IMG/VR virus record: IMGVR_UViG_3300008267_005425
Coordinates: 1-56,497 of that record
Origin: a virus
Length of the DNA stretch: 56,497 bases
Strand: one strand, 5' to 3'
The notes beneath the pieces were generated by a model. The model had not been told where the DNA came from and searched no databases. It saw only the letters and a list, made by a program, of their open reading frames with translations. Of this stretch, positions 1 through 56,497 are shown one piece after another; position 1 is the stretch's first letter, and the number at the start of each line of letters is the position of its first letter. The translations under genes were made by a program, and so were the position numbers.

Positions 1-594
1 AATACTGTACATACTCTCTTTGTCGTCGTTCTCTAGTGTAATACGTTTACGTGTACTCTCATTAAGTCGGTTGTAGTTTTGTATCCACCTCTGTATTACA
101 CCCTCCTTATCACCATAAGTAGCACCTATGTGTATGTTGATCTTGTTGTATGGACTTGGTTTGAATCCCATAAGATCGAATACCTCTGAGTGGTTCTGCA
201 AATCCACGATAGTACGTTCTACTACTTCGGGCTTAGTTGATCCTAGAATGTTAAATGGTCCTGGATGAAAGCTGAGACGTTGACCGTCTTGTGTAACAAA
301 GTCACCAATCTCTTTGAGTGTTGTAAGTATCTCTTGGTACTGAGGTAGTTGTTCTAACTTATACTCACTCTGCCACGGAAATATATCTGAACCGATTCGG
401 TACAACTTTATTCCGTTAGCACTATTCCACTTGACGATTGTCAGTAGGTCTTTGATATTTTGCAAACCTAACTCACCGACGTACTCTAATCCCTTTTCCT
501 GGAATGTGGCCTTGCGACAAGTTCTACCTGCAAAGATATTCTTCTTGCGGAGTTGCATATTGATGCATGCGTATCCTAAATTGAGTTCTGTCAT
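1..594 (-). CDS. uvsE: UV-damage endonuclease UvsE/UvdE, C-terminus cut by window edge
   Basis: The frame is open from an ATG at 594 to the left edge (198 codons) and reads as a UV-endonuclease UvdE-family TIM barrel. These enzymes nick DNA 5' of UV photoproducts to start excision repair. Visible family signatures are LGYACIN at residues 6-12, YRIGSDIFPW at 65-74, LSFHPGPF at 107-114 (candidate metal ligand H110), NIHIGA at 153-158 (H155) and TLEND at 186-190 (E188). Family members are about 280-310 residues, so roughly a third is missing beyond the window. A promoter lies just upstream (611-642), giving a leader of only about 10 bases. The family call is firm; the complete gene cannot be judged here. 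Confidence 0.9.
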   Translation of the reverse strand, partial: MTELNLGYACINMQLRKKNIFAGRTCRKATFQEKGLEYVGELGLQNIKDLLTIVKWNSANGIKLYRIGSDIFPWQSEYKLEQLPQYQEILTTLKEIGDFVTQDGQRLSFHPGPFNILGSTKPEVVERTIVDLQNHSEVFDLMGFKPSPYNKINIHIGATYGDKEGVIQRWIQNYNRLNESTRKRITLENDDKESMYSI

Positions 595-610
595 ATCTTT
601 TTTCTTATGC

Positions 611-642
611 CTAAAGATACTACAACAGAATCGATTTTGCAA
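611..642 (-). promoter_or_regulatory. Promoter TTG-N20-TATCTTTAG for uvsE
   Basis: On the minus strand TTGCA starts at 642 and TATCTTTAG spans 619-611, with exactly 20 bases after the TTG. It resembles the Bacteroidetes -33/-7 promoter (TTG, TAnnTTTG). It overlaps the end of the clpS frame and lies 17 bases before the uvsE ATG. Confidence 0.7.
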
Positions 643-645
643 CAG

Positions 646-876
646 CTACATAGGAATTATTTTTGCTGTCAGTCCGTTTGATACAAGAAGGTTTCTATAA
701 GCCTCTGCTTTTTCCTTTTGCTTTTCCGGTAGGGTCTTGACTATGTAGCTCCCTCTGTTATGTATCATCTCTGCACATTGATATGCTTGGGTTGGATGAT
801 ATCCGAAGGTAGTTGATAACACTTCGATCACTAGCTTGAGATGATTAAAGTCATCGTTGAATACAACTATGCCTAT
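646..876 (-). CDS. clpS: ClpS-like N-degron adaptor with no visible normal start codon
   Basis: The frame reads as the ClpS core: VVFNDDFNH, then VIEVL, then a CAEMIHNRGS segment and a C-terminal strand ending KIIPM. ClpS delivers N-degron substrates to ClpAP. The pocket residues N-D-D and the later H (MIHNRG, the position of E. coli H66) are kept. The first GTG in frame (831) would cut off the NDD motif. The frame is open back to a stop at 913-915 but contains no ATG, GTG or TTG before 831. Initiation may use ATA (876 or 870), or the protein may come from a -1 frameshift out of the upstream gene at its A AAA TAG end. A sequencing error in that A run is a third option. The end is firm; the start is a placeholder. 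Confidence 0.7.
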   Translation of the reverse strand: MGIVVFNDDFNHLKLVIEVLSTTFGYHPTQAYQCAEMIHNRGSYIVKTLPEKQKEKAEAYRNLLVSNGLTAKIIPM

Positions 877-1274
877 TTTCTTACCACTTGCCCTTGTATA
901 CTCTTGATCTTGTTATCGATAATAACGCTATAAGCGCCGAATGCTTTTGCATGAGGACATGCGGCACATATTTGTGCTCGATTGTTAGCCATGATCTCCG
1001 TATGTTTATTTGGGAATGCCAGTCCCGCAAAACCATCGACGATGTTCTTAATCTTGATTTGATACTCAGGGTTTGCTTTCACTTTTTTCTTTTTACGTTT
1101 ACCTATTTTAGGCAATCTTATTCTCTCAAGTTGCTCAAGGATTGTAACAACCATCATTGCCGGAAGTAGTACCCATCCTTTGATTTTTTTGTAACTATCC
1201 TTACGTCGGTGATTTCGTAAAAACTTTCTTTCTACATTACGCACACCATTCATAAACGATCTTCGAACTCCCAT
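873..1274 (-). CDS. Small basic protein with a CxxC motif, unknown function
   Basis: The 133-residue product is very basic in its N-terminal half (a KRKKKK run around residue 60). It has a hydrophobic stretch near residues 34-47 and a motif RAQICAACPHA near residues 98-108. That motif resembles small phage zinc proteins in which a first CxxC is followed by a second Cys pair. Here the frame ends about 20 residues later with no second pair, so the protein may be truncated or continue by frameshift into the clpS frame that begins at its stop. It starts two bases after the HNH gene stop. Function not recognised. Confidence 0.6.
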   Translation of the reverse strand: MGVRRSFMNGVRNVERKFLRNHRRKDSYKKIKGWVLLPAMMVVTILEQLERIRLPKIGKRKKKKVKANPEYQIKIKNIVDGFAGLAFPNKHTEIMANNRAQICAACPHAKAFGAYSVIIDNKIKSIQGQVVRK

Positions 1275-1275
1275 A

Positions 1276-1899
1276 TTACAAATTGTTTAGATTATCTAGT
1301 ATAGCTTTTTTTTCTTCATCTGACAACAGATCCAAGTCTGCCAATGCATCCAAAGTATCTTGCTTTCCTTCAAATAGCTCTGAGGTATATTGTTCCGGTC
1401 TCTCAGTCGAATCCTTGAGTAGAGTCTTTTTGAGATCCCCTACATGAATAAAATAGCAGTTGTAGCATAGTACCTCTAGGTTATCGAACTTGTGATTAGT
1501 CTTATCACCATCAACGTGATTCAGCACCAGAGGTGTTTTGAGATCGGTAGGTCTCTTTTGGTGAAACCCACAGCTCTTGCACTTCTCTTCTATATAGCCA
1601 CTCTGCAATAATCGTTTGAAGAGTTTGTGGGCTGGATAGTTAGGATGCTTTCCTAGAATGATGTCATCAACTTTATGCCTTGAGTCTGCTACCCTATTCT
1701 TAGCAACACCAATACCAGCTTGATTCTTGTGTGTATCAAACAACGGTACACCAAACTCATTCTTGTACGCTTTCGCATACCTCTTGTACATATTAAAGCT
1801 TACACGTAGGTATTCGGCTGCTGCCTTGTTTGATCGTGTAACCTTCATTGCTGCTTCAATCTGAGACTGAAGCAGCATAGTTGTTCTAAACTTTTTCAT
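1276..1899 (-). CDS. HNH-type nuclease with N-terminal HTH-like region
   Basis: I start at the ATG at 1899, immediately after the upstream stop; an upstream in-frame extension would overlap that gene. The N-terminal ~70 residues contain NKAAAEYLRVSFNMYKRYAK, an HTH-like segment found in phage HNH proteins. A CKSCGF pair then precedes NHVDGDKTNHKFDNLEVLC and YNC, the HNH/zinc core with its central N-H and the H-x-x-N-L pattern. The C-terminus is acidic and helical. HNH proteins nick or cut DNA; this one could be a free-standing homing endonuclease or a packaging or recombination nuclease. The domain call is good, the role open. Confidence 0.8.
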   Translation of the reverse strand: MKKFRTTMLLQSQIEAAMKVTRSNKAAAEYLRVSFNMYKRYAKAYKNEFGVPLFDTHKNQAGIGVAKNRVADSRHKVDDIILGKHPNYPAHKLFKRLLQSGYIEEKCKSCGFHQKRPTDLKTPLVLNHVDGDKTNHKFDNLEVLCYNCYFIHVGDLKKTLLKDSTERPEQYTSELFEGKQDTLDALADLDLLSDEEKKAILDNLNNL

Positions 1900-1901
1900 A
1901 A

Positions 1902-2384
1902 CTACAATTTCGCCATCAACTGCTTGACGCTGATACACTTTTCGTATGCTTCTATTTCAATAAAATGCTGCAATGCCTGCTCCAATCCACGCTTCCAGTT
2001 AGGCTTCTTTGAGGTTAGATAAACTCCCGTTCCATTCAACTCGAATAATCTAATCTCGTTACGGTTGACATGAAGCCCCTCTTTAATAGCTTGTATGATT
2101 CTATCGTACACTGCCTCTTTATTATCTTCAAAATACTCTTCCGCTTCTTCCTCATCTAACACTGGGATGACTGGTATCTCTGTGAACTTGAACTCCTCTT
2201 GATTAGGTTCAATGATCTCAATGTCCAGTGCGTTGTAAAGATCAGCCAACTTCCACACTACCTCATCTCTCTTTGCAACTCCATCAACAGACTCCTTGTG
2301 TATGCAGTTACCACTATCCACAACAGCAATGATATACGATTGCTTCTTCGTTGCAGATCTTGTGACTACTATTTTCATTGTCAT
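1902..2384 (-). CDS. Hypothetical acidic protein
   Basis: Unrecognised protein of about 160 residues. A beta-rich N-terminus (MKIVVTRS) leads to an acidic middle (LDEEEAEEYFED) and a C-terminus with ELNGTGVYLTSKKPNW. ATGs at 2384 and 2378 are both possible; the frame continues to a GTG at 2405, which I reject because ATGs follow closely. TATTTATT (minus strand) lies just upstream, a variant of the late motif seen elsewhere. It abuts the HNH gene, so the two are probably co-transcribed. Confidence 0.6.
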   Translation of the reverse strand: MTMKIVVTRSATKKQSYIIAVVDSGNCIHKESVDGVAKRDEVVWKLADLYNALDIEIIEPNQEEFKFTEIPVIPVLDEEEAEEYFEDNKEAVYDRIIQAIKEGLHVNRNEIRLFELNGTGVYLTSKKPNWKRGLEQALQHFIEIEAYEKCISVKQLMAKL

Positions 2385-2408
2385 CTGTTTGCAATAAATA
2401 GTCACATA

Positions 2409-2567
2409 CTAGCGGCTCACAGCGTAAATTGTGAGGAAGGATTTTAGGTCTAGCTGTTTTCTTTCAGCAAAAGCTAAAGCAGCCTGCAATCTCGATTCGA
2501 TAGTGATACTGCCTAATTTTTCCTTTTTTTTATCCTTCCTAGAATGATAGAAGTATGTTTTTTTCAT
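2409..2567 (-). CDS. Small basic hypothetical protein (52 aa)
   Basis: A 52-codon frame starts with ATGAAAAAAAC, whose ATG overlaps the TGA stop of the upstream gene (ATGA junction), and ends at 2409. The product has a Lys-rich N-terminus (SRKDKKKEKLG), then an amphipathic helix (ESRLQAALAFAERKQ). It fills what would otherwise be a 160-base gap. No function recognised. Confidence 0.6.
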   Translation of the reverse strand: MKKTYFYHSRKDKKKEKLGSITIESRLQAALAFAERKQLDLKSFLTIYAVSR

Positions 2568-2794
2568 TTTATTCTTACTTTAAGTTTTTGTATTGCAGTC
2601 AAAAACTCCTCCACCGTGAATGTAGCCTTTGACATATCTGTAGCAATCTTAATGAGTGGCAGTAGTTCTGGCTCTCTGTCTACGATCTTCATCAAGGTAG
2701 TCAGCGCAGTACCCGCCCAAAAGGTTCCAAAGGAAGACTCCCCTAGCAAGTTTGCTTCGTTAAGAGTATCCTCTTCCTTATCACCAGGCATCAT
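2564..2794 (-). CDS. Hypothetical protein
   Basis: Unrecognised, about 76 residues and mostly helical. The ATG at 2794 overlaps the upstream glycosyltransferase stop as TGATG, the junction style used across this region; an in-frame ATG at 2809 would add five residues. Nothing in the sequence ties it to the glycan genes beyond co-transcription. Confidence 0.6.
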   Translation of the reverse strand: MMPGDKEEDTLNEANLLGESSFGTFWAGTALTTLMKIVDREPELLPLIKIATDMSKATFTVEEFLTAIQKLKVRIK

Positions 2795-4029
2795 CAAAAA
2801 GAATTGCATACGATTAGTTTTTGTTGATACTCTTCCGTACTGTGGATAGTGACTTTGAATATGTCCAAAGTAAACTCCCCTACTTCACCATTGTCTTTGA
2901 TAATTTGAGAAAGTTGCTCAATGTACTGGTAGTTATGGTTTCCTAACAACCTAGCGTCAAACTCAACAACTATGTCATTTTCTCCGTACGGATCGTTATG
3001 AGATACGTGAAGTACTCTCTTTGTAAGATCAAAGTTAGTATTTGGTTGCTCTTGTTCGATGTAGTGAGATGTGAGCACTTGCATATCATCCTCTACATAT
3101 ATTCTATCGCACCACGGCTCTAGCACATTAAGAACCTCTAAATTGCAGTTACGAACAACAAACGCAATGTTATACTTTGGTGGTACAATAGGCATTAGAA
3201 GGTTGTCGTGAAGTACGTTGCATCCCCACTTTCTCCACCATTCTCGAAACTTAATAACTCTAAGAGCTTTGTACTCTTCCGAATCCTTTGGCTTGTACCA
3301 TATAGTTCCATCTGGCAGTGGTATCTCTGCTTCTATTTCAATACCATCCTTAAACCTACTACCTCTGCAAGTCATATGATATACAAAGGAGTCTCGAGAT
3401 TGCACTAGTTCGTACCCAGCCAAGTGCATGCGATTGAATATGTCAGAATCTTCTAGCTCCATTGGAGCAAATAAAGGATCGTGACCTCCAATAGCTAAAA
3501 AATCCTCCTTGTACATGCACCATGGTGCAAATATGCCAGTAGTAGTTTTATCGCTATTAAGCTCCTCTAGCGCTAGCACTTCGGTTGCAAACTCATCTTT
3601 CTTAAATTCCTCAGGTTCGAATCCATAAGCTCTAACATACTTCTCCGGTCCTGGTGGATGAAGTGGTGGTTCAATTCTGGTTGCAGCTACTACGCTCTTT
3701 TTCGTTAGATGTTTGAGAAGGTTTGGTATATGATTAGGGGTTGAGATCATATCTGCATGAAATATAGTGAACACCTCTGTACGACTAATCTCAACCCCTT
3801 TGTCGTATAATATTGTGTGTCCTACTCTATCAGGACCCTCATTTCTGTAACCTATGATGTTGTTTCGGTTTCTGCCTAAAGACTCTATCCACTCCCAAGT
3901 GCCGTCATTCGATGCATCATCTAGTAACACTATGTCGTGGTTTGATCCATAGCACTGCTCAATCGACTCTACAGCCTGCTGTAAGTATTTGAGATTATTT
4001 CTTGATGGTATGATAAAACTTATTCGCAT
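2794..4029 (-). CDS. Family 2 (GT-A) glycosyltransferase
   Basis: The N-terminus MRISFIIPSRN is the GT2 beta-1 strand. VLLDDAS (residues 34-40) supplies nucleotide-binding aspartates, HADM (91-94) sits where the metal-binding DxD is expected, and MELEDSD (190-196) matches the acceptor-side ED motif. It should transfer a sugar from a nucleotide donor to an acceptor that cannot be named. The last ~140 residues are an extension beyond the usual GT-A core and look like a second domain. It is the last recognisable enzyme of the glycan operon and lies two bases after a methyltransferase. Confidence 0.85.
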   Translation of the reverse strand: MRISFIIPSRNNLKYLQQAVESIEQCYGSNHDIVLLDDASNDGTWEWIESLGRNRNNIIGYRNEGPDRVGHTILYDKGVEISRTEVFTIFHADMISTPNHIPNLLKHLTKKSVVAATRIEPPLHPPGPEKYVRAYGFEPEEFKKDEFATEVLALEELNSDKTTTGIFAPWCMYKEDFLAIGGHDPLFAPMELEDSDIFNRMHLAGYELVQSRDSFVYHMTCRGSRFKDGIEIEAEIPLPDGTIWYKPKDSEEYKALRVIKFREWWRKWGCNVLHDNLLMPIVPPKYNIAFVVRNCNLEVLNVLEPWCDRIYVEDDMQVLTSHYIEQEQPNTNFDLTKRVLHVSHNDPYGENDIVVEFDARLLGNHNYQYIEQLSQIIKDNGEVGEFTLDIFKVTIHSTEEYQQKLIVCNSF

Positions 4030-4031
4030 AA

Positions 4032-4706
4032 TTATTTTCTAATAAACCAATGAACTTGGTTTGGGTGTACACTTAACTTCAGATCATTTTGATTGACAAA
4101 ATCAGTCACAGCATTTCTAACATCTGCACAGGTCCAATCATCACCAAAGATTAATCCTCCTTGTTTGGCTAGAGGGTAGTAATTAGTTAAGTCTAAAATC
4201 ACATCCCAATACTCGTGGCTTCCATCGATGTAGATCATATCCGCTTGTAGGTTGTTCTTTTCGAACACCTTTTGTAAGATTATTGCTGCAGTGATTGATG
4301 GATATGCAAAAGGTAATATGCTGTTTTGCAATTCAGCGTAACATATATTCGCTAAGAAGTTGTAATAGAATGTTGGGTATCCATTTTTTCTCTTTATTCG
4401 TGATGTTGGGTTGAATGTAGCTTCCTCCCAATGATCTGCACCACCCATCCAACTATCAACACACAAAGTGACGCCATCTGGATTATTTTTTATCATTTCG
4501 GTAGTCATTCCAGTTGCAGACCATCCAAGAAACGATCCTACTTCTAATATAAGTGATGGCTTTTCTTCTCGAACAATTGATTGTAGTAACTCGTTAGCTG
4601 GCATAGAACCAGGTGATAGTGTGTTTTCGTATTGCGTGTGTTCGAAGTTCTCGTAAACGTCCAACTCTCCATGAAGTAGTGATTTGATCTTTGTGAATTG
4701 TGTCAT
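4032..4706 (-). CDS. SAM-dependent methyltransferase (Methyltransf_24 type)
   Basis: A class I methyltransferase fold is visible: LILEVGSFLGWSAT is the SAM-binding motif I, LCVDSWMGG is motif II, MIYIDGSHEYWDVILDL is the family motif with a metal-site-like Asp/His, and LIFGDDW follows. Such enzymes often O-methylate sugars in glycan loci. A TATACTAAT element about 20 bases before the ATG could be a promoter, but no TTG sits at the usual distance. Confidence 0.8.
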   Translation of the reverse strand: MTQFTKIKSLLHGELDVYENFEHTQYENTLSPGSMPANELLQSIVREEKPSLILEVGSFLGWSATGMTTEMIKNNPDGVTLCVDSWMGGADHWEEATFNPTSRIKRKNGYPTFYYNFLANICYAELQNSILPFAYPSITAAIILQKVFEKNNLQADMIYIDGSHEYWDVILDLTNYYPLAKQGGLIFGDDWTCADVRNAVTDFVNQNDLKLSVHPNQVHWFIRK

Positions 4707-4730
4707 ATTGTTTATTTATTAGTATAGCGA

Positions 4731-5450
4731 TTATTGTTCGATTTCAAAACAAAAATCTTTTAATTCTTTTAGTTGCTGCTTCAGAGATTGAGTTTTGATA
4801 TCACCTTTCAAACACTTATTCTTTCCCTGATGTACTGGCTCCACTACTACATCCTTGTTGTAGAAATCCTTAAATAGATTTAGCATGTCATACTTGCTTA
4901 TTGGTTCACCTTCTAGTGTAGTTTGTACTTGATAAGACTCCCAGTCAGAAATAAGTTTATGACATTGCTTTGCCCACTCAAGTGTTGTGTTACCATTCCA
5001 GATAGCGTTGGTGTAACCACTTACGGTACCGGTTTGATTCAGAAACCATTCCATCAAACCAAAATGAGTACCACGCTCAGGTCCTATGATACTCGTCTTT
5101 AATATCTTTGTGTTTTTACTATACATTACAAGGTACTCGCTAGCCAATCTTTTTGAATTACCATACGAATCTGGATCCGATTCGCAATCAGTTCCCGGAT
5201 GGATAACTCTACACGGTGCATTATTGCTCAGCCATATAGGTAAGTCTGTGTTTATTTTAAAGTCGCTAGTACGTTGTGGAATGGCTCCTATGCAGTTAAG
5301 AATAAAATCTCCCTTAAAGTTTGAGACTTGGTTTGTAAATTCTGCATCATCGAAACGTAGTGACAAAGTGGATACATCAAATCCCTGCCTTGTGAAGTAT
5401 TCGACTAACATCGAACCTAACATTCCGTTATGTCCTAAGATTAGTATATT
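4731..5450 (-). CDS. RmlD-like nucleotide-sugar 4-keto reductase (SDR)
   Basis: An extended SDR with the NAD(P) loop GHNGMLG at residues 7-13, NCIGAIPQR near 53-61, and catalytic YGNSK at 97-101. This matches dTDP-4-dehydrorhamnose reductase-like proteins, which reduce a 4-keto sugar nucleotide. The ATG at 5450 is chosen because it begins the Rossmann strand MNILILG; it overlaps the upstream reductase by 23 bases. With the two preceding genes it forms a nucleotide-sugar cassette. The substrate is inferred, not shown. Confidence 0.8.
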   Translation of the reverse strand, partial: NILILGHNGMLGSMLVEYFTRQGFDVSTLSLRFDDAEFTNQVSNFKGDFILNCIGAIPQRTSDFKINTDLPIWLSNNAPCRVIHPGTDCESDPDSYGNSKRLASEYLVMYSKNTKILKTSIIGPERGTHFGLMEWFLNQTGTVSGYTNAIWNGNTTLEWAKQCHKLISDWESYQVQTTLEGEPISKYDMLNLFKDFYNKDVVVEPVHQGKNKCLKGDIKTQSLKQQLKELKDFCFEIEQ

Positions 5451-6117
5451 CATTTTTATAGTAGTTAAGTATGCTGTATAAAATGCCAGATAGGTCACCC
5501 ATGACCTCTATCGACTTATCGTGAAGACCTTTTAGCAAGTAATATACTTCGTTTACTTTTGTACGATACAATACATATTCTGTTGTTTGGTTGTCTATAA
5601 CCAAAATAGCATCATAAACCCAACACAAGTTTACCACATTTGAGTTATACTTGCAGTCTATGTTGTGAACAATGCTGTAAGCAAAGGTATTTACAAAGGA
5701 GTTGTAGTTTGGTTTACCGTGAGTTCCAAATAAATTTGGTAATTGATATGATTCAAATTTAGTATTGTACTGCATGCAATACTCTCGAATGATTTGCTTG
5801 GCTTTAATCTTCGATCTACCATACGGAGTGTCTTCCAACTCCCTGATAGATGATATGTACTTTACTGGAATATGTATGTTTTGTTCCACTAAACCATCTA
5901 CTAACTCTTGAGCCAAGTTTACATTACCCCAATAAACATCATCATCGTTGCTAGCTCTATTCACTCCCGCTGCATGAATAAGTAAGTCGCAATCTTTAAG
6001 AAGGTGTAAGTTTGTTAAGAAGTCCCTACCCAGCTGCACTACGGTAGCCTTGTTACTGTAGTAGTAGCGTAAGTGATATCCCAAAAACCCAGTCTCCCCA
6101 GTTATAGCTACTTTCAT
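5428..6117 (-). CDS. CapF/WbjC-like sugar-nucleotide reductase lacking the cupin domain
   Basis: The sequence follows the Rossmann half of CapF (UDP-L-FucNAc pathway): TGETGFLG at residues 6-13, AAGVNR at 49-54, YGRSK at 99-103, and LPNLFG and KPNYNS at 126-140. CapF proteins are about 370 residues with a C-terminal cupin; this one is 229 and stops after the SDR part. CapF reduces the 4-keto group of the CapE product. It overlaps the CapE-like gene at ATGA. The family call is good; activity without the cupin domain is open. Confidence 0.75.
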   Translation of the reverse strand: MKVAITGETGFLGYHLRYYYSNKATVVQLGRDFLTNLHLLKDCDLLIHAAGVNRASNDDDVYWGNVNLAQELVDGLVEQNIHIPVKYISSIRELEDTPYGRSKIKAKQIIREYCMQYNTKFESYQLPNLFGTHGKPNYNSFVNTFAYSIVHNIDCKYNSNVVNLCWVYDAILVIDNQTTEYVLYRTKVNEVYYLLKGLHDKSIEVMGDLSGILYSILNYYKNEYTNLRT

Positions 6118-7046
6118 TGTTTGAAATAGTTGTAAGTTTTTAGGATGAACTGCAATTCGTCTTTGGATACTGTAACAAGATTGGACGTAAACTCATCCCA
6201 GGAAAACTCACTATCATGTACATCTTTGTAGTGCATATAAAAAGTATCGTGATGCTCGTTATAGAAGGTGCGCGGAACCTCTTCCTTGCTGACCATCATT
6301 TCGTGTAGTTTTTCGGATATGCGAGGTTGACCTAAATCATAGCCCAACCCAAACTCCTCTGCATAAATCTCAAACAGGTCTTGTATTTTAAACGCTTTTA
6401 AGTTTGGAATAACACTATACCCACTCACCTCGAGTCCACGTTCGATTAGATCGATAGCTTGCTCTATATCAATCATAAATCGTGTCATCTGAGGAGAGTA
6501 TAACTTCAATCTATAGCCCTTCGATATAGCATCCCAGATGAGTGGGATTACACTACCAGTACTATTAAGTACGTTACCATAGATTGCTGTACTCAGCCTT
6601 ACCTTTGACTTTTCGGCATTGACTATGAAGGCTTCACCTGCAACAAACTTCATTGCTCCATATAGTGTAGTTGCTGCTCTTGATTTATCTGACGAGATGA
6701 AGCATGCAGCTTCCATTCCTACCTCTTCAGCAACTCTTCTGGAGTTAATTGCTCCATCGATAATCACTCTTACACCTTCTTCAACGTTTTGATCTACTGC
6801 CTCTATTTGTTTCAGTGAGGCTGCAAAGATTCCAATATCGTGTCCATCAGCAGCTCGTCTCATCAAATCATAATTTCGTACATCACCAACAACGCAAGTT
6901 ATATTGGGAAACTCCTTTTTGAGGTAATAGTGCTTTGCCTCATCGCGAGAATAAACAGTAATCTCATTATCGCTGTAGTATCTCTTAACTATACTTCTTC
7001 CTAGATATCCAGCACCACCTGTGATAAAAATCTTTTTATTCTTCAT
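6114..7046 (-). CDS. CapE/PseB-like UDP-GlcNAc 4,6-dehydratase
   Basis: An extended SDR of the inverting dehydratase group: TGGAGYLG at residues 9-16, YSRDE at 32-36, GDVRN at 54-58, FAASLKQIEAV from 74, SSDK at 118-121 and YGAMK at 129-133, with a TRFM-type strand later. CapE/FlaA1-type enzymes convert UDP-GlcNAc to a 4-keto-6-deoxy sugar, the first step toward FucNAc-, QuiNAc- or pseudaminic-type sugars. The next two genes encode matching reductases. The usual P/N of the S-D-K-A-x-x-P-x-N stretch is replaced (SSDKSRAATTLYG), so this is a diverged member. Confidence 0.85.
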   Translation of the reverse strand: MKNKKIFITGGAGYLGRSIVKRYYSDNEITVYSRDEAKHYYLKKEFPNITCVVGDVRNYDLMRRAADGHDIGIFAASLKQIEAVDQNVEEGVRVIIDGAINSRRVAEEVGMEAACFISSDKSRAATTLYGAMKFVAGEAFIVNAEKSKVRLSTAIYGNVLNSTGSVIPLIWDAISKGYRLKLYSPQMTRFMIDIEQAIDLIERGLEVSGYSVIPNLKAFKIQDLFEIYAEEFGLGYDLGQPRISEKLHEMMVSKEEVPRTFYNEHHDTFYMHYKDVHDSEFSWDEFTSNLVTVSKDELQFILKTYNYFKQ

Positions 7047-7959
7047 CTCTGTAATGATTATCTACTAATATAAGAAATTCTTTCATTCTTTGCAACCAAG
7101 TGTGTTTTTTAATACATACCTGCTGTGCGTTATATGCCATCTCCTCTCGTTTTTGATCATTGTGAAGGTAGTATTCAAACAACTCTAGCCAGTTGTTCTC
7201 ATCACCAACAACTACAAACCCCTCGAAGTATTCTAAAGCTAGGGGGTGATCGCATAGCTGAAAGTTACCACTCAAGGCTATATTGTAAACCGATTGATTG
7301 CAGTCGGAGCGATCCGGAAACTCACCCATTCCTGGCTTTTGATAAGGGACATGAAAGTTTATGTTAATCTTTGTTTGATTTCTAATTACATTGTGTTCTG
7401 GATAAGGAACAAATCCGTACTGATACTTTCCGTAAGTCATACCACCTAAGAAACAATTGTATCGTGGGTTGTCAAATATAGGATACAAAAACCTATCTTC
7501 GCCCCTATAACCATGGCTAAGGTTTCCAATAAAGCATGTATCGTAAATCTTAGGCATCTCAACTTTGCTAAATAGCATATGATTTGCTGCTAAGGGTATG
7601 TTGTACCACTGAAAGCCATTGAGGTTGTAAAGTCTCTTAGTTGTTGGACAGTGGTCGATAGCTCCTACAAAGAAGTCGACAATGCCTTTAAATTTTAAGT
7701 AATCCGGGTTCCACTCTGAACTAGCTCCTATGATCTTGGTATTAGGGTAGTTCTTTTTAAATTGTTCAAACTCTCCAAGAAGATGTCCAGGAATGCCAGC
7801 ATACACTAATAGATCCACCTCCTCTTGTATTTCTAATATGGAGTGGTTTGGGATTGGTAAATAAAATACCTCGTGGCCTAAATCTTGAAGACCTAATGAC
7901 CACTCTAGTAAAATTGGAGTAGCGTGGTTTATTGTATCACAAAGTATTATCTTTTGCAT
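7036..7959 (-). CDS. GT-B glycosyltransferase, CgeB-like
   Basis: The N-terminal half is a Rossmann-type domain (MQKIILCDTINHATPILLEW), and the C-terminal half contains RNQTKININFH and YNIALSGNFQLCDH. That layout matches CgeB-like group 1 transferases, where the segment lines the donor site (usual form R-x-F-E-x-L-A-x-G-x-x-L-x-x-D). It ends with a helical tail typical of this fold. It overlaps its neighbours by 11-13 bases. Donor and acceptor unknown. Confidence 0.75.
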   Translation of the reverse strand: MQKIILCDTINHATPILLEWSLGLQDLGHEVFYLPIPNHSILEIQEEVDLLVYAGIPGHLLGEFEQFKKNYPNTKIIGASSEWNPDYLKFKGIVDFFVGAIDHCPTTKRLYNLNGFQWYNIPLAANHMLFSKVEMPKIYDTCFIGNLSHGYRGEDRFLYPIFDNPRYNCFLGGMTYGKYQYGFVPYPEHNVIRNQTKININFHVPYQKPGMGEFPDRSDCNQSVYNIALSGNFQLCDHPLALEYFEGFVVVGDENNWLELFEYYLHNDQKREEMAYNAQQVCIKKHTWLQRMKEFLILVDNHYRDEE

Positions 7960-8516
7960 ATCTCACTCCATGGTAATATGTTCAACAGCTCTTGTCTATT
8001 GCTTTCTAAAAACTCCCAAGTAGGTTCTATAGTAAGATTGTGAGTCTTCTGGTGTCCTCTTCTAACAACACCACAAAATGAAGATTCTATTCCAAACATC
8101 TCTAAATCACTTCGAGTACCCCTTAGTGTAGCAAAAACCTCCCAAGCGTTGTGACTAAACTGAGGAAGCATTAACTCAGGAGTGAATGGGTTGATGTCAT
8201 CCATGATAATAGTACCGTTAGCTGATAAATGTTGAAGTGAATTTTCAAAGTCCTTCATTACTTGCGTCTTCTCGTGAGATGCATCTATGAATATGATATC
8301 CCACTCCTTAGACTCAGCATGCTCCTCAAAAAATTGATCTGTAGTCATCACGTAATCAGGATTGCTATTTGGGTCTAAATCAACTCCAGTTTTATCCATA
8401 GACATGATGTGGTTAAATGTATTCGTTCTATCCCTCACTCCCAACTCTAAGTAACTCTTGTAGTTGTATCTGTCAATAAAATGGTTGATGATTGGATAGT
8501 ATGGTAAATTTTGCAT
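7947..8516 (-). CDS. SAM-dependent methyltransferase (Methyltransf_24 type)
   Basis: SYLELGVRDR is the SAM loop, GVDLDPN motif II, IIFIDASHEKTQVMKDF the family signature and GTIIMDDI motif IV. At 189 residues it is a minimal domain. It is a second, distinct methyltransferase of the glycan locus, suggesting that more than one position or sugar is methylated. It overlaps the GT-B gene that follows. Confidence 0.8.
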   Translation of the reverse strand: MQNLPYYPIINHFIDRYNYKSYLELGVRDRTNTFNHIMSMDKTGVDLDPNSNPDYVMTTDQFFEEHAESKEWDIIFIDASHEKTQVMKDFENSLQHLSANGTIIMDDINPFTPELMLPQFSHNAWEVFATLRGTRSDLEMFGIESSFCGVVRRGHQKTHNLTIEPTWEFLESNRQELLNILPWSEICKR

Positions 8517-8521
8517 GTTAG

Positions 8522-9160
8522 TTAGTTTAGATTTTCTTTAATATAGAGATCCTCCCAACCTTCACTGATTCTGCCTCCTATTCTTACAAAATTAAAGTAC
8601 ATATGATTAGGCCGAGCTTTTAGTAGTATTGTTGGGTTTAGACTTTTTGTGAAATCGTTTCCTTTAATTTCAAAATCCCACGGAGAATACTCAGGTCGCA
8701 GTACTTGCTTAAGGTATTCTGTTTTCCATATGGCTGGTTGAATTGAGTTCAAATAATCGCTACTCATTTTGAAACGATATAGATCATCTTTAATATGATC
8801 TAGCTGATAAATTGGCTCACCGTAATCAATGTCTGGCATGATCTTAACTGCGCCATGCTGCTCTAAGATTCTAATGTGGTTATCAACAAAGCTTTGTGTG
8901 AATGGTTCGGTTAGATAGTAGTCATCTAGTACAAAAAACACATACTCAGTTTCAATGTGTTTGAGAGCTTCTAAGATACGCTCTCCCCAATCCTTCCTAC
9001 CTGGTGTAATTGTTTGGTAGTGGTCACTATCAAAGCTCTCCGTCTCACTGACTAATATGTTTTTAGTCGGAAGCTTCCAGTAGCGCTGAAATAGAATGTC
9101 AAAGTTTTTCCACAAAGGTGAATAAGAATCACAAGATCCTATTAATACGGATATGTTCAT
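8522..9160 (-). CDS. Glycosyltransferase-like protein (GT-A fold)
   Basis: MNISVLIGSCDSY opens a GT-A-like strand, and VFFVLDDYYLTEPF holds the acidic pair expected to bind the nucleotide-sugar metal. Later, PAIWKTEYLKQVL resembles the acceptor-side strand of lipopolysaccharide glycosyltransferases. At 212 residues it is short. It overlaps the upstream GT2 gene by 4 bases. Class is fairly safe, specificity unknown. Confidence 0.7.
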   Translation of the reverse strand: MNISVLIGSCDSYSPLWKNFDILFQRYWKLPTKNILVSETESFDSDHYQTITPGRKDWGERILEALKHIETEYVFFVLDDYYLTEPFTQSFVDNHIRILEQHGAVKIMPDIDYGEPIYQLDHIKDDLYRFKMSSDYLNSIQPAIWKTEYLKQVLRPEYSPWDFEIKGNDFTKSLNPTILLKARPNHMYFNFVRIGGRISEGWEDLYIKENLN

Positions 9161-9921
9161 AGTCTCTGCTTTGGTGCTATTTGCCTTATTCTAGATTCCA
9201 CCTCTTTTTGTAAGTGTAATCTGTTATTTGTCTCAGACTCCAGGTCAGCAGATGTGTTGTATACGTATAACACTTCAGGAACTCTGTAAACTCTATCCTT
9301 TCCTGCCTGCTCCACTAGTGGCATACATAGTGCAAAATCAGCTGCAGCATTAAAGTATTGATTGGTAGCAGGATCTATTAAATCGTTCTCTGAGAGGTTG
9401 TCTACCAAAAACGCTTTATAGGTTTTTAAGTGACTATAGGGGAACTCATACATACGATAAGCGTTAGCTTGATCGACAATTGAATTTAATTCGAGGTTAA
9501 AGTGACCACCCACCTCTCCAGAAGGGTATTGAATATATTGACCATAGGTCATCCATATATTGTCGTTTTGGTATATCTCGTCAAGATACTGCAACACAAA
9601 CGGATGCAATAACCAATCGTCCCCATCAATCTCAACAATAATATCATCCGGTGTGATTAAGTTGTTTTGTTTTAGGTAATTGTAAGTACCCATAAAGCAT
9701 TTCAAAAAACACCCAGGATCTGGATTGTGATGTATCATAAATCTATCATCATCCTTGGTAGCTTGTGTGAGATGATCCAAAGTATTGTCTGTTGATTTAT
9801 CATAACCATAAACAGCTAGGTAGTTCTGAAAACTCTGCTGCTTTACACTATTCACGTTAAACTCTACCCACTTACCTTTGTTGTATACGGTAGACAGGAT
9901 TACAAATCTATTTGTTTTCAT
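9157..9921 (-). CDS. Family 2 glycosyltransferase
   Basis: A clear GT2: FVILSTVYNKGKWVEFNVNS at the start, YGYDKSTDNTL where the D-x-S-x-D-x-T motif belongs, and VEIDGDDWLL carrying the DGDD metal site. Its overlap with both neighbours (1-4 bases) indicates translational coupling. It adds one sugar of an unknown glycan. Confidence 0.85.
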   Translation of the reverse strand: MKTNRFVILSTVYNKGKWVEFNVNSVKQQSFQNYLAVYGYDKSTDNTLDHLTQATKDDDRFMIHHNPDPGCFLKCFMGTYNYLKQNNLITPDDIIVEIDGDDWLLHPFVLQYLDEIYQNDNIWMTYGQYIQYPSGEVGGHFNLELNSIVDQANAYRMYEFPYSHLKTYKAFLVDNLSENDLIDPATNQYFNAAADFALCMPLVEQAGKDRVYRVPEVLYVYNTSADLESETNNRLHLQKEVESRIRQIAPKQRL

Positions 9922-10898
9922 TATTTTAATATACTGATCATTTTATCCAAAAACAACTCCTTAGTGTAGTGCTTTTTGTAATTTTGTTTAGCTGACACGC
10001 TCATCTCCTGATAGAAATCTAAATCTGTAGCTAATCTCTTAGATAACTCCTTAGCATGCCCTACATCATCTACGTCCACTGATAGATGTGGGTGGCATAG
10101 CTTTTGTGTATCCATTTTCTCATTACCAATACATGGAATACCTAAATACGCACAGTTGAGACTGAAAGTACCAGCTGCTGCTGTTGGCATTAAGTGTACT
10201 GCATACTTAAATTGAGACAGCTGCCTCATCCAATCATTCCACATCACACGTGGTAAGTGAAAAATTAATTGTTCCTCATAGTCTCTTCTTGAGTGGGATG
10301 TCATTGTCCAAAGGTCTACACCAAACTCCTGAGCTACAACATAGGATTGCATCCCACCATACCATCTACTAAAGTTTCCACCTACAATCACCTTGTCTTG
10401 TGGATTCCATACGACGTCTGGAATGTGATCGGTTAGCATTAGGGTTGGTATGACATGCACCTTATCCGCATCTAGGTAACCTTTCCAAAACAGAGTGTCA
10501 TGTGAATTGTGAGCTAAGAACCCATCAGCCTCTCTCAGCATGTTAATGAAGTTAATCTGATCAGCCAGTTCGTAGTCATTAAACCACCAACAAGGACCTT
10601 CTTGGATGAAGAATACTTTCTTGTTCTTCTCCTTTAACTTCACCACCATCTCACTTCTAATTAAACTAGATACTGGGTTTGGTTCATCTACTAATCTTGA
10701 TCCTTCAGCACTGAGGAATGTTTTTCCTTTTGGAAAGATAATGAGGACAGCGTCATAATCCTTCACAGCATCGATGTCTCGTATGTTATGGTGATTTGCA
10801 TCTAAAGCATGCATCCAAGCAAACTCCGTTCTCATGTTAAGATGGTCTGCTGGTATCTTGCCCATAAAAGGCATCTCCGTCATAAAAGCAACCCTCAT
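9921..10898 (-). CDS. GT-B glycosyltransferase
   Basis: Two Rossmann-like halves are seen. The N-terminal one has YDAVLIIFPKG and KKVFFIQEGP. The C-terminal one has KVIVGGNFSRWYGG, FKYAVHLMPTAAAGTFSLNC and LGIPCIGNE, the place of the donor-binding E/G-x-x-x-x-x-E region in GT4-like enzymes. It lies between two GT2 genes. The specific family is uncertain. Confidence 0.7.
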   Translation of the reverse strand: MRVAFMTEMPFMGKIPADHLNMRTEFAWMHALDANHHNIRDIDAVKDYDAVLIIFPKGKTFLSAEGSRLVDEPNPVSSLIRSEMVVKLKEKNKKVFFIQEGPCWWFNDYELADQINFINMLREADGFLAHNSHDTLFWKGYLDADKVHVIPTLMLTDHIPDVVWNPQDKVIVGGNFSRWYGGMQSYVVAQEFGVDLWTMTSHSRRDYEEQLIFHLPRVMWNDWMRQLSQFKYAVHLMPTAAAGTFSLNCAYLGIPCIGNEKMDTQKLCHPHLSVDVDDVGHAKELSKRLATDLDFYQEMSVSAKQNYKKHYTKELFLDKMISILK

Positions 10899-11518
10899 AG
10901 TGTATTGTAATAGTTGTTCTGTTTTTCTTGACGATCGATTGTTTTTGGGTGATACAAAGCTAGCTCCTCGAGCATGGGTAACATGCTGTAAGCTTTATGA
11001 CCTTCTAGTCTTTCGTGGACTTTGTTTATCCACTTAACTTGCCCTTTATTCTTATAGATGCGCCATTGATAGTCGGGCCAGTTTACCCATCCCTTCTCGT
11101 CAACCTGCCATCCCCACTTCGCTATATGCTCTGGTGTTAGTCCACTTACTGTGTTCACTCTTGGAGTGAGTATCACATCGCAATCGCTATTTTCTTCTAA
11201 GATTTCCGGTAGTATCTCAATCAACTTAGTATGAGGTAGCTCATCTGCATCTATCTGAAAGATGTAATCTCCACTACATAGTGATGTGAGTTTATTCTTC
11301 CAATTAGCAAAGTGTCCATCGAACTCTGCTTTGTGCCAAGCAAACTCTCCGTTAAGTGAGTGTGACCTAAGAAATGCTTCGATCTCAGGATCTCCGTTCT
11401 TAGAATCATACAAGATCACAATGTTATCTTGCAGGCGCTTGTTCTTGAGTAAAAAATGCACCAATCTCTGTATCTCCACAAACTCGTTGCAGACTGTAAT
11501 AGCGTAACTAACTTTCAT
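10895..11518 (-). CDS. Family 2 glycosyltransferase (DADE type)
   Basis: MKVSYAITVCNE is the GT2 opening strand, IFQIDADEL the D-x-D site, and QWRIYKNKGQVKWINKVHE the C-terminal R-I-Y...K-V-H-E block typical of the SunS/WaaE-like GT2 subgroup. 207 residues, a minimal catalytic domain. ATGA-type overlap with the next gene. Confidence 0.85.
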   Translation of the reverse strand: MKVSYAITVCNEFVEIQRLVHFLLKNKRLQDNIVILYDSKNGDPEIEAFLRSHSLNGEFAWHKAEFDGHFANWKNKLTSLCSGDYIFQIDADELPHTKLIEILPEILEENSDCDVILTPRVNTVSGLTPEHIAKWGWQVDEKGWVNWPDYQWRIYKNKGQVKWINKVHERLEGHKAYSMLPMLEELALYHPKTIDRQEKQNNYYNTL

Positions 11519-11521
11519 AAA

Positions 11522-12019
11522 CTAGGTTGTTTGAATAAATCCTATAAAATGACAAGCATTGTAAAAATCATTTGAAGCAAACTTCCTACCAACTGACATA
11601 TCAACTCTACGAGTGTAGTATTGATCTTTCTGCCCTGGAATAGGATACTTGCTTTGTTCTTCTTCTGGAATGTCTACAGCAGGTGCAGCATTCCAACCCC
11701 AATCTTCCTTACTCGTGCCATCAGGGAATATGATTCCAAAGCTAGGAAAGTTGAGTACTATTGGATACCAAACTAGATTAGTACTCGGATCAACCCACCT
11801 CAAGTCTTTGATAAGCTCAGCTGTTGCCTCCTCATAGCCAGTTACGACATCGGAACCCTCTTCGTTTAGAGTTGTGGAAGTATAGCCACAATCAATACAC
11901 ATCCAACTTGTTACTAGTTGATCAGTATCTCCCGTTCCTGGAATAGTTTGGTTTTCTTCAAAGCACTGGCTGCCTCCACAATGAGGACACGTTACTTTAC
12001 CTGGTTCAGTATGTTCCAT
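11522..12019 (-). CDS. Zinc-ribbon phage protein, unknown function
   Basis: CPHCGG at residues 11-16 and CIDCGY about 30 residues later form a zinc ribbon. The remainder is a conserved-looking globular domain (LVWYPIVLNFPSFGIIFPDG) ending FIGFIQTT. It lies inside the glycan locus but has no enzyme motif I can name. It overlaps the next small gene. Confidence 0.6.
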   Translation of the reverse strand: MEHTEPGKVTCPHCGGSQCFEENQTIPGTGDTDQLVTSWMCIDCGYTSTTLNEEGSDVVTGYEEATAELIKDLRWVDPSTNLVWYPIVLNFPSFGIIFPDGTSKEDWGWNAAPAVDIPEEEQSKYPIPGQKDQYYTRRVDMSVGRKFASNDFYNACHFIGFIQTT

Positions 12020-12239
12020 ATTCTAATGTAAATGATGTTCCGTTATTCTCTTTCGATATCTCTCGTAGCCATTCAAAATTCTCACGAAGGCTAATGATTT
12101 CAAATCGACTGTAAGTTTCCTCTGTCTCCTCCATAAAGAAACGATACTTAATGTCTCGTGACGATAGTAATGCTATTAGGTGGTTGTGAGAAAATTGTGT
12201 GTGTGCTTGTGCGAAGTATCGCATTGTTGGATTTTCCAT
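12006..12239 (-). CDS. Hypothetical protein
   Basis: 77 residues, alpha/beta, with no motif I recognise. It sits directly after a GT4 gene (one base) and overlaps the zinc-ribbon gene, so it belongs to the same transcript. Confidence 0.55.
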   Translation of the reverse strand: MENPTMRYFAQAHTQFSHNHLIALLSSRDIKYRFFMEETEETYSRFEIISLRENFEWLREISKENNGTSFTLEYGTY

Positions 12240-13550
12240 TTATACTTTTTTAAGTTTAGGTAATTCGATTTTTTTTAGTTGTGGTAGTTTGAGTTCCACT
12301 TGCTTAGGAAACTCCGGGATACGTTGATCCATAAGTTGTATCAGCTTGTCGCTCATGTGTTGTAGTGTAAATTCTTTTTGAATTACTTTAGCTTGTTTGC
12401 GACCTACTTCTTCGTAGTTTTTGTAGTTTTCCACCACATCTTTCATAACGCTTGCTGCGTATCCGTAGTCTACTGAAAACCACTGAGACTCTATTAGAAT
12501 CATATTCTCTGCAGCTGCAGATGGATGTACGTTTGTTAGTTGACCTGGTAATAGTACAGCTTCTTTTAGGAAGTCTATGTGGCCTGACCAGTTTGGTGCA
12601 ATAATTGGTTTACGAGACGTTCCTGCTTCTGCCAAAGGTCGTCCATAACCTTCTCCCTTTGTAAGAGTGACGTGTGCCTTAATCTTTGGATGATTGTATA
12701 GTGAGTTCATCTCTTCGTCAGTTAAATCACCATGCAACAAGTATACGTTTGGTAATCTCTTTCCCCCACTAACCGATTGTCTAATTAAGTTAATTCGTCT
12801 CAACATTTCTTGCTTATCGAGTGGACTGAAATCTGCTCGAGAAGACTTCAAGATTAGTGCTGGTTGGTTTTGTGGTGATTTGTTTTTGAACGCTTCAAGG
12901 AAAGTACGAATAAGTGCTCCTACGTTTTTACGATCTTCACCAAAGTCTCCATTTAACCAGTGACCGACAAACAAGAAAGCAAAGCTCTCCTTAACATTTT
13001 GCAACTCATCAACTATTGTTTTGTTTAGTGTTTTTGTTGCAAAGTACTTTTCAAGGTCAACACCTTCAAACAAAACTTCAATAGGCTTGTTGAGTTTAAT
13101 TTCACCCATTGGTTGGTTTGTATTCTGATCATGCTGCATCCAAGCAGACTCTTGCAATACCTTCTTTGAGTGTTCAGATGATGTCAGAATCAAATCCATT
13201 CTGTTACATCCATCCACCCAAGGAGCTGCCGCTAGCGTTGTTTCAATTCCTGCAGTAATTCCGATATTGAATTTACCCACACGTTGAAACTCGTTAGGTA
13301 CTGTGATCTGAATAAAGATGTCAGGTTGAGCATCTAATCTAGGCTCTTGTAGCATCCTATCTAGGATTGCTTTGTGCTCTTCGTTCTCTGCACTGAGTGC
13401 GTTCATTGGAGTTGTACCCCATCGAGTACTCCATATCTTTATGTTGTACTTATCTGACTTAATTAGACTCGTTGCAATATCTCGAGATCGAGCTCCGTAA
13501 CCTGATACGGTTGCAACGGGTGCCATTAAAAGTAATGTTGGTTTTGACAT
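12240..13550 (-). CDS. GT4-like (GT-B) glycosyltransferase
   Basis: I start at the ATG at 13550 (MSKPTLLLMAP), which begins the first beta strand; a longer reading would overlap the upstream gene and needs TTG. GYGARSRDI is the acceptor-side glycine loop, FLFVGHWLNGDFG the linker strand and TKGEGYGRPLAEAG the donor-binding E-x7-E-type motif. The tail is unusual, with three similar short Pro/Lys/Leu segments (VELKLPQL, IELPKL). Likely works with the neighbouring GT4. Confidence 0.85.
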   Translation of the reverse strand: MSKPTLLLMAPVATVSGYGARSRDIATSLIKSDKYNIKIWSTRWGTTPMNALSAENEEHKAILDRMLQEPRLDAQPDIFIQITVPNEFQRVGKFNIGITAGIETTLAAAPWVDGCNRMDLILTSSEHSKKVLQESAWMQHDQNTNQPMGEIKLNKPIEVLFEGVDLEKYFATKTLNKTIVDELQNVKESFAFLFVGHWLNGDFGEDRKNVGALIRTFLEAFKNKSPQNQPALILKSSRADFSPLDKQEMLRRINLIRQSVSGGKRLPNVYLLHGDLTDEEMNSLYNHPKIKAHVTLTKGEGYGRPLAEAGTSRKPIIAPNWSGHIDFLKEAVLLPGQLTNVHPSAAAENMILIESQWFSVDYGYAASVMKDVVENYKNYEEVGRKQAKVIQKEFTLQHMSDKLIQLMDQRIPEFPKQVELKLPQLKKIELPKLKKV

Positions 13551-13560
13551 ACGTAACTTG

Positions 13561-15051
13561 TTATAGTGTGATTCCTGTTTTTCTATTCTTTGTTTTAACA
13601 ACCTCTTCTGCTACATTGTACAGAGTAAATCTCTTTGGTGCAACCCAGTTATTTAGAGTTGCATCAACAGCTACTGAGAATCTATTAGCCATATGCTCAG
13701 CTGTAAATCCTGCCTCATCGGACATAGCCCATTCACGTCCTTGATTGCCACAATAGGTTCTTACCTGGTGACCTGCTTCATACCAATACTCGATTGCTGC
13801 GGCTACATCTCTTATATCACAACGATCATCAAAGATGTATGGTGTTGGAATCGATCCCTGTAAGTTGATTGCTGCTGGAAACACAGGTCTAACCCACTCT
13901 CCATGCTTTCTGTATCGTCCGGTGTGATTAGATGCAAAGTCTTCGTCAAACTCAATCCAGTTACCCTCTTCATCTTCAAAACGACACTGATCTTGCAGAC
14001 CTCCGGTAACATTGTTTATCAACACTCTACCAGTCATCATTGCTTCTGTACTACTCAATCCCCAACCTTCATTGGATGCAATGTTGATAACGACATCACA
14101 AGCATTGTATAGTAAGTTCATTCCCTTTGAGTCGTGGCGTACGTTGTCAAATTGAATGCTGTCTGCTAATTCCGGGCATAGTGTATCTATCACAGCTATT
14201 AGATCTGTACCATTCTCATCTGCTGGTTGAGTCTTTAATACTAATCGAACATCTGAATTGTCCCCTGACGCCTTTAATCCGTCACAAAATAACTTAAACG
14301 CCAAAATAACATCTGAGGTCATCTTTCTGCGGATGTTTCGATTATTGTATAGAACAACAAGCTCTGGGTTGGCATCACCAAATAGCGACTTCCTCATCTG
14401 CTGTACTTCAGCATCCTCTCTGTCAATGGGATAAAAGTACTTACTATCAATTCCATGAGGAACATAGCACACTTTTGGTAGTTGATGAACTTTTGTATCT
14501 TCTTTAAACCACAACTCATTATCGATGTCTAGGTAATTATCTGCACCTAAAACCAACTTAGCAATGTTGTTGGATTGCTTACTGATTCCCATCAACAAGT
14601 CACAAGACTCGTAGTACGGCTTATTGTAGTGTGGTGCAGGAAGATCATCCCAAATGTGATAATAGAAGATTGGAATGTTTTGTCTAATTTCAGCAGACAT
14701 TTGATACAACCAAATCCAGTATCTAGGATCTGTGAAATGTACGATTGCGTCTATTTTATGCTTTGACATCAAAGCTCTAACTAAGTCTGGATCTCCATAT
14801 CCGTTGTTGGGGTATAGAATCACACTTGAGTCTTCAATACCCATCTCTTTGTTTATGTCTGCGCTTAAATCAAAAATCTTACCTATATCTGGGTGATTGA
14901 TTGCTGCAGCGACGTGGACAAAGTTGTATCGATGAGCGTTGTGCAATACAAGCTCTCGAGTCATTGTTCCGATTCCGGATGGAAGTCTTAAATCATCTGC
15001 TAAAAAGAGAATAGTCTTTCTCTCGTTTTTTGGAATGTAACCTTTCTTCAT
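13561..15051 (-). CDS. GT4-like (GT-B) glycosyltransferase
   Basis: First gene of the glycan operon. FLADDLRLPSGIGTMTREL carries the acceptor glycine loop, VLYNNRNIRRK begins the C-terminal half and NIASNEGWGLSSTEAM is the donor-site E-x7-E motif, followed by GRVLINN. At 496 residues it is full length. A TTG-N20-TATAGTAGT promoter sits 19 bases upstream, so it probably leads transcription through most of the locus. Confidence 0.85.
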   Translation of the reverse strand: MKKGYIPKNERKTILFLADDLRLPSGIGTMTRELVLHNAHRYNFVHVAAAINHPDIGKIFDLSADINKEMGIEDSSVILYPNNGYGDPDLVRALMSKHKIDAIVHFTDPRYWIWLYQMSAEIRQNIPIFYYHIWDDLPAPHYNKPYYESCDLLMGISKQSNNIAKLVLGADNYLDIDNELWFKEDTKVHQLPKVCYVPHGIDSKYFYPIDREDAEVQQMRKSLFGDANPELVVLYNNRNIRRKMTSDVILAFKLFCDGLKASGDNSDVRLVLKTQPADENGTDLIAVIDTLCPELADSIQFDNVRHDSKGMNLLYNACDVVINIASNEGWGLSSTEAMMTGRVLINNVTGGLQDQCRFEDEEGNWIEFDEDFASNHTGRYRKHGEWVRPVFPAAINLQGSIPTPYIFDDRCDIRDVAAAIEYWYEAGHQVRTYCGNQGREWAMSDEAGFTAEHMANRFSVAVDATLNNWVAPKRFTLYNVAEEVVKTKNRKTGITL

Positions 15052-15069
15052 TTGTTGTGTTTATATGTA

Positions 15070-15101
15070 ACTACTATACTAACTTTTCTTTTAAACTACA
15101 A
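15070..15101 (-). promoter_or_regulatory. Promoter TTG-N20-TATAGTAGT of the glycan operon
   Basis: Minus-strand TTG at 15101-15099, then 20 bases, then TATAGTAGT at 15078-15070. Same spacing as the other promoters of this class; the -7 element is the TATAGTA variant. Confidence 0.6.
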
Positions 15102-15117
15102 GTATTTTTCTAAAATC

Positions 15118-15345
15118 TTATGACCTATTCCTACAGTGTCTTTTCCCAGTTAGATATGGTTTTGGACATGAAGTTCCTTTTACATGCTTATGACCGCAAC
15201 GACCGCAGCATGTGCTTTTTTCTTCATTCAAGCCATCACCACAACTCTCACACTTATCATCAAACATGAAATTGTCATAGACAGCATTTATGTAATCTGC
15301 AGACTTAGTGATCTTGGATTGTACCCAGCCTTCTAATTCTTGCAC
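15118..15345 (-). CDS. Small Cys-rich zinc protein, GTG start
   Basis: 75 residues with CESCGDGL, a CCGRCGHKH segment and C-terminal Cys residues, enough for two zinc knuckles. It starts at GTG 15345, right after the upstream stop at 15347; the overlapping ATG leads only to a four-codon frame. Unknown function. Confidence 0.55.
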   Translation of the reverse strand: MQELEGWVQSKITKSADYINAVYDNFMFDDKCESCGDGLNEEKSTCCGRCGHKHVKGTSCPKPYLTGKRHCRNRS

Positions 15346-15346
15346 A

Positions 15347-15436
15347 TTATTCTCCTAGAGCCATATCCGCTTCGTGATCATCTCCGTGATTTAGAAGTTT
15401 GTTGTTAAGGTCTTCAAAGATGTTTCTTAATTTCAT
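15347..15436 (-). CDS. Possible 29-aa peptide
   Basis: A 29-codon frame whose ATG overlaps the upstream TGA stop (ATGA). It encodes an acidic peptide starting MKLRNIFEDLNNKL. The coupling geometry and the absence of any other frame between the two neighbours support it; length alone does not. Confidence 0.4.
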   Translation of the reverse strand: MKLRNIFEDLNNKLLNHGDDHEADMALGE

Positions 15437-15825
15437 TTCTGCTTTCTTTTGTCTGCCCAATCACGGAAAAGCATGTTACCTTCTTTAAAGGCATCTTCTT
15501 CTAGCTTTCGTAAGTGTTCGTTGTTTTGTGCGTAGTTAGGATCTGTAGCATTCTCCACTTCCTCCATATTCAACATTCCAGTTAAGTTTTGGTGGTGGTG
15601 GCGCATTTCGTGAGAGAAGCTTCTTAGGACATCTTTAGGGTGTCTGTTGGCTGTGTAGAGTACTATGATTTTATTCTGTGGATCGTAGTGACCAGTTGGA
15701 GTTAGTATTCCGTTTGTCATCTGCGGATCGTTGTTCAGCTTAACTCCTGGTAGTGGATATGTTGACCATCCTTGGTCATTCATACACTCAACTAACTCAG
15801 CCATACATCGTTTCATCTCATTCAT
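15433..15825 (-). CDS. Small zincin-like metallopeptidase domain protein
   Basis: 130 residues with HEMRH at 72-76, the H-E-x-x-H zinc motif, followed by HHQNLTGM. Acidic helices later (KLEEDAFKEGN) could give the third ligand. Size and motif resemble phage-encoded minimal gluzincin-like proteins. It may act in lysis or host protein processing, or be a non-enzymatic remnant. The late motif is only 4 bases upstream; an alternative ATG lies at 15816. Confidence 0.6.
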   Translation of the reverse strand: MNEMKRCMAELVECMNDQGWSTYPLPGVKLNNDPQMTNGILTPTGHYDPQNKIIVLYTANRHPKDVLRSFSHEMRHHHQNLTGMLNMEEVENATDPNYAQNNEHLRKLEEDAFKEGNMLFRDWADKRKQK

Positions 15826-15828
15826 ACC

Positions 15829-15836
15829 TATAAATA
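15829..15836 (-). promoter_or_regulatory. TATTTATA motif
   Basis: TATTTATA in coding orientation, 4 bases before the metallopeptidase-like ATG and within the 14-base intergenic gap. Confidence 0.45.
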
Positions 15837-15839
15837 GTA

Positions 15840-16238
15840 CTAATTAATGAGAACTGTGCGCTTTCTTGCCTTAGTCATTGCATTTACAATCGCCACTACC
15901 TTAGTATCTTTTAGGTTTGTATCATCAAACACTACACACTTGTCTACATACTGAGCGTATATTTTGTTTCTCGAGAAGAAGTTTTTAGGGCTGTATGGTT
16001 TGTTGTAATGCACCTCTGAAAGTAAACTGTAGAGGTTTTGTGGTGTGTGTGGTGGATTAGCTTCCCTATACGTGTAGCCAAACTCTAAGGCATACCTCTT
16101 GATGTACTTGTCTGCTCCATCCTTTTCTCCCAGCCCTATTATTGTAATGTCATCTCCATATTCCTTTAACTTGAACATGAAGTTTTTGATCTTCGTCTTA
16201 TTCTCGAATGTCTTAGTTCCCGTAATACCTATCCTCAT
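15840..16238 (-). CDS. SLOG-like (DprA/DUF2493-type) nucleotide-binding protein
   Basis: From the ATG at 16238: RIGITGTKTF is a Rossmann-type glycine loop, then ITIIGLGEKDGADKYIKRYA resembles the G-x-A-x-G-x-D segment of SLOG/YAcAr proteins, followed by RNKIYAQYVDKCVVFDD. SLOG proteins bind nucleotides or nucleotide-derived ligands and recur in phage and defence contexts. It overlaps the endolysin gene by 26 bases. Confidence 0.65.
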   Translation of the reverse strand: MRIGITGTKTFENKTKIKNFMFKLKEYGDDITIIGLGEKDGADKYIKRYALEFGYTYREANPPHTPQNLYSLLSEVHYNKPYSPKNFFSRNKIYAQYVDKCVVFDDTNLKDTKVVAIVNAMTKARKRTVLIN

Positions 16239-16686
16239 TTGATGTGAATTTTTTTTGTAAATCACCAATAGTGAGTCCTAGTAGGTTTTCGAAATGTCCT
16301 GGTTCAAAGCTAGGCCATCTCCATCCAGCTGTCCAGCCTTCTGCTTCAAATATCTTAACAACTTTCAACCACTTCTCGTGTAGTATTTCATCGTGAAAGC
16401 AATCGTTCCAGGATAGTAACTTCTTACCATCCAACAAACAAAAGTCTAATGCTAATCCAAAGTTATGTGGACTGTATCCTGGTCTTCTATGGGTTACAAT
16501 AGGTCCAGGCAATGTTCGTCCAAACCTATACAATAACTCCTGCTCTTCTGCTGTTCTACTGCCCCATAGAATATAAACTGGTAACTTTTGTGATAAGCAT
16601 TTTTGGAAAGCTTTCGTTGCTGACTCGACGTGTATTGAATTTAGAGTAGCAATCCTACTCATGGAAACATCTGCAAACTCTATCAT
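16213..16686 (-). CDS. M15-family peptidoglycan endopeptidase (endolysin)
   Basis: A VanY/CwlK-like L-alanyl-D-glutamate or D,D-peptidase domain: GSRTAEEQ at 42-49, SPHNFGLALD at 72-81 (zinc ligands H74, D81) and EPGHFE at 128-133 (catalytic E128, ligand H131). At 157 residues it is a single catalytic domain with no signal peptide, so it would need a holin or other export route, which I do not see next to it. It should cleave stem peptides in the periplasm at lysis. Confidence 0.85.
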   Translation of the reverse strand: MIEFADVSMSRIATLNSIHVESATKAFQKCLSQKLPVYILWGSRTAEEQELLYRFGRTLPGPIVTHRRPGYSPHNFGLALDFCLLDGKKLLSWNDCFHDEILHEKWLKVVKIFEAEGWTAGWRWPSFEPGHFENLLGLTIGDLQKKFTSNEDRYYGN

Positions 16687-17570
16687 CCTTTAAGTCTGTC
16701 TTTTTTGTTACACTTATCGGTTCCATTGAAAGGACAGAATTTACATGCACTAGTCTCGATAGCGGGATAAATAGCTTCTGTGTTGTATTGACCATCTTCC
16801 GTAAAGCAGGTATCTAAGAAGTCTTGAAACATCCTTCCTATCTTGTTTCTTGTTACTTTACCACTGGCTGGTGCAAATAGTTGAATACGTTTTGGAACAA
16901 ACTCAGCATTTTCGTTTATCCTACGTCTCACTATCAAATACTCCACGTCAATCATTTCCGGATCCCAGTTGTATTGTTTAGCGTAGAATTCTTTGTACAA
17001 AATAAGCTGAGCTGTTTTACTTTGATCTGCTTTTTGATATTTGTTCCATCCACTAGTAGAGGTTTTGATATCCCATACCTTGATACGATTGGTACGTTCA
17101 TCGAGTATTACGATATCAATAAAACCTATAAAGCGAATGTTACCTTTGAGGTTTAAGCTCAATGGAATCTCGACACCTATTAGTTTGTGTTGTTTACTAG
17201 GAAAGTACACCCTCCTATGTCTTTTGAGATATTTCAGTATCTCGATTCCATCTTGCAAAAACTCAGCTAACTCTTTTGGAGTGCTGAAGTGTTGTCCGTT
17301 CTTTTTCTCTACAGCCTTCTTATACTCTGCATACATTTGTTCTTGCAGGTAAGCGTTTAGATCAATCTCATCAGCTTTCTTAGCAGATTCAGAATAAAGC
17401 ACTTGTAGGTAGTGTTGGACTGTATTGTGAAATGCTGTACCGAATAGGGTGTTAATGTTGTCCTCATACGTACGCAGATTATCGATATAGTCAAGCTTCC
17501 ATCTAAGAGGACACTTGGCATACAAAGAGAACTGCGAATACGAAACTGTCTTTTGTTTTATCTCACTCAT
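16683..17570 (-). CDS. PD-(D/E)XK nuclease with Fe-S cysteines (Cas4/AddB-like)
   Basis: SQFSLYAKCPLRWKLDY is the N-terminal helix with the first cluster Cys (C20); LFGTAFHNTV gives the H of the motif; GFIDIVIL and VWDIKTS carry the catalytic D...D-x-K. CKFCPF and C287 near the end supply three more Cys (276, 279, 287). This is the RecB-type nuclease architecture used in AddB and Cas4, exonucleases acting on DNA ends. Possible roles are recombination, host DNA breakdown or packaging-end processing. Its promoter ends 3 bases before the ATG. Confidence 0.85.
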   Translation of the reverse strand: MSEIKQKTVSYSQFSLYAKCPLRWKLDYIDNLRTYEDNINTLFGTAFHNTVQHYLQVLYSESAKKADEIDLNAYLQEQMYAEYKKAVEKKNGQHFSTPKELAEFLQDGIEILKYLKRHRRVYFPSKQHKLIGVEIPLSLNLKGNIRFIGFIDIVILDERTNRIKVWDIKTSTSGWNKYQKADQSKTAQLILYKEFYAKQYNWDPEMIDVEYLIVRRRINENAEFVPKRIQLFAPASGKVTRNKIGRMFQDFLDTCFTEDGQYNTEAIYPAIETSACKFCPFNGTDKCNKKDRLKG

Positions 17571-17573
17571 AAC

Positions 17574-17605
17574 CTAAAGGTACTTAACTTTATTCGAATA
17601 TGCAA
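17574..17605 (-). promoter_or_regulatory. Promoter TTG-N20-TACCTTTAG
   Basis: TTGCA from 17605, TACCTTTAG at 17582-17574. The ATG begins at 17570, so the transcript would be leaderless or nearly so. Confidence 0.7.
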
Positions 17606-17611
17606 CTTTTA

Positions 17612-17830
17612 CTATTGATTTTCTGGTAAGAAGTCTGCATTAATATGTCCACAACTTGCACATGCAAATGCTTGAATTGGTGTTAGCATTTCGTTACCGG
17701 TTGGAGATACTATTGCTGAGAACTTCTTTATTAGGTAGTTTACCACAAAGCGATCGTGTCCACATTCTTCGCAGGTGTAGTTGGTTGCCATAGAAAAGTC
17801 AACCTCTTGTTGTATTGGTTTTTGATTCAT
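17612..17830 (-). CDS. Small zinc-ribbon protein
   Basis: 72 residues with CEECGHDRF and CASCGHI, a two-knuckle zinc ribbon. An internal ATG (MATNYTC, 17791) is an alternative start. It follows the groEL terminator and precedes the nuclease promoter, so it is a single-gene unit or depends on read-through. Possibly a transcription-related protein, which is speculation. Confidence 0.6.
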   Translation of the reverse strand: MNQKPIQQEVDFSMATNYTCEECGHDRFVVNYLIKKFSAIVSPTGNEMLTPIQAFACASCGHINADFLPENQ

Positions 17831-17842
17831 GCTTGTTAGATT

Positions 17843-17868
17843 AAAAAAGAGGGGAGCGAACTCCCCTC
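17843..17868 (-). terminator. Rho-independent terminator after groEL
   Basis: On the minus strand GAGGGGAG-TTCG-CTCCCCTC followed by TTTTTT: an 8-bp perfect GC-rich stem with a UUCG tetraloop and U tract, 8 bases past the groEL stop. Confidence 0.95.
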
Positions 17869-17875
17869 AACGTAA

Positions 17876-19519
17876 CTAGTAGTAGCTTGGAACTGAGGAC
17901 TCTTTTTCTTCTTTTTCTTCAGGATCAAAACTGATAACGCACTCTGTGGTGAGCAGTGTTCCAGCTACAGAATTTGCTAACTCCAATGCTGTACGTGTAA
18001 CTTTGGTTGGATCCACAATTCCAGCCTCAAACATATTACACACAACATCTTGTCTAGCATCGTAACCAATAAATGCTGCGTCCTCTTTCTTATCCTTAAT
18101 AGCGTACTCAATTAAGTGAGCTACGGTATTTGGACTTTGTCCAGCATTTTCTACGATAGCACCAAATGGCGCTGCGCAGGCCTTTTTGATAATCTTAACA
18201 CCTAACGCCTGATCATCGTTTTCTGTCTCAACTTCCAACTTCTCACTAGCGTGTAGTAGTGCCATTCCTCCACCAGCAACAATACCCTCTTCAACAGCAG
18301 CTCTCGTTGCGTGTAGAGCATCATCAACTCTATCTTTCTTTTCTTTTAGTTCGATCTCAGTCGCTGCACCAATGTTCAGTACTGCAACACCTCCGATTAG
18401 TTTGCTTAAACGCTCTTTTAGAAATTGCTTCTCATAGTCGCTGTCTGCTGACTCGTACTGGTCTTTAATGTGTTGGATGCGCTCCTTGATAGCTTCTGAA
18501 TCTCCAGCACCATCAACAATAACAGTCTCGTCTTTGTTTACTGTAACCATTCTTGCTGTACCTAGTTGATTCATTGTAAGCTTTTCTAGCTTCATTCCCT
18601 TCTGAGTTGCAACTACTTCGCCACCAGTTAAGATAGCCATATCTTCTAGCATGTGGATTTTACGATCTCCAAATCCTGGTGACTTAATAGCACAGATGTT
18701 TAGAATACCTCGAGCTTTATTGACAACCATAGTTGCAAGCGCTTCTCCATCAACATCGTCTGCTACGATCAAGAGCGGCTTACCTTGCTTGCTACAATTC
18801 TCTAGTAAAGCCAACACCTCTTTAACGCTACCGATCTTTCTATCGTAGAATAGGATTAACGGATTCTCTAAAGTCGTACTCATTGTACTTTGGTTTGATA
18901 CAAAGTAGGGTGAAATGAATCCACGATCAACCTGCATACCTTCTACAACCTCCAAAGTCGTTTCTGAGGTCTTACTTTCGTCAACTTGGATCACACCATC
19001 TTTCCCAACACTATCCATAGCCTCAGCAATGATGTTTCCTACACTCGTATCATTATTAGCTGAGATAGTTGCTACTTGACGAATCTCGTCAATAGATTTC
19101 ACATCACGACTAATCTCACGCAAAGACTCGATAACTTGAGTAGTAGCTTTATCCATTCCACGCTTTAACTCTACTGGATTAACTCCTGCATTGATAGCTT
19201 TCAATCCTTCGTTATACATAACGGAAGCTAGTACTGTTGCTGTAGTTGTTCCATCACCAGCCATTTTTGCTGCTTTCATTGAAACCTCTTTGATAGCTTG
19301 AGCACCCATATTTTCAATTGGGTCTGTAAGGTGTATCTCCTTTGCAACTGAAACACCATCTTTAGTAATTACTGGTGCACCATTTTCTTTTTCGATCAAT
19401 ACATTGCGTCCTTTAGGACCTAGTGTGGACTTAACTGCAGAAGATAGTTTGTTTACTCCACTGCGCACCTTATCTCGTGCTTCCACATCATAACTGATAA
19501 TTCTTGACTTGTTGCTCAT
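17876..19519 (-). CDS. groEL: GroEL-type chaperonin
   Basis: A full-length 547-residue group I chaperonin. [10 protein letters not shown] and [10 protein letters not shown] are at 31-60, with ATP-site D54. [10 protein letters not shown] starts at 88 (D89). [16 protein letters not shown] and an intact apical domain follow. It forms double-ring folding chambers with GroES. The C-terminus is acidic and ends SSVPSYY without the flexible GGM repeat of bacterial GroEL. It is co-transcribed with groES (2-base gap) and closed by a strong terminator. Phage copies usually help fold capsid, tail or nucleotide enzymes; which client applies here is unknown. Confidence 0.97.
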
Positions 19520-19521
19520 CG

Positions 19522-19824
19522 TTACTCGTTGATTTTTGTTATTACATCTCTTTCTTGTACTGAATGATACTCTACTCCTTCGTATTCGAATGTTTGTGCA
19601 GCAAAGCGTTGGTATAGAATTACATCACCTGGTTTGATTGTTGTTTCGATAAAAAGGTTAGGGGCTGCCCAAAATCCTTTTCCTACATACTGCACTCTCG
19701 CTTTAAGAAGCTTCTGTTCACTAATCTCGGGAAGTATGATACCTCCCTCACTCATTTCGTCTTGCTCGACCGGAAGACAGATCAGCTTGTCGCTGATAGG
19801 ACTAAATAAATTGTTGTTCTCCAT
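19522..19824 (-). CDS. groES: GroES-type co-chaperonin
   Basis: 100 residues. SEGGIILPE near 25-33 is the mobile loop with the hydrophobic tripeptide that docks onto GroEL. ARVQYVGKG and KPGDVILYQRF are the family strands, and VQERDVITKI ends the fold. It lies 2 bases ahead of groEL, the usual operon order, so phage GroES and GroEL probably pair with each other. Confidence 0.95.
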   Translation of the reverse strand: MENNNLFSPISDKLICLPVEQDEMSEGGIILPEISEQKLLKARVQYVGKGFWAAPNLFIETTIKPGDVILYQRFAAQTFEYEGVEYHSVQERDVITKINE

Positions 19825-19840
19825 TTGTATAACTGTTTAA

Positions 19841-19871
19841 TTTAATATAAGAAAAAAAGACCTTAGAGCAA
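19841..19871 (-). promoter_or_regulatory. Weak candidate promoter of groES-groEL
   Basis: TTG at 19871-19869, then 19 bases, then TATATTAAA at 19849-19841. Spacing is one short of the other promoters and the -7 element matches only partly. Confidence 0.3.
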
Positions 19872-19879
19872 ACGATTTC

Positions 19880-20290
19880 TTACTTAATCTGTAACTTTTT
19901 TGGTTTTGCTTGCTCTGCAAAAGGAATTGTGATAATCAGCAATCCATTTTCCATTGTAGCTGTACTCTCGGCTAGAGTGTACTTTGGTGAAATTTTGTAC
20001 GCTAAATTGAACGAACGACGAGCGATGCCTCGACACTGGTAGGTACGGGCTTCCTCGGTTCCATCGTAAACTTTGGGTTTGTTGTAGTTTACCTTTAAGA
20101 CATCTAACTCAATATCAATGTCAACCTCGTCTTTGGTTAGACCGGTGCATGCGATCTCAAATACAAGACCGTCTGAGTGTTCGTAAATGTCTACTGGGTG
20201 TGGAATTTTGATCTCTGAAATAGATCCGAAACGCGATTGCGCGTTAAATAAGTCCCGGAATAGGACGTCAAAAGTGACTTCTGTGCTCAT
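19880..20290 (-). CDS. Small heat-shock protein (Hsp20/alpha-crystallin)
   Basis: 136 residues. The alpha-crystallin domain runs from about 32 (PVDIYEHSDGLVFEIACTGL) to the A-x-x-x-n-G-L motif TMENGLLIITIPF. The tail KKLQIK contains L-x-I, the stand-in for the I-x-I oligomer anchor. sHSPs hold unfolding proteins without ATP and hand them to GroEL/Hsp70 systems, and groES-groEL follows. Unlike almost every other gene here, it has a perfect Shine-Dalgarno sequence (AAGGAGG) 8 bases before the ATG and a long leader. Confidence 0.9.
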   Translation of the reverse strand: MSTEVTFDVLFRDLFNAQSRFGSISEIKIPHPVDIYEHSDGLVFEIACTGLTKDEVDIDIELDVLKVNYNKPKVYDGTEEARTYQCRGIARRSFNLAYKISPKYTLAESTATMENGLLIITIPFAEQAKPKKLQIK

Positions 20291-20363
20291 AATGTTTACC
20301 TCCTTAGATGGTTAATAAATTGTTTCTCAAAACTAGGGCTTGCCCTAAGGTCTAATATAAATA
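20291..20363 (-). promoter_or_regulatory. hsp20 leader: TATTTATA motif, hairpin and sequesterable SD
   Basis: TATTTATA at 20363-20356 begins the region. CCTTAG (20350-20345) is perfectly complementary to CTAAGG (20307-20302), which overlaps the Shine-Dalgarno sequence (AAGGAGG, 20305-20299). A competing hairpin TAGGG-CAAG-CCCTA (20347-20334) uses part of the same strand. This would allow two alternative folds, one hiding the ribosome site. The pairings are seen; regulation is inference. Confidence 0.4.
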
Positions 20364-20375
20364 TGCTGTTTTTCA

Positions 20376-22616
20376 TTAAACGTGCCCTTCTCCAAAATTA
20401 TCTGCAATGTTTGGCTCAGCTACTAATCCAGTTGCAATCTGTACAGTCGTTTCCATGCACTCCTTTGTAATCTCAGAAGCTTTTTGAGCATGCTCTGTCT
20501 TTGCGTTGATTACGAACTCATCGTGAATCTGTAACATGATACATGCATCCAATCCTTCCTCCTTAAATCGTTTATGAATCTGAATGGCCGATCTATTCAT
20601 AATAGATGCTGCTAGTGATTGTATCTGAAAGTTTTTACAGTTGTTTAGTCCATTCTTGTACTCCATACGAAGCTTCATCAGCTGTTGAGTTTGGTCAGGT
20701 GTCTTGGCCATTCGTTTCATCTGAGAGAATGGTCCTGGTTCAATAAGACTGTTCTCAAACTTTTCGTAGATACGCTTCACTCGATCTAAGTGTCGAATAC
20801 GTCCAGTCTTGTTTCTAATGAAACCAAACGTCTGAGCTCTAAGGTGACTATCACTCATCCACTTTGCTAACTCAGGGAAACCTTCTAGGTATCCGTCAAT
20901 CATCTTTTGTGCTTCTCTAATGTCGATGTTGAGCGATTGACCGATCTGCCACGCACCTGCTCCATAAGGAATAGCAAGCGCAATACTCTTTGCTCTCTGT
21001 CTAAGTTCTGGACGTAGGTTCTTGACATAGTTATCATCGCTTTTCTTTGCCGACATGCCTTTAAGTTTAAACGCCTGAATAGCCACTCTACAATATAAAT
21101 CCTCATTGTTAATAAATACGTTAATTAGATTAGGGTCATTACTTACGGATGCAAATACTCGAGGCTCCAAAGAGGACTGGTCACAGATAATAAACTTTCT
21201 ACCATCCTCAGCTTTCAAAAAGCTACGAATGATGTTATTGTATCTGAGTACTAACTCACTTTGCTCTCCCTCTTCCAACACACGAGGTAGCTGTTGGCAG
21301 TCGGAGCTAAAACGGCCTGAGGTAGTTCCGTGTTGTTTGAAGTACCAGTAATACCTTCCATTCTCGTTTCCGTCTAAGAAACGATCAACGTAGGCTGATT
21401 GTATCTTGTTTAGTTTGTTGTAGTCTCTCAGCTTAGCAGCCCAAGCATGGTCTTTATGTATGTGTTCGATGAAGTCATCGTCAAACTGATCTGTTCCTTT
21501 CTTAGTTTGACTGATAGGCTTTATTCCAACATACTTGAAGCACATTTCAGACAGCTGCTGCTTACTGCTTATGTTAATGAATGCACCCTCCTTTTGTTTA
21601 AGGAGTTCCAAACTAATAGCAATCTTATCTTGCTCGTTAAGATCCTTAGCATCTCCCGTCTGCAAGAATTTCTGACCAGCATCTGAATCTATAAGCTGTG
21701 ACAGCTTTTCTTCAACCAACTTACCGTAATGTCCTCTCTTTTTAGGTGGGTGATTTGTAAGTGCTCGAGCTACAACCCACTGCTGTACTTGTGGTACCTT
21801 CATTAAGTCTGAAATAATCTCTTGCTCAAGTCTCGTGATGTCTGCTGAAATTTGTTGCTTTGTCTTGGTGATGAGCTCGATATCTAGTTCTGTTCCAGTT
21901 TCTTCCATTTGGATCGTAACAGTCTTATATAGTGGCATCACCTCTTCCTCAAAAAAGAACTCCCACAACTCCTGCTCCTTGAGTATTGGCAGGTAGTAAG
22001 TCATAACTCGTAGTGTTAAGTCGGTATCGGCAGCTGCATATTCTCCTAGTAAGTTCATGTCAGCTTTAAAGATCTCGAAGTTGGTTTTAGTAATACTACC
22101 ACCGTTCCTTTGAATAGACTCCTTTAGCTTTACTTGCTCTTCGTTAGCTTCCTTCTCAGCATCTAATCCTAACTCATCTTGAATCTCGATAGCAATGTCC
22201 TTCAAACCAAAAGGACCATCCTCTTGCAGAGTGTGACGCAGTAACATCGTATCACAATATAAATCATCACGAAGATCAATTCCGTAGAAGTTCTTCGTAT
22301 ACCGAACGTCGAAAGATGCGTTGTGCATTACTAGCTTCTTACCTTTAAGCATGCTGATAAGATGCTTTGCAATGTCATCACACTTCTTACCTCCAATATA
22401 GGAGTCCACAAGTGATTGTGAATCTACATCCCAATATCGAGTTGGAAAGTAGTAACCTTCCCCAATATCCGCAGAAACAGAAAAACCAATGATCATCCCG
22501 TTTCTAGGATTAACACTAGTCGTCTCGGTATCGTATGCGATAATGTTTCCGTTCTTAATATAGTTAGCTAGTTCTACGACACCAGCCTCGTCGGTTATTA
22601 TCTCGTACTTCTTCAT
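20376..22616 (-). CDS. polA: Family A DNA polymerase with 3'-5' exonuclease
   Basis: 746 residues, no 5' nuclease domain. Exonuclease motifs: AYDTETT (ExoI, D29/E31), MHNASFDVRY (ExoII), YAAADTDLTL (ExoIII). Polymerase motifs: TSGRFSSDCQQLPR, FIICDQSSLEPRVFA (motif A), RQRAKSIALAIPYGAG (motif B) and LQIHDEFVI (motif C, H-D-E). All catalytic residues are present, so it should be the replicative polymerase. T4-like phages normally use a family B enzyme, so this replisome is mosaic. It ends the operon that starts with the small genes at 24774. Confidence 0.95.
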   Translation of the reverse strand: MKKYEIITDEAGVVELANYIKNGNIIAYDTETTSVNPRNGMIIGFSVSADIGEGYYFPTRYWDVDSQSLVDSYIGGKKCDDIAKHLISMLKGKKLVMHNASFDVRYTKNFYGIDLRDDLYCDTMLLRHTLQEDGPFGLKDIAIEIQDELGLDAEKEANEEQVKLKESIQRNGGSITKTNFEIFKADMNLLGEYAAADTDLTLRVMTYYLPILKEQELWEFFFEEEVMPLYKTVTIQMEETGTELDIELITKTKQQISADITRLEQEIISDLMKVPQVQQWVVARALTNHPPKKRGHYGKLVEEKLSQLIDSDAGQKFLQTGDAKDLNEQDKIAISLELLKQKEGAFINISSKQQLSEMCFKYVGIKPISQTKKGTDQFDDDFIEHIHKDHAWAAKLRDYNKLNKIQSAYVDRFLDGNENGRYYWYFKQHGTTSGRFSSDCQQLPRVLEEGEQSELVLRYNNIIRSFLKAEDGRKFIICDQSSLEPRVFASVSNDPNLINVFINNEDLYCRVAIQAFKLKGMSAKKSDDNYVKNLRPELRQRAKSIALAIPYGAGAWQIGQSLNIDIREAQKMIDGYLEGFPELAKWMSDSHLRAQTFGFIRNKTGRIRHLDRVKRIYEKFENSLIEPGPFSQMKRMAKTPDQTQQLMKLRMEYKNGLNNCKNFQIQSLAASIMNRSAIQIHKRFKEEGLDACIMLQIHDEFVINAKTEHAQKASEITKECMETTVQIATGLVAEPNIADNFGEGHV

Positions 22617-22617
22617 T

Positions 22618-22758
22618 CTATTTGTTTACTGTACATTTGTTGTTTGTAACGCAATCCAACTTGTCAACTTGCTTTTCTATTTGATAGAGTTGATATGTTT
22701 GGTAAGCTAGCGCTAAACCTATTAACACTAATATAGTGTTTTTAATTCGATTTTCCAT
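22618..22758 (-). CDS. Small single-pass membrane protein (46 aa)
   Basis: A 46-codon frame from ATG 22758 to TAG 22618, ending one base before the polymerase ATG. NTILVLIGLALAYQ is a likely transmembrane segment near the N-terminus, followed by a polar region with two Cys (DCVTNNKC). It overlaps the upstream gene by 17 bases. A lysis, spanin or superinfection role is possible but unsupported. Confidence 0.6.
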   Translation of the reverse strand: MENRIKNTILVLIGLALAYQTYQLYQIEKQVDKLDCVTNNKCTVNK

Positions 22759-22933
22759 CTTTTTGTTTTTTTAAATGTTCATCTAATGCTTCTAATAAGA
22801 AGGTGATTGGAAACGCGATAGGGCCATACTCCTGATCCGAGCAGTCGAAGACTACTCTATCTCCTTCTAGTTTGAGATATGCTTTGCGACTCCAAAGAGC
22901 ATCTCCTTCAAATACTAAGGTTTGGTTCTCCAT
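22742..22933 (-). CDS. Hypothetical protein
   Basis: 63 residues, beta-rich start (TLVFEGDALWSRKAYLKL), no recognised motif. Its overlap with both neighbours shows it belongs to the tightly packed early operon. Confidence 0.55.
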   Translation of the reverse strand: MENQTLVFEGDALWSRKAYLKLEGDRVVFDCSDQEYGPIAFPITFLLEALDEHLKKQKDGKSN

Positions 22934-23171
22934 TGTTTAGGTTTTTCATTGCATCACTAACTAGCTGCTTAAGCTCTTTGAATGACTTTGAATCTGTAGG
23001 TGCATTGAAACACTCAAAAGCTGCCACCTCTACTCTACTGTCAGACATTACCAACACATGGTAGTCTCTTAGTTTTTTCTCTAAGAACCTTCCCATCTCT
23101 TCGAGCCTTTCAGCTCCTATGCTCCTCACAGTTTCTGCAGGGACGCGCATTACGAATATAGGTTTAGCCAT
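22908..23171 (-). CDS. Hypothetical protein
   Basis: 87 residues, alpha/beta (IFVMRVPAETV then YHVLVMSDSRVEVAAFEC). Unrecognised. Overlaps neighbours by 8-26 bases. Confidence 0.55.
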   Translation of the reverse strand: MAKPIFVMRVPAETVRSIGAERLEEMGRFLEKKLRDYHVLVMSDSRVEVAAFECFNAPTDSKSFKELKQLVSDAMKNLNNGEPNLSI

Positions 23172-23454
23172 TTTGTCTTATTTCTTCGTGTAACAATTCT
23201 ATTAATACATCCATCGCATCGCGACTGAATCTCCACCCGTTAGGACCTTCTGCGCTTCGTAAGCAAACGTCGTAGCATGTTCTCATGGCCAGCAACTCCT
23301 CTTCGCTCTCACAGAAGGAGGCTTTCTTCATCACATCAGCCTTCATAGTAGCTCCATGCATTATTCCACCAGTTTCCTTAACCCACTGTTTATATTCATC
23401 CTTGTACTTGTGGTGCAGCATTACTGCTGCTGCTTGTATTTGATCTTTAGTCAT
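23164..23454 (-). CDS. Hypothetical helical protein
   Basis: 96 residues, mostly helical, three Cys, with no known motif. Four- to eight-base overlaps with neighbours suggest translational coupling. Confidence 0.55.
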   Translation of the reverse strand: MTKDQIQAAAVMLHHKYKDEYKQWVKETGGIMHGATMKADVMKKASFCESEEELLAMRTCYDVCLRSAEGPNGWRFSRDAMDVLIELLHEEIRQNG

Positions 23455-23926
23455 TGTCTTCTAGTTTTTGAATTAACTCTTTAAGTACTGCAAACTCTGT
23501 GAAGTGTAGTGATATCTGTTTGTCGTCTGAGATTGTAATATCCCAACCCTCTCCGTTTGTCCACTCAGTTACTTCTACGAAATCATGCTCCTTGTGCCAT
23601 GCATCGGTAAGTGGGACAAAGATAGACTTACGTTGACTGATTGTAATTTTACTTGGATCTTTAATCCAACTCTCATCTTCCTCATCATCCTCTTCCTCCA
23701 ATTCCTTCTCAGCTTGCTCTTGCTTTCGAATGTGCGATCTTATATCACCAATCGTGAAGATGCCTTGTGCTGAATTGTCAGTGGGAACGACTTTAGTTTC
23801 GTCGGGCAATAGCTCTGCCATCTCATCTGTAAACCGAAGCTCTACTCCTAAGACTCCTCTTCCTACTCGACGGGCAATATCCTTTAAATTCCCATCTTTT
23901 AATTTTACTGCGAATGTTGTACTCAT
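23447..23926 (-). CDS. Hypothetical protein with acidic coiled segment
   Basis: 159 residues. A highly acidic Glu/Asp run (EEEDDEEDESW) lies between an N-terminal domain and a C-terminal beta domain. Acidic phage proteins of this kind sometimes mimic DNA or bind host factors, but nothing specific supports that here. Confidence 0.55.
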   Translation of the reverse strand: MSTTFAVKLKDGNLKDIARRVGRGVLGVELRFTDEMAELLPDETKVVPTDNSAQGIFTIGDIRSHIRKQEQAEKELEEEDDEEDESWIKDPSKITISQRKSIFVPLTDAWHKEHDFVEVTEWTNGEGWDITISDDKQISLHFTEFAVLKELIQKLEDND

Positions 23927-24189
23927 AAACTTTTTGCTAAATTAAATAACATTTCTTCTTGTTCAGCGGTAAGCTGATATCTACTACTATCAATCTTATT
24001 GATCATCTCTTTCCATGTGTAGTCAAGTGGATTCCCTTCAAACTCATCCACATCATCCTCGTAATTCTTGTTAGGATCTTTCAACTCATAACCATCCTTG
24101 ATAAGCTTCTCTACAAGCTCATCCTTCTCCCAGCCACCTAGATCATCATAAAGATCATCCAAATCTACATCTACATTTACGTAAGCCAT
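23923..24189 (-). CDS. Hypothetical acidic protein
   Basis: 88 residues starting with a run of V-D repeats (VNVDVDLDDLYDDL), strongly acidic overall. ATGA overlap with the next gene. Unknown. Confidence 0.55.
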   Translation of the reverse strand: MAYVNVDVDLDDLYDDLGGWEKDELVEKLIKDGYELKDPNKNYEDDVDEFEGNPLDYTWKEMINKIDSSRYQLTAEQEEMLFNLAKSL

Positions 24190-24210
24190 ATATTATTTTT
24201 TTAAAAATTA

Positions 24211-24459
24211 CTAAGCTGGACTCATCATCAAAAACTGTTTGTACTGCTCATGCTCTGTAAGCATGATCATCTCCTGCTCGTAGGTAAACTCCGTAGAGAT
24301 TGTGGCAGTGTCCGATACTAGCTCAACATGATACTCAGCCCACACTCTTCGAGCTTCCTCATAGAACTCTTGTGTAGTTTCCGAATCTACGAGCTCCATG
24401 TCGTAGGTCTTGATGATTTTTCCGTGATCATCTTTCACGTTGATTGTTACTTTATCCAT
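24211..24459 (-). CDS. Hypothetical protein
   Basis: 82 residues, acidic, N-terminal beta strands (KVTINVKDDHGKI). Unrecognised; three bases after the upstream stop. Confidence 0.55.
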   Translation of the reverse strand: MDKVTINVKDDHGKIIKTYDMELVDSETTQEFYEEARRVWAEYHVELVSDTATISTEFTYEQEMIMLTEHEQYKQFLMMSPA

Positions 24460-24462
24460 ATC

Positions 24463-24774
24463 TTATTGCATTTCAATTAACTGGAGTGGAACATTCCATC
24501 CTTGGTCAAATCGACCGGTAGCACCTTGCACTTGAACAACTCCACGAGTCTTGTTGATCTTAGTCAGTACTAGGTTGTTTCTAAAGGATAGTTGTGGGTG
24601 GTTAACAACTACTCGAGCTCCTTCCATTAGCTCTTGTTTAACCTTAGCAAGCTTTTCTTTCTTACGTGACTTCAGTATTCCAACAACATAGCTGTTAATA
24701 GCTCTCAATTCTTCTGTTGTCATGGCCATTAAAGCCATTCTCGTTTCACGATCGTTAATGTTAATTGTTTTCAT
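24463..24774 (-). CDS. Hypothetical protein with SH3/KOW-like C-terminus
   Basis: 103 residues. A helical N-terminus ending in a basic stretch (KSRKKEKLAKV) leads to a beta domain (GARVVVNHPQLSF, KTRGVVQVQG) with a KOW/SH3-like rhythm seen in nucleic-acid-binding proteins. It is the first gene after the promoter at 24794-24825 and probably heads the transcript that reaches the DNA polymerase. The fold guess is weak. Confidence 0.5.
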   Translation of the reverse strand: MKTININDRETRMALMAMTTEELRAINSYVVGILKSRKKEKLAKVKQELMEGARVVVNHPQLSFRNNLVLTKINKTRGVVQVQGATGRFDQGWNVPLQLIEMQ

Positions 24775-24793
24775 ATCTCTTTTAATTTTATAT

Positions 24794-24825
24794 CTAAAGG
24801 TACATACTTAATTTCGTTTATGCAA
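24794..24825 (-). promoter_or_regulatory. Promoter TTG-N20-TACCTTTAG
   Basis: TTGCA from 24825; TACCTTTAG at 24802-24794. It is followed by ATATAAAATTAAAAGAGAT and the ATG, and resembles the two promoters just upstream over its whole length. Confidence 0.75.
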
Positions 24826-24828
24826 CAG

Positions 24829-25740
24829 TTACTCAAAAATAACTTCAAGTAAATAATCTGAATTTGTTGAGATGTATCTGTCACCGGACTTCAATACTCG
24901 ACGTCGGAAGTTGATAGCCCTCTTTGTTGTGTCACTATACACTTGAATCATGTCAGGCATGTTACTTGGATCAACATAAGCTCTTGACTCTTTCAGACTT
25001 CTCAAAAGCAACCCTTCCTCCTGATCCCACTTAAAGTGCTCGACTGGAATTATTGGGTATGGACTAGGTGATGGAGTGGCAGTAGTCGTAGTTACTGGTT
25101 TTGTATTTTCAATTGCACCATCCAAATCACCACTACCAGTATTCAAGTGCCACTTCTTGATGAACACCTCAACCTCCCCTAACTTAGCAGCAAGCACTTC
25201 CATCTCTTTCTGAAAGCGAGCAACGTCAGCTAGCTTCTTAACATAAGTGATCCCGGTCTTCTTGACACAATAAGGACCAACTCCAGTAGCTTGGGATCTC
25301 CAATCCTCTAAGGTCTTACCACAACAACGACACTCGGATACGTTACCAGTCCAATTAATCTTAGCACGCACCATATAACCTCTGTGGTTTTTAGACTTGA
25401 CTTGAGTCACAACAAATGTTCGTGGATTAAACGTCCACTGATTGGCTTTTGCAATATATCTTGCAGCAGAAGCAGAAACAGTGATTGGAATGTTACACGA
25501 CGCAACTGCGATCACGTTTGGATCCTCAGCTGGTTTAGGTGCAAGACATTTCATAACAGCATTCCACTGTTTGTCTGAAAGCTTACCGTACTTATTCATT
25601 GTACTTCTCATTTCGATTACAAACGAAAAAGTTCCATTGTAGTTAATCAAGTCATCATAGACTTGATCAAACCCGGTAGGAATGTGGTGGGTAACACTAG
25701 CGTTTTTTCTAGTTGGGTGATTTTTTACAATTGTTCTCAT
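24829..25740 (-). CDS. Hypothetical protein with C-x-C-C-G-K zinc site
   Basis: 303 residues. CRCCGKTLEDW followed by GVGPYC is a small zinc knuckle (C-x-x-C-G...G-x-G-P-x-C) found in phage and plasmid proteins of unknown role. N-terminal PTRKNASVTHH and a Thr/Pro/Ser-rich linker (TTTTATPSPSPYP) split it into two domains. It is alone between two promoters, which suggests separate early expression. Confidence 0.6.
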   Translation of the reverse strand: MRTIVKNHPTRKNASVTHHIPTGFDQVYDDLINYNGTFSFVIEMRSTMNKYGKLSDKQWNAVMKCLAPKPAEDPNVIAVASCNIPITVSASAARYIAKANQWTFNPRTFVVTQVKSKNHRGYMVRAKINWTGNVSECRCCGKTLEDWRSQATGVGPYCVKKTGITYVKKLADVARFQKEMEVLAAKLGEVEVFIKKWHLNTGSGDLDGAIENTKPVTTTTATPSPSPYPIIPVEHFKWDQEEGLLLRSLKESRAYVDPSNMPDMIQVYSDTTKRAINFRRRVLKSGDRYISTNSDYLLEVIFE

Positions 25741-25757
25741 ATCTCTTAATGTTATAC

Positions 25758-25789
25758 CTAAAGGTCATCACTCTTTTTCAATTCTGCAA
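25758..25789 (-). promoter_or_regulatory. Promoter TTG-N20-GACCTTTAG
   Basis: TTGCA from 25789; GACCTTTAG at 25766-25758, then GTATAACATTAAGAGAT before the ATG. First base of the -7 element is G instead of T. Confidence 0.7.
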
Positions 25790-25806
25790 CAGTTGTGCAA
25801 AACTTT

Positions 25807-26088
25807 TTAGATCGTGTAGCAGTACTTGTATCCACAATCATCATCCCAGTCTGACTCTTCTCCAAGACCTAACTCAAAGATTTGTTCATCTGAAATAGGT
25901 AACGCTCTCCAATATCCGTATCGGATATATCTTCGACCACTTCCAATCGCACCTGAGAACTCTAGGTCCTCACAATCTACTCCCAACTCTACTAGAGCAT
26001 TCTCGATTGATTGCTCAGTTGGGTTTTGTGGCATTTCACTTTCACGTCTCATCTTAACGTACTCTCCATTGATAATTTGGTAACTCAT
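25807..26088 (-). CDS. Hypothetical acidic protein
   Basis: 93 residues, with GSGRRYIRYGYW in the centre and an acidic, Cys-containing end (ESDWDDDCGYKYCY). Unrecognised; follows the 68-residue gene by 10 bases. Confidence 0.5.
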   Translation of the reverse strand: MSYQIINGEYVKMRRESEMPQNPTEQSIENALVELGVDCEDLEFSGAIGSGRRYIRYGYWRALPISDEQIFELGLGEESDWDDDCGYKYCYTI

Positions 26089-26098
26089 AACTGTTATA

Positions 26099-26305
26099 TT
26101 AAAATAAATAATTCATTAACTCTTGGTAAACGAAATCGGAATCCTCATTAAGGGTATCCAACTCTTCATCGGTCATCTCACGACCTTCGTACTCAGCAGA
26201 TGTAATGTAAGCGTCACAGTAGTCGGGATAGTCTCGGTGATCAACTCCATCAAACTCGATGTTGGTGATCAAGGTGTAATCTAGTGTTTTTGTTTGTTTA
26301 TTCAT
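26099..26305 (-). CDS. Hypothetical acidic protein
   Basis: 68 residues, very rich in D, E and Y, first gene after a promoter. Small acidic first genes of early units are commonly host-takeover or anti-defence factors; here that is only a positional hint. Confidence 0.5.
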   Translation of the reverse strand: MNKQTKTLDYTLITNIEFDGVDHRDYPDYCDAYITSAEYEGREMTDEELDTLNEDSDFVYQELMNYLF

Positions 26306-26322
26306 ATCTCTTAATCTTATAC

Positions 26323-26354
26323 CTAAAGGTCAGCCACATTTTTCGTATTTGCAA
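26323..26354 (-). promoter_or_regulatory. Promoter TTG-N20-GACCTTTAG
   Basis: TTGCA from 26354; GACCTTTAG at 26331-26323, then GTATAAGATTAAGAGAT before the ATG at 26305. It starts 10 bases after the terminator of the previous operon. Confidence 0.7.
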
Positions 26355-26363
26355 CAGTTAAGC

Positions 26364-26393
26364 AAAAAAAAAGCCAACTTTTTAAGGTTGGCT
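26364..26393 (-). terminator. Rho-independent terminator closing the deazaguanine operon
   Basis: Minus strand AGCCAAC-CTTAAAAA-GTTGGCT followed by eight or nine T, 23 bases past the TGT-like gene stop. Confidence 0.9.
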
Positions 26394-26415
26394 CTTTATA
26401 TGTTGAGAGATATGA

Positions 26416-27207
26416 TTACTTTCCGGTCATGCAGCTTAGTCTTAAAAACTGCACATTCTTCTTGATTAGTTCCATGTCAGCACCACTCATGCCGTACGTC
26501 TCAAGAAGGCTGTGTGGAGTTGGTATTCGTGTTGTATGGTCTACACGAAAGTCCTGTCCATTCAATGCTGCCCATACTGGATACACTGAGTCGGTGCTTC
26601 TCATCATCGGATGATCGTAGTAAGAGAACTCTGTTGGATCGCCTTGACCTAGGCAGTGGATTGGTTTCTTGAGCATGTCCCGTTCTTTCAAATAATCGTA
26701 AGCCATGTGACGTGCTTCTTTGATACCTTGGTCATCCTTCCACTCAGGCAACCATGCTTGAGGTATTGCGATCTTAGAGAATCCGATAGTTTGAATCCAA
26801 TCTTGCTCTAATCCCCACTGATAAGCCTCTAACCAATCTTCTTTTGTTTTACCTTGTGGACAAAAGAATATATCAATTAAGCTTAGTAAACCGCTACTCT
26901 CCATCCTATCTCGAAACTTAATAGCATTTGCGATTGTAGCATCTTTATCAAACAATACGTCAGGTGCTATCACTTCGTCAGGTAGTAATTCGTGGCATAC
27001 GTCAATCAGTACGTCTTCGGTTACAAGAGCTCTCTCTGCTGCTGAGTTATCTAGCGTGATCCATCTTTGTGGATCTTCGTCTACAAGTTTATTAATAAAT
27101 TCTCGGTACTCAGGAAACTGTACCCATAAGTGAGCCAATACAAAGATTCGATCTCCCAGCCTCATTGGCTCTAAGTTGCTAACTGGTGATATTACGTAAA
27201 AGTCCAT
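26416..27207 (-). CDS. TGT-like TIM-barrel protein, candidate DNA transglycosylase (DpdA-like)
   Basis: 263 residues. WITLDNSAAER resembles the early D-x-G/S block of tRNA-guanine transglycosylases. APDVLFD, then FCPQGKTKEDWLEAYQWGLE, then IHCLGQGDPTEF, then MMRSTDSVYP follow the order of the TGT/DpdA barrel, where the late S-x-D-S Asp is the nucleophile. DpdA proteins exchange guanine in DNA for a 7-deazaguanine. The call leans heavily on the operon, which has FolE, two PTPS-type proteins and QueE. It is shorter than most DpdA proteins and no zinc site is visible. It could instead be another barrel enzyme. Confidence 0.55.
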   Translation of the reverse strand: MDFYVISPVSNLEPMRLGDRIFVLAHLWVQFPEYREFINKLVDEDPQRWITLDNSAAERALVTEDVLIDVCHELLPDEVIAPDVLFDKDATIANAIKFRDRMESSGLLSLIDIFFCPQGKTKEDWLEAYQWGLEQDWIQTIGFSKIAIPQAWLPEWKDDQGIKEARHMAYDYLKERDMLKKPIHCLGQGDPTEFSYYDHPMMRSTDSVYPVWAALNGQDFRVDHTTRIPTPHSLLETYGMSGADMELIKKNVQFLRLSCMTGK

Positions 27208-27208
27208 A

Positions 27209-27529
27209 TTAATCTAAGGTTTCGTTTTGTTTTTTAAGTTCCTCAGGGAAGGGTTCAGTATTTGCTACAATCTCTGCAACAACCTCTGCAGGTAGTCTTT
27301 GGACTACAGATGATTCGGGGTTCTCTGGGTAGGATCTTCTTAATGGTTCTGCGCCTTTTAGATAACCTAAAGTATCAATATACTTTAGCAATTCTTTATC
27401 ACCCTCTATGAATAGAGTTGGAATTTCTGCGTACACGTTGTGCTTCGTTGCTGTTTGTTTGATAGCTACAAACTTGAAGTTTAGTCTGTGCAGCAACCAA
27501 CTGGCTAGCTTGATTTGTAACCTTTTCAT
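27209..27529 (-). CDS. Hypothetical protein of the deazaguanine operon
   Basis: 106 residues; basic N-terminus (MKRLQIKLASWLLHRLNFKF) that could be an amphipathic helix, acidic C-terminus. One base separates it from the TGT-like gene. Not recognised. Confidence 0.55.
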   Translation of the reverse strand: MKRLQIKLASWLLHRLNFKFVAIKQTATKHNVYAEIPTLFIEGDKELLKYIDTLGYLKGAEPLRRSYPENPESSVVQRLPAEVVAEIVANTEPFPEELKKQNETLD

Positions 27530-27530
27530 A

Positions 27531-27890
27531 TTACAATGTAACTGTAAAGATTTCTTTAATTACGATTTCATCTGCCTCTAAAGTACCACCAGCCTCTTCA
27601 CGCAACTGCACAGCTACTGCATAGTCGATTGAAATACCTGGCTTCTTCTCAATCCACATTTCTGTGATAAATGTTGATGACTTGATCTCGTTGTGCTTGT
27701 TTCTCTTTACTCGAAACACTGCTACTTTTACTTGTTGATTCATGCTACTTGAATTACTATTTAATGTTAAACCTCCATAAATGGTTGTACCTGGTGAGGC
27801 AATGTAGCTCGTACCGGTACTTAGTGTAGCGTTAAGACTACTACATCCCGTTGTTAAAGTTCCTGATGTGATATTAGTATTATACTCCAT
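27531..27890 (-). CDS. Hypothetical protein with Ser/Thr/Gly-rich N-terminus
   Basis: The ATG at 27890 overlaps the folE stop; the longer reading needs TTG. Roughly the first 50 residues are low complexity ([20 protein letters not shown]), like a fibre or surface repeat. The remainder ([23 protein letters not shown]) is a normal alpha/beta domain. An internal ATG at 27743 would give only that domain. An odd composition for an enzyme operon; function unknown. Confidence 0.5.
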
Positions 27891-28527
27891 AACGACTTTG
27901 ATCAATTAAGTTAAAAAATTCTTGTCTTGTGCCAATCTCATTGGTCCAGAAGTATCCAGACATTTGTGATGTCTTCATTACACTGTCTTGTTTGATTCCG
28001 CGACACTTAACACAGTTGTGTTGTGACTCGATTACTACTGCAACTCCTCGATTACCTATACACAAACGATCAACGTGGTCGTGAATTTGTTTAGTCAGTG
28101 ACTCTTGGATATTCGGACGACGAGAATAGAAATCTACAATACGGTTCAACTTACTTAATCCAATTACCAAATCACCTTTATCTTTTCCTGGAATATAAGC
28201 TACGTGAGCTACTCCTGAGAATGTTAAGTTGTGATGTGCACACATACTCATTACTGGAATACGAGTCTGACAGATAAGCCCTGTGTATCCTTCGTCGTTA
28301 GGGAATGCTGTTACTTCTGGTTCCGGTGCAATTGATCCAGCAATTAGGTCATTCACCCAAGCCTTAGCTACTCGGTACGGAGTACGATCACTGTGTGGAT
28401 CTGCTTTCCAATCGAAACCTAGTGCTGTTAAGAATCCTCCATAGTACTCAGCAGCTTTTTCGATCATCTGCTTTTTTTCTTCCTCCGTACGAGGAATGTT
28501 TCCATTTGCTTTTGTGATTAACTTCAT
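27880..28527 (-). CDS. folE: GTP cyclohydrolase I (FolE)
   Basis: 215 residues. MSMCAHHNL (zinc C96, H99), [20 protein letters not shown] and [11 protein letters not shown] (C172) are the diagnostic blocks. It converts GTP to dihydroneopterin triphosphate, the first step toward both folate and 7-deazaguanines. Because PTPS-type and QueE genes share the operon, the deazaguanine route is the likely purpose. Confidence 0.95.
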
Positions 28528-28530
28528 AGT

Positions 28531-29007
28531 TTAATAGTTGTGTAAAATTTGTAATCTTTCTTCGAATATACTAAAAATCTTCTGTCCTTCCAACTCTATT
28601 GGCTTGTTATCTGCAATATCGAAGGATTCGGTGTCTTTATCTGCGTTACGGATCTCGTAGCGTCGTTTTCTTACTTCAGTCGGTACTTCTAACCACACCA
28701 ACTCTGCCTCAGGAAAATGCTTGAGCAAGTACTCTACTATACTTGACTGTCGAATACCATCCACAACGATGTTGTGTACTTTGATTAAGTCGTTAGCCAT
28801 AAGGTAGTGGTAGTCTTCTATTCTCTTCAAGATTCTTTCAGCTATCTGTTGATCGAGGTGTTGTGTGTTTTGTAGTTGTGTGCGATCGTTGCTATTGATG
28901 AGCTCGCGAACAATGTCTGAAACTACTATTCTGTGAGCTCGTGCTTGAAATGAACTCTTACCGCTACAGATACGACCAAAGATTAAAATAAGTTCTGACT
29001 GCTTCAT
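28531..29007 (-). CDS. P-loop nucleotide kinase (dNMP-kinase-like)
   Basis: Start set at ATG 29007, which overlaps the upstream stop (ATGA). ILIFGRICSGKSSF holds a Walker A (G11-x4-GKS), VVSDIVREL the following D-x-V-R, and KVHNIVVDGIRQ a Walker B-like strand; RKRRYEIRN is a lid-type basic segment. This fits the adenylate-kinase-like group that includes phage deoxynucleoside monophosphate kinases. It may phosphorylate a modified or ordinary dNMP. Confidence 0.7.
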   Translation of the reverse strand: MKQSELILIFGRICSGKSSFQARAHRIVVSDIVRELINSNDRTQLQNTQHLDQQIAERILKRIEDYHYLMANDLIKVHNIVVDGIRQSSIVEYLLKHFPEAELVWLEVPTEVRKRRYEIRNADKDTESFDIADNKPIELEGQKIFSIFEERLQILHNY

Positions 29008-29345
29008 AGTTCTACTATACCAAAAAATTCTCCATCTTCCGACACTGAGCATCGACAGAGTCCAAAGTAATTTAATAAATCTTCTGCTATCATTTCACAA
29101 GACATAGCTCCAAAGTTGCAGCATCCATAAGCTGGATCGTACCAGGTACTTGCTATGTACTTTTTGATCTTGTGCTTGAAATCAATAAACTCAATGTCAC
29201 GATCTCCGTGAGATACTTCAGCTCTGCACGCTATTTGAAAGGTATGTCTGTGCAAGTGTGCTAGGTAATCTACGTGTGGTAGATTGCAGTCAGGCCAGTG
29301 ATGCAAGCCTTCTACGTTTATATGTACTTCTACGTATTTTTTCAT
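29004..29345 (-). CDS. PTPS/QueD-like protein, divergent
   Basis: 113 residues. GLHHWPDC carries a His pair and a Cys, LAHLHRHTFQI replaces the L-H-G-H-x-Y motif of PTPS, RDIEFIDFKHKI matches the G-x-x-x-D-F-x-x-L-K stretch and MSCEMIAEDLL the T-x-E-N-x-A helix. This resembles the 6-pyruvoyl-tetrahydropterin/6-carboxytetrahydropterin synthase fold in outline. The HGH to HRH change suggests a different substrate or a binding-only role. It is the second PTPS-type gene of the operon. Confidence 0.6.
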   Translation of the reverse strand: MKKYVEVHINVEGLHHWPDCNLPHVDYLAHLHRHTFQIACRAEVSHGDRDIEFIDFKHKIKKYIASTWYDPAYGCCNFGAMSCEMIAEDLLNYFGLCRCSVSEDGEFFGIVEL

Positions 29346-29827
29346 TACTTCTTGTCTTTATCTTTTTGCCATTGACCATCGTACAAATCCGCTGGAGTAT
29401 TCTCTAGCATGATTATCTGAGCTACTCGTGATCCCTTCTCGATTCGGATATCTTGATCCACAATCATAACTGCACCCATCTCCTCTACCTCAAATCCTGG
29501 ATCATAAACTCCGGATGTGATAATTGAACCGCATCGAAGAATAGATGAGCGGTGACGAATAAAGGCTGTGCGGTTCTCTGGAAGTTTGCATCCTTGATCG
29601 AATGTTAGTGAGTAAGTTCCTCGTGTTAGGTGAAACATATACTTTCCCGTTGGTGTTAGGGTTGGAGGCACCTCTTCGTAGTCTTCTACTAGAGTCTTAT
29701 CTCTAAGGACCATTCCTCCTTTAATTTTCTTTACTGCTTTTAGTGTCAGATCATATCCGACTTGTGCTTTGCTACCTAGACCGTTAGTTTCTAAGTGATC
29801 TGTAACCTGGTGTGAATTTAATAACAT
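29345..29827 (-). CDS. dcd: dCTP deaminase / dUTPase-family protein
   Basis: 160 residues with QVGYDLTL, FIRHRSSILRCG and SGVYDPGFEVEEMGAVM, the trimeric dUTPase/Dcd core; RVAQIIMLE is the closing strand. Dcd makes dUTP from dCTP, and dUTPase makes dUMP; both feed dTMP synthesis. The ...RSS... block with a conserved R/S pair favours Dcd-like chemistry, but the split cannot be made by eye. Confidence 0.8.
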   Translation of the reverse strand: MLLNSHQVTDHLETNGLGSKAQVGYDLTLKAVKKIKGGMVLRDKTLVEDYEEVPPTLTPTGKYMFHLTRGTYSLTFDQGCKLPENRTAFIRHRSSILRCGSIITSGVYDPGFEVEEMGAVMIVDQDIRIEKGSRVAQIIMLENTPADLYDGQWQKDKDKK

Positions 29828-29951
29828 AACTTTTTATATTTGAATTTAATACCTCAACAATTGTTTGGTAGTTTGTAACTACAGTTTCAATCAAGTTGGT
29901 GTGACTGAAACTATCCGGACAAAGTCCTATAAAATGTAATACTTCGTGCAT
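29784..29951 (-). CDS. Small hypothetical protein (55 aa)
   Basis: A 55-codon frame from ATG 29951, one base after the queE stop, ending inside the dcd start (44-base overlap). MHEVLHFIGLCPDSFSHTNL has no known motif. The junction with queE supports it; the long overlap argues some caution. Confidence 0.45.
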   Translation of the reverse strand: MHEVLHFIGLCPDSFSHTNLIETVVTNYQTIVEVLNSNIKSYVIKFTPGYRSLRN

Positions 29952-29952
29952 C

Positions 29953-30729
29953 TTAAACTCCTCTTTTTGTATCGTAAGCAATGATGTGATCTCGTCCCGT
30001 CATATTGTAACCACGCTCAGCACACATCTCAAATACTATCGGATACATCCTAATAAGCTCTTCACGAGTATCACCCGCTGGCATAATATACGTTTTTTCT
30101 TTTGGAATCAAAAGCTCGAGTCTAAGATTTTCTATCTCTTCGAGGTTCTTTTCTGTACCATCCCATACCGGCTTGTAGTGATAGTCTGCGTGATAAGTTA
30201 TCATCTCTTTCATTGCCATCTTGTTGAGTCTGAACTTATCATGCTGCTTAATCATCTTCTCATCCGTGATCGTCCCTTGCGGCGTAGGAGTACCCAAAAC
30301 GGGAACGCTATTGCTAAACTTAGGACTAAGACTGATAAGCCCAATAGGATAATCAGTAGCAATAAAATGTGAACCCTCAGTCTCAATAGTGATAAGAATG
30401 CCTTTTTCATGTGCAAAGTGTGTTAGCTCGTTTACTAGAGCTGGATGCATTGTAGGCGATCCACCAGTAAGCATCATCTCCTTGATGTGTGGATTCTCGT
30501 CGTATATCTTTGTGATATCATTAAACGTGAATGTTCCCTTCTCTGGATGAATACTAGTGTACCAGCTGTCACACCATCCTCCTTCTCCAAAGAAACATCT
30601 GTGAGTGCATCCGGTTGTTCGTACTGCGATTGTTGGTCGGCCAAATCTTGACCCTTCTGATTGTACACATCGATAGAGTTCAACTATCGGTAGTACTTTA
30701 TTGTAATCTGTAACTCTTCCTGGTGTCAT
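29953..30729 (-). CDS. queE: 7-carboxy-7-deazaguanine synthase (QueE)
   Basis: Start placed at ATG 30729, one base after the upstream stop. VELYRCVQSEGSRFGRPTIA is the QueE N-terminus. GCTHRCFFGEGGWCDSW contains the radical-SAM cysteines C41, C45 and C53, giving C-x3-C-x7-C instead of the usual C-x3-C-x2-C. MLTGGSPTMHP and TIETEGS are SAM- and substrate-binding blocks. QueE converts carboxytetrahydropterin to CDG. At 258 residues it is slightly longer than most. Confidence 0.92.
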   Translation of the reverse strand: MTPGRVTDYNKVLPIVELYRCVQSEGSRFGRPTIAVRTTGCTHRCFFGEGGWCDSWYTSIHPEKGTFTFNDITKIYDENPHIKEMMLTGGSPTMHPALVNELTHFAHEKGILITIETEGSHFIATDYPIGLISLSPKFSNSVPVLGTPTPQGTITDEKMIKQHDKFRLNKMAMKEMITYHADYHYKPVWDGTEKNLEEIENLRLELLIPKEKTYIMPAGDTREELIRMYPIVFEMCAERGYNMTGRDHIIAYDTKRGV

Positions 30730-30730
30730 A

Positions 30731-30985
30731 TTAAAATGGTAATTCGTCGTCATGTATTGATCCCACGGACTCAGCTCCTTTACTATCGGGGGTTGTATTA
30801 TTTCCAAAGTAGCGATCTAAGAACGATTTAGGGTACTTTAAAATTAAACCCGAGTAATTTGGATTCTCAACTTCATGGGCTGTTGCCTTTATTCCCTTAG
30901 CTTTTGCAGCGGCATAAACTTCCTTTCCTAGTTTGGAACCAGCAGGTTTGCCAAGATACTCGTATAGTGATAAATAGTTTTCCAT
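30731..30985 (-). CDS. Hypothetical protein of the deazaguanine operon
   Basis: 84 residues. GSKLGKEVYAAAKAKGIKA suggests a helical DNA- or nucleotide-facing region; the C-terminus is acidic and ends HDDELPF, like the acidic tips of SSB-type proteins. Unrecognised. Confidence 0.5.
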   Translation of the reverse strand: MENYLSLYEYLGKPAGSKLGKEVYAAAKAKGIKATAHEVENPNYSGLILKYPKSFLDRYFGNNTTPDSKGAESVGSIHDDELPF

Positions 30986-30991
30986 GTAACC

Positions 30992-31063
30992 TTATTTTGT
31001 AATTGTGTAAATTATTTTAACATCTCCTACTGTGCTTGTAGAAGTCCAGTAACTATCCTTCAT
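30992..31063 (-). CDS. Possible 23-aa peptide
   Basis: From ATG 31063, overlapping the queD stop, a 23-codon frame (MKDSYWTSTSTVGDVKIIYT...) runs to 30992. The longer frame containing it is a shadow of queD. Support is only the junction geometry. Confidence 0.25.
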   Translation of the reverse strand: MKDSYWTSTSTVGDVKIIYTITK

Positions 31064-31529
31064 AGATGCTTGAGTTTTTATCGTTTTCAAAACATTCAAC
31101 TTTAATGCACTTACAACGTCCTGCATCTGTTTTAGATAACACGTCATTGAATTTATCGTACACCAGCTTTGCACAAGACTCAGCTCCCATCTTCTCCATG
31201 AAGTGAACCTTAGCAAGTCCCATCTGACCTAGCTGTTCAAATATATCTGCATACGGATCATCCTTTTGAATTAGTAGTGTATGATCCCACATATGATCCA
31301 TCCACGACTTTAATCCATTACCAACTGGTGCATCTTTGAAACCTCCGTAATCAACTATCCAGTTCATATCGTCAAGTTGATTCTCTTCTAGTGGTTCGTT
31401 TGAAGCAAACCAAACCTTAAACTTGAGTGCATATCCGTGTAATAGCTCACAATGTGAGTGTGATGCTTTCCATTGACGTATTGCAACAGAATAATTGTCA
31501 AATAACTTTGTCGAAATGTATCTACCCAT
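31053..31529 (-). CDS. queD: 6-carboxytetrahydropterin synthase (QueD, PTPS family)
   Basis: Start at ATG 31529 (MGRYISTKLFDNYS). SHSHCELLHGYALKF carries the catalytic Cys and zinc His cluster, NWIVDYGGFK the G-x-V-x-D-F-like strand and WDHTLLI the D-H pair. QueD turns dihydroneopterin triphosphate into CPH4, the QueE substrate. The canonical H-G-H is H-G-Y here, so one zinc ligand is replaced or supplied elsewhere. 158 residues, longer than the 120-residue minimum because of an insertion after Y-G-G-F-K. Confidence 0.8.
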   Translation of the reverse strand: MGRYISTKLFDNYSVAIRQWKASHSHCELLHGYALKFKVWFASNEPLEENQLDDMNWIVDYGGFKDAPVGNGLKSWMDHMWDHTLLIQKDDPYADIFEQLGQMGLAKVHFMEKMGAESCAKLVYDKFNDVLSKTDAGRCKCIKVECFENDKNSSIYEG

Positions 31530-31713
31530 TTTTCTTTGATTTTTTTGATTTTTTAATATCAGTATGATACTCCGTATCAATGCTTGCTAGTTCAATAGTA
31601 ATGTACTCAGGTGTTAGTTGATCTAATCCTATTCCCGTACATACTGTAATTGTGTTCTTTTTTGCCATAACCTTTTGATGTAACTCCCAGTCTACTATGC
31701 AGCTGTTCCTCAT
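31522..31713 (-). CDS. Small hypothetical protein
   Basis: 63 residues with an ATGA overlap to the previous gene; a second ATG (31668) starts at MAKKNTITVCTGIG. The C-terminus is Lys/Ser-rich (DIKKSKKSKKNG). Overlaps the queD start by 8 bases. Unknown. Confidence 0.5.
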   Translation of the reverse strand: MRNSCIVDWELHQKVMAKKNTITVCTGIGLDQLTPEYITIELASIDTEYHTDIKKSKKSKKNG

Positions 31714-32162
31714 ATACTTTGTAATTGTTTTTCGCTTAATTCACTATACAAAAAATAAAACTCCCTAGCACCGGGTATGTCTTTTTTTATTGCCTCTTGA
31801 AACGTTTCTTCCCAAACATCTACTCCAAACTCTCGAATCAAACTAGCTCTCAAATACATCAAACGTGATGTCTCTTCGTTGTAGTAGTCTTCTATAAGTT
31901 TGTTATACCTCTTACGATACCTACGCTCTATGTCGTGATACCGTTCATCATCTTTGGGATTATTCCCTCTGTAAGATTTAGCAAACGCTGCTAGATCCTT
32001 ATCACATCGAACCAACTCTTCCTCTGCTTGTCTTTTAAAGTCTGAATGATCAAAGTCTCCGTGATCAATCTGCTGTAAGAGAAAAGGAATACCCTTCTTG
32101 GCATCCTTTCGCTGTAACTTGTTTTTAGGACGATATCGTCTCCACCAATTGAATTTACTCAT
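31710..32162 (-). CDS. Hypothetical basic helical protein
   Basis: 150 residues, rich in K, R and Y (WWRRYRPKNKLQRKDAKK, then ERRYRKRYNKL), predicted helical. It might bind nucleic acid. Second gene of the operon; not recognised. Confidence 0.55.
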   Translation of the reverse strand: MSKFNWWRRYRPKNKLQRKDAKKGIPFLLQQIDHGDFDHSDFKRQAEEELVRCDKDLAAFAKSYRGNNPKDDERYHDIERRYRKRYNKLIEDYYNEETSRLMYLRASLIREFGVDVWEETFQEAIKKDIPGAREFYFLYSELSEKQLQSI

Positions 32163-32163
32163 A

Positions 32164-32352
32164 TTATTCTATAACTTGTGCTTCTTCTATTTTACGACAG
32201 AAATACAAAAGGCCATCCTTTCTTAATACCGTATCACACATATAGTGTTCCTTCGCTTCCTCAGTTGGAAAGTTTGGGTGATCTCTAAATGTTCGATATA
32301 CTATGAATAGGTTGCCTTGAAATGTAACTATTTGTTTCTCTCTAAATGACAT
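32164..32352 (-). CDS. Small hypothetical protein, first gene of the deazaguanine operon
   Basis: 62 residues, beta-rich (KQIVTFQGNLFIVYRTF, KDGLLYFCRKI). It follows the promoter at 32356-32387 by only three bases, so the transcript is nearly leaderless. Unknown. Confidence 0.55.
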   Translation of the reverse strand: MSFREKQIVTFQGNLFIVYRTFRDHPNFPTEEAKEHYMCDTVLRKDGLLYFCRKIEEAQVIE

Positions 32353-32355
32353 GAG

Positions 32356-32387
32356 TTAAATATAACCAAAAAGGCTCACATTTGCAA
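32356..32387 (-). promoter_or_regulatory. Promoter TTG-N20-TATATTTAA of the deazaguanine operon
   Basis: TTG at 32387-32385, 20 bases, TATATTTAA at 32364-32356. Its -33 element lies inside the terminator hairpin of the preceding gene. Confidence 0.65.
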
Positions 32388-32394
32388 GCCTTTT
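32368..32394 (-). terminator. Rho-independent terminator overlapping the next promoter
   Basis: Minus strand AAAAGGCT-TGCAAATGTG-AGCCTTTT, 8 bases past the stop of the 456-residue gene; the descending arm runs into a T tract. Confidence 0.75.
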
Positions 32395-32401
32395 ATATTT
32401 T

Positions 32402-33772
32402 TTAGTAATCCAAATCCTCATCCAAATCATCACTCACATCACCGGGCTTGCCTAACACGAGAGCAAACGCAACACCTTGAGGACCTGCTTTTTTTCTGTA
32501 ATTTGGAATTACAAGCCCAATTGTCTTATACAAGTGTGGTCTTAGTCCGTTTCCATTAGCAGGGAATGCTAGTACGGAGAAGTTTTCTTTTGAAGGGGCT
32601 CCTGAGGCTACTGAGGCATCTGTAACTATGAATATCTTATCACCCTCTTCGAGGCTCATATAGTAATCCATATAGTAACATGCAAAATCAACCAAGAACG
32701 CTGTTTGATTAAGAGTACCATCATCATTAAGATGCTTTTTAATCCACATCCAATCATTAGGACTCTGTCTTTCCGTTAGCGCTTTACCAAAACCTCCGCT
32801 CATTGCCGTGATAAGTTCCTCTTTTGTAACCGGTTCATCGTCTTTTGTAAGCTCGATTAACTGCTTATTCATATCCTCTATTGCAGTTATCCAGCCATCT
32901 TTGCGACTAGATCCGTACCGTCCATTATCTTCAATCACTTTAAAAGTCGGTCCAGACATTGGCTTAGCTGTTCCGGATGGTGATATAGCTGTAGACATTA
33001 ATAAGTCTTTTTCTTGCGCAAGCTTTCTGTATCCTTCTTTAAAGCCTTCTTGAGCTTCTTCTGGAGACCCTAAACCTCCCTGCGCTCTAAGTCTTTTCTT
33101 GAAACCTCCTACCTCAAAGGGAACATCATTAACAAGTAAATCTCCTGATTTTTTTGGCCTTGATCCCAATTTTAACAACACTGCTAACAACACTTCTACT
33201 GTTCCTAATTGTGGTGTTGCACTCCATCTATACAATGCTAGGTTTCCAAGGGTACTAGCCGATAATCCTGTTTGTGCAAACAAATCAGCCAGTCTAGCTG
33301 GTGTGTTTTGGAACGACGTCCAATCGACACCATTAGTATCTCGGTTTAGCAAATACGTATGCAATGCTGACTGGTCTGTGCTCTCTTGCAGTAGTATGTC
33401 AATAATTTCATCAGCATGCCCACTATCACCTCTTAGTGATTTTTCAACTGCTTTTGTAATTGCCTCTTCAAAACTAGCGTTACGCTTTATGAGACTGTTA
33501 ATTTTTGCAATTGTTTTTGGCGATATGATAACCTCAGGATCTGACAGAGCAGCTATTAGTTGCTCTTTTGTCATCTCTATTACTTGTGCCACCTGCTGAG
33601 GTTCTGCTTTTTTCTTCGCTTCAAGGTTAAGTGGCTCATCAAACCCATACTCAGCCATAACCTCTTGAAGAACCTTTAACTCCTTTTTGTCAGTGAACTT
33701 ACCATCCTTCATTGTAGGATAGCCTTTTGGTAGTCTGTACGACCACTCTGCTACTATTTCATCCCAATTCAT
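32402..33772 (-). CDS. Large phage protein of unknown function, possible nuclease-like fold
   Basis: 456 residues. GTVEVLLAVLL, then KKSGDLLVNDVPFEVGGFKKRLRAQ, resemble the E...GD-x(n)-E-x-K layout of PD-(D/E)XK proteins, but the lysine position is G. Neighbouring genes are peptidoglycan-active. IFIVTDAS and an acidic end (DDLDEDLDY) complete it. It may be a virion protein with a degraded nuclease fold or something unrelated. It overlaps the next upstream gene by one base. Confidence 0.5.
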   Translation of the reverse strand: MNWDEIVAEWSYRLPKGYPTMKDGKFTDKKELKVLQEVMAEYGFDEPLNLEAKKKAEPQQVAQVIEMTKEQLIAALSDPEVIISPKTIAKINSLIKRNASFEEAITKAVEKSLRGDSGHADEIIDILLQESTDQSALHTYLLNRDTNGVDWTSFQNTPARLADLFAQTGLSASTLGNLALYRWSATPQLGTVEVLLAVLLKLGSRPKKSGDLLVNDVPFEVGGFKKRLRAQGGLGSPEEAQEGFKEGYRKLAQEKDLLMSTAISPSGTAKPMSGPTFKVIEDNGRYGSSRKDGWITAIEDMNKQLIELTKDDEPVTKEELITAMSGGFGKALTERQSPNDWMWIKKHLNDDGTLNQTAFLVDFACYYMDYYMSLEEGDKIFIVTDASVASGAPSKENFSVLAFPANGNGLRPHLYKTIGLVIPNYRKKAGPQGVAFALVLGKPGDVSDDLDEDLDY

Positions 33773-34065
33773 TACTTACCTGATTTTGGACGCTCAAATG
33801 GTGTACCGTCTTGCACTTTACCATCTCCATCGCCATCCTTTGCGTCCTCTTTAAACGTAGCCTTAGGTTGCTCTGTTGATTCTATACAACCTAGCTCGTC
33901 CCACATAGCTTGATCGATATACCCTGTGTTAGGCAATCCTCGGCTCATTTGCCAAGATAGCACTGCATTGTGTAGTTTGCGATCAAACCATCCATCCGGA
34001 TGCAATCCCAATACTAACTGCACTGCTTTGATCTGTTCGCTCTTTTGTCCAAATTCTAGTTTCAT
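33772..34065 (-). CDS. Peptidoglycan-binding domain protein
   Basis: 97 residues. Residues ~8-55 form a PG_binding_1 domain (IKAVQLVLGLHPDGWFD, SWQMSRGLPNTGYID, MWDEL). The tail has a calcium-loop-like segment (DGDGDGKVQDGTPFERP). It should attach a partner or particle to the wall; the next genes are wall-active as well. Confidence 0.8.
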   Translation of the reverse strand: MKLEFGQKSEQIKAVQLVLGLHPDGWFDRKLHNAVLSWQMSRGLPNTGYIDQAMWDELGCIESTEQPKATFKEDAKDGDGDGKVQDGTPFERPKSGK

Positions 34066-34077
34066 ACTTTGTTGATA

Positions 34078-34686
34078 TTAAAATTCATTAATCAAACAAT
34101 AAGTGACGTGCGTCTGAGTTTTGTTTTTTGCAGCTGCACGATACCACTTCATTTGTTCCATATACTTTGCTCTGTCATTTACTACCTGACATCCAGCACT
34201 CCATGCATCGATAGTTGCCTTTTTCATTTTCAAACTTGCATCCGAAAAGTCATAAGTGTTGGTGTGATAGTTGATACCATACCAACCTGCGATTGGCTTT
34301 CCTAATTCCTCACTCTTACCATCATTATCCCCATCTCGATATACATCAATTGTTGCACCAGTTTGTAGTAAGGCTGGCATCTTACCTTTGTGCATTCCAA
34401 ACTGCCAAACATTGTAGTACCACTTATCGGAAGCAACTACTGCTGCGCCGATTGAGTTGTAGCTTTTGTATCCTCCCTTTAGGATTGTAAGTCCTGGATG
34501 AGTTGTTGCTGAAACGACTGTAAGAAAGTTCTCACTCTCAAACTGATAAATCTTATCGTCGAATAGGTTTGGTTGATCTTCTTTTGATCTTACTCCAATG
34601 TGCCATCTGCCTTTTGGAATTTCTTTGAAACTAGGTAAGCTCTTTACCTTGTCTAATAACTCTTTGTCTGTGTAATTTCGTACCAT
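34078..34686 (-). CDS. L,D-transpeptidase-like (YkuD-type) wall protein
   Basis: 202 residues. GINYHTNTY and, later, WSAGCQVV match the H...S-x-G-C-x-V/R catalytic layout of YkuD-like enzymes; VYRDGDNDG is a possible Ca-binding loop. Similar SAGCQV proteins occur in phages without assigned activity. It may cleave or modify cross-links, or use the fold only to bind. No signal peptide. Confidence 0.6.
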   Translation of the reverse strand: MVRNYTDKELLDKVKSLPSFKEIPKGRWHIGVRSKEDQPNLFDDKIYQFESENFLTVVSATTHPGLTILKGGYKSYNSIGAAVVASDKWYYNVWQFGMHKGKMPALLQTGATIDVYRDGDNDGKSEELGKPIAGWYGINYHTNTYDFSDASLKMKKATIDAWSAGCQVVNDRAKYMEQMKWYRAAAKNKTQTHVTYCLINEF

Positions 34687-34695
34687 ACTTTAAAT

Positions 34696-36767
<2,072 letters not shown>

Positions 36768-36812
36768 TGTAGATTAATTTAATAAGTTTGTAAATTGTTT
36801 TGAGGCTGTAGC

Positions 36813-36820
36813 TATAAATA
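36813..36820 (-). promoter_or_regulatory. TATTTATA motif upstream of nrdJ
   Basis: TATTTATA in coding orientation, 45 bases before the nrdJ ATG and in the 69-base intergenic gap after the helicase. Confidence 0.5.
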
Positions 36821-36836
36821 GGATACACACCTTGCA

Positions 36837-38207
36837 TTACTTTGCTAAATTCTGTAATTCTGAAAATTTATTTGCAAGAGCTTTTCTTACAACCTCAGAA
36901 TCATTTTGCATCATGGCCTTTGCTTCTTTACCTAGAACTGTAGTCTCAGCAAAGATTTCAATTCTTGAAGCCGACATATTCATTCGACTTGGGAAGGTTA
37001 AACCATCCGGACCGAATCGATTCTTGATAACGTGCCATCTTCCAGTACCACTAATCTTATCGGCAACCTTTCGTGATAAGGATACAACAAAGTCGGCTAC
37101 CATCACCTTAGAGTAAGACTCTGCAATCTTATCTGCTTCAATGATATCTTCCTCTAGTGCTGATCGGTTTGCTTGTGATGCTGTGTAGATTGGAATTTGA
37201 TATGTACCAGCCATACCTCGCAAGTCTTCATAAATGTTACCCAGCATGATATCGTTTCGTACAGCTCCCTTTGAGCTTGTATCTCTTAACAAGTCGGCGT
37301 AGTCTACTAACACTAGATCAGGTTGGAAGCCTTGCATGATGCATTTGTCAAGGTGTGCTGATAGCATTGTCACTGTAGCTGTCTTTGTTGGATAGTACTT
37401 TATGATCAACCTTCCTTTGAGTTTGTTTAGTTTCTCAACAACCTCTTCCTGGTGAAACTTTAGGTCTTGTGATGGAATCCCGGTATAGTGTGAATCAAAG
37501 CGTGCACCTACGTAGGTTTCGGAAAGCTCTAAAGTATAGTAGATGACGTTAAGCCCACTCTTGACAGCAGCTGCTGCTATGTTTACTAATGCCATTGACT
37601 TACCAATACCAGCTGGTGCTACGAATACTCCCATCTCGCCACTACCCAAACCACCATCCATGATCTCATTGATTACGTCCCATGGTGTTGGGATTGTATT
37701 TCTTTTATTCTCAACAAACCTTGCACCAATGTCATCTAGGTATTCGTGACCTATGTTTCGATCCGTTCCTGCTTTCATAGCTTCATCGATAGCCGTTTTG
37801 ATATCATCATACTTTCCGGACTGAAGCAGTTGAACTGACTGCAGTATAGCTTCTTTGATCTTTTGATTTTTACAGAACTCCAATGTCCGATCTTTGATAA
37901 AATCAAGATCAGTCGAGTCTGCATATCGGACTACCTCTTTTAGGTTTTCTACAATAGCTACCTTAAGCATAGGTTCCTTCTCTTCGTCCACGTGAATCTT
38001 TAACGCTTCAAGTGTTGGTGGGGACTTATACTTATCAAAGTACTCCATAAGAGTCTGAGCTATCCATTGAGATGAGTCTGACGAAAAATACTTTGGATCT
38101 ATGATATCGTGTATCTGTTGAAGAAACACCCTATCCTTAATCAAAAGTGTCAGTACCTTGTTCTGAAATGCTGTTCCGTAAAATTGTAATGTATCTTGTT
38201 CTTGCAT
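36837..38207 (-). CDS. DnaB/gp41-type replicative helicase
   Basis: 456 residues. A helical N-terminal domain is followed by a RecA-like core: VAPAGIGKSMAL (Walker A, residues 197-204), YYTLELSE (motif with E), DLVLVDYADLL (Walker B), and IYTASQANRSA with the sensor Q. It unwinds the fork for the phage polymerase. No primase gene is seen in the window. The -7 element of its promoter lies 4 bases from the ATG. Confidence 0.92.
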   Translation of the reverse strand: MQEQDTLQFYGTAFQNKVLTLLIKDRVFLQQIHDIIDPKYFSSDSSQWIAQTLMEYFDKYKSPPTLEALKIHVDEEKEPMLKVAIVENLKEVVRYADSTDLDFIKDRTLEFCKNQKIKEAILQSVQLLQSGKYDDIKTAIDEAMKAGTDRNIGHEYLDDIGARFVENKRNTIPTPWDVINEIMDGGLGSGEMGVFVAPAGIGKSMALVNIAAAAVKSGLNVIYYTLELSETYVGARFDSHYTGIPSQDLKFHQEEVVEKLNKLKGRLIIKYYPTKTATVTMLSAHLDKCIMQGFQPDLVLVDYADLLRDTSSKGAVRNDIMLGNIYEDLRGMAGTYQIPIYTASQANRSALEEDIIEADKIAESYSKVMVADFVVSLSRKVADKISGTGRWHVIKNRFGPDGLTFPSRMNMSASRIEIFAETTVLGKEAKAMMQNDSEVVRKALANKFSELQNLAK

Positions 38208-38211
38208 ATGA

Positions 38212-38243
38212 CTAACTATACTAATTTCATTTTAATCTAGCAA
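38212..38243 (-). promoter_or_regulatory. Promoter TTG-N20-TATAGTTAG for the helicase
   Basis: TTG at 38243-38241 and TATAGTTAG at 38220-38212. It overlaps the 3' end of the exonuclease gene and would give a leaderless message. Confidence 0.55.
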
Positions 38244-39284
38244 GGTATATTGATCTAACTTTTGAGTAACCTCTCTTATCCACACTTCGATGTTTCTAAT
38301 TGCATTTGTCATTCCATCTTCAAAAATCATTTGATGAAACTTTATCTTTGCTAATTTTGGGACTGAAGATTCTACTGTGGTTATTACTCTGAGTCTAGTG
38401 CTCGTTGGTATTCCACTCTCAGAAAGCTGCATGATCTGGTGGAATAAACGGATGTCGCTTTCTGCTTGAACTACCTTCTCATAGAGCTTCACTTTTGGGT
38501 TTTCAATAGCCAATCCCTTAGCATATTCAATAAAGTCATCAACACTGATGTAATCTGAACCGGTTAGCTTTGGAAACCTGCTTGCTATAGTTTTTGCTCC
38601 CAATCCCGATACGCCTGGAATGTTATCACTATCGTCCCCTAATAGAGCTCGATAAAGTGCGAAGTTGTATGGCATGATGTTGTAAGTCTCATAAACATCA
38701 TTTGTATAAAATAGTTGCTTTTTTGTTGGACTCCAAATATGAATACGATCATTCACTAATTGCATAAAGTCCTTATCGGAAGACATGATAAATACCTGAG
38801 AATCCTTTTCCTTGAGGTAGTCTTCTGAGATGTAGGCTATAACGTCATCAGCTTCAACTCCGTCCGAAACTACTGTAGTGAAAGGTAATACTTCAATGTA
38901 CTCAACCAACCTCATCAACTGCTCTCGCTGATTGTCTTCCTTGTCGACTGTTTCTGCTCGATTCAACCTTATCTTGAAGGTACGATTGGCCTTGTACTGA
39001 GGGTAAAGCTTTTTACGCTTTGCCGATCCATCCTTTCCATCAAACACAATGATAACTCGAGTTGGATTGATTGCTTTAATAGCATGTCCAACACTTAATA
39101 GAAATCCTGAGATTCCGCCCACATGCTCACCGTTGATGTTTGTAGTAGGACTTGCAGCATAAGCTCTAATGAAAGTGTTGAGGCCGTCAACAATCAACAC
39201 TCGAGAATTCTTTGTGTCTCGTTGATCAGCCCCTTCACCCCTAAGTTTTACTTCATTAAAGTATGCGAGATACTTTTTGTTCAT
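38232..39284 (-). CDS. FEN/5'-3' exonuclease (T4 RNase H-like)
   Basis: 350 residues. RVLIVDGLN, VIIVFDGKDG, VEADDVIAYI, IMSSDKDFMQL and ALLGDDSDNIPGVSGLG are the acidic metal-site blocks and the helix-hairpin-helix of PIN/FEN nucleases. It removes RNA primers and flaps at the lagging strand. The C-terminal ~100 residues are an extension. Five bases from uvsX. Confidence 0.9.
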   Translation of the reverse strand: MNKKYLAYFNEVKLRGEGADQRDTKNSRVLIVDGLNTFIRAYAASPTTNINGEHVGGISGFLLSVGHAIKAINPTRVIIVFDGKDGSAKRKKLYPQYKANRTFKIRLNRAETVDKEDNQREQLMRLVEYIEVLPFTTVVSDGVEADDVIAYISEDYLKEKDSQVFIMSSDKDFMQLVNDRIHIWSPTKKQLFYTNDVYETYNIMPYNFALYRALLGDDSDNIPGVSGLGAKTIASRFPKLTGSDYISVDDFIEYAKGLAIENPKVKLYEKVVQAESDIRLFHQIMQLSESGIPTSTRLRVITTVESSVPKLAKIKFHQMIFEDGMTNAIRNIEVWIREVTQKLDQYTLLD

Positions 39285-39288
39285 AACT

Positions 39289-40434
39289 TTAGTCTTCTAA
39301 TTCTCCTTCATCTACTGAGATTTCATCCGGATCAATTAAGTTTTGATCACGATACTTCATCACATAGATGTCACAGATTTTTTTGTAACAGTATTCTTTT
39401 AACTCTGGATCTTCTTCCAGCATAGCTCTCCACTCCTTAGATTGGAATCGAACTTCCTCACCAGTCTCTTCGTTTACTAACGTATACCAAGCACCTGATG
39501 CTTTAATTGTTCCGTAATCCTTCATAAGAGTCAACCAGCTATTGTAGTCGTCAATTCCTGAGTTAAAGTAAATATCAAACGTGGCTTTCTTGAATGGAGG
39601 ACCCATACGATTCTTAATGATCTGAGCTTCTGTTTGAACTCCAATAATCTGCTCAGTCTTACCTGATCCGCTCTTCAACTTACCTACTCCTTTCAAACGA
39701 ATACGACAGCTTGCATGGAAACCTAAAGCCTTACCACCTGATGTTGTGTACTTGTCTCCAAACATTACTCCCATCTTTTCACGTAGCTGAGATGTACACA
39801 AAAGCAACACCCTCTGCTTACCGATAATGTTTGTAATCTTACGCATTGCTTTAGACATTAGGATAGCTTTTGTAGTTGCCCAACCATCCTTCTCGTAGTC
39901 TGCATCTTGCTCTACTTTTGTAGTAGCTGCTGATACTGAGTCTAGTGCAATTGTTACTAACCGATCCTTTGAACTTTTACGTACTGTTTCGATAATGTTT
40001 TCGATTGCATCAAATGAATCTTCGATTGTCTCTAGCGGAACGTATAACATATTACTAACATCAACCCCTACAGCTCTAAGAAACTCCTCACTTAATGCAT
40101 TCTCTGTATCGATATACACAGCAAGTCCTCCCTTCTTCTGCGTGTTGGCTAGTGTATGTGCTACAATTAAACTCTTACCAGATGCTTCCATCCCTTGCAG
40201 TTCAACAATTCGACCTACTGGGAATCCTCCGTTCGGTCGATTTGATATTGCTAGGTCTAGCAGAGAAGATCCGGTTGAAATCCATTCTGTCAAGTCTGTT
40301 GGAGCTTCTTCGTCGCCATTTAAGAAATGAGCAGCTTTGAAGTCTTTGAACTTTTTGTTTAGGCTGTCTGCTAATACTGAAGCGAGTTCATCCCTTCCCG
40401 ATATTTCATCGGGCGTAACCTTCTGCTTTGCCAT
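39289..40434 (-). CDS. uvsX: UvsX/RecA-type recombinase
   Basis: 381 residues. GRIVELQGMEASGKSLI (Walker A 81-88), AVYIDTENALSEEF, VTIALDSVSA (Walker B) and LLLCTSQLREKMG with TTSGGKALGFHASCRIRL (loop 2/linker) identify it. It drives strand exchange for recombination-dependent replication and repair. The acidic C-terminus (DEISVDEGELED) is typical of UvsX. Adjacent to the SSB gene, its functional partner. Confidence 0.95.
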   Translation of the reverse strand: MAKQKVTPDEISGRDELASVLADSLNKKFKDFKAAHFLNGDEEAPTDLTEWISTGSSLLDLAISNRPNGGFPVGRIVELQGMEASGKSLIVAHTLANTQKKGGLAVYIDTENALSEEFLRAVGVDVSNMLYVPLETIEDSFDAIENIIETVRKSSKDRLVTIALDSVSAATTKVEQDADYEKDGWATTKAILMSKAMRKITNIIGKQRVLLLCTSQLREKMGVMFGDKYTTSGGKALGFHASCRIRLKGVGKLKSGSGKTEQIIGVQTEAQIIKNRMGPPFKKATFDIYFNSGIDDYNSWLTLMKDYGTIKASGAWYTLVNEETGEEVRFQSKEWRAMLEEDPELKEYCYKKICDIYVMKYRDQNLIDPDEISVDEGELED

Positions 40435-40439
40435 GTGGT

Positions 40440-41216
40440 TTATGAATTAAATAATGAATCGAATGCTGATGAAATGTCGTCAGTATTGGTTGCTGTAGTT
40501 GCTCCGGTGATCGGTGCAATTGCTGGCTTCGTACCTTGTGCGTCTGCTCCTGCTTCTGGATCTAACCATTTCTGCAACACCTCAGTCATTTCTTCATAAG
40601 TCGGCTCTGTGAACAACTCTGTGATTTGTTTTTGATTACCAACAATCATCTCTGCAATCTCCTTATCAGTTGTTGCTGGAGTTGTGTTAGGTTTCACTCT
40701 TACTGTGAAAGACGGAAAAGCACCTTCTTTCTCTGCAGCAATATGCTCCACAGTAACATCGCGACCATTCATTAAATCAGTGATGTCACCATAATCTGGA
40801 TCTGCAATCACACTTAAAAGTTCTGTGTAGATCTGCTTACCGAAAGCCCAAAACTTAACACCTTCATGCTCTGCACCGCGTACAATAACTGGAGCGTAAA
40901 CTCGGAACTTTGGTTCGATTTTCTTTCCTAGTTTCCAATCATCTTTGTCTCCTGACTTTTTAAGCTTCTCAGCAAACTCTACTACTGGATCAGGACGTCC
41001 GAAAGATACCGGAGATACCATTGTACGTTTTCCAATCTCGTAGTGGAAGTACATTTCTAAGAATGGATTGTTTTTGTCGAATGCGTAGGGTACGATACGT
41101 ACTTGTGATTTTCCTACTGGTGGTTTCCAAATGAAGTCGCTTGACTTGTTACCACCTCCCGTTGATTGTTGCATTGCTTGCAACTTTGCTTTAATCGCGT
41201 CTAAATTAATCGCCAT
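40440..41216 (-). CDS. gp32-like single-stranded DNA-binding protein
   Basis: 258 residues. The N-terminal AINLDAIKAKLQAMQ helix, SDFIWKPPVGKSQVRIVPY and the FGRPDP strand match the gp32 OB core; the end is the protein-interaction tip (DDISSAFDSLFNS). There is no cysteine anywhere, so the zinc site of T4 gp32 is absent. It coats ssDNA and coordinates helicase, recombinase and polymerase. Confidence 0.88.
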   Translation of the reverse strand: MAINLDAIKAKLQAMQQSTGGGNKSSDFIWKPPVGKSQVRIVPYAFDKNNPFLEMYFHYEIGKRTMVSPVSFGRPDPVVEFAEKLKKSGDKDDWKLGKKIEPKFRVYAPVIVRGAEHEGVKFWAFGKQIYTELLSVIADPDYGDITDLMNGRDVTVEHIAAEKEGAFPSFTVRVKPNTTPATTDKEIAEMIVGNQKQITELFTEPTYEEMTEVLQKWLDPEAGADAQGTKPAIAPITGATTATNTDDISSAFDSLFNS

Positions 41217-41285
41217 CTTTGCTCTTTTTTAAGTTAAACATTAAATACTGGCCCTATGTGGATTACATCCTTGACTGGCCTTACT

Positions 41286-41317
41286 CTTACTATACTACTT
41301 TTTTCTTCTGTTGGCAA
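41286..41317 (-). promoter_or_regulatory. Promoter TTG-N20-TATAGTAAG for the SSB-uvsX-exonuclease operon
   Basis: TTG at 41317-41315 and TATAGTAAG at 41294-41286, leaving a leader of about 65 bases that contains two GGCCAGT direct repeats. Confidence 0.55.
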
Positions 41318-41320
41318 CGC

Positions 41321-41701
41321 TTATCGCGATAGCTCTTGTATTTTTATCAATCTGCAATTGTAATCTGAATCCGATAACAAAAGTGTGTCTTGATATTTGG
41401 TCCAATCAACTCTAAACGTCTTATCTAGTACTCCGTTGTTGAGTGATTGTATTAAACTGTTCAAAGCATTAATGCTATAAAACGTATTTGATTCTTTTTT
41501 TCTATTGATAGAGATTGTATCTTTCATTCTCCTTCCGTCACCAGCTACATTGTAAATGCACACAACGTTGTTGGGTGTTTCTACGTAAGAGTAGCATTTC
41601 ATATTCGTAACATTGTCTGTTGTATAGGTTTTGTAAACTTCACCTATACATAAAGCTAATCTATCTAAATATGTGAATGTGCATAGTAACTGTGGCTTCA
41701 T
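41321..41701 (-). CDS. Hypothetical protein
   Basis: 126 residues, alpha/beta, unrecognised (MKPQLLCTFTYLDRLALCIG). One base after the coiled-coil gene and before the SSB promoter. Confidence 0.55.
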   Translation of the reverse strand: MKPQLLCTFTYLDRLALCIGEVYKTYTTDNVTNMKCYSYVETPNNVVCIYNVAGDGRRMKDTISINRKKESNTFYSINALNSLIQSLNNGVLDKTFRVDWTKYQDTLLLSDSDYNCRLIKIQELSR

Positions 41702-41702
41702 T

Positions 41703-41939
41703 CTACTTCTTCTCTATCGCATCAATCTGCTGCTTTAATTTTCCAATCTCACCATCCATCTTAGCAGCTTGCTTTTCTTTATCTGCCTTTTGCTGTTTTA
41801 GTGCTGATACTTTTTGATCATCTTGAGCACTAGCTGTAGATTCAAGCTCTTTTAGAGCCTTCTTACGTTTGAACTTAACTTTGTTCTCTCGCAAATAAGC
41901 TTCAATCTCAGTTCTAATAAATTGTTTTATAGATCCCAT
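41703..41939 (-). CDS. Small coiled-coil protein
   Basis: 78 residues; the C-terminal two thirds (LKQQKADKEKQAAKMDGEIG) is a strong coiled coil, the N-terminus basic. Starts 18 bases after a TATTTATA motif. Possibly a structural or scaffold-type helper; no specific evidence. Confidence 0.55.
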   Translation of the reverse strand: MGSIKQFIRTEIEAYLRENKVKFKRKKALKELESTASAQDDQKVSALKQQKADKEKQAAKMDGEIGKLKQQIDAIEKK

Positions 41940-41956
41940 TGCGCGGATTAATTTAA

Positions 41957-41964
41957 TATAAATA
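41957..41964 (-). promoter_or_regulatory. TATTTATA motif
   Basis: TATTTATATTAAA in coding orientation, 18 bases before the coiled-coil gene ATG. Confidence 0.5.
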
Positions 41965-41973
41965 GTCCTCGGA

Positions 41974-43278
41974 TTAACAAAGTTTCATTTCTGAATATGT
42001 TATTCCCTTCTTAATCTTGACAGGAAACTTATTCAGATCAATACTTTGAGGTATTACTTCCTTTAATAAATAGTCAAGCTCTTCGCTTGGCACGTCAAAA
42101 AGAATACTATCGTAGGTATAGAGTACTGCAACTGTTTTGTGGTTTTGTAGTTGATCTTGGATTGGTTTCAGAGTCAATACATTGAACTCTGTCTCATACA
42201 TCTGCAAAAAGTAGTTGAATAGTGTGTATAAGGTAATGTCCTGATAATTGGCTAATATCAGCTTTCTACCTGATACCGGACTCTCAATGTATCCATGATC
42301 TTGAGCGAAGTACCACAAACGCTCAGCTAACTCTTTTGCTGCTTTGAAAAACGGTACGTGCAAATACTGCTTACTAATTCCTCCATAAATCTGTCTGAAT
42401 GTAGATTCTTTTGCTTGTAGTATTTGTGGTTTTGTTGGTGTCTGAGTATCGTGATAATGTTTAGCCAAATGCTCATACACATCCTCAGAACCAAAGTCAT
42501 ACCCAGTGAGTGATGCGATTAACCTTGGATGGTATGAATTAAAGTCTAGCTCAACTAAGCTTCCATTCTCAAACCTACTAACAAAGCAATCTCGAGACCC
42601 ATCATCCTTATTCAAAGCTGCGAAGTTTATTCCTCCAAACCTATTACTAGGACGTCCGGTGGTTGTGTAATAGTTATACTGGGTATAGCTTTTATCCTCA
42701 TTTACAGAAAAGGATTGACCAAACGCCTCAGTAAACTTTGTAGGATTGATTTGGATACCATTCTTCTCTATGTCATAAAATGCACTCAGTAATTGGTTTT
42801 GATAGAAGTCCAGACCCGGTTGCTTCTCTGCTACATATATTCGTTCAAATAAATCGTAAGCAATATCTTCATGCTTTGGTAAGCTGACAAGTGAACCTAA
42901 TACATTACAATCTGCAATATAGCGGGCGTAGTGGTTCAAAATGCTGGGAGTCTCGAAATTACAAGGTTGATTAAGCTTTAGGTAGTATTGAAGCTGTGCG
43001 TCAATAAAACCTCTTGTATCATAACCTGCATATTTGAATAGAATTGTATCATAACTATACACATTGCAGTTATAGAGAAAGTTGAAGTCGTCAATTCGAA
43101 ATATCCCATCCGGATGAGTCTTACTGACCGAATAAGTTTGTTTAGTTTGAACGTCGATCATAACCAGTGCTACGACGTCACTTACCACTCTATGTCTACG
43201 ACTATCTTGCAATACCGGATATACGAACAAAGTTCTTCCAGATAAGCTTTCGAGTTGATGCACGCTGTCTATGATCAT
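41974..43278 (-). CDS. Divergent family A polymerase-like protein
   Basis: Start at ATG 43278; the longer frame needs TTG. Numbering from the upstream in-frame TTG (43293; subtract 5 for the called start): TTTGRPSNRFGGINFAAL at 211-227 is the palm-entry block; LVELDFNSYHPRLIA (D250) corresponds to motif A; KESTFRQIYGGI to motif B (K295, Y303-G304); AVLYTYDSILFDV (D395) to motif C, with Y-D-S instead of H-D-E. The N-terminal 150 residues lack recognisable exonuclease acids. The two palm aspartates remain, so catalysis is possible. It coexists with the complete PolA at 20376. Confidence 0.75.
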   Translation of the reverse strand: MIIDSVHQLESLSGRTLFVYPVLQDSRRHRVVSDVVALVMIDVQTKQTYSVSKTHPDGIFRIDDFNFLYNCNVYSYDTILFKYAGYDTRGFIDAQLQYYLKLNQPCNFETPSILNHYARYIADCNVLGSLVSLPKHEDIAYDLFERIYVAEKQPGLDFYQNQLLSAFYDIEKNGIQINPTKFTEAFGQSFSVNEDKSYTQYNYYTTTGRPSNRFGGINFAALNKDDGSRDCFVSRFENGSLVELDFNSYHPRLIASLTGYDFGSEDVYEHLAKHYHDTQTPTKPQILQAKESTFRQIYGGISKQYLHVPFFKAAKELAERLWYFAQDHGYIESPVSGRKLILANYQDITLYTLFNYFLQMYETEFNVLTLKPIQDQLQNHKTVAVLYTYDSILFDVPSEELDYLLKEVIPQSIDLNKFPVKIKKGITYSEMKLC

Positions 43279-43306
43279 GCATCTAATATACAAATTTATT
43301 TAGATT

Positions 43307-43984
43307 TTAGAGCCTATTGAATCCAGTAAATCGTCCAAACTCAGTATAACTTTTTACAGCAAATAATATACTGGGTATCTGTCTTTGTGCCTTGAATAAG
43401 GTTAGTTCGTTTTGTCTAGCGATGTAATCGTAAGGTCCTACCAACTTCCATATTATTTTGGCAGACGAATATATCATTGGGTCAATCCCCCGATAAGAAC
43501 CAATCATCTCCCACTGACTGTTATCAATCTCGATTGCATAACTCTCATTGCTGTTTCGTTTTTGTACAAAAAATCTAGCATCTTCCCCCACATCGTAAGC
43601 TGATTCCTTTGGTCGATAGACGTGTAGCTTTGGTTCAAGGTAATCTAGCTCTTTTATCTCAAACCGCTTTATTGCCTCGTAATCATACTGACTCCTATTA
43701 GGATAAACTCTTCGAAGTCTTTTGTTCGTGTTGTAGTATTCTTCTGAGATTATTCTGTTAGATATTATTGCTGGATCTCCTATTGTATTTACATTATCTT
43801 GAGGCTTTACTGGTTCTGGACCAGTCCATGCGATACCCTCTTTTATGTGATATTCACCAATGTAATCCTTACCGTCTAAAGTAAACTCACCACCTTTTGT
43901 GTACTTATGAGTTTCTACCCTACTTCGTGGCGAATAACCACTTATACTACCGCTACGATTTTTCTTTTTAGATCTTCTAGCCAT
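43307..43984 (-). CDS. Probable virion/baseplate-associated protein
   Basis: 225 residues, basic N-terminus (MARRSKKKNRSGS), then FTLDGKDYIGEYHIKEGIAW, a small beta block seen in tail-associated proteins, and KLHVYRPKESAYDVGEDARF. It follows the baseplate genes without a break. The structural role is from position and style only. Confidence 0.5.
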   Translation of the reverse strand: MARRSKKKNRSGSISGYSPRSRVETHKYTKGGEFTLDGKDYIGEYHIKEGIAWTGPEPVKPQDNVNTIGDPAIISNRIISEEYYNTNKRLRRVYPNRSQYDYEAIKRFEIKELDYLEPKLHVYRPKESAYDVGEDARFFVQKRNSNESYAIEIDNSQWEMIGSYRGIDPMIYSSAKIIWKLVGPYDYIARQNELTLFKAQRQIPSILFAVKSYTEFGRFTGFNRL

Positions 43985-43998
43985 TACTTTAGTGTATC

Positions 43999-45939
43999 TT
44001 ATGCTCCTTTATATCTTGCTACAGTGCTTACTGTAGTTGTCCAGTCCTGCACTGTAACATTATGTTCTACAGATGTGATTTGAAAATCAAAAGCATTTTT
44101 TACAGCTGCTGGGATTCTGGTCGATGTGATTAGCTGTCCAAAAGCAAATCCACCAACTCCATCAACTGTGAATCCAAAGTCAAAAGGTAGTGGCATTCCT
44201 TTACACTTTTCCTTAGCATCATCATCTTTGTTCACCTTCTCTGTTACTGCTGCAATTGCTGCTTGTGTTGTTGTATTATCTACACAACCGTACATCTCTT
44301 CAAAAATTTCATCAAAGCTTTTATCACCTTCTTCTACTGAGGATGGAACTTGATTGCAGTCACAAGGTGGTGGTGTTGATGCTTTTGGTCTGCACAAATC
44401 GACTACCGACTCACCGGTACCAAAAGCTCTAAAGGCTACTGTATCGCATTTTGAATTTTTTCCATTTTGCTTACTACCATTGGCGTACAATGCCTGCGAT
44501 TTCATTGCTCCGGTAAGTTTCATGTCTAATTTAAGATCTCGAATTACTGAATTATTGGCATCAGTTGGCACCGCGTAAACTCCTGCTGGAGTGTAGTTTC
44601 TTATGTCTACGATCGATACTAGAGGAACGTCAGTTGGATCCTCACAATTCTCAGTAGTAGAAACTACCTCTAAATACTCGGCAAAATAACCACCGCATAC
44701 ATTGCTTACCTTTTTGAGTACGTTTTGCAAGAAGGTGCTGATCTTATTATCACCGTCCTCAACTGCCTTTAGCTCTTGCATTAGGAATATGCAGTTAAGC
44801 ATTACAGTGTTACCAAAGTCAAACGAATTGCCACCCCAATTATCGTTAGGGGCGTTTTGTTTCCAGTTCCAATCATCTCTACCAATCGCTTGGCTTGTTC
44901 TAGGTGATCCGGCAAGAACGCATACTCGTGGATCGCCAGAGTCCAACCACCAATTAGATGGTATCTCTATGTTGTTGCTCATAACTTTTCCTATTGTATG
45001 CTTTCCTCCTTGTGTTGGAATTGCGTATGTATTTATTGCTGCCTCTAAGGTGTACCATGAAATATAACCCTCTGTGGTGTCGTAATTTGGATTGAGACTA
45101 GCTTGCTCTGAACCTCCGGCGTCGTTTCTATCTTCACCCTCATAATTACCTGCTGATACTCGCCAACCTTGATCGTGACTACCTCCTACATTATTCCCTA
45201 AGTAAACGCAATCCTCATCATTTTGAGCTTGCGTATTGATATCAAACAACCACGTGTATAGTAGGCTCCTCTTTGCTGTTACATCCTCTCCTTCCTCTGA
45301 CTTAAATACACGAGAGCATTCACAATCACCAGAAACTGACACTTTACCGTCTTGTACAGCTTCTGATGCTGCTACTAATTCAATAGTACATTCCCAATAT
45401 CCATCGTTGCTGAGCTTGTAGCTAAAGTTTGTGATTAAACCCTGCAAACCATCATATGCTGGATTACCTGCTGCTATGCTTCGCATCATACATATAGCCT
45501 TACCATCATCCATTGGACCTGTTACTGGGCTTGGAGCTACTTGTCCTGTACATGCCACGGACCATCCCCATTGCACTCTTGCGGTCATTCCCGGGATGAA
45601 ATAACACTGTTGAAGTCCTATTAATTGCTCGTCTGTAAAGGCTGTAAGGTTTATAGTGCAGGATCTTGTTGTTCCTAATTCACCCTGCTTTTTCACTTGA
45701 ACTCCGGTGAGTACTGGTTTCGTTCGGACAAAACCACCTTCATACCGTGTGCCAGATCCTATCTCTAATTTACTCGATAATCGATTGTATTGGCCGCAGC
45801 TGGAAGCATAAGAACTCAAATGAATCCACGGCATTCGTTGAGCTGCCCATACGGGTCCTTTGTTTGTTCCTCTTGCGTTGAGCTCAGCTTGTGTTCCACC
45901 TGGAACGGATTTTCCTTTGAAGGGATTTCCTCCTGCCAT
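43999..45939 (-). CDS. Baseplate hub-type structural protein
   Basis: 646 residues. The N-terminal ~200 residues (VRTKPVLTGVQVKKQGELG, ARVQWGW) and the C-terminal LPFDFGFTVDGVGGFAFGQ with FQITSVEHNVTVQDWTT follow the hub/late-control (gp27/gpD-like) pattern. Numerous Cys (CDCNQ and others) are unusual for a hub. It lies next to the LysM baseplate gene. Confidence 0.65.
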   Translation of the reverse strand: MAGGNPFKGKSVPGGTQAELNARGTNKGPVWAAQRMPWIHLSSYASSCGQYNRLSSKLEIGSGTRYEGGFVRTKPVLTGVQVKKQGELGTTRSCTINLTAFTDEQLIGLQQCYFIPGMTARVQWGWSVACTGQVAPSPVTGPMDDGKAICMMRSIAAGNPAYDGLQGLITNFSYKLSNDGYWECTIELVAASEAVQDGKVSVSGDCECSRVFKSEEGEDVTAKRSLLYTWLFDINTQAQNDEDCVYLGNNVGGSHDQGWRVSAGNYEGEDRNDAGGSEQASLNPNYDTTEGYISWYTLEAAINTYAIPTQGGKHTIGKVMSNNIEIPSNWWLDSGDPRVCVLAGSPRTSQAIGRDDWNWKQNAPNDNWGGNSFDFGNTVMLNCIFLMQELKAVEDGDNKISTFLQNVLKKVSNVCGGYFAEYLEVVSTTENCEDPTDVPLVSIVDIRNYTPAGVYAVPTDANNSVIRDLKLDMKLTGAMKSQALYANGSKQNGKNSKCDTVAFRAFGTGESVVDLCRPKASTPPPCDCNQVPSSVEEGDKSFDEIFEEMYGCVDNTTTQAAIAAVTEKVNKDDDAKEKCKGMPLPFDFGFTVDGVGGFAFGQLITSTRIPAAVKNAFDFQITSVEHNVTVQDWTTTVSTVARYKGA

Positions 45940-45942
45940 AAC

Positions 45943-46239
45943 TTAGTTGTTTAATTGTTCGTACTCTTCTAAAATGTCTTGATAATCTTGTGGTACTCTT
46001 AGTAGAGTGCCAGGTTCTAGAGCAAAAGAGCCTTTACCTACTGCGTTTGCTTCAGCAATTAACCACCACATATTCACATCTCCATAAAACTGATAAGCGA
46101 TTAACTCAACTCGATCACCTATTGTGGTGCGAATGTAGATATCTGACTCCTTTCTAGGAATTGGTGGATAGATAGTTGACCTAACAACCCTCTTTCCATC
46201 TTCTGTCTTTTTTTGTGGTATCTTTTCGTATCTATTCAT
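45943..46239 (-). CDS. LysM-type baseplate protein (gp53-like)
   Basis: 98 residues. TIGDRVELIAYQFYGDVNMW, WLIAEAN and LEPGTLLRVP form a LysM-like fold used in baseplate wedge or tail-tip proteins of contractile phages. A TATTTATA motif is 4 bases before the ATG. Confidence 0.75.
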   Translation of the reverse strand: MNRYEKIPQKKTEDGKRVVRSTIYPPIPRKESDIYIRTTIGDRVELIAYQFYGDVNMWWLIAEANAVGKGSFALEPGTLLRVPQDYQDILEEYEQLNN

Positions 46240-46243
46240 ATAC

Positions 46244-46251
46244 TATAAATA
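46244..46251 (-). promoter_or_regulatory. TATTTATA motif
   Basis: TATTTATA in coding orientation between the stop of the 636-residue gene and the LysM gene ATG. Confidence 0.4.
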
Positions 46252-46252
46252 G

Positions 46253-48163
46253 TTACCCGTAGTATTTGTTTGCGCTTGCGTTGAATAGGTTACCTCCGTT
46301 ATCCGTCAACATTGCAAAGTCGATTGAGATATCTGCAATCATAGGATGTCCTGTTCCGATATCCCAAGTATATTCTGCTGGGTTTGTATCAATCTTTAGA
46401 GATGTGCATACGCATGTTACGTTTTTAAACAAGCCACCAACTGTCAACTTTACTATAGGTCCTTTCGTATAAGGTCCTGATGGAGTACCGACTGAAGTTG
46501 CTTTAATTAGAGAATCAAGTTTTGCCCACATACCACTTGCTCCACCGCTCCAAGCCACTACCTTAAAGCCCATGCTAACACTTCTAGTTACACCTTTAAA
46601 GTTTTTAAAGGTATCTTGACGACCAACAAAGTTTTGATCATTCCAACTTGGACTCCAGCTATCACTTAGTGATGTTAATAGTGCTGGGAAAGATATGCCA
46701 CTAATAGATAATGGAATAAATCCTGCTGCTGTGTAGTCCGGTTTTCTTTGTGCTCCCGAATCTCTAAAGTTTCCTCGTGACTTTATTCCACCAGTTCTTG
46801 ATGACGGACTTACGTTTCCAGTTGGTGCTTTACCTTGCCGCTTACCTGCTCTATCGTATTGAAAACCTCTTATTGTTTTTAATAACTCTTCGGGAGTTGG
46901 GAATGGTTCTGCTGGTGGTCGATTTGTTTCGAAATAGTTTTCACCTTGAGCTGACTCAAGCGTTTGACCGTCAAAGCTTCTATTCTGGAAATCTTTTGTT
47001 GGGAGTATCTGACTACTCTCTGTTCCGTCAGGACTAATCCCTTGCAGCTGTTGAATTATCTGTACAAATAAATCGTCACCAAATCCAGTTCGCTGGATTG
47101 TAAGAGTACCTTGATTGAATACTAACTGACCAAAATCCTGTCTCTGCAGAAATGCACTACCATGTTTAACTCTTGGTAGTAGAATCGACAAAGCACGATC
47201 TCCTGCATACTCCGCTTTGCTAGGTTCTTGTGTAGGTTTTGGTACAGCGGCTGGTTTTGTTATGCTAATAACACTAACAGACTTTCCTGCATTATCAATG
47301 ATAATTCCTTGCATTAAGGTTATCACATTTGGCGATATAGATGCAAAAGCTTTTTGTCCTCCTTGAGCAACTACCTCAACTGGATCTTCTAAATTTGTTT
47401 GAGATATAAACTGACCGTTTGTGAAGAAGGTTCCTTGAAGGGTCAAGATTGTTGATTGCGGGGAAACATCTTCTACTTGTATCTGCGAGATGAACGCTCC
47501 GTTTGTAAAGAATGTTCCTTGCAGTGTTAGTACATTTTCTCTTGGTGTTTTTGTATCAACTAACGATATAAACTGACCGTTAGTTAGCTTTACTCCTTGT
47601 AGTATTATTGGATCAAATTCGTAAGGCACGATGTCCTGACCATCTCTATTTGGTTTAAACAAAAATTGATTAACCTCTGTAATGCTGCTGTGGTTAAATA
47701 CTCCAAATCTTGTTATCTGGATGTAGTCTGTGTAGAAGTCAGATAGAAAAAAGTGCGGTAAGTGTCTTGTCGATTTCACTACATTAGACTGCGCTAACCT
47801 ATCTTCTAGCTTTATGATATTTGCAAAGCTTTCGTTTGATTTTGGAAGTATGAAGGACACTAGCGGTTTGGTCGCAAATGCATTTGGCACTTGCAACTTC
47901 TGCTTTGGACGAGCTGATCGAACGAGTTTTAATAGCTCAGCGTTGCGCTTTCTTGCGTCAGGAAGTTTTTTTAATTCAACTATGGTAGCAGGCTTTGATG
48001 GTAGTGTCAGTTTTAAACCCTCTGTCTGTGTATCTTTTGGGGGAAAAGGTAGATCGTTTCCTCCTGGACTTCCAGGTTCAGCCTTTCCTCTAAGCTCAGA
48101 CACATCACTGTATGTACTAGCCTTTAATCTATCAACCAGACTTATAGTTTTGAATGGCTTCAT
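46253..48163 (-). CDS. Baseplate/tail structural protein with internal repeats
   Basis: 636 residues. The C-terminal domain (SDSWSPSWNDQNFVGRQDT, YTWDIGTGHP) resembles T4-like baseplate proteins gp48/gp54, which cap the tube end. The middle carries tandem LQG-x3-TNG-x-FIS units (residues ~188-260). The N-terminus is Pro/Lys-rich. Its place right after the tape measure fits a tail-tube initiator or baseplate role. Confidence 0.65.
   Translation of the reverse strand: MKPFKTISLVDRLKASTYSDVSELRGKAEPGSPGGNDLPFPPKDTQTEGLKLTLPSKPATIVELKKLPDARKRNAELLKLVRSARPKQKLQVPNAFATKPLVSFILPKSNESFANIIKLEDRLAQSNVVKSTRHLPHFFLSDFYTDYIQITRFGVFNHSSITEVNQFLFKPNRDGQDIVPYEFDPIILQGVKLTNGQFISLVDTKTPRENVLTLQGTFFTNGAFISQIQVEDVSPQSTILTLQGTFFTNGQFISQTNLEDPVEVVAQGGQKAFASISPNVITLMQGIIIDNAGKSVSVISITKPAAVPKPTQEPSKAEYAGDRALSILLPRVKHGSAFLQRQDFGQLVFNQGTLTIQRTGFGDDLFVQIIQQLQGISPDGTESSQILPTKDFQNRSFDGQTLESAQGENYFETNRPPAEPFPTPEELLKTIRGFQYDRAGKRQGKAPTGNVSPSSRTGGIKSRGNFRDSGAQRKPDYTAAGFIPLSISGISFPALLTSLSDSWSPSWNDQNFVGRQDTFKNFKGVTRSVSMGFKVVAWSGGASGMWAKLDSLIKATSVGTPSGPYTKGPIVKLTVGGLFKNVTCVCTSLKIDTNPAEYTWDIGTGHPMIADISIDFAMLTDNGGNLFNASANKYYG
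47258..47605 (-). repeat. In-frame tandem repeats, about 26-28 residues each
   Basis: Units begin LQGVKLTNGQFIS, LQGTFFTNGAFIS and LQGTFFTNGQFIS, with a degenerate fourth unit (MQGIIIDNAGKSV). They suggest a beta-helical or beta-prism segment. Confidence 0.75.
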
Positions 48164-48164
48164 A

Positions 48165-51035
48165 TTATCTTACGTTTGATGTGTTTAAACCTAAACGAAT
48201 TACTTCGCCAACCTTTTTACCATCCATCTTAACTTCACCACCTTTAGATGCAACTGCAATAAGCTGATCCATTTTTGCAATCAACTTATCCATCTTATCA
48301 TCCTTGCTCTCTTTCTCTTCACCGCCACCGCCAAACATACCTCCCAAAGAAGCTAAAGCTGGAGCTACTGCTGCCAATGCAGTTAGTGCTCCGAGTATTG
48401 GTAATGCTGCAAATCCGGCCAAAGCTATTCCTCCTAATCCTGCTGCCATTCCAGCCAATGCTCCTGCTACAGCTAACAATCCTGGTGCTGAGGCAGCGAT
48501 CATCATAAACGCCTCTCCGAGCATACTCAAACCTCCCGACTGAGCTAACTCGTTTAGAGCTAAAGTTGCTGGTAGCATTAAAGTTAATGCAAATGCTGCA
48601 AACATTAATCCTGGAGCTGCTACCCAAGATGCTATTCCCAGTGCGATCATTCCATAACCCATCAACGCTAACCCTGCTCCTAAAGCTACTATGTCCATTG
48701 CCATTGGTGCTAGTGATACTAGAACCGGTCCTACGATTTCAAATCCTTTTGCTATTTCTTGAATTGCTTTTCCTAATACCCACAAAGCTGCAGCCATGAT
48801 CAGCATTGCGGCTGCTCCTGCTAGAATCGCTAATGCCCCAACACCACTCATCATTATAGCTCCAACGAGCGCTAATGCTCCAACCAAAGCTAACATTGCT
48901 ACGATTGCCATACCAATAGCTTCCCACGATACCGAACCAAACTCTTGTGCTGCTTTTGCAAATACAAATACAGCTGCTGCTACTAATATCAATGCGGCTG
49001 CTCCTGCAAGTAGTTTTCCTGGATTGATTTTCTCGATTGCTTTTGTTAATCCACCCGTACTCTTACCTGCTCCTGCTGGAACCTTTGAGGCTGCTCCTGC
49101 TGCTCCAGACATAGCCTCTGCTCCCTTTGATGCCACTCCAGCTGCTGCTCCGGCTGCACCACCCCCCAATGCGGCTGCGCCTTTTTTCCAAGCGAAGTGC
49201 GCTTTCTCTAACGCCCACTGAGCTTTTTCCTTAATCCACATTCCCATTTTAGTTTGACCTATAGTATTTTCTAACAATAAGCGACCTTGTGTTATTCCGA
49301 GTCCTACTAATGCTAGTGCGTTTTTACCTTGCTCTAAAGCAAAATCCTTTATACTAGATAAAACTTTCATATTCATCAACCCAGTAATAGCCCACATGAT
49401 ACCTTGATAAACCAAAGCTGCTGCTATTTTTGCTTTTTCCCAAACGACACCTATCATTCTCAGTACGTTTTGACTGGATAGAATCTGAACACCTACCATT
49501 AGGAGTGTTGCGTTCTCTTTGAGAAACCCTGCTGCGGCGCCTCCATACTGCATCATATATCCTAATGCACTCATTCCCATACTAGAGCCTTCGCCAAAGT
49601 ATTTGTTGGACTCCTCTTGAGCATCGATCGATTTCTGCAACTCTTCTACAGTCATTCCAGTAGCCTCTGCTAGTGCCTTTTTCTGGAGTACGTTCATTTT
49701 TTCAAACTCTGCGGCTCCTCCTACATTTTTAAGTACTTCTGAAGTTGCTGTTTCTAAATCTCCATTTAACGCTGCCTCCCTAGCTTTGTCTAGGTTTATT
49801 TCTTTACCAAGCAAAACAGACGCTTCCATCTGCTTGTTGATGCTATTTTCAAAATCCAGTAAGCCATCAGCCATTTTAGCTGCTGTGGCTATCTCAACTC
49901 CCATTTTGTGGAGTTCAATTGCAGCCTTTCCAAATCCTTTAGCACCATCCTTACTATACAAAGCCATGGCTCCGGCATTCTTTGCCATGTCCTTCATTAT
50001 CTTTCCAGGTGCAACTCCTTGCATTTTGGCCATGTCACCAACAGCCTGCATAGTGTTAGCTGCTGTCTCTGAGGTCTCTCCTGGCATCTGAGACAGTTGT
50101 GCGTTTAGTTGAGCTGCCTCTTCTCCTGAGATTCCAAAGGAAGTTGCCATTTTTCCTAACTGACTGACAGTGTCTTTGCTTAGTGCATTTACGTTACCAT
50201 ACTCACTAACAATACCCTTCATAACACCTTGAGTATCGGAAAGTCCTAACCACCAATCCATACTCGCTATGTCCATTTGTTTGAACGTCCCTTCCATCGC
50301 CTGACCTGCGGATAAACCCATCTCGTGCATTTCATGGAAGGTATGATGCATCTTTTCAAGACCCTTCACTCCTTCATTAAATGCAAAAAATGCTAATGTT
50401 TTTGGATCGGTGGCTATGGCCTTAGCTGTGGCATTAACCTTATCAAAGCTCTTTTTCCATGATTCAGTTTCCTCTCGTATCTCGACAATCTGAGCTGCGA
50501 TCGCTTCGTTTAGTGCTAAGTTTTCATCAAGATGCTTTTGCATTTTTTCTTGAAGCTTCAGTTCTTGAAGGTGGGTTTCATACTCTTCTTTTGAAAGAAG
50601 ACCTTTTTCTACCATTAAACTATATTCAGCTGCTTGGGATGCGTAGATACCCGTAAGCCCTGTTGCTCGAGCTACCTCTAACTTATACAAGCTGCCAACC
50701 GCCTGCTCCATGTCAGATGCGATGTCAAACGCATTTTGGTTGATGTTTGATATTCGCTCGCCAGCTGCCGCTATCTCCTCTTGAGTAGCATTTGTTGATT
50801 GCAGGTTTGCCTTAATCTTTTCTACTAGTGAGTTTGAGCTTTGGTAAGTTTTTTCAATATTCTTAGCTAAGGTTCCGGATAGTTGCATCTCCTTAGACAT
50901 TTTATTAAACCCTGCGGTCATAGAATTTACATCTATAACCATAGCGCTGAGTGTAGGCTTGTTCTTGGTAATTTCCGCGAACAACTCCTTTATTGCATCT
51001 CTAGCGTCTTGTGAGTTTTGTCCTAAATCTTGCAT
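48165..51035 (-). CDS. Tail tape measure protein
   Basis: 956 residues. The first ~250 are helical and coiled; the middle has TMP-like GYMMQYGGAA segments; residues beyond ~650 are Ala/Gly/Leu-rich hydrophobic runs (ILVAAAVFVFAKAA, MIMAAALWVLGKAIQ) typical of the membrane-active part of tape measures. It sets tail length and is ejected with DNA. It is the longest gene here and lies just after the tail assembly chaperone. Confidence 0.88.
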   Translation of the reverse strand: MQDLGQNSQDARDAIKELFAEITKNKPTLSAMVIDVNSMTAGFNKMSKEMQLSGTLAKNIEKTYQSSNSLVEKIKANLQSTNATQEEIAAAGERISNINQNAFDIASDMEQAVGSLYKLEVARATGLTGIYASQAAEYSLMVEKGLLSKEEYETHLQELKLQEKMQKHLDENLALNEAIAAQIVEIREETESWKKSFDKVNATAKAIATDPKTLAFFAFNEGVKGLEKMHHTFHEMHEMGLSAGQAMEGTFKQMDIASMDWWLGLSDTQGVMKGIVSEYGNVNALSKDTVSQLGKMATSFGISGEEAAQLNAQLSQMPGETSETAANTMQAVGDMAKMQGVAPGKIMKDMAKNAGAMALYSKDGAKGFGKAAIELHKMGVEIATAAKMADGLLDFENSINKQMEASVLLGKEINLDKAREAALNGDLETATSEVLKNVGGAAEFEKMNVLQKKALAEATGMTVEELQKSIDAQEESNKYFGEGSSMGMSALGYMMQYGGAAAGFLKENATLLMVGVQILSSQNVLRMIGVVWEKAKIAAALVYQGIMWAITGLMNMKVLSSIKDFALEQGKNALALVGLGITQGRLLLENTIGQTKMGMWIKEKAQWALEKAHFAWKKGAAALGGGAAGAAAGVASKGAEAMSGAAGAASKVPAGAGKSTGGLTKAIEKINPGKLLAGAAALILVAAAVFVFAKAAQEFGSVSWEAIGMAIVAMLALVGALALVGAIMMSGVGALAILAGAAAMLIMAAALWVLGKAIQEIAKGFEIVGPVLVSLAPMAMDIVALGAGLALMGYGMIALGIASWVAAPGLMFAAFALTLMLPATLALNELAQSGGLSMLGEAFMMIAASAPGLLAVAGALAGMAAGLGGIALAGFAALPILGALTALAAVAPALASLGGMFGGGGEEKESKDDKMDKLIAKMDQLIAVASKGGEVKMDGKKVGEVIRLGLNTSNVR

Positions 51036-51044
51036 TTACTTTTA

Positions 51045-51539
51045 TTAAAATCTACCAGCACCTCGTGCTCTAAGTTGTCCGGATGCTAGTGCTTTAAGAA
51101 AGCTAGTATCTTTCTGCATTAGCGAGTATATTTTGTTTTCAAAATCTCTTCCACTTAGTCCTGCCTCTCTTGCCATGCGTTGAAGTTTAGCGTCGTTCTT
51201 CATTGCACTTTGTAGATAACCAGCTCGTCTATCCAGTATTCCGTGCACGTAGTTTCTTGCTCCACCTGCTAACCAATCAAAGAAAGTTTCTTTTAATACT
51301 TCATCTTGTTGTTCGGAATTATCATCCCTTTTGTCTTTTAGATCTTTAGCTAAATCCTTAAACGCATCACTCTGAGTTGCTGCTGCTATTTGATAGTCTT
51401 TTTTGTCATTAGTTGCTGCATCAAGAGCTGATGCGATCTTGTCTACAATCCAATTAGCGTCCGCTTGTTTGTTCTCTTTTCGAAGCTTTTGAGCATAATT
51501 GCGAATTGCTTCACGAAGTCTTTTATTGTCGGATTTCAT
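51045..51539 (-). CDS. Hypothetical tail-region protein
   Basis: 164 residues, helical, strongly charged (KLRKENKQADANW, KDLKDKRDDNSEQQ), with ARNYVHGILDRRAGY later. Lies between chaperone and tape measure. Could bind the tape measure or the membrane; unrecognised. Confidence 0.6.
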   Translation of the reverse strand: MKSDNKRLREAIRNYAQKLRKENKQADANWIVDKIASALDAATNDKKDYQIAAATQSDAFKDLAKDLKDKRDDNSEQQDEVLKETFFDWLAGGARNYVHGILDRRAGYLQSAMKNDAKLQRMAREAGLSGRDFENKIYSLMQKDTSFLKALASGQLRARGAGRF

Positions 51540-51552
51540 GTATTCAGTTTAA

Positions 51553-51560
51553 TATAAATA
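51553..51560 (-). promoter_or_regulatory. TATTTATA motif
   Basis: TATTTATATTAAA in coding orientation, 13 bases before the ATG at 51539. Confidence 0.5.
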
Positions 51561-51572
51561 TCAACACAAAGG

Positions 51573-51594
51573 AAAAGCCAACGCTTGGTTGGCT
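51573..51594 (-). terminator. Probable rho-independent terminator
   Basis: AGCCAAC-CAAGC-GTTGGCT then TTTTCCTTTG on the minus strand, at the stop of the chaperone second frame. The T tract is interrupted. Confidence 0.65.
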
Positions 51595-51779
51595 TATCTT
51601 CTTGACTGTGATTTTATCTTATTCACTTCAGCTTGTTGTGATTCATTTTCTTTCTTACGAAGATCTGCTAGTTTTAGATAGAAGTATCTCCGCAAGTGTA
51701 CGGGTAGGTTGTACAGCTCTGTGTAAGTCCATCCCATTTTTCCGTAATACATCAGATCAAAGATCTGATCTTGCATCAT
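51594..51779 (-). CDS. Tail assembly chaperone, second frame (T-type)
   Basis: 61 residues from ATG 51779 (MMQDQIFDLMYYGKMGWTYT, then YNLPVHLRRYFYLKL). The YYG-x-x-G-W-T-Y...N-L-P-V-x-L-R block is the usual C-terminal module of tail assembly chaperones fused to the preceding gene in many phages. The frame opens directly at a T7 tract inside the preceding gene, so it is probably made mainly as a +1/-2 frameshift extension; independent initiation at the double ATG is also possible. Confidence 0.75.
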   Translation of the reverse strand: MMQDQIFDLMYYGKMGWTYTELYNLPVHLRRYFYLKLADLRKKENESQQAEVNKIKSQSRR

Positions 51780-51780
51780 G

Positions 51781-51810
51781 GGCCTGTAATCAGACCCCAG
51801 GCCAAAAAAA
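51781..51810 (-). other. Candidate +1/-2 programmed frameshift site
   Basis: The message AAC TTT TTT TGG CCT... contains seven T (51810-51804). Slipping +1 (or -2) on this run joins the chaperone to the 61-residue frame; a -1 slip hits a stop after nine codons. GGCCT (51803-51799) and AGGCC (51785-51781) can form a hairpin right after the run. Confidence 0.6.
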
Positions 51811-52671
51811 GTTCACATTGATGGGCATAGCCATCTTTTCAACCTCATGCTGACAGTGTGGACATTCAAAAGAGAATGTTGTGTCGATATCTGGTGTTGC
51901 TTCTTTCAAGTACGATCTCAACGCCAAGCTATCTCGAGACAGCATATTATCTACTGACTTGTTGATGAATGCACGATCTTCGTTTCCATCTATAGCAACA
52001 ATAAGGTGTTTTAATCGAGTACTTAGTTCTGGATCAACTCCTGAGATCTTACTCAACTTCTTGTATCCTTTGATTGCCTCTTCAATTTTCTTCTCATCTC
52101 CATGCGTTAAAAACTTGAGAGATAGTTTGTTTTTAGAAATAGGTAGCTCAAAGTTGTGAGTAGTTTGACCTGGAGTGTATCGATCCCAGTCAATTTCTTT
52201 TGCAGCAAAGTCACCTAAGTCGATAACGTGTTTAGACTTTTCTCCACAACTTGGACAAGTGACCTCCACATCGTAATCACTACCATAAGCTAGGATTCGA
52301 GCTGCGATAAAGATTGCATTCTTATCAACTGTAAGTAGATCGTTGTAGTTGATCTTAGTAACAATTAATGACTGTAATAGTTTATCGATAACAACTCCTT
52401 GCTTAATTAAGTTCTGAGATGCTAGGATGTCTTCCTCCTTAGCTGTCATATACTTCATCTCAATCTTTCCACTAGATAGTGGATGTCCTTCTGGATAGAA
52501 GTATCCTTTAGATGGTAACTCGATTACCTCGGTAGGTACAATAGATGGAGTTGCAGAAACAGTTTCTACTGTTCCGGTGTTAAATGCTCCCTCTAAAAAT
52601 TTGGCTTTGATTTCTTCGTCAGTTAGTACCTGCTTTCCTTTTGGGTACTCATCGTTCACAACTTTGCTCAT
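51790..52671 (-). CDS. Tail assembly chaperone / gp26-like baseplate hub protein, first frame
   Basis: 293 residues. IELPSKGYFYPEGHPLSSGK followed by KYMTAKEEDIL is the conserved N-terminal block of the T4 gp26-like/chaperone family. CPSCGE and CPHCQ are two zinc pairs near residues ~138 and ~275. It ends NVNFFWPGV, with a slippery T7 tract four codons before the stop. Position between tube and tape measure is the classic place for a G/GT-type chaperone. Confidence 0.85.
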   Translation of the reverse strand: MSKVVNDEYPKGKQVLTDEEIKAKFLEGAFNTGTVETVSATPSIVPTEVIELPSKGYFYPEGHPLSSGKIEMKYMTAKEEDILASQNLIKQGVVIDKLLQSLIVTKINYNDLLTVDKNAIFIAARILAYGSDYDVEVTCPSCGEKSKHVIDLGDFAAKEIDWDRYTPGQTTHNFELPISKNKLSLKFLTHGDEKKIEEAIKGYKKLSKISGVDPELSTRLKHLIVAIDGNEDRAFINKSVDNMLSRDSLALRSYLKEATPDIDTTFSFECPHCQHEVEKMAMPINVNFFWPGV

Positions 52672-52696
52672 AGATAGTGTTTATTAGTAACTTTCC

Positions 52697-52704
52697 TATA
52701 AATA
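52697..52704 (-). promoter_or_regulatory. TATTTATA motif
   Basis: TATTTATAGG in coding orientation, 26 bases before the chaperone ATG and 13 bases after the preceding terminator. Confidence 0.55.
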
Positions 52705-52716
52705 TGTCGCTAAAAT

Positions 52717-52744
52717 AAAAAAGTCCCGCTTTGTTAGCGAGACT
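52717..52744 (-). terminator. Rho-independent terminator after the tail tube gene
   Basis: AGTCTCGC-TAACAAA-GCGGGACT followed by TTTTTTATTTT on the minus strand (one U-G pair), 25 bases past the tube stop. Confidence 0.9.
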
Positions 52745-52768
52745 CTTTATCGTTATTAGTTTTTGATC

Positions 52769-53257
52769 TTAGTACTCTAATACACAGTAATCAACTCCTA
52801 GTGTTAAAGATACTTCAACTGGAGTTTCAGTTGACCAGTCCATATCACCGAATGTTGCTGTTTTGATGTAAGCTCCTTTAACTTTCCAGTTTTCGATCTT
52901 ATCACCAACCGGTCCTAGTACGAAGATGTCAAAATCTCTTTTGTAGAAATCTGCATATCCATCACGACCAGTTACTGACTCGTGAGCTACACGTACCCAC
53001 TCCATCACTGCTTGAGCTCCGGAAGGAACGATTGCGTCATACATTGTGATAGTAATATCATTCCACTTACATTTTCCTTTCATCTTACGGATAATGTTAA
53101 TGTGATCTAATACCACCTCACCACACTCAATACCTGGGCGAGACACTTTCTTACACAAGAAAGCTGGGATACCTTCTATCGATAGGATAAATCTATTCTG
53201 TACCTTAGGTTCGTAGGGTGTGTAGAATATCTCGTTATTTTCAATTAAATTTGCCAT
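52769..53257 (-). CDS. Tail tube protein (gp19-like)
   Basis: 162 residues. QNRFILSIEGIPAFLCKKVS, RPGIECGEV, KWNDITITMYD and SLTLGVDYCVLEY follow the gp19 tube fold. Hexamers stack into the inner tube beneath the sheath, whose gene is 19 bases upstream. A terminator between this gene and the chaperone separates tube and chaperone expression levels. Confidence 0.92.
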   Translation of the reverse strand: MANLIENNEIFYTPYEPKVQNRFILSIEGIPAFLCKKVSRPGIECGEVVLDHINIIRKMKGKCKWNDITITMYDAIVPSGAQAVMEWVRVAHESVTGRDGYADFYKRDFDIFVLGPVGDKIENWKVKGAYIKTATFGDMDWSTETPVEVSLTLGVDYCVLEY

Positions 53258-53276
53258 GTGTCTTTATTAATAAGTA

Positions 53277-55667
53277 TTAAGCGTTTTCAAAACTTGCTCC
53301 AGTAGGAAGAATGTTAAAGTCTAGTACGATAAATTCTGCTGCTTTTGCTGGTTGTAAGTAAATCTGTCCGTACATGATATTTCTATCGATGATGTCTGGT
53401 GTGTTGTTAGTTTCATCCATTACAACTCGGAAAGCAAACAATCCTTGACGAGCTTTTACAGTTTCCAAGTATGGTGTTACAATGTTCAAGAATCTCTGAC
53501 GTGTTGCAGTTGTGTTGTTCTCGAATACTAAATAACGGCTTGAAGATGCAATGAATTTCTTCAATGTGATCAACAATCGACGTACATTGATTCTATCTAG
53601 TGCAGAAGGCTTAGCTTGAAGTGTCTTCTGACCCCAGATACAAATTCCTTGTCCAGGGAATGTTGCTATTGCGTTTACTTTGTTTTCGTAAAGGTCGTTT
53701 CTTTGTGCTTGATTCAATCTCAACTCAACATCCACTGCTTCAGAGATACCTCCACGGTTTAGACCTGCTGGTGCAAACCACTCGTATGCTACTGAATCGT
53801 TAAATGCCATTACTCGAGGTACAACTACTGAAGGTGGTACCCATACTGGTTTGTTTTTGTCAGTATCGATGATTTTCACCCATGGCCAGTAAGTACCAGC
53901 GTAGTTAGTGTCAATTCCACTATCAGTTACAGCTGCTACTGCAGATGCTACTGAACCACCTTGAATCACTGGATCAGCGATTACAAAACAGTCACCTCTA
54001 TCTTCAGCAACTTCAATTGCTTTGTTTACGATAGCTGAGTGATCAGCAATTGTTGCTCCTGGTGTTACGATTAAGTTGATATCGTACTCATCAGCATTAC
54101 TGATTACGTTAAGTCCTTTTAGGTAAGCTTCACCACCAGCTGCTGTTGCAGAGCTACAGTTCATACCAAACAAGTTAGTTGCTGTGATTGCTGAGCCTAC
54201 TTTTTTAGGAACTGCTGGATCCATTCCGTCAAATCCACCTTGAAGTGGTACGTTGAATTTAAGAACATTTGCTACGTCTAGTCCTACAAACAAAGAAGCT
54301 GAGACACTTGAACCACCAATGAAAGTTGAATTGTCATTCACTTTAGTTGCATTAGGGTGTACAAAACACTGATCAAGGTTAAATCCTGTTCCTTTTTGTA
54401 CTGTACCTGCTGCTAGCGGTTGCAACCAGTTTGAGTTATCTGCTGTTGAGAAATCCCATCCGTAGTATGCCTTTTTGTTATATGCTCCGTTAATCTCTGG
54501 AGTTGTTGTCTCAAGAGTGTAAGAAGGAAAGCTGTAGCTTGAAGATACTGGTTGAACCAACGCTTCAAATCCGAATGGTTTTACGTTAGGGCTGATTGCT
54601 TTGTTCTTGATATCATCAACACACTCTACTCGAATGTATTTAGATACATTGTTGTAATCTCCTAATCTTGAAACCACTCCAGTATCGCTTACTGTGTATG
54701 AGCGATCACCAATTCGTCTAGCAATGTAGTTTGGTGAGTCTGGATCTAAATTAAGGTTTGAGTAAGACTCAAGTACAAGTGGACGTTGATCTGTATCGCT
54801 GTAGTCACGAACTAATAGAGTGAATGATCCGTAATCTGAACCTGGATCCGATCCTGGAAGTGTATTGTTAACAATGCTTATTTTGTAAGCTGTGTTTGTG
54901 TTTGTACCATCCGCAAGAGATACTATCTTGAATAGTTGCAATTTCTCGCCACCAATAAGCTGTGATGTGATATAAGGAGTTGCTGCTGGTGCATATTCTC
55001 CATACACTGAACTTGAATAGTTAACTAGAGCTGCTACAGATCCTGTTTCAAAAGTTACTGATCCCGATTGTCCTGATAGTGAAGTTAAGAAATCACCAAA
55101 CCAAGAATACAAGTATCCTTTCTTAGCTCCCTTAACCGACTGACCAAGTACATTAGCCATTGAGTTAGCGCTAGGTGGGTATAAAGATGCTGTTAGGTTT
55201 TGTGCAGACACACCTGATCCAGATAATGTGAATCCAAAAGATCCAGTTGCACTGCCTCCAAAAAATCCAGAAGATGTGAAGTCAGACTTGTCATACCCGT
55301 TTCCAGTTGAAAATCCAAGAGCAGTTGTTGGCATGATTACACCAACTAATCTTGTGTCAGATCCAGTCGTATGTAGGATGTGAACAGCTTTTGCACTATA
55401 CCCTCCTGCTTGAAGAACACGTACAACTGTTACCGTCGCTGCGCTATTTAGATAACTCTTAACTGCATAAGGTACATAAGTCTCCTCACTCAAGCCACCA
55501 AACTTTGCAATAAAGTCATCAAAGTTTTCAACTTGAGTAGGTACAAATGCAGGTCCTTTAGATGTAGGTCCTATGATTGCTGCTCCAATCGCTGCAATCC
55601 CTGCAGGTAAGAAAGATAGGTCTTTTTCATTTGTAAAAACACCTGGTGATACTATTCTTTCGGCCAT
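53277..55667 (-). CDS. Tail sheath protein (gp18-like)
   Basis: 796 residues. IVSPGVFTNEKDLSFLPAG and IGAAIIGPTSKGPAFVPTQV are the family start; VTVVRVLQAGGYS follows. The C-terminus has GICIWGQKTLQAKPSALDRI, NVRRLLITLKKFI, FENNTTATRQRF and VVMDETNN, the contractile core. It is longer than T4 gp18 (659), with the extra length in the middle surface domain. Contraction drives tube penetration. Confidence 0.95.
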   Translation of the reverse strand: MAERIVSPGVFTNEKDLSFLPAGIAAIGAAIIGPTSKGPAFVPTQVENFDDFIAKFGGLSEETYVPYAVKSYLNSAATVTVVRVLQAGGYSAKAVHILHTTGSDTRLVGVIMPTTALGFSTGNGYDKSDFTSSGFFGGSATGSFGFTLSGSGVSAQNLTASLYPPSANSMANVLGQSVKGAKKGYLYSWFGDFLTSLSGQSGSVTFETGSVAALVNYSSSVYGEYAPAATPYITSQLIGGEKLQLFKIVSLADGTNTNTAYKISIVNNTLPGSDPGSDYGSFTLLVRDYSDTDQRPLVLESYSNLNLDPDSPNYIARRIGDRSYTVSDTGVVSRLGDYNNVSKYIRVECVDDIKNKAISPNVKPFGFEALVQPVSSSYSFPSYTLETTTPEINGAYNKKAYYGWDFSTADNSNWLQPLAAGTVQKGTGFNLDQCFVHPNATKVNDNSTFIGGSSVSASLFVGLDVANVLKFNVPLQGGFDGMDPAVPKKVGSAITATNLFGMNCSSATAAGGEAYLKGLNVISNADEYDINLIVTPGATIADHSAIVNKAIEVAEDRGDCFVIADPVIQGGSVASAVAAVTDSGIDTNYAGTYWPWVKIIDTDKNKPVWVPPSVVVPRVMAFNDSVAYEWFAPAGLNRGGISEAVDVELRLNQAQRNDLYENKVNAIATFPGQGICIWGQKTLQAKPSALDRINVRRLLITLKKFIASSSRYLVFENNTTATRQRFLNIVTPYLETVKARQGLFAFRVVMDETNNTPDIIDRNIMYGQIYLQPAKAAEFIVLDFNILPTGASFENA

Positions 55668-55692
55668 TGTTGTAATTTGTTGTTAATTTTAC

Positions 55693-55700
55693 TATAAATA
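55693..55700 (-). promoter_or_regulatory. TATTTATA motif upstream of the sheath gene
   Basis: TATTTATAGTAAAA in coding orientation, 25 bases before the sheath ATG. Confidence 0.55.
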
Positions 55701-55729
55701 TCACAACGTAACTCGAAACCTTTTTTTTG

Positions 55730-56002
55730 TTATGAATTTGGTGTAAATTCACCAGATTCTAAATCAAGAGAACCTTCACCGTATTTTGTATCCAATTCCA
55801 CTGCTAATGCTTTTTCTGCTTCGTTGGCTTCAAATATCTCTTGCTCGATTGAAGTCTCTTGAGCTTGTAATGTTTCTAAATACTCCTTGGCATTTTTCTG
55901 TGCTAACTTTAATTGCACTAGTTGAACACCTAGAGTGTTATACTTATCTTGTAGCTCCTTAATTCGAGCTATTTCTTCGGGGGTAAAAACTTTCTTTTCC
56001 AT
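55730..56002 (-). CDS. Coiled-coil protein preceding the sheath
   Basis: 90 residues. From PEEIARIKELQDKYNTLGVQ onward it is one long coiled coil with acidic end (GSLDLESGEFTPN). Small coiled-coil genes are common just before sheath genes in this type of tail module. A TATTTATT variant lies about 16 bases before the ATG. Confidence 0.6.
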   Translation of the reverse strand: MEKKVFTPEEIARIKELQDKYNTLGVQLVQLKLAQKNAKEYLETLQAQETSIEQEIFEANEAEKALAVELDTKYGEGSLDLESGEFTPNS

Positions 56003-56067
56003 AACTTTCTTAAATAAATATGCTTTAAAAATTCAAAATAATCTCGATTAATTCTAACGTAGATACA

Positions 56068-56497
56068 TTAGATATTTTTACCTGGAGATCTCCATCTTAA
56101 ATCTACGGGATCATATATAAAGGATAAACCTTCTCCTGGTTGGACAGTTATATCACCCCCTACTAAAAATCTATTTTGTGCAATGCTTCCAATGTCATTA
56201 TTTTTAAAAATAATGTTTCCAGATGTACCTACATTAAAAACATTGAAGAAAAATGTTTTTGTGTTATCTGGAACTTCAATACCCGTTAATGAAAAATTTC
56301 CACCAGTTGTTGAAATTCTAACTAGTATTGAATTAGCTAAATTAGGTATTACCAGATTATTGGTGTTTCCTGTTAAACTAGCGGTTGCAAATGTTGGGCC
56401 AAATTGTAAACCTCCAGCCAATGTCAAAGCACCATTTACCTGGAGATCTCCATCAACAACAGTATTTGACGAAGTTAATGGAATTAATAGTTCAATC
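56068..56497 (-). CDS. Fibre- or decoration-like structural protein, N-terminus beyond the window
   Basis: The frame is open to the right edge; the TTG at 56427 is internal, not a start. The last 143 residues are Gly/Asn/Thr-rich beta repeats (SSNTVVDGDLQVNGALTLAG, GNIIFKNNDIGSIAQNR, GEGLSFIYDPVDLRW), as in tail fibres and surface proteins. It holds two copies of a 20-base repeat read in different frames. Probably late. Confidence 0.65.
   Translation of the reverse strand, partial: IELLIPLTSSNTVVDGDLQVNGALTLAGGLQFGPTFATASLTGNTNNLVIPNLANSILVRISTTGGNFSLTGIEVPDNTKTFFFNVFNVGTSGNIIFKNNDIGSIAQNRFLVGGDITVQPGEGLSFIYDPVDLRWRSPGKNI
56077..56096 (-). repeat. 20-base direct repeat, copy 1
   Basis: Plus-strand TTTACCTGGAGATCTCCATC. 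Contains the perfect palindrome TGGAGATCTCCA. Here it encodes the end of the fibre-like protein. Confidence 0.9.
56435..56454 (-). repeat. 20-base direct repeat, copy 2
   Basis: Identical to copy 1, 358 bases away, but in another reading frame (reads D-G-D-L-Q-V-N). Confidence 0.9.

Follow-up and report, generated by a model that had tools for sequence, protein, structure and literature searches.

In Campylobacter phages CP220 and CPt10, 100% of dG is replaced by dADG (PMC8306585), and about 0.1% of G is modified in Vibrio phage nt-1, which carries a long DpdA2 (PMC6884629). A "modified dGTP" route was suggested earlier for the Campylobacter phages, without the enzyme set described below, and is quoted by Hutinet et al. 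(PMC6884629). The question at stake is how a phage replaces all of its G: site by site after replication, or beforehand by way of a modified dGTP. The DpdA3 subfamily is reported, in a 2023 NAR paper, to give complete replacement, and that paper is said to argue for insertion after replication.

The window analysed here is the whole of a 56.5-kb virus record, a fragment of the genome of a phage of bacteria. It contains a contractile-tail sheath gene as well as replication and RNR genes, and no tRNA was found over its 56.5 kb. The annotated phages that match it most closely are those of Flavobacterium, Cellulophaga and Chryseobacterium. We propose that the unit at positions 26364–32394 is a phage module that makes a 7-deazaguanine base and installs it in phage DNA in place of guanine, and we give this reading a probability of about 0.75.

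Organization of the Unit

The unit comprises 15 minus-strand genes (14 if the 23-aa ORF gD is left out), all with open reading frames; every feature located below lies on the minus strand. The gene junctions ranged from −44 nt (overlap) to +6 nt (gap), in agreement with the sequence-only reading, which had described at least 13 tightly coupled genes, and every gene named there was present (FolE, QueD, QueE, the PTPS pair, the kinase, the Dcd/dUTPase and the barrel). FolE, QueD, QueE, the dUTPase/Dcd protein and the P-loop kinase were identified with Pfam, PHROGs or NCBIfam.

A closing terminator had been placed at 26364–26393. It was recovered at 26368–26397 as a strong intrinsic hairpin (−13.5 kcal/mol, z −5.0). 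At the upstream boundary (32357–32394), the terminator hairpin of the preceding gene (32369–32394; z −3.7) is overlapped by a promoter-like site (32357–32387). The promoter claimed at 32356–32387 did not hold as a sigma-70 promoter, such sites being no more frequent than chance (17 found, 22.8 expected), but the site resembles a Bacteroidota-type element. Its structure, TTGCA-N18-TATATTTA, fits the pattern TTGCA-N17..19-KANNTTTA, of which the window has six copies where 0.57 would be expected (none of 100 shuffles reached that number), a count somewhat flattered since the pattern was drawn up after repeated sites had been seen. The copies in the window stood mostly before genes that come after intergenic gaps.

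Predicted Genes for CDG Synthesis and Accessory Genes

Three genes would account for CDG: FolE, GTP cyclohydrolase I (27880–28527; PF01227, 2.2e-43); QueD, 6-carboxytetrahydropterin synthase (31053–31529; PF01242, 2.7e-11; phrog_2389, 5e-32); and QueE, the radical SAM 7-carboxy-7-deazaguanine synthase (29953–30729; phrog_2076, 1e-48; Pfam radical-SAM, 1e-5). In an alignment, the window QueD kept Cys26, Asp81-His82 and Glu147, and QueE was 63% identical to that of Cellulophaga phage phiST. Judged by family membership, the three enzymes would lead from GTP to CDG, and the Pfam and PHROGs matches support the earlier suggestion of this product. The same enzymes are common to the queuosine and folate pathways, and tRNA boosting has been raised for phages without DpdA (PMC6884629). 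A role in raising the host's folate or its tRNA queuosine, in place of DNA modification, is nevertheless highly improbable: the window has no QueC match and has a dedicated short TGT-family protein, of a family with members in phages whose DNA is fully modified.

The remaining genes have no assigned function. They are gA (62 aa, 32164–32352), conserved in some close relatives only; gB (150 aa, 31710–32162) and gF (55 aa, 29784–29951), both conserved within the clade of the window; gC (63 aa, 31522–31713), seen only in the phage's own contig; gD (30992–31063), a possible 23-aa ORF whose homologues in contigs L019 and L031 occupy the same position; gE (84 aa, 30731–30985), some members of which end in an SSB-like DDELPF tail; and the sporadic gG (119 aa, 27531–27890) and gH (106 aa, 27209–27529). 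Among close IMG/VR relatives, QueD, QueE, the dUTPase/Dcd protein, PTPS2, the kinase, FolE and the barrel recurred, gC, gD, gG and gH came and went, and gA, gB, gE and gF were clade-specific. By sequence comparison, the dUTPase/Dcd protein, PTPS2 and the kinase are the only widely conserved partners. Most of the unassigned members, being clade-specific or sporadic, are therefore weak candidates for new steps.

The Short TGT-Fold Barrel

The last gene of the unit (26416–27207) encodes a protein of 263 aa. Its AlphaFold2 model had a pLDDT of 94.1, and the first 50 Foldseek matches in the PDB were all tRNA-guanine transglycosylases (TGT), with E about 5e-9 and query-normalised TM-scores of 0.64–0.69. 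Structure prediction, set beforehand as the test of the TGT-like assignment, therefore placed the barrel inside this fold. The relationship was visible by fold search only: a sequence search of the PDB returned no TGT, no Pfam profile matched the barrel, and the Pfam TGT profile did not detect it.

Homologues were found in phiST, MA9V-3, CP220, CPt10 and BSP7, and in phage immuto by means of a family profile; the immuto protein, gp206, was annotated DpdA by its depositors. Sequence comparison assigns the barrel to the short, DpdA3-like family (about 260 aa) of CP220 and CPt10. Residues D53, D83, P117-Q118, G142, H184, L186-G187 and D206-S207 are invariant in the family and, compared by their order along the sequence, appear to follow the succession of TGT active-site motifs. 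On its predicted fold, the barrel would swap guanine for a 7-deazaguanine-type base.

The odds between dGMP and DNA as the substrate of this exchange are roughly even. In the post-replicative reading, to which we give an even chance, the short barrel would act as a DNA-guanine transglycosylase on polymeric DNA, and the kinase and dUTPase would be ordinary genes of nucleotide supply that accompany it. The TGT fold and the DpdA annotation of gp206 are in its favour, and it is reportedly the view of the 2023 NAR paper on DpdA3. Moreover, TGT and the DpdA of phage 9g act on polymers (PMC6884629). Against it stands the size of the short barrel, which falls some 150 aa short of long DpdA2. The acidic pI of the barrel was considered as an argument against DNA binding and proved weak, long TGTs being acidic too.

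Kinase and dUTPase/Dcd Neighbours

The P-loop kinase (28531–29007; AAA_18, PF13238, 2.6e-10) is, from the neighbour analysis, a candidate kinase of dGMP or modified dGMP. Kinases within four genes of a TGT were counted after clustering of the sequences at 40% or 50% identity. At 40% identity, 5 of 7 short-barrel clusters had one, and at 50%, 10 of 13; for long TGTs the figures were 0 of 7 and 0 of 8 (Fisher 0.02 and 0.001), all counted with a final motif that was widened after the data had been seen, GK[ST] having missed phiST, Ahp1 and D479 (GKD). With the wide motif, the background in the same stretches was 4 of 210 other large ORFs. Short length alone does not predict the kinase: Roos-like barrels of about 300 aa had none within the neighbourhood, nor had PA5oct-like TGTs.

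The barrel-linked kinases belong to at least four unrelated families. AAA_18 was found in the window and in contig L020, AAA_28 in CP220 and immuto, and DNMK (PF21448) in Ahp1 and D479; the BSTP8 kinase is of a P-loop type outside the assigned Pfam families. A further linked family is DUF3310, fused to the barrel in RHph_I1_18, and T7 gp1.7, a kinase of dGMP and dTMP, has this same domain (PMC12846349, PMC7693777). The dUTPase/dCTP-deaminase-family protein (29345–29827; Pfam DCD/dUTPase, 9e-11) keeps an RSS motif and Asp109, the Dcd glutamate not being seen at its usual place. A dUTPase/Dcd-like gene was present near most PTPS2-type short barrels, a MazG-like gene in phiST and L020, and an HD-domain protein in CP220. 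The linkage to a base-making enzyme is seen for both a putative dNMP kinase and a putative dNTP-degrading enzyme.

The kinase counts at 50% identity, from at least four unrelated families and with none by the Roos-like or PA5oct-like TGTs, speak against the post-replicative reading, and the association with the short barrel means that insertion at the nucleotide level has to be considered beside insertion into polymeric DNA. Another role for the kinase would be to recycle, together with phosphoribosyltransferases, the guanine set free by base exchange. PRTase genes do lie near the clusters of PA5oct, BUCT-ZZ01 and immuto. We regard this as unlikely: salvage yields ribo-GMP, a job of the host guanylate kinase; deoxynucleotides are what kinases of the DNMK and DUF3310/T7 gp1.7 families phosphorylate; and the window unit has no PRTase.

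PTPS2 and the Absence of QueC

PTPS2 (29004–29345, 113 aa) was modelled with a pLDDT of 95.7, and its best structural match was E. coli QueD. Two PTPS-type proteins had been noted in the unit; both do have the PTPS/QueD fold, but they are not two QueDs, the second having lost the catalytic Cys, Asp and His. Thirteen residues of PTPS2 are invariant, including H15, H32, R33, H34, R49, C83 and E103. The invariant Leu28, four residues before H32, stands where QueD has its catalytic Cys, and there is no Asp-His among the invariant residues. The three histidines seem to be placed like zinc ligands, and E103 like the pterin-anchoring glutamate. A redundant second QueD performing the same step, as the structural match might suggest, is very unlikely, given that Cys and Asp-His are kept in 6 of 6 phage QueDs compared, that a full QueD is already present beside PTPS2, and that PTPS2 nearly excludes QueC.

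No QueC match was found in the window, a 56-kb fragment, or in 14 PTPS2-bearing relatives. QueC (PF06508) was above the cut-off in 1 of 41 PTPS2-bearing records (D479, 32.8 bits, partial), with a sub-threshold match in the PTPS2-bearing X1, and was present in 9 of 9 PTPS2-negative TGT phages tested. The near mutual exclusion among named records (Fisher 3e-5) is a guide only, since the records are related and were picked via two different searches. Named phages formed the sample for this test; single QueE queries returned only three loci, and the QueE alignment was too diverse for scanning.

Of 94 PTPS2-bearing stretches, which overlap and in part come from the same contigs, 80 contained a TGT belonging to any of four subfamilies; many of the exceptions were short. 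PTPS2 occurs in the 7-deazaguanine clusters of PA5oct, ACP17, RHph_I1_18, BUCT-ZZ01 and X1, where its TGT partner is mostly of another subfamily. It still adjoins the barrel in distant contigs such as L054, with DUF3310 and a gene of the Dcd family coming next. It was annotated as a hypothetical protein in the records seen.

Because QueC is absent, CDG or a compound derived from it should be the end product of the unit's pathway, and we limit our claim to a CDG- or DG-type variant, no QueC having been found in the window or its relatives. PTPS2 probably takes the place of QueC and processes CDG, perhaps to 7-deazaguanine. The simplest chemistry would most likely be that of a CDG decarboxylase, removal of the carboxyl giving 7-deazaguanine; otherwise, CDG itself would be used. 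A CDG decarboxylase, DpdL, was reportedly published in the 2023 NAR paper, and PTPS2 is possibly this protein. Two observations count against the reading of PTPS2 as a CDG-processing enzyme. Faecalibacterium phage Roos combines PTPS2 with a TGT-like protein and a transporter of YhhQ type but has no QueE; that phage does not make CDG itself, and so it is not easily accommodated. A glycosyltransferase lies within the PTPS2 cluster of PA5oct, ACP17, X1 and BUCT-ZZ01, an awkward match for simple decarboxylation unless the sugar is meant for another target.

Proposed Mechanism

In the module that we propose, CDG made from GTP by FolE, QueD and QueE would be carried onward by PTPS2 in the place of QueC, most likely by decarboxylation to 7-deazaguanine. 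The short TGT-fold enzyme would exchange guanine for the CDG-derived base, probably genome-wide because replacement is complete in the relatives CP220 and CPt10. The dNMP-type kinase and the dUTPase/Dcd-like protein would prepare the nucleotide pool. The likely benefit would be escape from restriction and from other nucleases.

We also put forward, as a tentative reading with somewhat less than an even chance, that the short TGT-fold enzyme acts on the mononucleotide, PTPS2 as a QueC substitute determining which 7-deazaguanine serves as the base. The dUTPase/Dcd-like protein (elsewhere MazG or HD) would cut dGTP to dGMP, the guanine of dGMP would be exchanged for CDG or 7-deazaguanine, and the dedicated kinase would make the diphosphate, after which the polymerase would build DNA wholly without G. 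Such a route would explain why several unrelated kinase families lie by this TGT family alone, as well as the 100% replacement in its characterised members. A pre-replicative route via modified dGMP would suit the combination of complete replacement with dedicated dNMP kinases and neighbours that hydrolyse dNTPs, and it agrees with the modified-dGTP idea quoted for the Campylobacter phages.

The principle of the base swap is already known. What stands out in this module, on sequence grounds a candidate for the window phage, is its pair of constant partners, PTPS2 and the kinase. The tie of dNMP kinases to one TGT family, through at least four kinase families including the T7 gp1.7 type, makes the question of when G is replaced directly testable with purified enzymes. 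PTPS2, which is widespread, nearly excludes QueC and accompanies four TGT subfamilies, is a clear target in the search for a 7-deazaguanine step that is new or has only just been proposed.

Comparison with Known Systems

The 2-aminoadenine (Z) phages, such as S-2L, offer a possible functional analogy and not homology. They are not known to have a TGT-fold protein, and their enzymes are unrelated to those of the window. Complete base replacement is described for Z phages, with synthesis of the precursor and removal of the competing dNTP (PMC8065100, PMC8342488).

DpdA2 phages such as Vibrio nt-1 share with the window a 7-deazaguanine pathway and a TGT-fold enzyme. They differ in their long TGT (403–458 aa in the set examined), the presence of QueC and the lack of an adjacent kinase or dUTPase. 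Flavobacterium phage immuto (gp202–gp216) has FolE, QueD, QueE, a short DpdA and a kinase, as in the window; unlike the window, it also has QueF-type, formyltransferase and PRTase genes, with QueC present and PTPS2 absent. Campylobacter phages CP220 and CPt10 have a short barrel of the same family, and in CP220 the kinase is the next gene. In contrast to the window, CP220 does not have its genes gathered into a single unit and has an HD-domain protein upstream; it has QueC and no PTPS2, which matches its dADG product.

Another system close to that of the window is found in Cellulophaga phage phiST. Its genes gp036–gp042 form one run with QueD, QueE, FolE, PTPS2 (gp040), kinase (gp041) and barrel (gp042), and QueC is lacking as in the window; gp040 and gp042 are hypothetical in the public annotation. 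It differs from the window in having MazG in place of the dUTPase/Dcd protein, in its gene order and in a barrel that is 39% identical. The set of FolE, QueD, QueE, PTPS2, kinase and barrel recurs in phiST, in Chryseobacterium phage MA9V-3 and in many IMG contigs.

The Bacteroidota-type promoter-like repeat TTGCA-N18-[GT]ANNTTTA occurred at six sites in the window for 0.57 expected, a count somewhat flattered as the pattern was defined after repeated sites had been seen. The sites lie on the minus strand at positions 612-642, 17575-17605, 24795-24825, 25759-25789, 26324-26354 and 32357-32387, the last one at the upstream boundary of the 7-deazaguanine cluster. Another recurrent motif, approximately TATTTATA(N)TAAA, was visible on the same strand upstream of the ATGs at 19824, 41939, 51539, 52671 and 55667, and is perhaps a late promoter.

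Also on the minus strand, the segments 2794-7046 and 12240-15051 encoded two glycosyltransferases, together with one protein that is nucleotide-sugar epimerase-like and another that is GtrB-like. A phage-encoded GroEL chaperonin was located at 17876-19519 on this strand (phrog_5725, 1e-166). Two separate minus-strand genes (20376-22616 and 41974-43293) matched the DNA polymerase family phrog_17, both covering an overlapping part of the profile.

In phages PA5oct, ACP17, BUCT-ZZ01 and X1 (stretches L085, L086, L088 and L090), GT4-type glycosyltransferases were found within the TGT/PTPS2 cluster itself, and a glycosylated 7-deazaguanine is possible. In Faecalibacterium phage Roos (L089, 6031-7899), PTPS2 and a TGT-like protein were accompanied only by a transporter of the YhhQ type; QueE was not found in this phage, the base of which is perhaps imported.

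The 84-aa gE of the cluster (30731-30985, minus strand) and several of its homologues end with DDELPF, which resembles the C-terminal tail of SSB.
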